From: an uncultured Spirochaetia bacterium
GTDB taxonomy: Bacteria > Spirochaetota > Spirochaetia > CAKZLE01
Length of the DNA stretch: 33,695 nucleotides
Assembly: GCA_937125225.1 (NCBI GenBank)
Contig: CAKZLE010000001.1
Coordinates: forward strand, 1 to 33,695
Direction of reading: 5' to 3'
In this document: one piece after another, positions 1 through 33,695 of the stretch
Layout of the letters: each line of letters begins with the position of its first letter
How positions within the stretch are numbered: position 1 is the stretch's first letter
The notes under the pieces: generated by a model
What the model saw: the letters and a program-made list of their open reading frames with translations, nothing else
The model's database searches: none
Told to the model about the DNA's origin: nothing
Translations under genes and position numbers: made by a program

Positions 1-77
1 GCTCGACTCGGTGAGAACTACGATCAGTCAGGCTTATTCGATACCGACCCTAAATTATACGGTATGTCATGTCGAAT
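1..77. repeat. Terminal direct repeat, left copy (circularity overlap)
   Basis: These 77 bases are identical to the last 77 bases of the window (33619-33695). An open reading frame passes through the junction without a frame change, so the molecule is circular or circularly permuted. A 77-base overlap equals a k-mer size commonly used by short-read assemblers, so this is better read as an assembly overlap than as a physical terminal repeat of the virion DNA. Confidence 0.95.
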
Positions 78-1245
78 CTTACGAGGGGAGGATGGTGATT
101 CTTACGAGGATTTAATCTCAATAGTCGAGAACAACATCTCCACCTATTCGCTCGATATAGAGTCCGACATCTTCACGATAGAGGGAACAGATAAGCGAAG
201 ACAATTAGAAGTGGACTTCCCTACAGCGACCTTCTCAGGATTGACCGGAGAAGCTGAAGACTCAAACGATGAGATTATCCCTGATGGGTTTGGCGATGTG
301 ATTCAGGTAAAGGCTTTCCCATACCAAGTGAACTCGGGGTCAGTCGTTTTTAGATGGGCAACTATAGCGACATCTATCACTCAAGTCTATGTCATCAAGG
401 ATGATAAAATTACAGCAGTATCACATGGAACATTCCAAGAAGGTGAAGGCTATTTCTTTCTTGGAGATGCTAACGCATACATAGACGGAGATAACACGAA
501 AGGTCTAAGAGATGTCTATGTAACAGGCACGATGAGACCTGAGACAAACCCTGCCGATATTATCGCTAAACTCAACGATACCATCCTGGGGATTGCCTAC
601 GACTCCGACAACTACAACACAACAGAATGGGAGAGCGAATCTACTTCTCTTGATGATGTGTCTCTTTACATGGACGATACTAGCACGCTTCAAGAATGGA
701 TTGAACTCTTGCAGGGATGGTCAAACCGACCGTTTAGATATGAGCATCAGGATAAGAGGACGCTAAGGGTCTATGATCCTGATAGAACAACCTCTTTCTC
801 GCTAGAATCTATCATGCTAGACCTTACAGAACGAGACTCTTCAGGAGAGGATTTCTATACCTCGGTGGAAGTGAAGTACAACCACAACGAGAGATTGGAC
901 ACTTGGGAATCCTACACAGCAGAGACCTATAAAACGGACGCATACCGAGAACATAGGCAGTACAAGACTTTGACTATTGAGACAGGGCTCACCTCTCTAG
1001 CAGACGCTACCGACCGAGCCGACTTCATGCACTTAGATACCTATCAGACTCGACCACTCTTCACAGCGACCGTCAGGAATGAGTTCATCACTCCTCGCAT
1101 ATGGGATTTTGGCACGATAGATACTAAACGTTATCACGACACAGGTAGCAGAGATTTAAATGGGGTGGTCTCATGTGGTATAATATCCATACAGCCGATA
1201 CCATCAACCGATGAATATACGATAGTCTTCAGACAGGGGGAATAA
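1..1245 (+). CDS. Phage tail/baseplate-type protein, 3' part (begins at 33043)
   Basis: Reading from position 1 in frame 1 gives ARLGENYDQSGLFDTDPKLY and continues to a TAA at 1243-1245. An ATG at 64 exists but is internal: the frame is open upstream through the circular junction to 33043. The C-terminal ~400 residues are mixed alpha/beta and rich in D, E and T, without transmembrane segments. Repeated use of short aromatic/acidic strands fits a structural tail protein. The product is followed 1 base later by the long tail fibre, so the two are probably translationally coupled and assembled together at the tail tip. I do not recognise a named domain. Confidence 0.8.
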   Translation, partial: ARLGENYDQSGLFDTDPKLYGMSCRILRGEDGDSYEDLISIVENNISTYSLDIESDIFTIEGTDKRRQLEVDFPTATFSGLTGEAEDSNDEIIPDGFGDVIQVKAFPYQVNSGSVVFRWATIATSITQVYVIKDDKITAVSHGTFQEGEGYFFLGDANAYIDGDNTKGLRDVYVTGTMRPETNPADIIAKLNDTILGIAYDSDNYNTTEWESESTSLDDVSLYMDDTSTLQEWIELLQGWSNRPFRYEHQDKRTLRVYDPDRTTSFSLESIMLDLTERDSSGEDFYTSVEVKYNHNERLDTWESYTAETYKTDAYREHRQYKTLTIETGLTSLADATDRADFMHLDTYQTRPLFTATVRNEFITPRIWDFGTIDTKRYHDTGSRDLNGVVSCGIISIQPIPSTDEYTIVFRQGE

Positions 1246-1246
1246 T

Positions 1247-3862
1247 ATGGCAACCGAATACACAGCCGTTCAGTACGATGAGAATACCAAGGCAACGATA
1301 GACGATACCGAACTCTTAAACGTCTACAATCCATCATCAGAGGAGTTTAACGGCATCACCAAAGTCAACGCTCAATCCACTCTCGGCATCACAGCGAACA
1401 CAGACCATAGAGGTATCACATCAGGCAATCCTCATCAAGTCACTAAGACAGAAGTAGGACTCGGCAATGTGGATAATACCTCTGATGTAGACAAGCCTAT
1501 CTCAGACGCTACTCAATCAGCTTTAGATCTTAAGGTGAACAAAACCGACATCGTAAACGACCTTGTATCTACCGATACCGATAAACCTCTTTCAGCTAAT
1601 CAAGGTAAAGTCCTCAAGGACGCTCAAGGCCTCATTGATGGCAGAGTCACAGTAAACGAAACTGACATACTCGCTAACAACTCCCTCACCAAACAGAACC
1701 GTTCCACCATCGACAAACACGACTCCACCCTCAAATCAATGGTCAAATCAGGCTCAACTATCACCGACTCCGACATAGGCTCAGTTCAACTCGACCCACA
1801 AGTGATGTCTACTTTTGCTAAAGGGTGGCAGATTGATGGGTTGACTGTGACGAACGAGGTTGATGATGGGATATTTCCCGATGGGTTCATTGCCCCTTGG
1901 TCTTCCACTAATGTAGGCACACCAACCACATTAGACGGAGTAGTATCATTTACACCAACATCACAATCAGGCAGAATTATGAGAACCGTATCATTGATTA
2001 GTGGTCATGTGTATGCATTTTTTAGCAGAGTGAAAGCCTCTAACGCTAATGTTGATTTACTTCTTTTTGATGGCTCTGCTCAGACAGTTGTAGACCATAC
2101 AGGAAGTGGAAACTATGAATATTTGGTAGGACTTTTAACTTCTACACTGACTACAGACTCAGCACAAATCCAACTTAGAGACTTGTCAACATCAGGGTGG
2201 TCGCAGATAGATGCTACCGAGTTTATGCTAATAGACCTCACCAACTCCTTCTCCTCAATCCCCACAGCATCAGACTGTGCTAAATACTTCCCTGATTATT
2301 TCTACCCTACAGCATCAGTCGGTGGTGATGTGTGTGTGGAGACGTTAGGGGCGAATTTGTTTGATGGGGAACTTGAACTCGGAACATACAACTCAGTTGA
2401 TGGGACTCAAGTGGATTCAACAACTGCTATCAGAAACAAGAATCAACTCATCCCTGTAACATCAGGTGAAAACTATATCATCAGTGCGACAGGAATCAGT
2501 GATGTGAGGGTTTATTATTTTGATGCAGAGAAAAATTATGTCTCAATCGCCATAGTAGGAATCAATAATTTTACTGTACCTGATGGAGTAACCTATCTTA
2601 ATTTCAGGATTAATTCTATCATTGACACATCGCTACAGGTCATGCTCAACCTCGGCTCTACAGCACTCCCATATGTAGACTTCGTCAAGAACCTCCTCTT
2701 CTTCACAGCAGATGAACTCAAGAGCGTACCCTCTATCGCAGACAGGGTATATCCTGAAGGTGGGAAGGTGTGGAGAGAGGGGAATGTGAGTGAGATACAA
2801 TTAGTCGCTGATGATTTAGTATCGTACATAGATACATATACAAACGTATCATTACTAAGAATAAATAAAACAAGCTTGCCTGATTGGATTATGATTGGAT
2901 TGACTACAAGTGACGATACCCATAAAGCAGAAGGATATGGAAGCCTTACAACAACAGGTGGTGGATTTGATAATATAAACAATGTAAACACTACTACTGC
3001 AAAAATTGGTGGAACTGTTCTTGATATTGTATTAGCTAAAGGTGCATTTGCTGATATTGCAGATGCAAAAGCGAATTTCAACATACCATTAATTCGCTAC
3101 CAACTCGCCACTCCCACAACAACCCAAATCCCCTCATCAGGGGCAGTGGTGAGTCAGCCGAACGGACTAGCGTCAGTGCTACCATATGTCGAGGACTATG
3201 ACTACTACGGTACAGGAATATCCATCTCGGATATCAAGGAAGTTATTGAGGTGTGGAAATGGGTTGATGGTGAGGAGTATCTCACAGAAGTTGACCTTGC
3301 CGATGTGACGGTAACAGAGGATGTCGGGTTTGTGGTGTCAGGACTTACAGCAGATGATTTTATTGAGTACGTGTATCGAGTGGGGGATGATGCTCCGAAG
3401 CCGATGATTACGGTGGAGTCGTATAATGATGTGGTCAATGAGAAGATAGGAGTCTTCGCTTATCTTCCATCGGCAGTTACTCTATCGGTTCTTGTAGCGA
3501 ATACTTATTATACAGTTCCAGGACCTTTCACAAATGCTCCTATAGAGAGTTTTGTTCTTGATGTTGATAAACTAGAGTACACAGGAATAAGACCTGTATG
3601 GATGGAGATTGTAGGACATGCCGAGGTTTCATCGAGTGTGGTATCAACTGAGATTAGCCTAGGGATCAAATATAACGGAACATTAGTAACAGGTGGTCAA
3701 GCTAGCAACTTTGCGAAAACTGCTAATGAGTCGGTGAATATCGGTGGTAACTTTGTGCTAGAGTTGAATGAAGGTGATACTATTCAGTTAGTAGCTACTG
3801 CTGATAAGATCGCAACTCTGACGTTCGACTTTTATACGACCTCTATCAAGAAGTTCTTCTAG
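1247..3862 (+). CDS. Long tail fibre / receptor-binding protein
   Basis: An 871-residue protein with RBS AGGGGGA at about 1235-1241. The N-terminal ~170 residues contain the phage fibre repeat type GNPHQVTKTEVGLGNVDNTS and LSANQGKVLKDAQGLIDGR, seen in many tail fibres, followed by a coiled-coil-like stretch. The middle has two beta-rich modules (each begins near an F/YFPDYFYP or ANLFDG-type motif) that look like exchangeable carbohydrate-binding or stalk modules. The last ~140 residues (from about 728) resemble a TNF/C1q-like jelly-roll head. Codon style changes along the gene: 2810-3090 is AT-rich, while the segments around it are not, which suggests module exchange. Likely function is host recognition at the tail tip. 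Confidence 0.88.
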   Translation: MATEYTAVQYDENTKATIDDTELLNVYNPSSEEFNGITKVNAQSTLGITANTDHRGITSGNPHQVTKTEVGLGNVDNTSDVDKPISDATQSALDLKVNKTDIVNDLVSTDTDKPLSANQGKVLKDAQGLIDGRVTVNETDILANNSLTKQNRSTIDKHDSTLKSMVKSGSTITDSDIGSVQLDPQVMSTFAKGWQIDGLTVTNEVDDGIFPDGFIAPWSSTNVGTPTTLDGVVSFTPTSQSGRIMRTVSLISGHVYAFFSRVKASNANVDLLLFDGSAQTVVDHTGSGNYEYLVGLLTSTLTTDSAQIQLRDLSTSGWSQIDATEFMLIDLTNSFSSIPTASDCAKYFPDYFYPTASVGGDVCVETLGANLFDGELELGTYNSVDGTQVDSTTAIRNKNQLIPVTSGENYIISATGISDVRVYYFDAEKNYVSIAIVGINNFTVPDGVTYLNFRINSIIDTSLQVMLNLGSTALPYVDFVKNLLFFTADELKSVPSIADRVYPEGGKVWREGNVSEIQLVADDLVSYIDTYTNVSLLRINKTSLPDWIMIGLTTSDDTHKAEGYGSLTTTGGGFDNINNVNTTTAKIGGTVLDIVLAKGAFADIADAKANFNIPLIRYQLATPTTTQIPSSGAVVSQPNGLASVLPYVEDYDYYGTGISISDIKEVIEVWKWVDGEEYLTEVDLADVTVTEDVGFVVSGLTADDFIEYVYRVGDDAPKPMITVESYNDVVNEKIGVFAYLPSAVTLSVLVANTYYTVPGPFTNAPIESFVLDVDKLEYTGIRPVWMEIVGHAEVSSSVVSTEISLGIKYNGTLVTGGQASNFAKTANESVNIGGNFVLELNEGDTIQLVATADKIATLTFDFYTTSIKKFF

Positions 3863-3873
3863 GGGTAAAAAAC

Positions 3874-3893
3874 TTGTTGATATGTGGTATACT
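3874..3893 (+). promoter_or_regulatory. Possible extended -10 promoter before lysis genes
   Basis: TGGTATACT ends at 3893, an extended -10 box. No good -35 lies at 17 bases; a TTGTTG is too close (8 bases). Predicted start of transcription falls at about 3900, which is also the first ATG of the next gene, so the message would be leaderless unless translation uses the internal site at 4121. Weak support. Confidence 0.3.
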
Positions 3894-3899
3894 TAGATA

Positions 3900-4444
3900 T
3901 GGATACACAGGAAAGACTAGAAGACCATGAAATCAGGATTCTCGACCTTGAGCGAACACCGATTGATCTATTGAAGCTGTTACGAGGTGAGAGGGTTAAG
4001 GTTAAATTCCCTAGGCGATACGTTGCTATGTGGGTTACATCGGTAACGGTGGGGATCTTTCGAGAGACAGCATTTACCCTCCTTGAGAGGATAAAAATAT
4101 TATTTGAAGGAGAGATAGATATGGGTTTTGATTTGCTCTTAGCTTCTATAAGACCAAAGTTCATGATAATTCTATTATTCCTATGGGTTGTTGGAATCAT
4201 TCTTAAAAAACTGGTACCAAAGTTAAACAACAAGTACATACCTCACGTGCTGCTCGGGCTATCCTTTGTAAGCTGCTCAGTGCTTGGGTTCGGTAGTAGT
4301 GAGTACTTAGCCATAGGTGGTAGTCCATTATGGATAGACACATTCGTTTATTGTGGTCTATTCCATGGTGTCACATTAGCATTCTTTGCATTCGGTGGAT
4401 GGGATTTTATCCATGGTGTAACAAAGAAAGGAGGAACAAAATGA
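3900..4444 (+). CDS. Holin-like membrane protein with a possible dual start
   Basis: From ATG 3900 the product is 181 residues; from an internal ATG at 4121 it is 107 residues. The internal start has a strong site (GAAGGAGA, about 4106-4113, 7-base spacing), while the first ATG has none. The 107-residue form starts MGFDLLLASIRPKFMIILLF and has three hydrophobic segments (about residues 13-28, 42-58, 72-96), a KYIPHVLLGL turn, and a charged tail KKGGTK, as in small phage holins. The extra N-terminal 74 residues are charged and amphipathic (MDTQERLEDHEIRILDLE). A long/short pair could form a holin/antiholin set, as in lambda S. Holin assignment is by topology and position after the tail genes; the family is not certain. 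Confidence 0.6.
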
Positions 4445-5082
4445 CCTTTAAGAAAAACTTGGTTGTGATGGTTATTGTTACTATAGTGCTTTGTATCATT
4501 GCAATCGTCAGAGAGATGCCTCAAGACCAGTTTGTAGCCGGTATGACTATGTGGTTTGCAGGGGCAGTAATCGCTCTATCACTAGAGGATCTGTTCAGAA
4601 AGATATGGACAGATAAGGAAAAATTAAATTGGCAGTATTGTGTAGGAACAGGAATAGTTCTTCTATCAGTGCTTGCTTTTCTGTGGGCATCGGAGTCTGC
4701 TGAGTTGATGGTCAACATCTACCGGCTCATGATTGCTGTGTTTTTTGGGTTCTTGGGGTGTGTTTGGTTTTATGGTCCCTACAAAAAATCAATCAGTTCA
4801 AAAGAAGATAGATACACAGAGAAATGGGAAAAGGCACTTAACAGAATCGAGAAAGCCAAAAAGATTGAGAAGAAAAGTGCGATTCTCTCTACGGTTTGCA
4901 GATATCGTACTACCGGTGATAGCCTTGATAGCCCTGTGGATTTTGGTAAACCTATAGCCGAGTTCAACGGTCAATGTTTAACCGTTGCAGAGGTTAGCAT
5001 GTTCAAGGATGATCCTGAAGCCACATGCGTGAAAGAGACAGCAGTCCGATATGTGGATAGCCTACTCAAGGAGGTACAGTAG
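4441..5082 (+). CDS. Four-helix membrane protein of the lysis region, unknown
   Basis: ATG at 4441 overlaps the stop of the holin-like gene (ATGA) and has a strong AAAGGAGG site at about 4427-4434. The product has 213 residues. Hydrophobic segments lie at about 6-22, 34-48, 65-83 and 92-108, followed by a charged, lysine-rich helix (about 110-145) and a soluble C-terminal domain with three cysteines. An upstream in-frame ATG at 4330 would extend it through the holin gene and is unlikely. I do not recognise the family. Coupling to the holin-like gene and the spanin-like pair suggests a membrane role at lysis or in superinfection exclusion; no muralytic motif is visible. Confidence 0.6.
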   Translation: MTFKKNLVVMVIVTIVLCIIAIVREMPQDQFVAGMTMWFAGAVIALSLEDLFRKIWTDKEKLNWQYCVGTGIVLLSVLAFLWASESAELMVNIYRLMIAVFFGFLGCVWFYGPYKKSISSKEDRYTEKWEKALNRIEKAKKIEKKSAILSTVCRYRTTGDSLDSPVDFGKPIAEFNGQCLTVAEVSMFKDDPEATCVKETAVRYVDSLLKEVQ

Positions 5083-5693
5083 TGTGTTTAAGAAAATCAA
5101 AAATGTTTTTGGTATTATTGGTTTTGGTACTAGCATCGGTGCCACTATATTCATGGTCTCCCAGGCTCGTAGGAGAAGACAGCAGGGACGCTCTGATTCA
5201 CAATCAGGAAATGACGATCGAACGTCAGGTCTCTCAAATCTCGGAACTTCAGGCAGCACTCAAGCTGAAGGAGAACGAGATCGCATCGCTACAGGAATCC
5301 TTGACGATAGCCTTGGAAGACTTAGCAGCAGCAGGGAGCGACTCGGAGTTGCTGCTGAAACAAGTGAGCGACTTAGAGACACTCTTAGCGACAGCGAAGA
5401 CCGACTCGAAGACATTAGAGACATCGCTGAACGAATCAGTAATAGAACTAATCGGTACAGAGGTCCTAGTGGAGACAGCGACGGAGATAGTGGAGACGGA
5501 GCCGAGTAAATTCGGTGGATCCTTCGCACTCGGTGGCATCTACGCTCCTGATGGAACGATAGACGCTGAGATAGTTGCAGGTCTGACTTATGGCATGTTC
5601 GGTATTGATCTAGGTATCGTTGCAGATGTAGACGCTGATATGTATCTACCATCGCAATGGTCGTATAAAGCAGGTATTCGGGTTAATTTCTAA
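5082..5693 (+). CDS. Exported coiled-coil protein with barrel-like C-terminus
   Basis: GTG at 5082 overlaps the preceding TAG; the AAGGAGG at 5068-5074 lies 7 bases upstream. An alternative ATG at 5103 lacks a site. The 203-residue product has a signal peptide (MFLVLLVLVLASVPLYSWSP region), a heptad-rich helix at about residues 45-120 (leucine-spaced, e.g. ISELQAALKLKENEIASLQE), and a glycine-rich C-terminal part ending GIRVNF, like the last strand of an outer-membrane barrel. No lipobox cysteine follows the signal peptide. It may reach from periplasm to outer membrane and act in envelope disruption, paired with the overlapping 5084 frame. This is inference from topology. Confidence 0.65.
   Translation: MCLRKSKMFLVLLVLVLASVPLYSWSPRLVGEDSRDALIHNQEMTIERQVSQISELQAALKLKENEIASLQESLTIALEDLAAAGSDSELLLKQVSDLETLLATAKTDSKTLETSLNESVIELIGTEVLVETATEIVETEPSKFGGSFALGGIYAPDGTIDAEIVAGLTYGMFGIDLGIVADVDADMYLPSQWSYKAGIRVNF
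5084..5509 (+). CDS. Putative membrane-anchored coiled-coil protein (inner-membrane spanin-like)
   Basis: GTG at 5084 with AAGGAGG at 5068-5074 (9-base spacing). The 141-residue product starts VFKKIKNVFGIIGFGTSIGA, with one N-terminal membrane helix, then RRRRQQ, then a long polar helix rich in R, E, S and D (SLGRLSSSRERLGVAAETSE) and an acidic end. This is the topology of an i-spanin (Rz-like): N-terminal anchor plus periplasmic coiled coil. It lies almost wholly inside another frame (5082-5693) that uses the same ribosome site. The region is open in several frames, including the minus strand, so length alone is not proof. The spanin reading is inferred. Confidence 0.45.
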   Translation: MFKKIKNVFGIIGFGTSIGATIFMVSQARRRRQQGRSDSQSGNDDRTSGLSNLGTSGSTQAEGERDRIATGILDDSLGRLSSSRERLGVAAETSERLRDTLSDSEDRLEDIRDIAERISNRTNRYRGPSGDSDGDSGDGAE

Positions 5694-5714
5694 CTCGTGT
5701 ATTCCATAACCCTA

Positions 5715-5739
5715 GGGGGCTCGAAAGAGCCCTCTTTTT
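5715..5739 (+). terminator. Rho-independent terminator after lysis region
   Basis: Stem GGGGGCTC (5715-5722) and GAGCCCTC (5727-5734) with a GAAA loop, eight pairs with one G-T, then five T. It closes the plus-strand late transcript and sits exactly where the minus-strand cluster ends. Confidence 0.9.
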
Positions 5740-6037
5740 ATTGCTCCTTTGGTAGTGGTGGGAGTTGTAGCCAGTGGGTGAACATGTCTATGCCTATAGA
5801 GTGTAATCCGTCATCTACTTGTATTTGATCTCTTTCAAGCATTGTGCATATAGAAAATCTGTCTATAGAATATCTAGATTTGCATATAATTCTTTCACCA
5901 ACCTCAGGCAATCTCTCTTCAACAGGTATCCATGTGAGGAGGGATTCGAGATATTTGGTATAGTCTTCATATGACAAACCAGTCAATCCTCTAGCCTTCT
6001 TTCCTGTTTTCTTTTCGTAGTCTTCACTTAGGTTCAT
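5738..6037 (-). CDS. DUF551-domain phage protein
   Basis: A 99-residue product from ATG at 6037, chosen because AAAGGAGA lies just upstream and the ATG overlaps the stop of the upstream gene (ATGA). Residues ~36-99 carry the DUF551 pattern: WIPVEERLPEVGERIICKSR near the start and THWLQLPPLPKE at the end. These small proteins are common in phage accessory regions and have no known biochemical role. Last gene of the minus-strand cluster; its stop overlaps the T-run of the opposing terminator. Confidence 0.8.
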   Translation of the reverse strand: MNLSEDYEKKTGKKARGLTGLSYEDYTKYLESLLTWIPVEERLPEVGERIICKSRYSIDRFSICTMLERDQIQVDDGLHSIGIDMFTHWLQLPPLPKEQ

Positions 6038-6417
6038 ACCGTCTCCTTTGGTAGTTTGTCGAGGAGGGCAACCGACTGTCTTGTGCAATCTTCCCATTCC
6101 TTAGATGTTGGCGAGTCACCACCTTTGCTTACACCATGACTCAAATATGTGTACCACTCCAACGCATCGATCAACTCAGCTTTGTCGGCTTCTAACTGCT
6201 CAATCTCTTTCTCAGGATTTTCCATCCCTGCACAGGCATTGACACAGGTTACGATTCGTTGTGCTATAGCATCCTGTCGTTCAGTAGCTTCTTGTTCGTC
6301 TTTGCTAGTCACGACTAGTCTTCCCCATCCTCGTATAGCTGAGATATAGTTGTTATCTGCATCAGAGATATGTCCTGTTGGAGAATAGTATTCGATAGGT
6401 TCTTTCATGTCTTTCAT
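6034..6417 (-). CDS. Small phage protein with RIVxCVNACAGM motif
   Basis: 127 residues. The central part AIAQRIVTCVNACAGMENPE is a motif shared by many short phage proteins of unknown role that often travel with DUF551 genes. It is followed by a helical segment (EKEIEQLEADKAELIDALEW). ATG at 6417 overlaps the stop of the upstream YopX-like gene, with AAGGAAGGTGAG as ribosome site. An in-frame ATG three codons later is possible. Probably cytoplasmic; no enzymatic residues recognised. Confidence 0.75.
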   Translation of the reverse strand: MKDMKEPIEYYSPTGHISDADNNYISAIRGWGRLVVTSKDEQEATERQDAIAQRIVTCVNACAGMENPEKEIEQLEADKAELIDALEWYTYLSHGVSKGGDSPTSKEWEDCTRQSVALLDKLPKETV

Positions 6418-6890
6418 AACTCACCTTCCTTTAGCAACTCAGGATTCTCGTGAATGTTGCTGATGATTTCAAGTTCATCATCTTGCATTAACGTATACCC
6501 TAGTTCGTAAACATCTTCATCAGTCTCTTTCTCTGTGCAATCTATCCAATATGCACCATTGCAAGAATATACCTGCCCTTTATGTATAGCGTCACCACCA
6601 AAGCAATTAAACCATGCAAACTCAACTATATCACCCTCAAATATCTTCTTACCGTTCTTGTCGGTGAGTCCTGTGAATTGACCTACTGTATCAGGAATAA
6701 CTTTATAGAATGAAATATCTCTTGGCATATTCCAATCAGCAAAAGCATCAATGATAATAAGATGCTCTATTTCATCAGATTCTAGCTCATCACCAATAGG
6801 ACATAACATCCTTTTTTCGTGTTTATGATACCCACCATATACAAACTTTTTTGTAACCTCATTAATTCCTCTAAACAATATTTCTCTCAT
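6414..6890 (-). CDS. YopX family protein
   Basis: 158 residues beginning MREILFRGINEVTKKFVYGG and containing DTVGQFTGLTDKNGKKIFEG and the C-terminal ISNIHENPELL, which together define the YopX family of phage/prophage proteins. The function of the family is not established. Ribosome site AAGGAAGG lies just upstream of the ATG. It sits in the minus-strand accessory operon between an unknown 191-residue protein and the RIVxCVNACAGM protein. Confidence 0.9.
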   Translation of the reverse strand: MREILFRGINEVTKKFVYGGYHKHEKRMLCPIGDELESDEIEHLIIIDAFADWNMPRDISFYKVIPDTVGQFTGLTDKNGKKIFEGDIVEFAWFNCFGGDAIHKGQVYSCNGAYWIDCTEKETDEDVYELGYTLMQDDELEIISNIHENPELLKEGEL

Positions 6891-6953
6891 TCGTCACCTT
6901 CCTTTAGTTTTCTGCCACAGATGGTTGTTTCCATTTTGGAAATACCCACTTAC

Positions 6954-7529
6954 TCACACATCACTGGACTCCTTTACCGATTCGTTCCACTTATTTACAA
7001 GTTCTCTAGCCTTCTTTTTGTTGAATGGCTTATCGTCACTCCAACAGATATTTAGAGTACAACCTTCAATCCATCCCCATTCACTACCACTACAAGTTGT
7101 ATGTCTGTTTGTTTTCACCTCTAATAACCTAGTTTTACTTACTGGGACAATCTCTTGATTACTATTATCCTTTCCGATACATTGTGGTTTATTGCACATC
7201 TCCACAACCTCTCTCAACAAACCCTGTTTTTCGAGTTCTAGGGTGAGGGGGTTGAGGGCTACACAAGATGTAGGAGAACATTGGCTGTCATATTTATACG
7301 CTACATAATCATCATAATTACGTTCAAAACACCATTCACCCTCCACAGGCGTCAAGAACGGTGCTAGGTCAGTAACAGGAATACTAACTTCTTCATCTTC
7401 GTTAAGTATCCAACTTTTTACATAAGCATGACATACGTCAGATACCTTGCCATACTTATACAACAAGTCTCTTAGAAAACTCTTCACTACAACATTACTC
7501 GTTGATAAAACATTAACATCTATTCTCAT
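6954..7529 (-). CDS. Unknown cysteine-containing phage protein
   Basis: 191 residues from ATG at 7529 (GGAGG at about 7537-7541 supports this start rather than the in-frame one at 7544). The protein is soluble, with seven cysteines spread over the sequence, a SWILNEDEEVSIPVTDLAPF segment and a C-terminal helix (FNKKKARELVNKWNESVKES) that often ends short phage proteins handled like Lar/DUF551 types. No family recognised with confidence. It overlaps the upstream small gene by 17 bases and is followed by a 63-base gap before YopX. Confidence 0.65.
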   Translation of the reverse strand: MRIDVNVLSTSNVVVKSFLRDLLYKYGKVSDVCHAYVKSWILNEDEEVSIPVTDLAPFLTPVEGEWCFERNYDDYVAYKYDSQCSPTSCVALNPLTLELEKQGLLREVVEMCNKPQCIGKDNSNQEIVPVSKTRLLEVKTNRHTTCSGSEWGWIEGCTLNICWSDDKPFNKKKARELVNKWNESVKESSDV

Positions 7530-7692
7530 CAATAACCTCCACATCTCTACTCGCTACCATCAACTCTTTTTCTCCGACTAACAGGATCGTTTGATACTCT
7601 GACTGCGACACGACAGGGAAGATGCAACCTAGCTTAGTCATTTCTTTATACCAGGCATTGGCAAAACTGCACTTTACAATCTTAGCTTTCAC
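7513..7692 (-). CDS. Small hypothetical protein
   Basis: 59 residues from GTG at 7692, preceded by AGGAG at 7-base spacing, and overlapping the stop of the upstream gene (GTGA). A longer reading from 7719 has no ribosome site. The product is basic at the N-terminus (VVKAKIVKCSFANAWYKEMT) and has a strand-rich C-terminal half. It resembles small beta-barrel (SH3-like) phage proteins, which is only a suggestion. Confidence 0.6.
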   Translation of the reverse strand: MKAKIVKCSFANAWYKEMTKLGCIFPVVSQSEYQTILLVGEKELMVASRDVEVIDENRC

Positions 7693-7880
7693 AACTGAAC
7701 TCCTGCTGCGATCATCCACCCTGCTACGATAATACTAATCATCATCACAGCTACAGCGACCGACTCGATCTTCTCCGACCTCACATCATGCTCATGGTCT
7801 CTCAAATAACTCATCATCTTGTTTACGATGATGAACGCAACAAAGGCGACCACTACCAGGACTCTCAATAAACTTGTCAT
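7689..7880 (-). CDS. Small two-helix membrane protein
   Basis: 63 residues. Two hydrophobic helices (about residues 4-20 and 41-58) flank a charged loop YLRDHEHDVRSEKIE. AAGGAGGAG lies directly upstream of the ATG. It is the first gene of the minus-strand operon and lies ~25 bases from a well-formed minus-strand promoter. Possible role in membrane modification or exclusion; nothing specific is visible. Confidence 0.65.
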   Translation of the reverse strand: MTSLLRVLVVVAFVAFIIVNKMMSYLRDHEHDVRSEKIESVAVAVMMISIIVAGWMIAAGVQL

Positions 7881-7904
7881 AAACTCCTCCTTGAATCTAG
7901 TATC

Positions 7905-7933
7905 AGTATAGACCCACTATAATAGATAGTCAA
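7905..7933 (-). promoter_or_regulatory. Minus-strand promoter of the accessory cluster
   Basis: On the minus strand TTGACT (complement of 7928-7933) and TATACT (complement of 7905-7910) are 17 bases apart. Transcription would start close to 7898 and run into the six minus-strand genes. Confidence 0.75.
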
Positions 7934-7951
7934 GATTAAAATAATATTTTA

Positions 7952-7980
7952 TTGACAATTATATAATATGCATATACAAT
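7952..7980 (+). promoter_or_regulatory. Early plus-strand promoter with palindromic spacer
   Basis: TTGACA (7952-7957) and TACAAT (7975-7980) with 17-base spacing. Two palindromes lie in the spacer: ATTATATAAT (7958-7967) and ATATGCATAT (7966-7975). They could be operator half-sites, perhaps for the small protein encoded next (8008). Drives the recombination operon. Confidence 0.85.
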
Positions 7981-8007
7981 ACTTATAACGACATACAGGA
8001 GGAAAGT

Positions 8008-8160
8008 ATGAAAACAATCATGATAGAAATGAATGACAAGACGTCAGACCTGAGAGATAAACTCTCAAAAGAAACTGGGTTAAGAAAAGCTGTTATCGAC
8101 AACAGGGCATATGTGGAAGGACTCAAGGCAGTCGCAGACAAGCATGGGGTGAAGAAATGA
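8008..8160 (+). CDS. Small first-gene protein, possible ribbon-helix-helix regulator
   Basis: 50 residues, starting MKTIMIEMNDKTSDLRDKLS, with AGGAGG ending about 5 bases upstream of the ATG. A short strand followed by two helices (LRDKLSKETGL, YVEGLKAVADKHG) matches the size and order of ribbon-helix-helix DNA-binding proteins, but the match is loose. It is the first gene after the strong divergent promoter and its stop overlaps the ERF start (ATGA). Autoregulation through the palindromes in the promoter is a reasonable guess. Confidence 0.6.
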   Translation: MKTIMIEMNDKTSDLRDKLSKETGLRKAVIDNRAYVEGLKAVADKHGVKK

Positions 8161-8705
8161 AAAAGCTAGACGCTATCATCCAGGAACTAAAAGCACCTAA
8201 AGGAAAGTACAACTCATTCGGAAAATACAATTACCGAAGTTGTGAAGACATTCTAGAAGCTGTCAAACCTCTTCTGAAAAAGCACAGCCTTTCCATGCTT
8301 ATCACTGACGAACCTATCTACGTAGGGCAATGGAACTACATCAAGGCTACTGTCATCATATCAGATGGAGAGGAGACGGTCACAGCGTCAGCATCAGCAA
8401 GAGAGGCAGAGACACAGAAGGGAATGAACGACTCTCAAATCACAGGTTCAGCTTCCTCGTACGCTAGGAAGTACGCTCTCAACGGTCTCTTTCTGATAGA
8501 CGACAATCAGGATGATGATGCTCGTGAGTTAGAACCACTCATGAATACCGAACAGAGAAATGTTCTTCTCGCACTCAGAGAAGACAATCAATGGAATACA
8601 TCAGAACTCGACTATATCAATAAGGCGATAGACTCCACGACTCTGAAAGAATCTGACGCTGAGAAGTTGATTGCGAAGATCAAAAACAAGTTGGCACGAA
8701 GATGA
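8157..8705 (+). CDS. erf: ERF family single-strand annealing protein
   Basis: 182 residues. Residues ~1-125 match the ERF superfamily: KYNSFGKYNYRSCEDILEAV, a VTASASAREAETQKG stretch and ITGSASSYARKYALNGLFLI followed by DDDA. These proteins anneal complementary single strands in phage recombination. The C-terminal ~55 residues form a helical tail that in this family contacts SSB or the exonuclease. It is coupled by overlap to the preceding small gene and to the YqaJ exonuclease downstream, the classical two-component arrangement. Confidence 0.92.
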   Translation: MKKLDAIIQELKAPKGKYNSFGKYNYRSCEDILEAVKPLLKKHSLSMLITDEPIYVGQWNYIKATVIISDGEETVTASASAREAETQKGMNDSQITGSASSYARKYALNGLFLIDDNQDDDARELEPLMNTEQRNVLLALREDNQWNTSELDYINKAIDSTTLKESDAEKLIAKIKNKLARR

Positions 8706-9292
8706 TGATACATGAGATGGAACAGGGAACTCCTGAATGGTTTCAGTGTAAGCTAGGCAAATTCTCAGCTACTGATTTTCAGACGTTAGCAAATGGTCGG
8801 AAAGATACCATCAAGAAACTGATCGAGAAAAAGGCTGCTGAGATTATCACAGGTCGTAGGATGGAAACATTCAAGAACTCTCACATGGAGAGAGGGATTG
8901 AGTTAGAGGCAGAGGCTAGAGCCGAGTATGAGTTCTACACAGGGAACGAGGTGCGAGAAGTAGGATTCATCGAGTTGAACAAGTACATCGGATGCTCTCC
9001 TGATGGTCTTATCGGTGATGATGGTGGGGTTGAGTTCAAATCAAAAGATGACAATACTCACCTGCATTGTCTGAGGTTTGGCGATACATCGTACAAATGG
9101 CAGTTGTACGGTAACATGTGGGTCTCAGGTCGATTATGGTGGGATTTTGTATCATACAATCCTCACTTCCCTGTTGATAAACAACTGTACATCAAACGGT
9201 GGGAGCGTGATGAGGAAGAGATAAAAAAGATCTCTGATGGTTGCGACTATGCAGTCGAGGAACTGAAGAAGATACTGAAGGAGTTGAAATGA
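8702..9292 (+). CDS. YqaJ-like (lambda Exo type) recombination exonuclease
   Basis: 196 residues. The N-terminus EMEQGTPEWFQCKLGKFSAT is the typical YqaJ start (Q-G-x-x-E-W). RGIELEAEARAEYEFYTG, then IGCSPDGLIGDDGGVEFKSK gives the catalytic D...ExK pattern of PD-(D/E)xK nucleases. Works with the ERF protein: it resects double-strand ends so that the annealer can pair strands. Starts with an overlapping ATGATG at the ERF stop. Confidence 0.93.
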   Translation: MMIHEMEQGTPEWFQCKLGKFSATDFQTLANGRKDTIKKLIEKKAAEIITGRRMETFKNSHMERGIELEAEARAEYEFYTGNEVREVGFIELNKYIGCSPDGLIGDDGGVEFKSKDDNTHLHCLRFGDTSYKWQLYGNMWVSGRLWWDFVSYNPHFPVDKQLYIKRWERDEEEIKKISDGCDYAVEELKKILKELK

Positions 9293-9789
9293 AAACCACC
9301 TTCACCACCGAAGTGACAAAGGAACTTAGGGAGATTGTACCACATCAGTACAAGCAATCATTCCTAGAGGTCATTCTGAAAGCCTCGGGCAAGAATGTTA
9401 AGACTCCACAGGTGACGGTGACTATCGAGAATGTGAAGGCTCCTGGTAGCAACGAGCAGAATAAAGCCTGGCATTCGCTCATCGGTGAGTATTGGGCTTC
9501 GGGCTGTTCCTCCTATCACAGTTACGAGGACATGAGGGATCTTCTCAAACTGAAGATATGTGGGGCTAAAGAATGGGTTTATTTAGTAGACGGTAGGCAG
9601 CATACAGTCAAGGATTATGAGTCCATACCGAATGGCTGCCAGAAAGTAGGTATCCCAAAATCGTGGTCAGATTTTACAAAGCAGGAGCGTAGGGATATGA
9701 TCGACTTCACTATTGCCGAGATGATTCAAGCAGGGGTGAATACAAAGAAGTTCGATGAGATTATGAAGGGGTTAGAGAATGGCAAATAA
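9289..9789 (+). CDS. NinB-like recombination protein
   Basis: 166 residues from ATG at 9289, overlapping the exonuclease stop; the in-frame start at 9241 would run through the exonuclease and is rejected. The section SNEQNKAWHSLIGEYWASG resembles the NinB/Orf family (S-x-x-QN-x-x-x-W), ssDNA-binding recombination mediators related to lambda Orf. The C-terminal SWSDFTKQERRDMIDFTIAE is also typical. In this context it would load the annealer or displace SSB. Family match is moderate. Confidence 0.7.
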   Translation: MKTTFTTEVTKELREIVPHQYKQSFLEVILKASGKNVKTPQVTVTIENVKAPGSNEQNKAWHSLIGEYWASGCSSYHSYEDMRDLLKLKICGAKEWVYLVDGRQHTVKDYESIPNGCQKVGIPKSWSDFTKQERRDMIDFTIAEMIQAGVNTKKFDEIMKGLENGK

Positions 9790-10060
9790 GATTTACTGTG
9801 GCAACGGAAAGGAATTTAGGTTCAGCAACGGAGGATCTAAACTGTCGATGAGCATCTGCCTTGATGATATTCCACAGGAACACATCACGACAGGTAGGAA
9901 CGGAAAGAGGTATGTCAGCATCGATATTTGTGAGAATAAAGACGGTGCTAACCAGTGGGGAAAGACTCACTATGCAGAGGTGAACACGTGGAAGCCTGAT
10001 GGGAAGCAGAAGAACAAACCTGCAAGCCCTGAGAGTTTTGACTCGGACATCCCATTTTAA
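9779..10060 (+). CDS. SSB-like small protein with acidic DIPF tip
   Basis: 93 residues; AAGGGG at 9766-9771 precedes the ATG. The body is beta-rich (KRYVSIDICENKDGANQWGK) and ends in SPESFDSDIPF, the same acidic, phenylalanine-ended tip that bacterial SSB proteins use to bind partner proteins. Size is about half that of SSB (one short OB-fold would fit). Located inside the recombination operon between NinB-like and HNH genes. Single-strand binding is inferred from tip and neighbours; no clear SSB domain signature is visible. Confidence 0.7.
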   Translation: MANKIYCGNGKEFRFSNGGSKLSMSICLDDIPQEHITTGRNGKRYVSIDICENKDGANQWGKTHYAEVNTWKPDGKQKNKPASPESFDSDIPF

Positions 10061-10347
10061 TGACAGCCGAACAATTCTACGCTAACGAGCGAAAGACGGA
10101 ATTGTGCATCAAAGCTAGGTGGACATGTCAGGTGTGTGGAAAACATCTGACTCCATCTACTGCACAACTCGCACATAGGATACCGAAGCATAAGAAGTAT
10201 CTGAAGCGATACGGTAAGGCAATCATTCACCATCCATTAAATATGGTGGTCACGTGTGCAGCTTGCAACTCTTCAGTGCTGCTAGATCCTGCTACACATC
10301 CTATCGAATCGCAGGAATTAATTGAGAGAATCAAGGAGGCATTGTGA
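10060..10347 (+). CDS. HNH-type nuclease-like protein
   Basis: 95 residues, ATG overlapping the previous TAA. Zinc-type pairs CQVCGKH and CAACN bracket an AHRIPKHKKY ... IHHPLNMVVTC section, which is the HNH fold layout (His, Asn and His with two CxxC). Freestanding HNH proteins near recombination or terminase genes can act as nicking enzymes. Here it sits in the recombination operon directly before a RecU-like resolvase. All key residues are present, so it is likely active. Confidence 0.85.
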   Translation: MTAEQFYANERKTELCIKARWTCQVCGKHLTPSTAQLAHRIPKHKKYLKRYGKAIIHHPLNMVVTCAACNSSVLLDPATHPIESQELIERIKEAL

Positions 10348-10808
10348 ACGAAGGTAAGAAGTTTGAACAGGATTTTATAAGGAGCCTGCCAGAAGGATCT
10401 TTTCATCTAAGGCTTAAAGATGGTGGAGGTTGGAGTAACGCAGACAATACACGCTTCACCTCATCAAACATATGTGATTCAGTGGTTTACTATCAAGGAA
10501 AAATGATCCTAGTAGAGTTAAAATCGCATAAGGGTAAAAGTGTACCATTTAGTTGTTTAAAACAGCATGAAGACCTTTCTCGAAAGACTCATGATGTAGA
10601 AGGAGTTTGTGGTGTGTTTGTAATAAACTTCAGAGATATGAACGAAACATATATGATATGGTCGCAGTTAGTAACTGACTTTATAGAGTTATATGAAAGG
10701 AAGAGTTTACCTATAGCATATGTTAAAGAGTATGGGTATTTAATTCCACAAAAATTGAAACGTACAAGGTATAGATATGACCCTGGACAAGCTCTATTAT
10801 CAGTGTAA
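10344..10808 (+). CDS. RecU-like Holliday junction resolvase
   Basis: 154 residues from GTG at 10344. NEGKKFEQDFIRSLPEGSFH, then SNICDSVVYYQGKMILVELK-SHKG gives the D...ExK catalytic centre of RecU/PBP-related factor A. GVFVINFRD and a TYMIW strand also match. RecU cuts four-way junctions made during recombination or replication restart, and here could trim branched DNA before packaging. Last gene of the early operon; a strong terminator follows. Confidence 0.9.
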   Translation: MNEGKKFEQDFIRSLPEGSFHLRLKDGGGWSNADNTRFTSSNICDSVVYYQGKMILVELKSHKGKSVPFSCLKQHEDLSRKTHDVEGVCGVFVINFRDMNETYMIWSQLVTDFIELYERKSLPIAYVKEYGYLIPQKLKRTRYRYDPGQALLSV

Positions 10809-10814
10809 AACTAG

Positions 10815-10839
10815 TCACCTCTTCGGAGGTGATTTTTTT
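10815..10839 (+). terminator. Rho-independent terminator (UUCG loop) after recU-like gene
   Basis: TCACCTC (10815-10821), loop TTCG, GAGGTGA (10826-10832), then seven T. Perfect seven-pair stem. Confidence 0.95.
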
Positions 10840-10861
10840 GTGACAAATTTAAAACTAATAG

Positions 10862-10890
10862 TTGACAGTAATACGTTCAGGGTGTATTAT
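10862..10890 (+). promoter_or_regulatory. Promoter of the second plus-strand operon
   Basis: TTGACA (10862-10867) and TATTAT (10885-10890), 17-base spacing. It lies just after the terminator and before AAAAGGAGA and the ATG at 10921. Confidence 0.85.
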
Positions 10891-10920
10891 GAATCAAGGT
10901 TAAAGAAAAGGAGATACGAA

Positions 10921-11124
10921 ATGGAATATTTAATCATCGCAGACGACAGTTGTAACGGACAAGAAAAACAGTTTCTCGCATGGATGGAAATAAACCACCC
11001 TGAGATATCGACCTCAATCGAGTTAGTCGCATATGGCAGCTATATGGATGAAGATAACGAGTTCATCGATGAGAACGATCTAACCGGTAACAAGTTTTGG
11101 GAGGAGTTCTGTAATGCAAGATAA
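10921..11124 (+). CDS. Small acidic hypothetical protein
   Basis: 67 residues from ATG at 10921 (AAAAGGAGA about 8 bases upstream). A longer in-frame ORF from 10777 overlaps the terminator and promoter and is rejected. The protein is acidic (IADDSCNGQEKQFLAWMEIN; YMDEDNEFIDENDL). I do not recognise it. First gene of this operon; small acidic first-gene products are often host-takeover proteins in lytic phages, but that is only context. Confidence 0.65.
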   Translation: MEYLIIADDSCNGQEKQFLAWMEINHPEISTSIELVAYGSYMDEDNEFIDENDLTGNKFWEEFCNAR

Positions 11125-11410
11125 AATTAAAAAGGTAGTCAATCAGATTATCGACATGAACCCCTCGGAGGAGTTCTTCTACAGTCCAACGGTTAGCTTC
11201 TTGAAAGAGGGCATCATGCTTGAGTGCTTCATCAGAGATAGGAAGATTGAGAACCGAGAACTCGTCCAACTCGTCTTAATCGGCAAGCACGAACCTGAGG
11301 AACTTCTCGTCAAAGTCTTAGACGAATCAGCGAAGATGCTTCACAATCGTGAGGTTATCCGTCAGCAGACTCTAGCCGACTACGAGGCATTACTAGGGGA
11401 GGCATTATGA
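11114..11410 (+). CDS. Hypothetical protein
   Basis: 98 residues, ATG 11114 overlapping the previous gene by 11 bases with GGGAGGAG upstream. Helix-strand-helix pattern with VSFLKEGIMLECFIRDRKIE and a long C-terminal helix (VLDESAKMLHNREVIRQQTL). No family recognised. The stop overlaps the ATG of the next gene. Confidence 0.65.
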   Translation: MQDKIKKVVNQIIDMNPSEEFFYSPTVSFLKEGIMLECFIRDRKIENRELVQLVLIGKHEPEELLVKVLDESAKMLHNREVIRQQTLADYEALLGEAL

Positions 11411-11544
11411 TAAGTTACGATGATTACGAGTACAGGAAGTTCGCAGGATATGCTCCCGAGCCTGTTCAGGACCTATGGGAACCCGAGGATGATGATTATG
11501 AGTTTTACGATGAATACCAGGAGGAAGACGATGAGAAAGTATAA
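11407..11544 (+). CDS. Very acidic 45-residue protein
   Basis: ATG overlaps the previous TGA; runs to TAA 11542-11544. The product has 18 D/E and only three K/R in 45 residues, with many tyrosines (ISYDDYEYRKFAGYAPEPVQ, then PEDDDYEFYDEYQEEDDEKV). Such compact acidic, aromatic proteins can mimic DNA and block restriction or other DNA-binding enzymes, but a simple coupling peptide for the next gene is also possible. The AGGAGGA site of the radical SAM gene lies inside its last codons. Confidence 0.6.
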   Translation: MISYDDYEYRKFAGYAPEPVQDLWEPEDDDYEFYDEYQEEDDEKV

Positions 11545-12514
11545 AGTTCCAACAGGAGACATCTGTATTATTGATGGAGAAAAAGGCAGACCATTAGAGT
11601 TTCTATCAATCGGAGACTATGGGAAAGAAAAGAACATGAAAGCTGATTTTTTAGGACTATCAGACGAGATTAACGGTGTTCCTCATGGTGATATTCTACC
11701 ATTAAAAGAAAAATGGGTTGTGACTATTTCAAGTCAGTATGGATGTTCTATGAATTGTTCATTCTGTGACGTTCCGAAGGTAGGAGCAGGGATAAATGCA
11801 ACATATACAGATATGCTCAATCAGGTGCATCATGCAATTGCACTGCATCCAGAGGTGAAACGGACTAATAGACTCAATTTGCATTACGCAAGAATGGGGG
11901 AACCTACATGGAATCGAGATGTCATATTATCTGCATATACAATTGCCGATATTCTCAAACCTAAAGGTTGGGGTTTTCATCCTGTCGTATCAACCATGAT
12001 GCCGAAGAATAACAAAGACCTACAGTCATATATCTCAAACTGGCTCGATTTGAAAGATGAGTTGAATGGTGAAGCAGGGTTACAGTTATCAATCAATACC
12101 ACATCAGATGAAGTCAGAACTGAGACTATGCCTAACGCTATGAGTATTCGTGATATATCAGATATGATGTATGATATCCTTGCTTTTCGAGAAGTTCCAA
12201 AAGGTAGAAAGATTACTCTTAATTTTGCACTTACAGAAGCACCAATTGATGCGAAACTGCTAGGAATGTTGTTTTCAAAAAGACACTTCATCTGTAAAAT
12301 TACACCAATGCATAACACCGATGCTTGTATTAAGAACGGTCTACTCACAGATGATGGATACGATTCATTCTATCCATACAAAGAAGTTGAAAAAGCGTTG
12401 AAAGACGAGGGGTTTGATGTGATAGTATTCATCCCTTCTCACGAAGAAGATAATAGCAAGATTACTTGTGGTAATGTTATTCTTGCAACAGAAAAGGAGA
12501 ACCAAAATGGCTAG
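11531..12514 (+). CDS. RlmN-like radical SAM enzyme
   Basis: 327 residues from ATG at 11531 (AGGAGGA about 6 bases upstream); the in-frame 11420 start is in another gene and rejected. The iron-sulphur motif is CxxxCxxC (C72, C76, C79 in YGCSMNCSFCDVPKVG), the RlmN/Cfr spacing. MGEP (122-125) and SINTTSDEVRTETMPNAMS fit the RlmN fold. A C-terminal cysteine (C313, ITCGNVILA) matches the methyl-carrying cysteine of RlmN. However, the residue seven before the first cluster cysteine, Cys in RlmN, is Thr65 here. RlmN methylates A2503 of 23S rRNA and some tRNAs; the substrate here is unknown. Confidence 0.8.
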   Translation: MRKYKVPTGDICIIDGEKGRPLEFLSIGDYGKEKNMKADFLGLSDEINGVPHGDILPLKEKWVVTISSQYGCSMNCSFCDVPKVGAGINATYTDMLNQVHHAIALHPEVKRTNRLNLHYARMGEPTWNRDVILSAYTIADILKPKGWGFHPVVSTMMPKNNKDLQSYISNWLDLKDELNGEAGLQLSINTTSDEVRTETMPNAMSIRDISDMMYDILAFREVPKGRKITLNFALTEAPIDAKLLGMLFSKRHFICKITPMHNTDACIKNGLLTDDGYDSFYPYKEVEKALKDEGFDVIVFIPSHEEDNSKITCGNVILATEKENQNG

Positions 12515-12800
12515 AGATTTCACCAAAAGAGCGAATGTGAAAAGGATCGTATGGGATATCCTCGCAACAATGAAGGTTGGAGATAAATTCTCCATCGACT
12601 ACCCATATCGAGGCATGAGATGTTTATGGGATGAGGTGAGAGCCGAGATTCTCAAGCAGGGGTTTGAGCAGGTGTCATCCTATCGCAGCTTAACAGCGTA
12701 TATCCGTCAGGCGAGACAGGTGCCCGAAGAGGCTTATTGTGTTTGTACTGATAATCACAGGTCAATCTACGAGGTTGAAGAGGTGGGGTATCGTGGCTGA
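12507..12800 (+). CDS. Small basic hypothetical protein
   Basis: 97 residues from ATG at 12507 (AAAAGGAGA upstream). Overlaps the end of the radical SAM gene by 8 bases. Helical with RDFTKRANVKRIVWDILATM and SYRSLTAYIRQARQV; the layout helix-strand-helix-helix could be a winged helix. No family recognised. Its stop overlaps the start of an HTH protein, so the two are likely translated together and might act on the same DNA. Confidence 0.65.
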   Translation: MARDFTKRANVKRIVWDILATMKVGDKFSIDYPYRGMRCLWDEVRAEILKQGFEQVSSYRSLTAYIRQARQVPEEAYCVCTDNHRSIYEVEEVGYRG

Positions 12801-12972
12801 GATTTTCGAGATGATGATTGCATGGATCAGGCAGCAGGCAGATAAAACAAGTCAAAGGAAGTTGGCAAACAGGATTGGGATAAATCATGCCGAGGTGTCA
12901 AGGCTATATCATGGCAAAGGTAACCCGATGTTGTCAACAATGATGAAGATTGAAAAGGAGATGTTTAAATGA
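12793..12972 (+). CDS. Small XRE/Cro-like helix-turn-helix protein
   Basis: 59 residues from GTG at 12793, overlapping the previous stop. The core QRKLANRIGINHAEVSRLYH is a good helix-turn-helix (A-x-x-x-G-[IV]-x-x-x-x-[IV]-S-x). It has almost no extra domain, like Cro. Could repress an early promoter such as 7952-7980 or 10862-10890; no operator match was established. Confidence 0.75.
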   Translation: MAEIFEMMIAWIRQQADKTSQRKLANRIGINHAEVSRLYHGKGNPMLSTMMKIEKEMFK

Positions 12973-13241
12973 AAGTGTATCTATCAGGTTCAATAACTAG
13001 CAGCAAGGATTATGTCAAAGAGTTTAATGCAGCAGCAGGGAAGTGTAAAACGTTAGGGCATACCGCATTCAACCCTCTTGATGTATTCGCAGAGGATTAC
13101 CATGGCCACATGAAACAGGATATTGCAGGGCTTATCACTTGTGATGCAATCATGTTTGTCAACGACATTACTACAAGCAAAGGTGTATTAGTTGAAAAGA
13201 TCGTCGCAGACGCTTGTGGGATACAGGAGTTAAAACTATGA
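12969..13241 (+). CDS. DUF4406 / nucleoside deoxyribosyltransferase-like protein
   Basis: 90 residues. MKVYLSGSITSSKDYVKEFN, LGHTAFNPLDV and LITCDAIMFVND..SKGVLVEKIVAD follow the pattern of DUF4406, related to nucleoside 2-deoxyribosyltransferases. Full enzymes cleave or transfer bases on deoxynucleosides; in phages the short form may help nucleotide salvage or modified-base metabolism. Placed directly before a DNA methyltransferase (overlapping ATGA). Confidence 0.8.
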   Translation: MKVYLSGSITSSKDYVKEFNAAAGKCKTLGHTAFNPLDVFAEDYHGHMKQDIAGLITCDAIMFVNDITTSKGVLVEKIVADACGIQELKL

Positions 13242-13990
13242 GCAAAGTAGAACTATTCAACGATCACTTTCAAAATTACAAACGCTATGGAATACCAAAG
13301 GCTCAATTGCTCATAGCAGATATACCTTATAACATCGGAATAGATGCTTATGGAAGTAACCCGATGTGGTATAAAGACGGAGACCGGGCGAATGGTGAAA
13401 GTAAACTAGCAGGGAAGACTTTTTTTAATACTGATGAACGATTTAAGATCCCTGAGTTCTTCCACTTCTGTAGCAGAATGTTAAAGAAAGAACCAAAGGC
13501 AGCGAAGCAAGCACCTTGCATGATTGTCTTCTGTTCATTCGAGCAACAGTTTGAACTCATAAAGCACGCTAAAGAAAACGGTTTCGAGCATTATATAAAC
13601 CTAGTATTTAAGAAGAATTTTTCACCGCAGGTCCTAAAAGCTAATATGCGAATAGTTGGAAATTCAGAATATGCGATCTTGCTATACCGGGATAAACTAC
13701 CTAAGTTCAGGAATAGCGGTAATATGGTTATGAATTGCATGGATTGGCCTAGAGATAATATCACACCAAAAATCCATCCTACACAGAAACCTATCAAGTT
13801 ACTAGAAAGGTTAATTGAGATCTTCACTGACCCTGGAGATGTTGTTATAGATCCTGTAGCAGGTAGTTGCACTTCATTGCTAGCAGCTAAAAACCTTGGG
13901 CGATCTGCTTATGGGTTCGAGATTATGAAGCCTATGTGTAAAGAAGCTAGAGAAAAGATATTGACAATCTCTGAGCCGCTACTTTTCTAG
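13238..13990 (+). CDS. DNA methyltransferase (N4/N6 type), DIPY variant
   Basis: 250 residues from ATG at 13238; the earlier in-frame GTG-type start overlaps more of DUF4406. Motif IV is DIPY (residues 28-31) instead of the usual DPPY; HPTQKP at 180-185; SAM motif I is DPVAGSCTS (205-213) instead of DPFxGSGT. Order (IV before I) is that of beta-class enzymes. It probably methylates adenine N6 or cytosine N4 in phage DNA. Two variant motifs may alter specificity or lower activity. No matching restriction enzyme lies nearby, so self-protection is likely. Confidence 0.85.
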   Translation: MSKVELFNDHFQNYKRYGIPKAQLLIADIPYNIGIDAYGSNPMWYKDGDRANGESKLAGKTFFNTDERFKIPEFFHFCSRMLKKEPKAAKQAPCMIVFCSFEQQFELIKHAKENGFEHYINLVFKKNFSPQVLKANMRIVGNSEYAILLYRDKLPKFRNSGNMVMNCMDWPRDNITPKIHPTQKPIKLLERLIEIFTDPGDVVIDPVAGSCTSLLAAKNLGRSAYGFEIMKPMCKEAREKILTISEPLLF

Positions 13991-14024
13991 TGGGAGTTAT
14001 ACGGTAAAGAGACAGCCGACAGGC

Positions 14025-14053
14025 TTGTCAGTTAAGATAATTTGTGATATTGT
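14025..14053 (+). promoter_or_regulatory. Promoter of structured RNA 1
   Basis: TTGTCA (14025-14030) and TATTGT (14048-14053), 17-base spacing, with TGA before the -10 (extended -10). A GACAGCC/GGC-TGTC hairpin (14011-14029) overlaps the -35. Confidence 0.6.
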
Positions 14054-14059
14054 AGAAGA

Positions 14060-14211
14060 GTCAGGAGTCAATCTTCCAATTAGCTGCTGGCTACATCGTT
14101 GATGTATGTGAGCAGGGTTAACCTCTAAATGGCTAGTCCTGTCCAAGAATTACGTGATCCTGTTCACCATGTAATGTTTTGGGTGGAAGCGGGACTAGCT
14201 ATCTAGGGGTT
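14060..14211 (+). ncRNA. Structured RNA 1 upstream of GIY-YIG gene (leader or independent RNA)
   Basis: The 225-base gap between the methyltransferase and the next gene has no ORF but folds strongly by eye. Hairpin D: CTGCT/AGCAG (14084-14088, 14111-14115) enclosing ACATC/GATGT with GTT loop. Hairpin A-B-C: AACCTCTA (14120-14127) with TAGGGGTT (14204-14211); GGCTAGTCC region (14131-14142) with 14189-14200, about 12 pairs; CCAAGA/TTTTGG; ATTAC/GTAAT (14149-14153, 14171-14175); GTG/CAC; loop 14157-14164. The outer stem holds AGGGG (14205-14209), the only ribosome site for the ATG at 14216, and a run of six T (14210-14215) follows. It can therefore act as terminator and as site-sequestering stem. 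Confidence 0.7.
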
Positions 14212-14215
14212 TTTT

Positions 14216-14887
14216 ATGGCACAAAAAAGAGAAGACTTTATCAGATCCATACTGATAACAACCTACCGAACAAAAGCACAAATAGAAAAGATTGAAGTTA
14301 TACCGGAGCAAAAAGAGTATTTTGAAGGGTATAATATGAGATTCACTTTTTGTTTAACCTTTGCAAAAATGAACACTATTGAAAAACATAAATTATATTA
14401 TTCAACAGATATAATAAACGTCATACAAGAACGTCAAATTCTATGCGAAGAGAACTTATTCATGAAAGAAATATCACAAATACTCAGGTATAAAAAAACA
14501 AGAGATTATTGTGGGTATTGTAGCAAATGTGGAAAAGCTATAATTACAAGAAGTACAAAAGTTAAAAAAGATGAATTATGTAACGAATGTTTAGGAATTA
14601 ATAAAAAGCAAAAAGTTTATATAGAGGTTGTGTATCTTATGGAATCAAAAATGACTGGTTTATGGAAAATTGGAACTAGTAAGAATGTGAAAAAAAGACG
14701 TAGACAATTAGAACTTGCACAAGGATGTGAGATAGAGTTGTTAAAAGCTATTCCTGGTGGTGTAGTGTTAGAAAGATTACTACATGAGAAATTTTCAGAA
14801 TATAGAACAATAGGAGAATGGTTCACTCCTGTAAATGAGATAAAAGACACTTTTAATTCTATATCAGAGGGTAATACCAATGGCTAA
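14216..14887 (+). CDS. GIY-YIG (T5orf172/MUG113 type) nuclease-like protein with zinc ribbon
   Basis: 223 residues. Residues 1-95 are unknown; a four-cysteine zinc ribbon follows (C99/C102/C105 and C122/C125, CGYCSKCGKAI ... CNECLG); residues ~135-213 match the T5orf172/MUG113 GIY-YIG fold: VYLMESKMTGLWKIGTSKN, RRRQLELAQ, ERLLHEKFSEYRTIGEWFTP. The gene is visibly AT-richer than its neighbours, which suggests recent acquisition, as for a homing-type nuclease. The only ribosome site (AGGGG) is buried in the final stem of structured RNA 1. A zinc finger plus GIY-YIG layout is common in freestanding homing endonucleases. Confidence 0.85.
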   Translation: MAQKREDFIRSILITTYRTKAQIEKIEVIPEQKEYFEGYNMRFTFCLTFAKMNTIEKHKLYYSTDIINVIQERQILCEENLFMKEISQILRYKKTRDYCGYCSKCGKAIITRSTKVKKDELCNECLGINKKQKVYIEVVYLMESKMTGLWKIGTSKNVKKRRRQLELAQGCEIELLKAIPGGVVLERLLHEKFSEYRTIGEWFTPVNEIKDTFNSISEGNTNG

Positions 14888-15710
14888 GAATGACATACGA
14901 CTAGATATAGCAATGGTAAACCATCCGAAAACAAAGCGTATGATAAGGGTACTAGGATATGAATCTTTTTACTCACTCATAAGCCTCTTCTCATCAGCAG
15001 CACAAACATACACAAAAGGCATATTGAAGAATTGTGATGAATACGACATAGCAGACATGGCTTGTTGGAATGGAGATCCATGCAAATTTGTTGAAACATT
15101 AGCATCTGAAAAGATAGGTTTTCTTGATTTTGATGGCGAAGAATATTCTATTCATGACTGGGAAAAGAACCAACCTTGGATATATCATTCAGAGGAAAGG
15201 TCTGAAACTGCTCGTAAGAATGTACAAAAAAGATGGGATGTAAAAAAGAAGAATGTACAAAATGAATACAAAGATGATACCGATGGTAAAGAAAATGATA
15301 CTAATGGTAAAGAAAAACATCAATTCGGTAATACTCCTATTCCTATTCCTATTCCTACTCCTACTCCTACTCCTACTCCTATTCCTACTCCTATTCCTAC
15401 TCTACGTAACAAGGAACAAGTTCCTTATGTTGATGTTATTAACCACCTGAATGAGAAGTTAGGAAAAAACTATAGAAGCACATCAGCTAAAACAAAGTCA
15501 CTTATTAAAGCACGATTTAAAGAGTCGTTTACTCTAGATGACTTCAAGACTGTAATTGACAAAAAAACTAAAGAGTGGAAAGGATCCGAAATGGAAAAGT
15601 TTCTCAGACCTGAAACATTATTTGGCACTAAGTTTGAGGGATATCTCAATCAAGAGATAATCGTTAAGAAAGTCGGTACTGAAGGTTATGGGCTTGGGGA
15701 GGATTGGTAG
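14880..15710 (+). CDS. Phage replication initiator (Phg_2220_C type)
   Basis: 276 residues. The N-terminal ~110 residues resemble replisome organiser winged-helix domains (RLDIAMVNHPKTKRMIRVLG; SIHDWEKNQPW). The C-terminal part VINHLNEKLGKNYRSTSAKT ... LRPETLFGTKFEGYLNQE is the conserved Phg_2220_C domain. Between them lies a low-complexity linker of alternating Thr/Ile-Pro (TPIPIPIPTPTPTPTP), encoded by tandem hexamers. By analogy to lambda O and gp38/39 of SPP1, the protein should bind an origin and recruit helicase through the DnaC-like loader encoded downstream. Overlaps the GIY-YIG gene by 8 bases. Confidence 0.88.
   Translation: MAKNDIRLDIAMVNHPKTKRMIRVLGYESFYSLISLFSSAAQTYTKGILKNCDEYDIADMACWNGDPCKFVETLASEKIGFLDFDGEEYSIHDWEKNQPWIYHSEERSETARKNVQKRWDVKKKNVQNEYKDDTDGKENDTNGKEKHQFGNTPIPIPIPTPTPTPTPIPTPIPTLRNKEQVPYVDVINHLNEKLGKNYRSTSAKTKSLIKARFKESFTLDDFKTVIDKKTKEWKGSEMEKFLRPETLFGTKFEGYLNQEIIVKKVGTEGYGLGEDW
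15216..15262 (+). repeat. 14-bp direct repeats inside initiator gene
   Basis: AAGAATGTACAAAA occurs at 15216-15229 and at 15249-15262, 33 bases apart start to start. They encode KNVQK and KNVQN. Possible initiator binding sites. Confidence 0.75.
15274..15315 (+). repeat. Two tandem 21-bp repeats inside initiator gene (iteron-like)
   Basis: The units 15274-15294 and 15295-15315 begin ATGATAC and end GGTAAAGAAA; they differ at two positions (CG versus TA). They encode DDTDGKE / NDTNGKE. Tandem repeats within an initiator gene recall the origin iterons in lambda O. Confidence 0.8.
15333..15404 (+). repeat. Hexanucleotide array (ACTCCT/ATTCCT), 12 units
   Basis: Twelve tandem hexamers, eleven perfect ACTCCT or ATTCCT and a last imperfect one. 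The strand is strongly pyrimidine-biased (purines only at the first base of each unit). Encodes the Thr/Ile-Pro linker of the initiator. Array length could change by slippage in steps of two residues without frameshift. Confidence 0.95.
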
Positions 15711-15711
15711 G

Positions 15712-16401
15712 ATGAACACAGTATACCTAATCGACAATATGGAATTTATGGCAACGTGTGAGGATAATCAGTTTGATTTGGCTATTGTAGATCCTCCGTA
15801 TGGTTCGGAAAATATAATTGGTGGATATACAAGCAATAAAAGAAGTAATAAAGGCAGTGCTAAACCAACGATGTATAATCTCTCGTTGTGGAAGTTTGGG
15901 AAACCTAACAAAAAGTATTTTGAAGAACTTATGCGAATAAGCAAGAATCAAATTATATGGGGTGCTAATCATTTTATATCTGAGATGCCTTTTGATTCTT
16001 CATGTTGGGTTGTATGGGATAAGAAAAATAGTAATACAGGTTTTGCAGACTGTGAGCTTGCGTGGTGTTCTTTTAAAAGTGCTGTAAGGAAGTTTGATTT
16101 TATGTGGAATGGTATGTTACAAGGCGATATGAAAAACAAAGAATCACGCATCCACCCCACCCAAAAACCAGTTGCCCTATACAAATGGCTTCTTCAAAAC
16201 TACGCTAAACCAAATCAAACCATCTTTGACTCTCATGTCGGTAGTGGCTCAATCAGAATAGCTTGTCATGACATGGGGTTTGACTTCATAGGATGTGAGA
16301 TTGACAAAGATTACTGGGAAGCACAGGAAGAACGATTTAAGAATCACACAGATCAGATTGATTTATTTTCACCAACAGATTTACAAGGGAGTATGTTCTA
16401 A
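15712..16401 (+). CDS. DNA methyltransferase (N4/N6 type), DPPY
   Basis: 229 residues from ATG at 15712 (GGGGAGGA upstream; the in-frame 15688 start lies in the initiator gene). Motif IV DPPY at 27-30, HPTQKP at 148-153, and SAM motif DSHVGSGS at 173-180 (unusual SH in place of PF). The opening TVYLIDNMEFMATCEDNQFD is typical for phage adenine methylases. Second methylase in the genome; it shares motif order with the 13238 gene but the remainder differs, so specificities may differ. AT-rich in its first half. Overlaps the DnaC-like gene by one base. Confidence 0.88.
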   Translation: MNTVYLIDNMEFMATCEDNQFDLAIVDPPYGSENIIGGYTSNKRSNKGSAKPTMYNLSLWKFGKPNKKYFEELMRISKNQIIWGANHFISEMPFDSSCWVVWDKKNSNTGFADCELAWCSFKSAVRKFDFMWNGMLQGDMKNKESRIHPTQKPVALYKWLLQNYAKPNQTIFDSHVGSGSIRIACHDMGFDFIGCEIDKDYWEAQEERFKNHTDQIDLFSPTDLQGSMF

Positions 16402-17054
16402 TGAGTTACAAGAAAGCAGGCGAGTTTAGTCCAAAGCTGCAAATATCAGCAGAGGTTATGGAGATTCTCAAAAACAGAGATGCAGAGGAAGAGGATTACG
16501 AAGCACTTGAGAAACAGAAGCTAAAGGAATACAAGAGAAAGCAACGACTTGATACCATCCCTCCACGATTCAAGTCTTCCACATTCTCAAACTACGAAGG
16601 ACGAGAAGAGGTAAAGGATTGGCTGAAGGGTGGACGCTCTGCAATCATCCATGGCTCTAACGGAGTTGGGAAAACACATCTAGCGTTCGCATCTATCAGA
16701 CAGCAGATTGAGTCAGATATTGACGCTCGGTATATTTTGGCTGCTGACTATTTCGACATGATCAAGGAGACTTTTGTTCCTGGTGGCAATGCTAAGTCAA
16801 TCGTTCAGCAACTTGCAAACGTTCCATATCTCGTCATTGACGAAGTCGACAAGGTCCACAACACGAGAACAGAATTTGTCTATCTCTACCGACTGATTAA
16901 CGAACGATGGAATCTTATGAATAATACTGTTGTGATTTCAAACGCAGAGGACAGAAAGGATCTCGTTCAGTTCATCGGTTCATCATCGATTGACCGACTC
17001 CTTGACGATGGGAAACGGTTTGAATTGAAAGGCGAAAGCTGGAGGCGAAAATAA
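16401..17054 (+). CDS. DnaC/IstB-like helicase loader (AAA+ ATPase)
   Basis: 217 residues. Walker A GSNGVGKT (85-92), Walker B YLVIDEVD (143-150), and a late SSSIDRL with an arginine-finger-type Arg. The N-terminal ~50 residues are a charged helix (EEEDYEALEKQKLKEYKRKQ) that in DnaC-like loaders contacts the helicase. Role: load the host DnaB-type helicase at the origin, with the initiator encoded at 14880. No phage helicase or polymerase is visible, so host replication enzymes must be used. Overlaps the methylase stop (TAATG). Confidence 0.9.
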   Translation: MSYKKAGEFSPKLQISAEVMEILKNRDAEEEDYEALEKQKLKEYKRKQRLDTIPPRFKSSTFSNYEGREEVKDWLKGGRSAIIHGSNGVGKTHLAFASIRQQIESDIDARYILAADYFDMIKETFVPGGNAKSIVQQLANVPYLVIDEVDKVHNTRTEFVYLYRLINERWNLMNNTVVISNAEDRKDLVQFIGSSSIDRLLDDGKRFELKGESWRRK

Positions 17055-17057
17055 CCC

Positions 17058-17086
17058 TTGCAATCTATCACCATCTAAGGTATAAT
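17058..17086 (+). promoter_or_regulatory. Promoter of structured RNA 2 / cvpA-like operon
   Basis: TTGCAA (17058-17063) and TATAAT (17081-17086), 17-base spacing, starting 4 bases after the DnaC-like stop. Predicted transcription start about 17093. Confidence 0.85.
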
Positions 17087-17092
17087 TAATTA

Positions 17093-17371
17093 TTAAAGGT
17101 GGCGACCTAATAAACGCTTTGTTTAATTGTTAAGGCAAACCAAACTACCGTAGACGGAGTCCTTTCTCTCTGTCTACACCTATCCTTATAGCTCAGTGGC
17201 AGAGCAATGGCGAACAAAATGTCATGGTCACAGGTTCAACTCCTGTTGAGGGTACTAGCCTCGTATGAGGTGATCAAAACGCTGGCGAGCGAAACACGTG
17301 ACTATGAGTGCATAATTATTAATTAGTCCATCCTGGAACCGTTGGTTAGGGATGGCTTTAAAGGAGGATTT
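17093..17371 (+). ncRNA. Structured RNA 2 (long leader or free RNA with tRNA-shaped domain)
   Basis: The 317-base gap 17055-17371 has no convincing ORF but is dense in helices. In order: AGGT/ACCT with GGCG loop (about 17097-17108); a TTAA-TTG-TTAA hairpin; GTAGAC/GTCTAC (about 17150-17176) with inner GAG/CTC; the tRNA-shaped domain 17182-17254; CCTC/GAGG with GTAT loop; CGCT/AGCG with GGCG loop; and a two-part hairpin CCATCC (17328-17333)/GGATGG (17350-17355) with inner AACC/GGTT. It starts at a near-consensus promoter and runs into the AAAGGAGG of the cvpA-like gene, which is not inside a stem. Confidence 0.65.
17182..17254 (+). tRNA. tRNA-shaped element, non-canonical anticodon arm
   Basis: 73 bases folding as a tRNA: acceptor ATCCTTA/TGAGGGT (two G-U); TA linker; D stem GCTC/GAGC with loop AGTGGCA (GG present); A26; anticodon arm ATGGC/GTCAT with nine-base loop GAACAAAAT, or six pairs with loop AACAAAA; variable GGTC; T arm ACAGG/CCTGT with canonical loop TTCAACT; A discriminator; no encoded CCA. 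U33 is missing (A), so decoding is doubtful; the seven-base loop reading would give anticodon CAA (Leu). It may be a decaying tRNA, a tRNA mimic or a processing signal within RNA 2. Confidence 0.55.
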
Positions 17372-17854
17372 ATGACAGTAGGCGACTATGTAGCAATTGC
17401 GATCATCGGATTGATGGCTATTCGTGTGGCTCTGCATGGATTCACGTATGAGTTCTCCTCTAAGGCTGGTATTATACTAGGACTCTTAATTTCATTGATG
17501 TTCTCCACAACCTTTTCCTCTTTCATCGACAATAGATTCGGGCTTGGCTCGGTATCGCTCCTTATTGCGTTGGTCCTCCTTTTCCTCGCAGGCTATATCG
17601 CAGCCAAGTTCCTGTTGTCAACTATCGAAGAGGTGTTCGAATTGCTACACTTGAGATTCCTTGACCACATCCTAGGCTTTGCTCTCGGTGCTGCTGAAGG
17701 TGCCTTGATCGTATCAGTATCCGTCTACATTCTAAAATTACAAACAGTATTCGATTTAGAGCAGGTCATGAGCCTGTCGAGAATCGTCACCACACTATCA
17801 CCTATCGCACCAGTAAGCATAGAGACCATCATACAGGAGATAAAGCTACCATGA
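17372..17854 (+). CDS. CvpA family membrane protein
   Basis: 160 residues from ATG at 17372 (AAAGGAGG at about 17360-17367); the in-frame 17342 start has no site. Starts MTVGDYVAIAIIGLMAIRVA and has four hydrophobic segments with the CvpA layout: short first helix, GFTYEFSSKAGIILGLLISL, long third helix, and FLDHILGFALGAAEGALIVS (the L-D-x-x-L-G-x-x-x-G signature). CvpA proteins act in colicin V export, biofilm and envelope stress in bacteria. Rare in phages, so acquired from a host is likely. Possible roles: envelope change, exclusion or lysis timing. Confidence 0.8.
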   Translation: MTVGDYVAIAIIGLMAIRVALHGFTYEFSSKAGIILGLLISLMFSTTFSSFIDNRFGLGSVSLLIALVLLFLAGYIAAKFLLSTIEEVFELLHLRFLDHILGFALGAAEGALIVSVSVYILKLQTVFDLEQVMSLSRIVTTLSPIAPVSIETIIQEIKLP

Positions 17855-17988
17855 TGAAATACGAAAGATTAGCGTTAGCTATACTAGGTGGTGCTATTAT
17901 AGGGTTCTCTCATGGAGAGATATTAACGATCAGTTTAGGACTTGCATTGTCTATAACTGCTATAACATACAAAAGGGATAGGAAATGA
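17851..17988 (+). CDS. Small two-helix membrane peptide
   Basis: 45 residues from ATG at 17851 (a second ATG follows at once at 17854). MMKYERLALAILGGAIIGFS is a first membrane helix; ILTISLGLALSITAITYKRD a second, with a basic end. Overlaps the stops and starts of both neighbours (ATGA), so it is translationally coupled to the CvpA-like gene. Unknown function; small size and coupling suggest a partner of the CvpA-like protein. Confidence 0.6.
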   Translation: MMKYERLALAILGGAIIGFSHGEILTISLGLALSITAITYKRDRK

Positions 17989-18167
17989 CAGCATTGAAAT
18001 ATATCGTAGCACAGCTACAGAACTACACCATCGCAGAGATTGCGAAGGGAACAGGACTCGGGCATAATACCGTTCAGCGTATCAGGTCTGGAAATATGGA
18101 CAATCCAGGATATAAGACAGTCGTTAAACTAGCGACCTTTCTCCATGATAAAACTGAGTGCGAGTGA
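17985..18167 (+). CDS. Small helix-turn-helix protein
   Basis: 60 residues. The core QLQNYTIAEIAKGTGLGHNT followed by VQRIRSG is a compact helix-turn-helix of XRE/Cro type, with a short third helix (GYKTVVKLATFLHD). Similar in size to the protein at 12793 but not clearly the same family. Could regulate the promoter at 17058 or the late promoter at 23523. Confidence 0.75.
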   Translation: MTALKYIVAQLQNYTIAEIAKGTGLGHNTVQRIRSGNMDNPGYKTVVKLATFLHDKTECE

Positions 18168-18210
18168 GCGAAAAAATGGGGTTTAGACAAAAACTTACTA
18201 GGAGATATAT

Positions 18211-18525
18211 ATGACCACTCCTCTTCAAGTCGTAGAGTACAATCAGTCAACCATCATAGAATGGGATTCACTTGCAGAATGTGCGAGGTCTCATAAGGTA
18301 TCGACTGAGTACATCAAGCGAATGATCTATTATGGTGACTCGATGAACACGACCACTACATTCGACATTCCAACCTATTGCGACATGGACATAAAAGAGG
18401 AGAACGGTAAGCTAATCATTTACAACACAAGAAAAACGGTTAAGATTAAGAGAACGAAGAAGAAGAAAGTCTACCATCCCGAACACGAAGGTACGTTGTG
18501 TCTTCCTGAGGGTGTAGCGATATAA
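18211..18525 (+). CDS. Hypothetical DNA-binding-like protein
   Basis: 104 residues, TAGGAGA upstream of the ATG. The N-terminal part VVEYNQSTIIEWDSLAECAR followed by SHKVSTEYIKRMIYYG resembles NUMOD1/HTH modules of homing nucleases (S-x-x-E-A-A/C-x...S-x-x-x-I), without a nuclease domain. The C-terminal half has a basic cluster KIKRTKKKKVYHP. Probably binds nucleic acid. Function unknown. Confidence 0.6.
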   Translation: MTTPLQVVEYNQSTIIEWDSLAECARSHKVSTEYIKRMIYYGDSMNTTTTFDIPTYCDMDIKEENGKLIIYNTRKTVKIKRTKKKKVYHPEHEGTLCLPEGVAI

Positions 18526-18535
18526 GGAGTTAATT

Positions 18536-18796
18536 ATGAAAGAAAGTGGAATGTTGATTAGAGAAAGATTAGTTATTGAGCATGAGGAAAGGTATATTAT
18601 TTTCTCTGATGAAAAACTTAAAGCTATTTATGATGCAATAGGTTATTACTTTGGAATGTATGAAACAAATGAAAAAGATTTAAGTGGTATAACAGATTTA
18701 CCAGAACATTATGTAGATGTGTCTGGAGGTGTGAGTGGTATTACGACAGGCACGATAACTGAATGCACTGATGATGTATTCGATACAAAAGCGTAA
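18536..18796 (+). CDS. Hypothetical protein, paralogue of 18823 gene
   Basis: 86 residues, TAAGGAG upstream. The middle segment KLKAIYDAIGYYFGMYETNE with DLSGITDLPEH aligns with the same part of the next gene (see 18823). The C-terminal tail is longer and Gly/Thr-rich. AT-rich codon use differs from the neighbour at 18823, so the two copies have diverged or were acquired separately. Function unknown. Confidence 0.65.
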   Translation: MKESGMLIRERLVIEHEERYIIFSDEKLKAIYDAIGYYFGMYETNEKDLSGITDLPEHYVDVSGGVSGITTGTITECTDDVFDTKA

Positions 18797-18822
18797 GCTA
18801 AATATATATTAGGAGATAAATT

Positions 18823-19008
18823 ATGATCGGAATGTTTATTGAAATCGGTGGAGAGAAGATAGCAGTCACTCAAGGCGAGCTGCTAGTACTTCATGAAGAG
18901 TTGGGCGAGTACTTCGCAGAGACAGAGAAAGCGATTGAGGACCTTGAGGAGTTGACCGAACCTGATGAGGTGGTCTACGATTCAGAGACTTACACATCAG
19001 AGGTTTAG
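18823..19008 (+). CDS. Hypothetical acidic protein, paralogue of 18536 gene
   Basis: 61 residues, TAGGAGATAAATT upstream. IAVTQGELLVLHEELGEYFA and EKAIEDLEELTEPDEVVYD match the 18536 product in spacing: strand, helix with LG/IG-x-YF, then D-L-x-x-L/I-T-x-x/P-E. Strongly acidic. The pair looks like a tandem duplication before the packaging module. Stop is directly followed by the PLD-like gene. Confidence 0.65.
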   Translation: MIGMFIEIGGEKIAVTQGELLVLHEELGEYFAETEKAIEDLEELTEPDEVVYDSETYTSEV

Positions 19009-19530
19009 ATGATATTAGCAGATGTACACATACAAAAGGATCTTATGAAACAAAATATGAAGGTTTTTATGTTTAAAAATATAATACCAAATATAGAGCC
19101 TGGGTGTGTGTACAATCTCGTTACTCAAAAAGTGCTAAACCCATATGTCATGGTTTTATCAGCGTTAGAGTATGGCTCAATAGATCATTTGTATATAGCT
19201 ACATACGCAATAAACCAAAAAGCAATAGAGATATTCACAAATCTGTTAGATAGTGGAGATATAAAAGAATGGACTCTTCTAATTAACGAAAACATGAAAT
19301 ACAGAATGAAGGGCAAGGAGGTTGTGTTATTAGAAGCAGAAAAGAAGTATGAAAACCTTCATCTTATCAAGAAGCGTAATCACGCTAAAGTCACACTCAT
19401 AGAACAAGAAAACAGGCATATAGTAATATCAGGCAGTGGGAACTATAGTGAGAATCCAAAGATAGAGCAATATACTATATGTGATGATAAAGAACTATTT
19501 GAGTTTCACAGGGGGTGGATAAATGGCTAA
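19009..19530 (+). CDS. PLD-like (HxK) protein upstream of terminase
   Basis: 173 residues. The C-terminal half has the phospholipase-D-type core NHAKVTLIEQENRHIVISGS followed by GNYSENPKIEQYTICDD: the H-x-K, then G-S-x-N and S-E-N. Only one HxK motif is present, as in half-size members that dimerise (Nuc-like nucleases) or in phage proteins next to terminase genes. It may process DNA during packaging. The ATG follows the previous stop directly without a visible gap. AT-rich. Overlaps the terminase small subunit start by 8 bases. Confidence 0.8.
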   Translation: MILADVHIQKDLMKQNMKVFMFKNIIPNIEPGCVYNLVTQKVLNPYVMVLSALEYGSIDHLYIATYAINQKAIEIFTNLLDSGDIKEWTLLINENMKYRMKGKEVVLLEAEKKYENLHLIKKRNHAKVTLIEQENRHIVISGSGNYSENPKIEQYTICDDKELFEFHRGWING

Positions 19531-19864
19531 AGTCGGCAGACCAAGAAAATATAACAACGAAGAGATAGAAGAGATTATTGATAAGTTCAATAAATATATC
19601 AATGATTCAGACCTTCCTATCGTGAGTGAGTTCGCATACACAAATAATATTTTAAGAGAATCACTATATGATTATAAAGAGTTTTCTACGGTATTAAAAA
19701 AATGCACATCAAAGAAAGAGGCACAGCTTGAGAAACTAGCTGCATTTAATGTTATCAATGCATCAATGGCGATATTCTCACTCAAACAACTAGGATGGAC
19801 TGATAAACAAGATCTAAGTATCGGGAACAAAGAGGATAAACCTCTAAAGGTTAAATGGGAATAG
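19523..19864 (+). CDS. terS: Terminase small subunit
   Basis: 113 residues. Starts MAKVGRPRKYNNEEIEEIID (the usual GRPxKY opening of small terminases), then a helix-turn-helix-like SEFAYTNNILRESLYDYKEF and a C-terminal FSLKQLGWTDKQDLSIGNKE typical of this family. Recognises the packaging site on concatemeric DNA and activates the large subunit. Located directly before the large terminase. Slightly short, but the domain order is complete. Confidence 0.85.
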   Translation: MAKVGRPRKYNNEEIEEIIDKFNKYINDSDLPIVSEFAYTNNILRESLYDYKEFSTVLKKCTSKKEAQLEKLAAFNVINASMAIFSLKQLGWTDKQDLSIGNKEDKPLKVKWE

Positions 19865-19932
19865 ATTCATATTTTTATAAAAGTGCTAAAAAATACGGTG
19901 TTATAACAAAATGGGATTAAAATATTTATAAT

Positions 19933-21111
19933 ATGGCTATAAAACTGCTTAAACAATACAAACCTTTCGCTACTGAATCATACCGATACAAATGCGTGTA
20001 TGGTGGACGTGGGAAAGGTGCGACATGGCAGATTGCTAGAATACTACTACTCAAGGCAATGGAGCGACCAGAGAGAATCCTTTGCACAAGGGAGTTTCAA
20101 AACTCAATCAACGAATCGGTATATGAAGTCCTCAAGTCTCAAATCGCATTATTAAACCTTCCTGGTTTTATCGTACAAAAGCAATCAATCTCTCATGCTA
20201 ACGGTTCACAATTCTTCTTCAAGGGGTTGCGTCATAACATCGACTCGATCAAATCGATCGAAGGTATAACAATCTGTTGGGTTGCTGAAGCTGATAAAGT
20301 TCCTCAAGAGTCATGGGATAAACTCATCCCGACTGTGAGAGTTGAAGGTTCAGAGTTTTATATTGACTTCAATACCGATAGTGAAGAAGATCCAGTTTAC
20401 CGGATGCTAGTAGAGGACAAGAGAGGAGATTCCTACGTCCTGTTTCAAACCTATAAAGACAATCCATATTTTCCCGAAGTGCTGCAGTCAGAGATGGAGC
20501 ATGACAAGAACCATGACTATGACAAATACCTGTGGGTTTGGGAAGGAAACGCTCGATCATTTACCGATGCTTGCGTATTTCATGGCAAGTTTAAAGAAGA
20601 TGATTTTACTACTCCTTCCGATGCTGAATTCTTTCATGGAGTTGACTGGGGGTTCTCACAAGACCCAACAGCAGCAGTCAGATGTTTTATTCAAAAGAAC
20701 ACGCTATACATAGATCAATGTTGTGGTGGTGTCGGGGTGGATATAGACGATACTCCAAAACTCCTAGACGAGATACCAACATTCAGAACCTGGAAGTCAA
20801 TCGCAGATTCGGCACGACCTGAGACAATCAGTTATATGAACAATCATGGCTTTCCACACATGAAGGGTGCTAAGAAAGGCAAGGGCTCAATCGAGGACGG
20901 AATTGAGAAGATTAAAGGCTTTGATATGATCATTGTCCACACACGTTGCAAAATGGTGCTAGATGAGTTAAAATTATACTCGTACAAAAGAAATAAACTG
21001 ACTGGAGATATTATGCCAGTGCTAGAAGACAAGCACAATCATTTTATCGACAGTTTAAGATATGCTCTAGAGGAATACGGTAAACCCAAGATGAGGGTGA
21101 GGAGATACTAA
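19933..21111 (+). CDS. terL: Terminase large subunit
   Basis: 392 residues. ATPase domain: Walker A variant GGRGKGAT (24-31) and ITICWVAEADKV as Walker B region. Nuclease domain: GVDWGFSQDPT (about 235-245), further acidic residues SIADSARPE, and HFIDSLRYAL (about 370-379), the usual Terminase_3/PBSX-type end. Cuts and pumps DNA into the prohead. No ribosome binding site is visible before the ATG; the 68-base gap after the small subunit is AT-rich and holds only a 19-codon ORF from 19856. The stop overlaps the portal start. Confidence 0.95.
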   Translation: MAIKLLKQYKPFATESYRYKCVYGGRGKGATWQIARILLLKAMERPERILCTREFQNSINESVYEVLKSQIALLNLPGFIVQKQSISHANGSQFFFKGLRHNIDSIKSIEGITICWVAEADKVPQESWDKLIPTVRVEGSEFYIDFNTDSEEDPVYRMLVEDKRGDSYVLFQTYKDNPYFPEVLQSEMEHDKNHDYDKYLWVWEGNARSFTDACVFHGKFKEDDFTTPSDAEFFHGVDWGFSQDPTAAVRCFIQKNTLYIDQCCGGVGVDIDDTPKLLDEIPTFRTWKSIADSARPETISYMNNHGFPHMKGAKKGKGSIEDGIEKIKGFDMIIVHTRCKMVLDELKLYSYKRNKLTGDIMPVLEDKHNHFIDSLRYALEEYGKPKMRVRRY

Positions 21112-22388
21112 TGATTAGACGACCCGAAATACAGTTGACACCGGACGAGGTAAAAGATCTTGTTACCGATTGGTATAACTCCAAAGAACTCAAGCGACTT
21201 GACCTATATCAAGAATATTACGAGTCAGAGAACACACGACTCATGGAGCGTGTCAAAGACCGAGCCGAACGTCACAAGACTCCAAACAACTCCATCCCTA
21301 CAGCTTACTACTCGACCGTAGTAGATACGATGGGTGGATACATCGGGCAAGAGGTCACTTACACCACATCAGAAGAGTATCAAGAGACTTTAAACGAAGT
21401 GCTAACCGAGAACATGCAGGACGTGAAAGACATCAAAGCGTGGACTCATGCATTAGCGTACAACAAATCGGTTGAACTTGTGTATACCGTAGGTGATGGA
21501 ACAAAGACAGAGACAAGGTTCTCCACCATCTCACCGAAGAACACTATCCTTGTCTACAATCAAGACATTGAGCCTATGCTATATTGTGCTATCTACGTGG
21601 TTCCATATCAGAAGAAGAAAGAGGTCACAGTTTACTACAGCAATCTCGAGCAGTCATTCATCATCGAAGGGGAAGATATACTCCTCAAAGATGAGAGAGC
21701 ATTGTACTTCTCGACTTGTCCTGTTGTTGTGTATCGAACAGAACTTATCGGGGAAAAGGCTCCGTTTCATTCCATCATCCCTTACGTAGTCGCTCTTGAC
21801 TGGGTTATCACAGGGAACGCAAATGAGATTGATAGATTGGTCGATGCTCTCCTTGTTATCTCTGATAACCTAGACGATGAAGACCTTAAGCATATGGACG
21901 AGTGGAAGACGCTAGAGGGGTTTACCAAGGAAGACCGAGCCGAATACCTCACAAAGGACATGAGTCCTGAGTTCAGAAAGTATGTATCCGACCTCCTTAT
22001 CAGAGAGATTCACAAACATTCACACGTCATCGATTGGTACTCTCCAGACATTCTCGGAGAGGCATCAGCTAAAGCTTTAAGGACTCGACTCTTTGACATG
22101 GACATGTACTCTAAGAGATTAGAGATGGTCTTCAGAGAGGGAGCGTATAAGAGAATGAAACTCATCGGGGAGATGCTTACCATTCAGGGAAAGAAAGTAG
22201 ATCCTGTGAAGATAACCTATCATCGAAACTTCCCATCAGACCTAGAGGACAAACTTGCAGCACTCAATCAGGTTGGATTCCTCTCCACTCAGACTAAGGT
22301 AGAGATGTCAGGTCTTTCATGGAAAGAGGAGAAGGAGCGACTAGATGCTGAGACTCCTTCTATGTCAATCGATGAGGAGATTGAATGA
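21111..22388 (+). CDS. Portal protein (SPP1 gp6 type)
   Basis: 425 residues. Begins MIRRPEIQLTPDEVKDLVTD and contains DLYQEYYESENTRL and KTPNNSIPTAYYSTVVDTMG (N-x-I-P...Y...V-D...G), the start of the Gp6-type portal; EASAKALRTRLFDMDMYSKR is a typical late portal segment. Forms the dodecameric channel at one head vertex, contacts terminase during packaging and the adaptor afterwards. Tightly packed between terL and the MuF gene. Confidence 0.93.
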   Translation: MIRRPEIQLTPDEVKDLVTDWYNSKELKRLDLYQEYYESENTRLMERVKDRAERHKTPNNSIPTAYYSTVVDTMGGYIGQEVTYTTSEEYQETLNEVLTENMQDVKDIKAWTHALAYNKSVELVYTVGDGTKTETRFSTISPKNTILVYNQDIEPMLYCAIYVVPYQKKKEVTVYYSNLEQSFIIEGEDILLKDERALYFSTCPVVVYRTELIGEKAPFHSIIPYVVALDWVITGNANEIDRLVDALLVISDNLDDEDLKHMDEWKTLEGFTKEDRAEYLTKDMSPEFRKYVSDLLIREIHKHSHVIDWYSPDILGEASAKALRTRLFDMDMYSKRLEMVFREGAYKRMKLIGEMLTIQGKKVDPVKITYHRNFPSDLEDKLAALNQVGFLSTQTKVEMSGLSWKEEKERLDAETPSMSIDEEIE

Positions 22389-23377
22389 CCTATCAACAGA
22401 TGCAAGAACAGGCATATAAATTCACTGATAAACTCCTCTTAATCCAAGAGCAGAAAATCTTAAATAAGTACAAGATTGCTCGGTCAGAGGTTAATGAGGT
22501 TATCAAGAATCTCTACGTCAATCATCTTGTCGGTGTGGACACGAACGACTATTATACCACTCTTAATCAGTACAACCGACTCACTAAGGCGAACATGGAA
22601 ATCAAAGGGATTTACACCTCTCTCACACGCTCAGAATATCAGACGGTTTACAAAGGGCAATTAAACCTCTTCGCTGAGCAGTTCTACCGACAGCAATATG
22701 CTACCATGCTATTTGCCGATTCTATGAAGTTCACCCGATTGAATCCTATCATTGCCGAGTTATCAGTCACAGGTGATATTGAGGTGTGGAAGCAAATCAG
22801 GAACAAGGCACTCAAGGAAGATGCGAAGGTCCTCATTCCGAAGTCAGGTAAGACGCTCAAGCAGATGATAGTTGATAATAACACAGCCGACCTTGTGAAA
22901 GTACAGCAAACCGTCAAGCAAGGTTTGATCAATGGTGTCTCATATCAGCAGCAGGCACGAAATATGAAAGATGTTTTTGACTCCTCATATTCCAAAGCTA
23001 TCCGAGTAGCAAGGACGGAAGGGAATCGAAATCAGAACGCTTCTAGCTATTGGGAAGCTGAAGAGGCATCAAAGCAAGTTGACCTTAGACGTCAATGGCT
23101 TGCGACGAGAGACGACAGGACAAGGGATAGACATGGAGAACTAGACGGTCAAACCGTTGGGGTAGGAGAGTACTTTGAGATTGCAGGAGATAAGGCATTG
23201 TATCCAGGAGGGTTTGGCGACCCTGCTATGTCCATCAATTGTAGATGTTCAGTTATTGACATCATCGAAGGATTAGAGCCGACCGTTCAGCGTGTGAGGA
23301 ATCCATTAACAGGTAAAACTGAGATAGCTTCATTCGGAAGTTATCAAGCATATGAAGAAAAATACCTAGGAGGTTGA
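22385..23377 (+). CDS. MuF-type head morphogenesis protein (SPP1 gp7-like)
   Basis: 330 residues. The C-terminal region RQWLATRDDRTRDRHGELDG ... AMSINCRCSVI is the phage Mu F/SPP1 gp7 domain (W-x-x-x-x-D-x-R-x-x-H, then N-C-R-C). The N-terminal part is a long helical region. These minor head proteins bind the portal and a few copies enter the head; some carry toxins after the domain, but here the gene ends about 45 residues after NCRC with no added domain. Overlaps the portal stop. Confidence 0.93.
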   Translation: MTYQQMQEQAYKFTDKLLLIQEQKILNKYKIARSEVNEVIKNLYVNHLVGVDTNDYYTTLNQYNRLTKANMEIKGIYTSLTRSEYQTVYKGQLNLFAEQFYRQQYATMLFADSMKFTRLNPIIAELSVTGDIEVWKQIRNKALKEDAKVLIPKSGKTLKQMIVDNNTADLVKVQQTVKQGLINGVSYQQQARNMKDVFDSSYSKAIRVARTEGNRNQNASSYWEAEEASKQVDLRRQWLATRDDRTRDRHGELDGQTVGVGEYFEIAGDKALYPGGFGDPAMSINCRCSVIDIIEGLEPTVQRVRNPLTGKTEIASFGSYQAYEEKYLGG

Positions 23378-23378
23378 T

Positions 23379-23543
23379 ATGGCTACGAAGAAAGTACAGG
23401 GAGCCCCAAAGTTATCAGATAATGAGTGGTTGAAATTCCACAGGGCTGAAGTTGACGAGATGTGTCGGAAGTTGGGGTATGTAGAACCAAGCCTCAAGCA
23501 AATCAAGCAGGTGGTCACACATTTGCGAAACGAAATAAAATAG
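23379..23543 (+). CDS. Small hypothetical protein of the head module
   Basis: 54 residues, ATG overlapping the previous TGA; AGGAGG upstream at about 23369-23374. ATKKVQGAPKLSDNEWLKFH and a basic helix (PSLKQIKQVVTHLRNEIK). Unknown. Small genes at this place between MuF and scaffold occur in many phages. The late promoter 23523-23551 starts inside its last codons. Confidence 0.65.
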   Translation: MATKKVQGAPKLSDNEWLKFHRAEVDEMCRKLGYVEPSLKQIKQVVTHLRNEIK

Positions 23544-23551
23544 TGTATAAT
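23523..23551 (+). promoter_or_regulatory. Promoter of scaffold/capsid genes
   Basis: TTGCGA (23523-23528) and TATAAT (23546-23551), 17-base spacing, with TGTG before the -10. Placed 28 bases before the scaffold ATG, so capsid and scaffold can be boosted over upstream genes; a strong terminator follows the capsid gene. Confidence 0.8.
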
Positions 23552-23578
23552 TAAGTTATCACTTATTAGGAGTTACAA

Positions 23579-24130
23579 ATGGCAGAAGAACAGGATCAGG
23601 CTGTAGAGCAGGATAAGGTTGCAGAACCAAACGAGTTAGAAGTAAGAATTGCAGAACTTGAGAACAGGTACAAGTCAGAGATCAAAGGTCTTAACAGACG
23701 AATCTCAGAACGTGAGAAAGAGCTTAAAGCTTACGAGCGTGAGAAGATGTCAGAAGAAGAGAAGCGAGAGGCAGAGCGTAAAGAACTAGAGGAAGCACGA
23801 GTAGCACTTGAGAGAGAGCGAAAATCCTTTACTACGCAGAAGCTAATCGAGTCAGAACTTCAGAGTGTGGGGTTATCCTTGGACTTTGCAAAACGCATTC
23901 ATGGAGAGACCGAAGACGAGATTAAGGCAGATGTGCAGGCTCTAAACGAGTTGTTCAATTCCAATGTGACGAAGGTTGCCGAGAAGACTATCAATGAGAG
24001 GCTATCCGGCAAATCACCAAAATCAGGAGAAGAAACCAAAAATACGTTGACTAGAACCGAGTTTGATGCACTTTCAGACTATGAGAAAGCTGCTAAAATC
24101 AAAGCCGGTATCAGTATCGTAGAAGGATAA
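23579..24130 (+). CDS. Scaffold protein
   Basis: 183 residues, TTAGGAG upstream. Highly charged and helical (ELENRYKSEIKGLNRRISER; EEEKREAERKELEEARVALE), then a short globular end with YEKAAKIKAGISIVEG. This composition and its place directly before the coat gene fit phage scaffold proteins (DUF4355-like). Assembles inside the prohead and leaves before packaging. No protease domain seen. Confidence 0.85.
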   Translation: MAEEQDQAVEQDKVAEPNELEVRIAELENRYKSEIKGLNRRISEREKELKAYEREKMSEEEKREAERKELEEARVALERERKSFTTQKLIESELQSVGLSLDFAKRIHGETEDEIKADVQALNELFNSNVTKVAEKTINERLSGKSPKSGEETKNTLTRTEFDALSDYEKAAKIKAGISIVEG

Positions 24131-24134
24131 AATT

Positions 24135-25274
24135 ATGGCAACAAGCAACACTTTAACAGGATTGATTCCAGTACTTTATGACGCATTGGACGTTGTAGCA
24201 AATGAACCAGCAGGGCTTTCTAAAGCAGTCGCACGAGATGTCAAGGCAGACATGGCAGCAAAAGGACAGACCGTCCGTTCACCTGTCGCTCCAGCAGCTT
24301 CACTTGAAGCAATCACACCAGGAGCAACTCCTGCAGCATCAGGTGGTCAGACATTCGCATACAAAGACATCACTCTTTCCAAGGCTTACGCAGCTCCTAT
24401 TCTTTGGAGTGGTGAGGAACAGAAATCAGTCGCAGGTCACTATCAGACCATGTTCGCAGACCAAGTGAAACAGGCTTTCAGAACATTTAGAAACACCATC
24501 GACTCAGACCTTGCAGCTCTCTATGCTAAGGCATCAAGGGCAGTCGGTACAGCAGGTACAACTCCTTTCGCATCAGCAGGAGACTTCTCAGACTTCGCAA
24601 ACTCTCTTAAAGTCCTAGACGACAACGGAGCAGAGGGCGATTTACAGATGGTTCTCGATTCCTCAGCTATCGCTAACATCAGATCAAAACAGTCAATCCT
24701 CTTCAAGGCAAATGAAGCAGGAACTGTTGACCTCTTGAGGAATGGCATCATCGGGCAGGTTGAAGGTCTTAATGTTCGACAGTCTAAAGGCATCAAGAAA
24801 CATACCAAAGGAACAGGATCCTCATACGTCCTTGATGGTGCAGTCGCAGTCGGTGACACGACCATATCAATCAAGACAGGTTCAGGAACCGTCCTCGCAG
24901 GTGACGTCATTGTCATCACAGGCGATGCAAACAAGTACGTTGTCACTACCGGTGCTACAGCAGCAGGTGACATCGTTATCGCTGCTCCTGGTATTCAGCA
25001 GGTCTCAGCAGATGGCACAGCAATGACCATCCAGTCAAGTAACACATCGAACCTCTTCTTTGAACGTTCAGCAATCCAACTCGCAACAAGAGTTCCTGCT
25101 GTTCCTGAAGGTGGAGACTCAGCAGACGACCGAATGACCATCACTGACCCAGTGACAGGAATCGTCTATGACATCTCAATGTACCGACAGTACAAACAGG
25201 TGAAAATAGAGATCGGTCTCGTTTGGGGTTATGAGGTAATCAAGCCTGAATTCCTCGGTATTCTGTTAGGCTAA
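24135..25274 (+). CDS. Major capsid protein (P22 coat type)
   Basis: 379 residues. Starts MATSNTLTGLIPVLYDALDV with VANEPAGLSKAVARDVKAD, the P22-type coat opening. Residues ~215-300 are a beta-rich insertion (GDTTISIKTGSGTVLAGDVI ... GIQQVSADGTAMTI) matching the I-domain of P22 coat. The end ISMYRQYKQVKIEIGLVWGY is also typical. Forms the shell on an HK97 fold; the insertion domain stabilises the subunit so no protease or cross-link is needed. Codon use is clean and even, as in highly expressed genes. Confidence 0.92.
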   Translation: MATSNTLTGLIPVLYDALDVVANEPAGLSKAVARDVKADMAAKGQTVRSPVAPAASLEAITPGATPAASGGQTFAYKDITLSKAYAAPILWSGEEQKSVAGHYQTMFADQVKQAFRTFRNTIDSDLAALYAKASRAVGTAGTTPFASAGDFSDFANSLKVLDDNGAEGDLQMVLDSSAIANIRSKQSILFKANEAGTVDLLRNGIIGQVEGLNVRQSKGIKKHTKGTGSSYVLDGAVAVGDTTISIKTGSGTVLAGDVIVITGDANKYVVTTGATAAGDIVIAAPGIQQVSADGTAMTIQSSNTSNLFFERSAIQLATRVPAVPEGGDSADDRMTITDPVTGIVYDISMYRQYKQVKIEIGLVWGYEVIKPEFLGILLG

Positions 25275-25281
25275 TAGTAAT

Positions 25282-25303
25282 AGGGAGCTTCGGCTCCCTT
25301 TTT
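25282..25303 (+). terminator. Rho-independent terminator after capsid gene
   Basis: AGGGAGC (25282-25288), TTCG loop, GCTCCCT (25293-25299), then T-run to 25303. Perfect seven-pair stem between capsid and connector genes; lowers downstream transcription. The AGGAGGG ribosome site of the next gene follows at once. Confidence 0.9.
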
Positions 25304-25313
25304 AGGAGGGTTT

Positions 25314-25856
25314 ATGCAAATCGAACTAATGACCAAGAGCCTTATCAAGACGCTCCTCGGTATATCAGATACAAGCTACGACACAAACATAGATTTACAG
25401 CTTCCTATCGTGTCTATGGACGTGAGGAAGTATCTCAATCAGAACTACCAAAAGTACAGAACAGCTACCTACTCCATAGGCGAGAACACAGCAGTTATCG
25501 GTGGTAAGATGCTTGACATCGGAACCGTCCTACAGGGAACAGGGATTCCCGATGATACCTATATCACATCGTACGATTATGACGAAGACGAGTACACCGT
25601 AAACAACACGTTCACAGCTTCGGACGATGATAGAGTATTCCCTACCATCTCAATTAATCAATGGAATGCAATCGCACGAATGGTCATGTATAAAGTCTCC
25701 AAGATGACCGTCACATCAGCAACAGAGAAAGACCTCGTGTCAAAAGCAATCGACTCCCTTTCGTGGACGTTTGCCGATGGCGAGATAAACAAAAAATATG
25801 GTTATCCTCAAAAACTCCTTGACGAACTAGGTGCAAGGTTTGCGAGGGTTGGATGA
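25314..25856 (+). CDS. Head-tail connector (adaptor) protein with inserted domain
   Basis: 180 residues. The helical ends (LMTKSLIKTLLGISDTSYDT ... LLDELGARFARVG) resemble gp15/gp6-type adaptor proteins (DUF with five short helices). The middle (about residues 45-105) is an extra beta-rich part: ATYSIGENTAVIGGKMLDIG, TGIPDDTYITSYDYDEDEYT, similar to tail-fibre-type strands. Forms the ring under the portal. Overlaps the next gene (ATGA). Confidence 0.75.
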   Translation: MQIELMTKSLIKTLLGISDTSYDTNIDLQLPIVSMDVRKYLNQNYQKYRTATYSIGENTAVIGGKMLDIGTVLQGTGIPDDTYITSYDYDEDEYTVNNTFTASDDDRVFPTISINQWNAIARMVMYKVSKMTVTSATEKDLVSKAIDSLSWTFADGEINKKYGYPQKLLDELGARFARVG

Positions 25857-26803
25857 TAGTAAAAGATAACTTCTCAGATGTAGCAGATGTTAAACTCAAG
25901 ATTTACAAGCCTTACGCAGAGACTTATAAGTTGAGTTCAACTGAGCAGATGATTGTATTCCAACAGTCTAGTAATGAAGTGGAACACTCCGATAGGCTCA
26001 ACGACAGAGAGACGCTAAAAGGCTATTGCGACTCAACGGAGATAACAGGCGAGAGTGCTGTCAAGATAGGATCTAAATTCTACACGATGTCACGACCTAA
26101 CAATATAGGCTTTCAGAACGACTTAATCACTCCTTTCTTTACCGAGAGAGACGACCCTGAGACATACGAGCATACAGTGATTATTCCTCTTTACCTATCA
26201 CCAGGTAGTGAGTGGGATTCTGTCTTAAGCGTATTCTATTCACATTCAACACCTATGTATATCATTGCAAATCCTGACAATGGAGCAGGTCTTTCCATAG
26301 ACGCAGACTATCAGGAATATATCGGTCTCATGCAGGCGAACGGAGTGAAGGTTCTAGGGTACATCTCAACCGAGTTTGGTAGTGCTACAGACATTGACGA
26401 ACAACTAGCTAATTGGTCAGATTGGTATGCTCCCGATGGGATATTCTTCGATGAACTATCCACCTCGATAAGTGATTATTCATTCTATGAGGACATTGTG
26501 AACGTATCTAAGGAATATGGCTTCGACTTCAATGTCGGTAACTCAGGAGCGATTCCTTCACAGAGTTACTATGGACTATTCGACATGATAGTATCTGCCG
26601 AGGGTGAGACGCTACCATCTTACGATTCAGAGATAGAGGACACAGCACAAGGATGTCTGTTGTATTCATACAGTAGCGACCTAACAGATGTTCTCCCGAA
26701 ATACTACTACATCTACACGACTCCAGATGAAGACTTTACTACGATAGACCTTGACAGGCTAGAGGAGATATTCACAGAGATAGAGGCATACTATGTCAGT
26801 TGA
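25853..26803 (+). CDS. Connector-module protein fused to spherulin-4-like glycoside hydrolase domain
   Basis: 316 residues. Residues 1-100 form a small beta-rich domain in the place of a head-closure/stopper protein. Residues ~107-290 match the spherulation-specific family 4 (PF12138) fold, related to GH135/GH114: HTVIIPLYLSPGSEWDSVL (107-125), YIIANPDNGAGLSID (136-150), NGVKVLGYISTEFGS (163-177), WSDWYAPDGIFFDELS (188-203), FDFNVGNSGAIPSQSYY (224-240), MIVSAEGE (245-252). D200 and E201 are likely catalytic acids. Members hydrolyse amino-sugar polysaccharides. In this position the enzyme would be in the virion neck. It overlaps neighbours on both sides. Confidence 0.8.
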   Translation: MIVKDNFSDVADVKLKIYKPYAETYKLSSTEQMIVFQQSSNEVEHSDRLNDRETLKGYCDSTEITGESAVKIGSKFYTMSRPNNIGFQNDLITPFFTERDDPETYEHTVIIPLYLSPGSEWDSVLSVFYSHSTPMYIIANPDNGAGLSIDADYQEYIGLMQANGVKVLGYISTEFGSATDIDEQLANWSDWYAPDGIFFDELSTSISDYSFYEDIVNVSKEYGFDFNVGNSGAIPSQSYYGLFDMIVSAEGETLPSYDSEIEDTAQGCLLYSYSSDLTDVLPKYYYIYTTPDEDFTTIDLDRLEEIFTEIEAYYVS

Positions 26804-27227
26804 AATAATCAAATATGGAGACACATCATCAATGATTGAGAAGGGCAATGCTAAGTCGATTCTAGCTACAGCGATAGCAGTCGCTTCTCAGGCAAAGGCA
26901 CTTGCTCCTGTTGACCTTGGATCTCTTCGTAACTCGATAGGCTATGAGGTAGACGGTAAGTCAGGTGGATACAATCAGTCAGGTGGAGAAAGAGCCGACC
27001 CGATGAAGACCTCACCGAAGAAAGGAGAGGGACAAGTAGGCACGTCTTCAGACCATGCAATCTTTCAAGAGTTTGGCACGAAGTTCCAAGTTGCTCAACC
27101 ATTCTTAAGACCTGCAGGACTTGCAATCGGACGAGACCGAGCAACAGCGACTAAAGTAGTCAAGGCTTATCAGGAAGTAGCAAAGCAAGAGTTTACCGAG
27201 CGTAAAGCTAAAAGGACAAGTCTATGA
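26793..27227 (+). CDS. HK97 gp10-like tail completion protein
   Basis: 144 residues. ALAPVDLGSLRNSIGYEVDG (AP-V-D-x-G-x-L-R-x-S-I), then DHAIFQEFGTKFQVAQPFLR-PA is the HK97 gp10 pattern. Joins tail to head and helps complete the tail. The start overlaps the spherulin-4 gene by 11 bases and the stop overlaps the next start. Confidence 0.92.
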   Translation: MSVEIIKYGDTSSMIEKGNAKSILATAIAVASQAKALAPVDLGSLRNSIGYEVDGKSGGYNQSGGERADPMKTSPKKGEGQVGTSSDHAIFQEFGTKFQVAQPFLRPAGLAIGRDRATATKVVKAYQEVAKQEFTERKAKRTSL

Positions 27228-27625
27228 GTGCAAAGACAACACTAGCAAGTGCATTGAATGTCAAACCTGTTACGAATCTCCTAGAGAAAGAGTATCGAAT
27301 CGTAGACGGTAAGAGAACACTCTACCCTCTCCTGTTTGAGACACAGCAGATAGACCCTGCATACGAGAGCAAATCTGACATGATAAATTATTATTATGTG
27401 TCAGGTGATGCATCAGGAGCCACTTTCGTGGTATACTCTTTACAGTGCAGGGCGAACGATGAAAGTAAAAGCATGAGGATAGCACAGAGCGTCAAGACTG
27501 CATTAAACAGAGTCTTTTCAGATGGGGTATATTTTAGGACTGAAATCCTGCAAAGTATACCGGAAGCACAGAACGCATGGAACACACCTGTAGAGGTTAA
27601 GTTGTTCTCAGGCGAACACGTATAG
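27224..27625 (+). CDS. Tail terminator-like protein
   Basis: 133 residues, ATG overlapping the gp10 stop. LYPLLFETQQIDPAYESKSD, then VVYSLQCRANDESKSMRIAQ and a final VEVKLFSGEHV have the helix-strand layout of tail terminator proteins (gpU/gp17-type, DUF3168). Would cap the tail tube. Family match is by order and secondary structure. Confidence 0.7.
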   Translation: MSAKTTLASALNVKPVTNLLEKEYRIVDGKRTLYPLLFETQQIDPAYESKSDMINYYYVSGDASGATFVVYSLQCRANDESKSMRIAQSVKTALNRVFSDGVYFRTEILQSIPEAQNAWNTPVEVKLFSGEHV

Positions 27626-27634
27626 GAGGGCAAT

Positions 27635-28189
27635 ATGCCTAATCAAACAGCAGTCAGGGCTTTACAGTTCCCTGATGGATTCAAAATGGAAATATCAATA
27701 GATGATGGGTCAACATTTGTTGACGTTGGTGTCCTCTCAGGTGGGGCTCAAGTTACATTCAACTGGGAAGAGCAAGTTATTGATGCCGGAAATGTAACAG
27801 AACTTGAAAATTACATCAAGAATTTGTCTGTAGCACTTGCTCCATCAGCACTACTCTCATGGGATCCTGCTATTATCACTCAGATATGGGCAGGCATTTT
27901 CACAAACACAGCAGCGACAGACCCGGGAGTTGGCTTCGACATTGAGAATGTAGCTACACACAGAATCACACAAACGAAAAAGATTGTTAGACTTACTCAT
28001 TATACCGACACAGCATTGACGATAGAAGATTTCCAATTCACACTCTACAACTCAACTGTTGATGCCGGAGGTTCAATGAACTTTAAAGGTGCTAACGAAG
28101 ATGGGCTTAACGAAATTACAGCTTCATTCACTGGTAGACCAGCGTTTGCTTCAGCAGGGGAACTTTTCAAGTTCTTCATGCTTACTTAG
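27635..28189 (+). CDS. Major tail protein
   Basis: 184 residues, AGGAGG upstream. Beta-rich with DGFKMEISIDDGSTFVDVGV (typical for tail tube openings), FNWEEQVIDAGNVTELENYI, and a late NFKGANEDGLNEITASFTGR-PA. Position between terminator and chaperone is that of the tail tube protein. No extra Ig domain. Confidence 0.85.
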   Translation: MPNQTAVRALQFPDGFKMEISIDDGSTFVDVGVLSGGAQVTFNWEEQVIDAGNVTELENYIKNLSVALAPSALLSWDPAIITQIWAGIFTNTAATDPGVGFDIENVATHRITQTKKIVRLTHYTDTALTIEDFQFTLYNSTVDAGGSMNFKGANEDGLNEITASFTGRPAFASAGELFKFFMLT

Positions 28190-28190
28190 A

Positions 28191-28252
28191 CCCTCCTGTT
28201 GTCTCTCCTGATGGCAACTGATGGGGAGGCACTTTATTTGACGTAAGGAGGG
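28191..28252 (+). promoter_or_regulatory. Possible RBS-sequestering switch between tail protein and chaperone
   Basis: CCCTCCT (28191-28197) is exactly complementary to AGGAGGG (28246-28252), the ribosome site of the next gene. It can also pair with GGAGG (28225-28229), aided by GTTG/CAAC. The two pairings exclude each other, so the site may be masked or free. Could keep chaperone low relative to tail protein. Confidence 0.45.
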
Positions 28253-28256
28253 AAAC

Positions 28257-28820
28257 ATGCGTTTAAATAGAAACATAGTAGAAAAGACCATAGACGAGAA
28301 ACAATTCAAGATTACCATCATTCCTATCGGTGCATTAATCAAATGGGATCATATCGCACAACAAGGAAACACGCTTAACAAACTCTTAGAGAAACTTGTT
28401 AAAGATGCAGACAATGGTAGCGTGAATCCTGCCGAGTATGAGCAGATGATTAACCTAGCTACTCAAGATATAGAATCACAGATGGAAGAGATCCTTTCTC
28501 TCATCTTAGACCACGAAGACAACGATACCACATATGACAAAACATGGTGGGTATCCCACATGTCTGAGGCAAAAGGTCTTATTGTAGAATGTGTTACTAA
28601 GGATGAAATCAGTTCTACGAAAAAAGGTGGAACGCTAGAATGGGATATGCTCTTTTCAGTCATGAATAAATACTGGAGAGCGATAACATGGAAAGAATTT
28701 TTCAACATGGACATGTTGGAGATTAAGAATATCACTAAACTCCTTCCGAAAGAGGCTATAGATCTATGCTTTAAGGAAGACAATAATTCAATCAAGGTTT
28801 CACATGTGAGGTATAAATAA
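28257..28820 (+). CDS. Tail assembly chaperone-like protein
   Basis: 187 residues with TAAGGAGGG upstream. Helical with MRLNRNIVEKTIDEKQFKIT, ALIKWDHIAQQG, and LTKLLPKEAIDLCFKEDNNS. Placed between major tail protein and tape measure, the position of gpG/gpT-type chaperones. Only one product is evident; a GAAAAAAG run at about 28618-28625 is a weak slippery site and no second frame was seen. Ends with TAATAATGG, overlapping the tape measure ATG. Assignment by position. Confidence 0.7.
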   Translation: MRLNRNIVEKTIDEKQFKITIIPIGALIKWDHIAQQGNTLNKLLEKLVKDADNGSVNPAEYEQMINLATQDIESQMEEILSLILDHEDNDTTYDKTWWVSHMSEAKGLIVECVTKDEISSTKKGGTLEWDMLFSVMNKYWRAITWKEFFNMDMLEIKNITKLLPKEAIDLCFKEDNNSIKVSHVRYK

Positions 28821-30757
28821 TGGCTTACTCCCTAGGTGATCTAATATGGAATATCAAATCAAATACATCAGACTTCGATAAAGGTGCTGCATCATCTGAG
28901 ACTAGTGTAAAGAGTCTATCTACTAAGATGAAGAACTTTGGCACTCTCATGAAAGGTTCTGCCGTAGCAGGGGCGATTGTATTTGTTACAAAGAAGCTCT
29001 ACGACATGGCGAGTCAATCAGCAGAGATGAGCGACCGAGTAGACAAGATGTCTCAGAAAATCGGTATCTCTCGTGAGGCATTTCAGGAATGGGATTTTAT
29101 CCTCTCGCAAAGTGGTGCAAGTGCTGACGGACTACAAACCTCGGTAAAGACTCTTTCAAACGCAGCAGCCGAGGCAGCACAAGGAACAGCAGAGTATAAG
29201 GATGAGTTCGACCGTCTAGGAATCTCGGTGACAGATGTCAACGGAGTGATGAAAGACCAAGAGACCTTATTTAATGAGGTATTCGGTGCATTATCCGACA
29301 TGGAAGACCAAACTCAACGAACAGCTACAGCCTCTAAACTCCTCGGACGTTCGGCAACAGAACTCGCTCCAGCAATGAACGCAGGTAGCGACTCAGTAGA
29401 AGAACTCAGAGACAGGGCTCATGAGTTAGGGCTCGTGGTAAATGATGAGGTCATAGATGCAGGGGTCGCCTTTACCGATAATGTGGACGAGATGAAGCGA
29501 ACCGTTGGAATATTCAAACAGCAAGCACTCACTCCTGTGATAGTAGGGTTTAACGATTGGTATGATTCAATAACAAAAGTTGATGATGCAGTAAAGGATC
29601 TTAACGATACACTCGATAAAAAGAAAGTAAACGAAATAGAGGACGCTTTCAGAGATGCATGGCAAGAGACACAGAACTTTGACACATCACTTGCAACAGT
29701 TGCAGAACAGTATGGAATAACAGAAGAAACTCTAGCACAGATTATCATAACCGAGGGAGAGTTTAACAAGATAATCACAGCACAGGCTCAGAACTTCGTA
29801 GATGTTATTGCTTATTGGAGAGAGTACAAAGAAGCTATAGTTGAGACAGGTGACGCTCTCAACATGACAACGGATGAGCTGCTAGCCGAAAAAGTAGCAC
29901 TCCAAAGCATGATAGTTGAGAAGGAAAGAGAGGAGAACGCACAAAAGACAGCAATAAAATCAGCCGAGATAATGGGTGAGAGATACGCTGCGTTAGCTGC
30001 ACACCTCAAATCTCTAGAAGATCCTATAGCAGAATTATATAAAATATGGGAATCTGAAAAAGCTACAGAGCAAGCCGATTTAATGGGTCAACGATACGCT
30101 GCTATGGCAGGTGGTAGTGGGTATGTCGCACAAGCTACAGATGAGGTATGGAAGCTAGACGAGGCACAGGCTGAAACCTTCAATAACGCTCTTACAGGTC
30201 TTAACTCTCTATCAACAGCCTGGGGATACCTAAACGAAGTCCAAGAGAACGCTCACGAGGAAGAACTCGCACGAATGGAGGCAGAGGGTGCAAGTGATGA
30301 GGAGATAGCAACAAGGAAAACAGAACTTGCTAGGGAGGATGCGAAGCGTGAGAAAAAACAGGCTTCGTTCTCAGCAGCACTATCAACAGCACAGGCAATC
30401 ATCGGATTCCTTGCTAACCCTGGAGGGTTTGCAGGTGTGGCTTTATCGCTCGGAGCAGGGGCAGCAGGACTCGCACAAATCGCAGCTATCAACTCAGAAC
30501 CTCTACCCTCTTACGATGTCGGAACTCTACGAGTAGCAGGAGACCAACAGGCACAGATTCACAACAATGAGATGGTTCTTCCTGCTTCATTATCTGAACA
30601 GGCAAGGAGTGAAGGAATCTCGATTCAACCTACAGGTGGAGGCTCAAGTACTCCTAACATCATTGTATACATCGGTTCAAAAAAGATCGTTCCTGACATG
30701 ATTAAGTCGATAAATACTCGGAATTATGGTACAATAGATAAGGGGGTAGTTAAATGA
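28820..30757 (+). CDS. Tape measure protein
   Basis: 645 residues, long helical protein. MSDRVDKMSQKIGISREAFQ and SASKL/TASKLLGRSATELAPAM region are typical tape-measure motifs. Hydrophobic segments at about 45-62 and 515-555 (IIGFLANPGGFAGVALSLGA). A short internal duplication, AEIMGERYAALA and ADLMGQRYAAMA, lies around residues 385-430. Length would set a tail of very roughly 90-100 nm by the usual 0.15 nm per residue rule. No peptidase or lysozyme domain is seen, unlike many tape measures. Confidence 0.92.
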   Translation: MAYSLGDLIWNIKSNTSDFDKGAASSETSVKSLSTKMKNFGTLMKGSAVAGAIVFVTKKLYDMASQSAEMSDRVDKMSQKIGISREAFQEWDFILSQSGASADGLQTSVKTLSNAAAEAAQGTAEYKDEFDRLGISVTDVNGVMKDQETLFNEVFGALSDMEDQTQRTATASKLLGRSATELAPAMNAGSDSVEELRDRAHELGLVVNDEVIDAGVAFTDNVDEMKRTVGIFKQQALTPVIVGFNDWYDSITKVDDAVKDLNDTLDKKKVNEIEDAFRDAWQETQNFDTSLATVAEQYGITEETLAQIIITEGEFNKIITAQAQNFVDVIAYWREYKEAIVETGDALNMTTDELLAEKVALQSMIVEKEREENAQKTAIKSAEIMGERYAALAAHLKSLEDPIAELYKIWESEKATEQADLMGQRYAAMAGGSGYVAQATDEVWKLDEAQAETFNNALTGLNSLSTAWGYLNEVQENAHEEELARMEAEGASDEEIATRKTELAREDAKREKKQASFSAALSTAQAIIGFLANPGGFAGVALSLGAGAAGLAQIAAINSEPLPSYDVGTLRVAGDQQAQIHNNEMVLPASLSEQARSEGISIQPTGGGSSTPNIIVYIGSKKIVPDMIKSINTRNYGTIDKGVVK

Positions 30758-31485
30758 GAATCTTGTACGATAACATCATGAAAACAGCTAGTATCTCAGT
30801 AACGAACGAAGACGCAAGCTACCCTGTTGAGAGGCTCTACCATGAATGGAGAAATCTCTATTTCAAATCCTCTTCCACATCTTCAGTCATAACGCTAGAT
30901 TGGGATGCTAACGAGACAGTGAACGCTATAGCATACGCTCATTCTACCGACAACTCAGACGTTCCTACAACCATGACCGTTGCCTTATACGATGGTTCAG
31001 CAGTTCTTCTCGACACTATCACAGTAATTCAGACTGAAACACTAGATATAGAATACTTCACCAAGTACAACACAGTCAGACAGGCAGTCATTACCTTAAC
31101 CGGTTTGAGTGGGTTCACGCTTGGGAATCTGTTCATCGGTGAATACCTAGAGATCAATAGAAAGGCTCCATCTCAAGACCTTGCAAAATCAAGCACAGGA
31201 GCATCGAGCGTCACATCAGGTGGACAAGTATCAGGTAGACTAGGAACAGCACTCAGAGCGTTCTCTGTGTCTCTCCTATCGCTATCATCTGACGAAGTAG
31301 AAAGCCTTGGCTTGATGTTTGTCACGAATCAGAACGCAATCCCCCTTTACCTAGATATATGGCAAGATTCACACGATACACTCCTACCGATATGGTGCAT
31401 CATTGACGGTGGGCTTGATGTACGAAAGACTTCAGACTACGGAGCATTATTCGATGTCTCCTTTTCCATACAGGAGGTTAGATAA
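30754..31485 (+). CDS. Distal tail-like protein
   Basis: 243 residues; GGGGG upstream, start overlaps the tape measure stop. Strand-rich: SSVITLDWDANETVNAIAYA, TLTGLSGFTLGNLFIGEYLE (galactose-binding-like jelly roll), and a second part SVSLLSLSSDEVESLGLMFV. Comes straight after the tape measure, as distal tail/hub proteins do. A possible TACAAT -10 at 30730-30735 lies just upstream. Confidence 0.7.
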   Translation: MRILYDNIMKTASISVTNEDASYPVERLYHEWRNLYFKSSSTSSVITLDWDANETVNAIAYAHSTDNSDVPTTMTVALYDGSAVLLDTITVIQTETLDIEYFTKYNTVRQAVITLTGLSGFTLGNLFIGEYLEINRKAPSQDLAKSSTGASSVTSGGQVSGRLGTALRAFSVSLLSLSSDEVESLGLMFVTNQNAIPLYLDIWQDSHDTLLPIWCIIDGGLDVRKTSDYGALFDVSFSIQEVR

Positions 31486-32627
31486 TGGCAATCAGTAAAG
31501 TCGCTCAATTTAATTCAACACCAGTATCAACAACAGACTACCAAGGGCAGAACGCTCATATCAATGCATTTATCCAACAGATGATGGGAGACCAACTACA
31601 CCTAACCGAGTGGGATACAACTACCGTTCCAGCACTCGCACAGGGCGTATATATAGCACATGCAGGCATCCTGTATCTAGTAGATTCATCAGACTATGCA
31701 ATCAGTGGTTCGCCCGATTATGGCGACAACTATATCGAGGTTCACGCTTCAGGTGATGTGCTAGTTTCAAACTTCATAACTGATCTATCTGATTATTCAT
31801 GGAATCACGTATATAACGGACTATACAACTCGTCAGGCTATCAAGTTCTACCGTACCGAGTAAATAAGGTTTATGCAGGGTATGACAAATACAAATACGA
31901 TTTACAGAACCTCTCGGATGTGTACGATCAGAACGACACAGGAATCCAACTAATACCGACAGGAATCCCAAAATATGAGTCAACAGCAACAGCTATAATC
32001 ACAGATGGTGGGCTTGGGTTTGATGGAACATTTTATTTAGCGTATGACAAGACTTCATCTAGTGAACGGTTTGTAAGGCTAAGTGAAGATGGTACGGTTG
32101 TTGAGAGCGTAGAGGATATAACGTCATTAGATTTATCGTCAGGTTATATATTATGGATAGATGGGGACATGTATGTATGTAAACCAGGGGCTACAGATTA
32201 CCTGTATAAATTTAATGGGTTCTCATCATCGTTGATATCCACACAGAGTGCAACAATAACTATCTACGGTGTAACATATGACGGAACAAATATCGTAACA
32301 TTAGACGGAGCAGGATATATAAATATCCATGATGGGTTATCGTTTGGAACAATAACAGATACGATTGATATAACAGCTTTAACAACAGACTGTAGAGGAA
32401 TCTCTTATATTGGAGATGGGTTATTCACTTTCATAGAAGGCACTACCGGATATATCAAAACGGTAAAGACAAATATAGGTGGAGACTATAGTAGTGCAGT
32501 AGAGGTATTCTCTTCAGACATTCTATTTGGGTGGGGTTCTTTGAGCTTTATCGTATTTAATGGCGACAATCTTGTATTAAATAATGGAGATGAGTTAACG
32601 TTCACGTATTCTCATCTTTTAAAATAG
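31485..32627 (+). CDS. Tail tip/fibre protein with propeller-like repeats
   Basis: 380 residues. The N-terminal ~110 residues look like a structural base. The rest is a run of short strand units (GLGFDGTFYLAYDK, SGYILWIDGDMYVC, GVTYDGTNIVTLDG, GISYIGDGLFTFIE, LSFIVFNGDNLVLN) like a beta propeller, a shape used to bind glycans. The second half is AT-richer than the first, so this domain may have been exchanged. Function as adhesin is inferred. Confidence 0.75.
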   Translation: MAISKVAQFNSTPVSTTDYQGQNAHINAFIQQMMGDQLHLTEWDTTTVPALAQGVYIAHAGILYLVDSSDYAISGSPDYGDNYIEVHASGDVLVSNFITDLSDYSWNHVYNGLYNSSGYQVLPYRVNKVYAGYDKYKYDLQNLSDVYDQNDTGIQLIPTGIPKYESTATAIITDGGLGFDGTFYLAYDKTSSSERFVRLSEDGTVVESVEDITSLDLSSGYILWIDGDMYVCKPGATDYLYKFNGFSSSLISTQSATITIYGVTYDGTNIVTLDGAGYINIHDGLSFGTITDTIDITALTTDCRGISYIGDGLFTFIEGTTGYIKTVKTNIGGDYSSAVEVFSSDILFGWGSLSFIVFNGDNLVLNNGDELTFTYSHLLK

Positions 32628-32646
32628 AAACATAAGGGGTTATGTG

Positions 32647-33042
32647 ATGAAGCGAGTTATTTTAGTTTTTCTCTTAGTATCAAGTATGGTGTATGGTTTG
32701 GATTGTTCAATAGAAGCAGGATGGCAGTATAAACAACTGTATTCTGACAGAACATCGCTCAATGACTTCGGTGATTACTTCGTAGAGATTGGGTTGTATC
32801 AGGACATTGCGTTCGTGACGTTCTACGGAATGTACAGGAACGAGATGGACAAGACACACTCTTTTTACTTCCTGCCGAAACAGGATTATTTCAGAGTCGG
32901 TGCAGACTTAAACTTGACCGACCAATTAAGGATACGATTAGAGCATGAGTGCTACCATCCTTTTTCGATATTCGGTGAGGTTCAGGGAGATATAAACGGA
33001 GGACATAATCAATTGTCAGTAAAATATTCTACAGGAGATTAG
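32647..33042 (+). CDS. Exported protein in tail module, outer-membrane type
   Basis: 131 residues from ATG at 32647 (AAGGGG upstream; a GTG three bases earlier is possible). Signal peptide MKRVILVFLLVSSMVYG, then alternating strand pattern (SIEAGWQYKQLY, DYFVEIGLYQDIAFVTFYGM, RIRLEHECYHPF, NQLSVKYS) as in small outer-membrane barrels. It is located between tail genes, but the signal peptide means it is sent to the host envelope, not into the virion. May block the receptor or stop superinfection. Two neighbours are tail genes, so late expression is likely. Confidence 0.75.
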   Translation: MKRVILVFLLVSSMVYGLDCSIEAGWQYKQLYSDRTSLNDFGDYFVEIGLYQDIAFVTFYGMYRNEMDKTHSFYFLPKQDYFRVGADLNLTDQLRIRLEHECYHPFSIFGEVQGDINGGHNQLSVKYSTGD

Positions 33043-33695
33043 ATGTATTATCTATTTGAAATCATAAAGTTAAAAGGTCTCGATTCCTCGCTGCTAGTCA
33101 GTGAGGCTTCATTCGTCTATAAAGCTCAACTCAAGACTGAGACAGTAGCAGACTACATCACTTCCACCTTCGGCATGAGTGACGATACCAATAAGGTAGA
33201 TGTCTCAATCCAGGATGTACAAGTAGCCTTTGAGACCTACACGAAGTACTCGACTCAAGCACTATGTGAGAGCAACGAGAAGTCGTTCTACTGGGATGAT
33301 TCCACACAAACGATATATATTCACTACGAGCATACCGTCAATCCATTCTCGGTAGAGACTGAAGTGGGGCAGGTGCTAGGATTCTCTGACGATGATGTGC
33401 GATACTTCAATGACGTTCCCTACTCTCCTCTAGTCGTGTCGTTCCCTAACATCATCGAAACGGTTGACGCTCTATCAGATTCAACCATGACATTCAATGA
33501 TATTTCTGTCACACTCAAGAACAATATGACCTATGTAGCTGATGAGGTGAGGACTAATATCGTTTTTGGTCTCGGTTCAAACATCTTCGGGAAAGGATCT
33601 CTTCTCTTCGGGAAAGAGGCTCGACTCGGTGAGAACTACGATCAGTCAGGCTTATTCGATACCGACCCTAAATTATACGGTATGTCATGTCGAAT
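33043..33695 (+). CDS. Phage tail/baseplate-type protein, 5' part (continues at position 1)
   Basis: The gene starts with ATG directly after the TAG of the preceding gene and is still open at the window end. Because 33619 equals position 1 and both are in the same frame, the full gene is 33043-33618 plus 1-1245, giving 606 residues. The N-terminus reads MYYLFEIIKLKGLDSSLLVS. The first ~180 residues look like a beta-rich tail protein. Its position after the tape measure and distal tail genes and before the long fibre fits a tail-tip or tail-associated hub protein. That role is inferred from order; no catalytic motif is visible. Coding with the same style as neighbours supports it as one gene rather than two fragments. 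Confidence 0.85.
   Translation, partial: MYYLFEIIKLKGLDSSLLVSEASFVYKAQLKTETVADYITSTFGMSDDTNKVDVSIQDVQVAFETYTKYSTQALCESNEKSFYWDDSTQTIYIHYEHTVNPFSVETEVGQVLGFSDDDVRYFNDVPYSPLVVSFPNIIETVDALSDSTMTFNDISVTLKNNMTYVADEVRTNIVFGLGSNIFGKGSLLFGKEARLGENYDQSGLFDTDPKLYGMSCR
33619..33695. repeat. Terminal direct repeat, right copy (circularity overlap)
   Basis: Right-hand copy of the 77-base end overlap. Joining 33618 to 1 restores one continuous tail gene (33043-33618 followed by 1-1245). Unit length after removing one copy is 33,618 bp. Confidence 0.95.

Follow-up and report, generated by a model that had tools for sequence, protein, structure and literature searches.

What lies between a promoter-like sequence and the start codon of a GIY-YIG nuclease gene in this DNA: a leader that controls the nuclease, an RNA partner of the enzyme, or an RNA gene in its own right? 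The window, i.e., the whole stretch of 33,695 bases that was analyzed, makes up one entire contig of the host assembly (G000:C1). Its 77-bp direct terminal repeat (1 to 77 and 33619 to 33695) makes it probable that a complete phage genome, circular or terminally redundant, was binned with its host. Elsewhere this genome encodes a Radical-SAM-like protein of 364 aa in the early region (11420 to 12514; PF04055, 21.9 bits, below the cutoff), a tRNA-Leu (caa) in its middle (17182 to 17255) and, after the tRNA, a CvpA/colicin V production-like membrane protein (17342 to 17854; PF02674, 7e-19), an unusual phage cargo. We consider it fairly probable that the region in question is a short phage non-coding RNA gene with a terminator-like end, onto whose 3' end a homing-type nuclease has been hooked. 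The locus comprises the following features.

14025 to 14053, + strand: sigma-70-type promoter-like pair TTGTCA-17-TATTGT, from a promoter scan, at the same offset in the phages L206, L207 and L326.
14057 to 14215, + strand: structured RNA of about 155 to 160 nt, from covariance-model matches in two phage records and covariation counts.
14060 to 14091, + strand: P1 hairpin (14060-14064 paired with 14087-14091) with a 22-nt loop holding the conserved CAAUCUUCCAAU, from covariation.
14092 to 14106, + strand: P2 hairpin UACAUC-GUU-GAUGUA (14092-14097 paired with 14101-14106), from comparison of homologues.
14120 to 14211, + strand: P3, a long terminator-like hairpin that holds the ribosome site, from a folding scan and covariation; it consists of a lower stem (14120-14142/14189-14211), an upper stem (14143-14156/14168-14182) and the bulge GUGGAA (14183-14188).
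14205 to 14209, + strand: AGGGG in the 3' arm of P3, sole ribosome site for the nuclease gene, with counterparts in the same position in the homologues.
14210 to 14215, + strand: U-tract (T6) touching the start codon, T7 in both homologues.
14216 to 14887, + strand: GIY-YIG nuclease (T5orf172/MUG113) of 223 aa with a zinc-finger-like segment (Pfam PF13455, 2e-10; PF10544, 5e-8).

Much of this layout had been anticipated by the original prediction, made from the sequence alone. Its promoter-like sequence is present exactly at 14025 to 14053, its outer stem is formed by AACCTCTA (14120-14127) and TAGGGGTT (14204-14211) as described, and AGGGG lies within that stem, followed by T6 and the ATG. 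Its picture of about 150 bases folding into nested hairpins held in part: a structured RNA is indeed there, and the 5' part of the single-sequence fold gave way to P1 and P2, which the homologues define. The 191-nt leader folds at -68.1 kcal/mol, compared to -48.1 ± 4.2 in shuffles (z -4.8), and no other 110-nt stretch of the contig folds as well, once corrected for GC, as the hairpin at 14120 to 14211 (z -4.9, with the next at -3.5). Its folding energy is -44.2 on the + strand versus -30.4 on the - strand, the much stronger + strand fold being due to G-U pairs, which argues that the hairpin works at the RNA level and not as a DNA palindrome. A DNA inverted repeat or MITE was rejected because of the single copy in the host genome and the much weaker - strand fold.

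A covariance search in homologous phage regions, as the original prediction had proposed, yielded two homologues with strong covariation. The covariance model R1, built from the single window sequence, was run over whole IMG/VR records with a related large terminase and matched L206 (IMGVR_UViG_3300035544_000024; 61 bits, E 1e-12) and L207 (IMGVR_UViG_3300029825_000082; 55 bits, E 1e-11), E-values from these models being rough. When the model was rebuilt on the comparative fold with P1 and P2, a correction of the 5' fold that came from alignment by eye, the scores rose to 83 bits for L206 and 75 bits for L207. The exact family consists of three sequences only (window, L206 and L207), and in their alignment 96% of cells pair, with both sides changed in 28 of 47 pairs versus 11 expected. 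The covariation score was 0.894, compared to 0.407 in shuffles, and none of 500 shuffles reached the observed values; when the structures were slid by 1 to 3 columns, the score fell to 0.085-0.156 and the pairs changed on both sides to 2-6. The P1 stem strands read GUCAG/CUGGC, GAUGG/CCAUC and GACAG/CUGUC in the three sequences, fully paired and with three of the five pairs differing on both sides. P2 appears in the homologues as UACACC-GUU-GGUGUA and UGCACC-GUU-GGUGUA, and in P3 both sides have changed in 24 of 36 pairs.

Other searches returned the family sparingly. No match was found when the leader was compared by BLAST with phages and plasmids, and when about 395 host genomes at class level were searched with the models, the window alone was recovered. 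The pattern GGCTAGTCC...GGACTAGC gave 54 matches in IMG/VR, all unrelated and mostly coding; applied to IMG/VR and GTDB genomes, CAATCTNCC...CANCGTTGNTG brought up the two homologues already known and otherwise chance matches alone. Relatives of the GIY-YIG protein in phages share the nuclease domain only, and the first RNA model matched none of those retrieved; a degenerate peptide scan matched nothing. The weak R3 match in L328 (15 bits) was read as terminator resemblance instead of homology. Within the phage, predicted small-RNA targets for the P1 loop showed no excess.

A promoter-like site is in itself unremarkable here: 52 occurred in 16 kb versus 44 expected by chance, and a single site is not significant. 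Its position, however, is conserved. The corresponding pairs are TTGACT-17-TATACT in L206, TTGACC-17-TAGTAT in L207 and TTGACT-17-TACACT in the sister phage L326, all with a 17-bp spacing, and the distance from the pair to P3 is 94-96 nt in all four phages; for the three family members it amounts to 95, 95 and 96 nt. No + strand promoter-like site was detected between 14053 and 14216 in a scan of 4000 to 20000, with late phage promoter types lying outside its reach.

The junction with the nuclease is equally constant. The ribosome sites of the homologues, AGGGGAG in L206 and AGGGAG in L207, lie in the 3' arm of P3, so the terminator-like terminal stem burying the sole ribosome site, as originally predicted, is an arrangement kept in all three phages. 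The ATG right behind the U-tract opens a GIY-YIG gene in the window, an HNH_3 gene of 178 aa in L206 and an HNH_3 gene of 107 aa in L207; in each case the next gene is a Phg_2220_C replication gene. Altogether, the comparison of these phages establishes that the RNA and its fold are real, that the promoter keeps its position and that the RNA joins three different nucleases. Because the nuclease changes while the RNA stays constant, this pattern speaks against the RNA being a guide, a scaffold or a specific inhibitor. The GC content of the GIY-YIG gene (25-29% at 14250 to 14750, compared to 38-42% in its surroundings) suggests a recent acquisition.

The sister phage L326 bears on how the two parts travel. 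As far as the promoter it shares 90% identity with L206, and the next replication protein is 96% identical, yet from the expected transcription start L326 carries a different RNA, consisting of a hairpin and a long terminator hairpin, and no nuclease. The two, RNA and nuclease, were thus swapped en bloc. The terminator hairpin of L326 has a 7-nt bulge, GUGGAAG, complementary to the upstream loop CUUCCAC, and after the RNA comes an ORF of 53 aa that has a free ribosome site of its own. In another related phage (L004:3001-4442), a first methyltransferase gene is followed 36 bases later by a second, with no RNA, GIY-YIG or replication gene between.

Complementarity between loops is also found in the window, where two contacts were identified.

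14073 to 14078, + strand: contact 1, CUUCCA in the P1 loop, complementary to UGGAAG at the P3 bulge (14184-14189), by inspection.
14108 to 14119, + strand: contact 2, linker GUGAGCAGGGUU, whose complement is the P3 apical loop GAUCCUGUUCAC (14156-14167).

The P3 side of contact 1 is the 6-nt bulge plus a neighbor. By inspection, contact 1 reads CUUCCGA/UCGGAAG in L206 and CUACCA/UGGUAG in L207, i.e., two compensatory differences. Contact 2 spans 12 bp with G-U pairs in the window (p 0.0008), 7 bp in L206 and 13 bp with G-U pairs in L207 (p 0.00005), where the sequence is altered on both sides; pairings across sequences were shorter for L207, and the best Watson-Crick contact of the window alone was not significant (p 0.12). 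Since every contact segment falls in loops of the P1/P3 fold, the placement favors contacts that coexist with that fold. Contact 2 would require a P3 bent at its bulge, or else would itself represent an alternative, antiterminator-like fold, because the linker touches the base of P3. Full P3 is predicted at -63 kcal/mol, compared to -43 with the linker pairing forced; P3 is thus far stabler than linker-paired folds, and its opening would need some cause.

Together, these features lead us to propose the following for the RNA gene and its nuclease. Its own promoter would give rise to a 155-nt RNA made up of P1, P2 and P3 and held by contacts to the P3 bulge and apical loop. The 3' end resembles an intrinsic terminator, and most transcripts would stop at the U-tract as free RNA; the P3 stem exceeds the usual intrinsic terminator in length, and a simple terminator scan limited to short loops missed the site. 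The homing-type nuclease would have been hooked on here, its ribosome site inside the terminator hairpin and its start codon just past the U-tract. Read-through transcripts would be poorly translated, with P3 folded over the ribosome site, and the nuclease would be made only if P3 was opened or unfinished, for example early in transcription with the linker on the future apical loop. Because the nuclease is hooked onto a terminator-like hairpin, its expression would be gated by read-through and by P3 opening. The frequent position beside replication genes, the main clue, suggests that the free form may serve the replication module.

The alternative that survives best, though we judge it unlikely, is a purely cis-acting leader of the nuclease, a riboswitch or attenuator in which P1 and P2 sense a signal and a linker/apical-loop antiterminator competes with P3. 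The linker and apical loop pair in all three members despite sequence changes, a hairpin between them is the best predicted fold of nascent transcripts of about 110-134 nt, with P3 prevailing from about 140 nt, and the linker abuts P3, so that both hardly form unless P3 bends; the junction of ribosome site and ATG is moreover conserved in the three members. A conserved P1 loop, an alternative pairing and a hairpin serving terminator and ribosome site were observed, and a riboswitch reading of the RNA is possible. Against a leader of this kind, the nucleases belong to different families, similar RNAs elsewhere either stand ahead of replication genes whose ribosome sites are free or have no gene behind them, and the contact segments sit exactly in the P1/P3 loops, where tertiary contacts fit better than refolding.

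These similar RNAs came from a scan for terminator hairpins with long stems in methyltransferase and replication-gene loci. Such hairpins numbered 30, compared to 2 in shuffled sequence (15 times commoner); 20 of the 30 lie on the gene strand, and in 19 of these 20 an ORF, in many cases that of a replication initiator, starts 4-22 nt downstream. Examples stand before replication initiators or replisome proteins in L020, L044, L060, L085 and L300, a DUF6291 protein in L082 and a restriction-endonuclease-like DUF559/MTES_1575 protein in L015. In a set of 23 such RNAs, assembled by hand and after the fact with the window family included, the upstream 75 nt complement the hairpin loops (Fisher p 3e-12), compared to p 0.998 for 10 control hairpins, controls that are few and mostly weaker; the two-contact version of the test gave 5e-10 versus 0.99. 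In L328 (1248-1632), a replication gene is preceded by a tRNA, then a promoter-like site, then an RNA with a terminator hairpin, whose bulge GUUCAGG is complementary to the upstream loop CCUGAAC. Hairpin RNAs in L060 (3901-3989) and L054 (2863-2947) have in common the second lobe GGCAYACCAA-GCC as well as the upstream loop UGGUAA and possibly form a separate family.

An independent check on the wider set came from Vibrio phages. Vibrio phage 1.016.O carries an unannotated conserved RNA (L164:1215-1385), part of this stretch being shared by 320 Vibrio phage records. The RNA is about 95% or more identical in 1.112.O, 1.003.O, jenny 12G5, 1.038.O and 1.265.O and has 73% relatives in 1.064.O, 1.108.O, 1.133.O and 1.226.O. 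The contact UGAGACC/GGUCUCA of the 1.016.O RNA changes to UGAUACC/GUAUCA, a compensatory replacement of G-C by U-A. The genes behind the Vibrio-phage RNAs differ, and one RNA of that plan has no gene attached. We lean, by a narrower measure than for the RNA gene itself, toward a widespread, undescribed class of phage non-coding RNAs. In each, a promoter, a 5' hairpin and a linker would be followed by a long terminator hairpin, bulged or branched, with loops that pair back to the loop of the 5' hairpin and to the linker. The class would stand before replication genes and offer a docking site for homing nucleases, with the window as one sequence family within it; it is a lead, with weaker evidence than the exact family.

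Improbable, in our estimate, is an RNA that acts in phage DNA replication as origin transcript, primer or regulator of the initiator gene: RNAs of the same plan do precede diverse replication-initiator genes in many phages, but the Vibrio-phage copies adjoin no recognised replication gene. Slightly more doubtful still is an RNA antiterminator like put of phage HK022, in which the 5' hairpins would bind RNA polymerase so that it passes the terminator P3; two adjacent hairpins do stand directly behind a promoter here, but the P1 loop complements P3, and put has another fold. A HEARO/OMEGA-like guide or scaffold RNA, a link raised by the original prediction, is very hard to sustain: the RNA does lie immediately 5' of a nuclease gene, but no IscB, IsrB or TnpB domain was found with Pfam and PHROGs, and the genes behind the RNA encode three unrelated small nucleases, one GIY-YIG protein and two HNH proteins that differ from each other. 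Equally implausible is a 25-aa leader peptide (14129-14206, MASPVQELRDPVHHVMFWVEAGLAI) whose translation would open P3 and couple to the nuclease, since, despite an ATG and stop exactly within the hairpin, a stop overlapping the ribosome site and a codon score intermediate between coding and non-coding, its ribosome site is weak and, by inspection, neither L206 nor L207 has an ATG or reading frame there, so it was rejected as not conserved.

Altogether, an RNA family with strong covariation is added to those described. The original prediction recognized no known RNA class, in agreement with Rfam 15, in which the window RNA, its homologues and the wider set had no match at gathering score, only tRNAs and sub-threshold chance matches being found; a relaxed threshold gave chance miRNA matches only. 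One RNA is retained while the nuclease behind it swaps, which indicates that it is not the partner of a single enzyme. The findings also point to a broader group of RNAs with comparable architecture next to phage replication genes; it extends to cultured Vibrio phages, in which function is directly testable.

Several known systems share parts of this arrangement. HEARO and the IscB omega-RNA likewise lie directly upstream of a nuclease ORF, but here there is no sequence or structure match to them and the nuclease varies. Type III toxin-antitoxin loci consist of a promoter, an RNA, a terminator and then a nuclease gene, and the order is the same here; unlike in those loci, no tandem RNA repeats were noticed by inspection, and the swap of unrelated nucleases, a GIY-YIG and two different HNH enzymes, speaks against a specific RNA inhibitor such as an antitoxin for one ToxN-like toxin. 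Among RNAs that directly follow a phage promoter, the closest is HK022 put, a pair of stem-loops immediately behind an early promoter (PMC9378689); put is, however, only about 70 nt long, without a terminator of its own at its end or a nuclease junction. In T4-like phages, the ribosome sites of the GIY-YIG or HNH homing endonucleases I-TevI, segB and mobE are concealed in stable RNA hairpins, and a late promoter starting inside the hairpin frees the site (PMC2988022). Here too the ribosome site of a GIY-YIG or HNH gene lies in a stable hairpin. In contrast to the T4-type genes, the conserved promoter-like site precedes the entire structure, the hairpin resembles a terminator, and the covarying 155-nt RNA and its two loop contacts persist where the nuclease is replaced.
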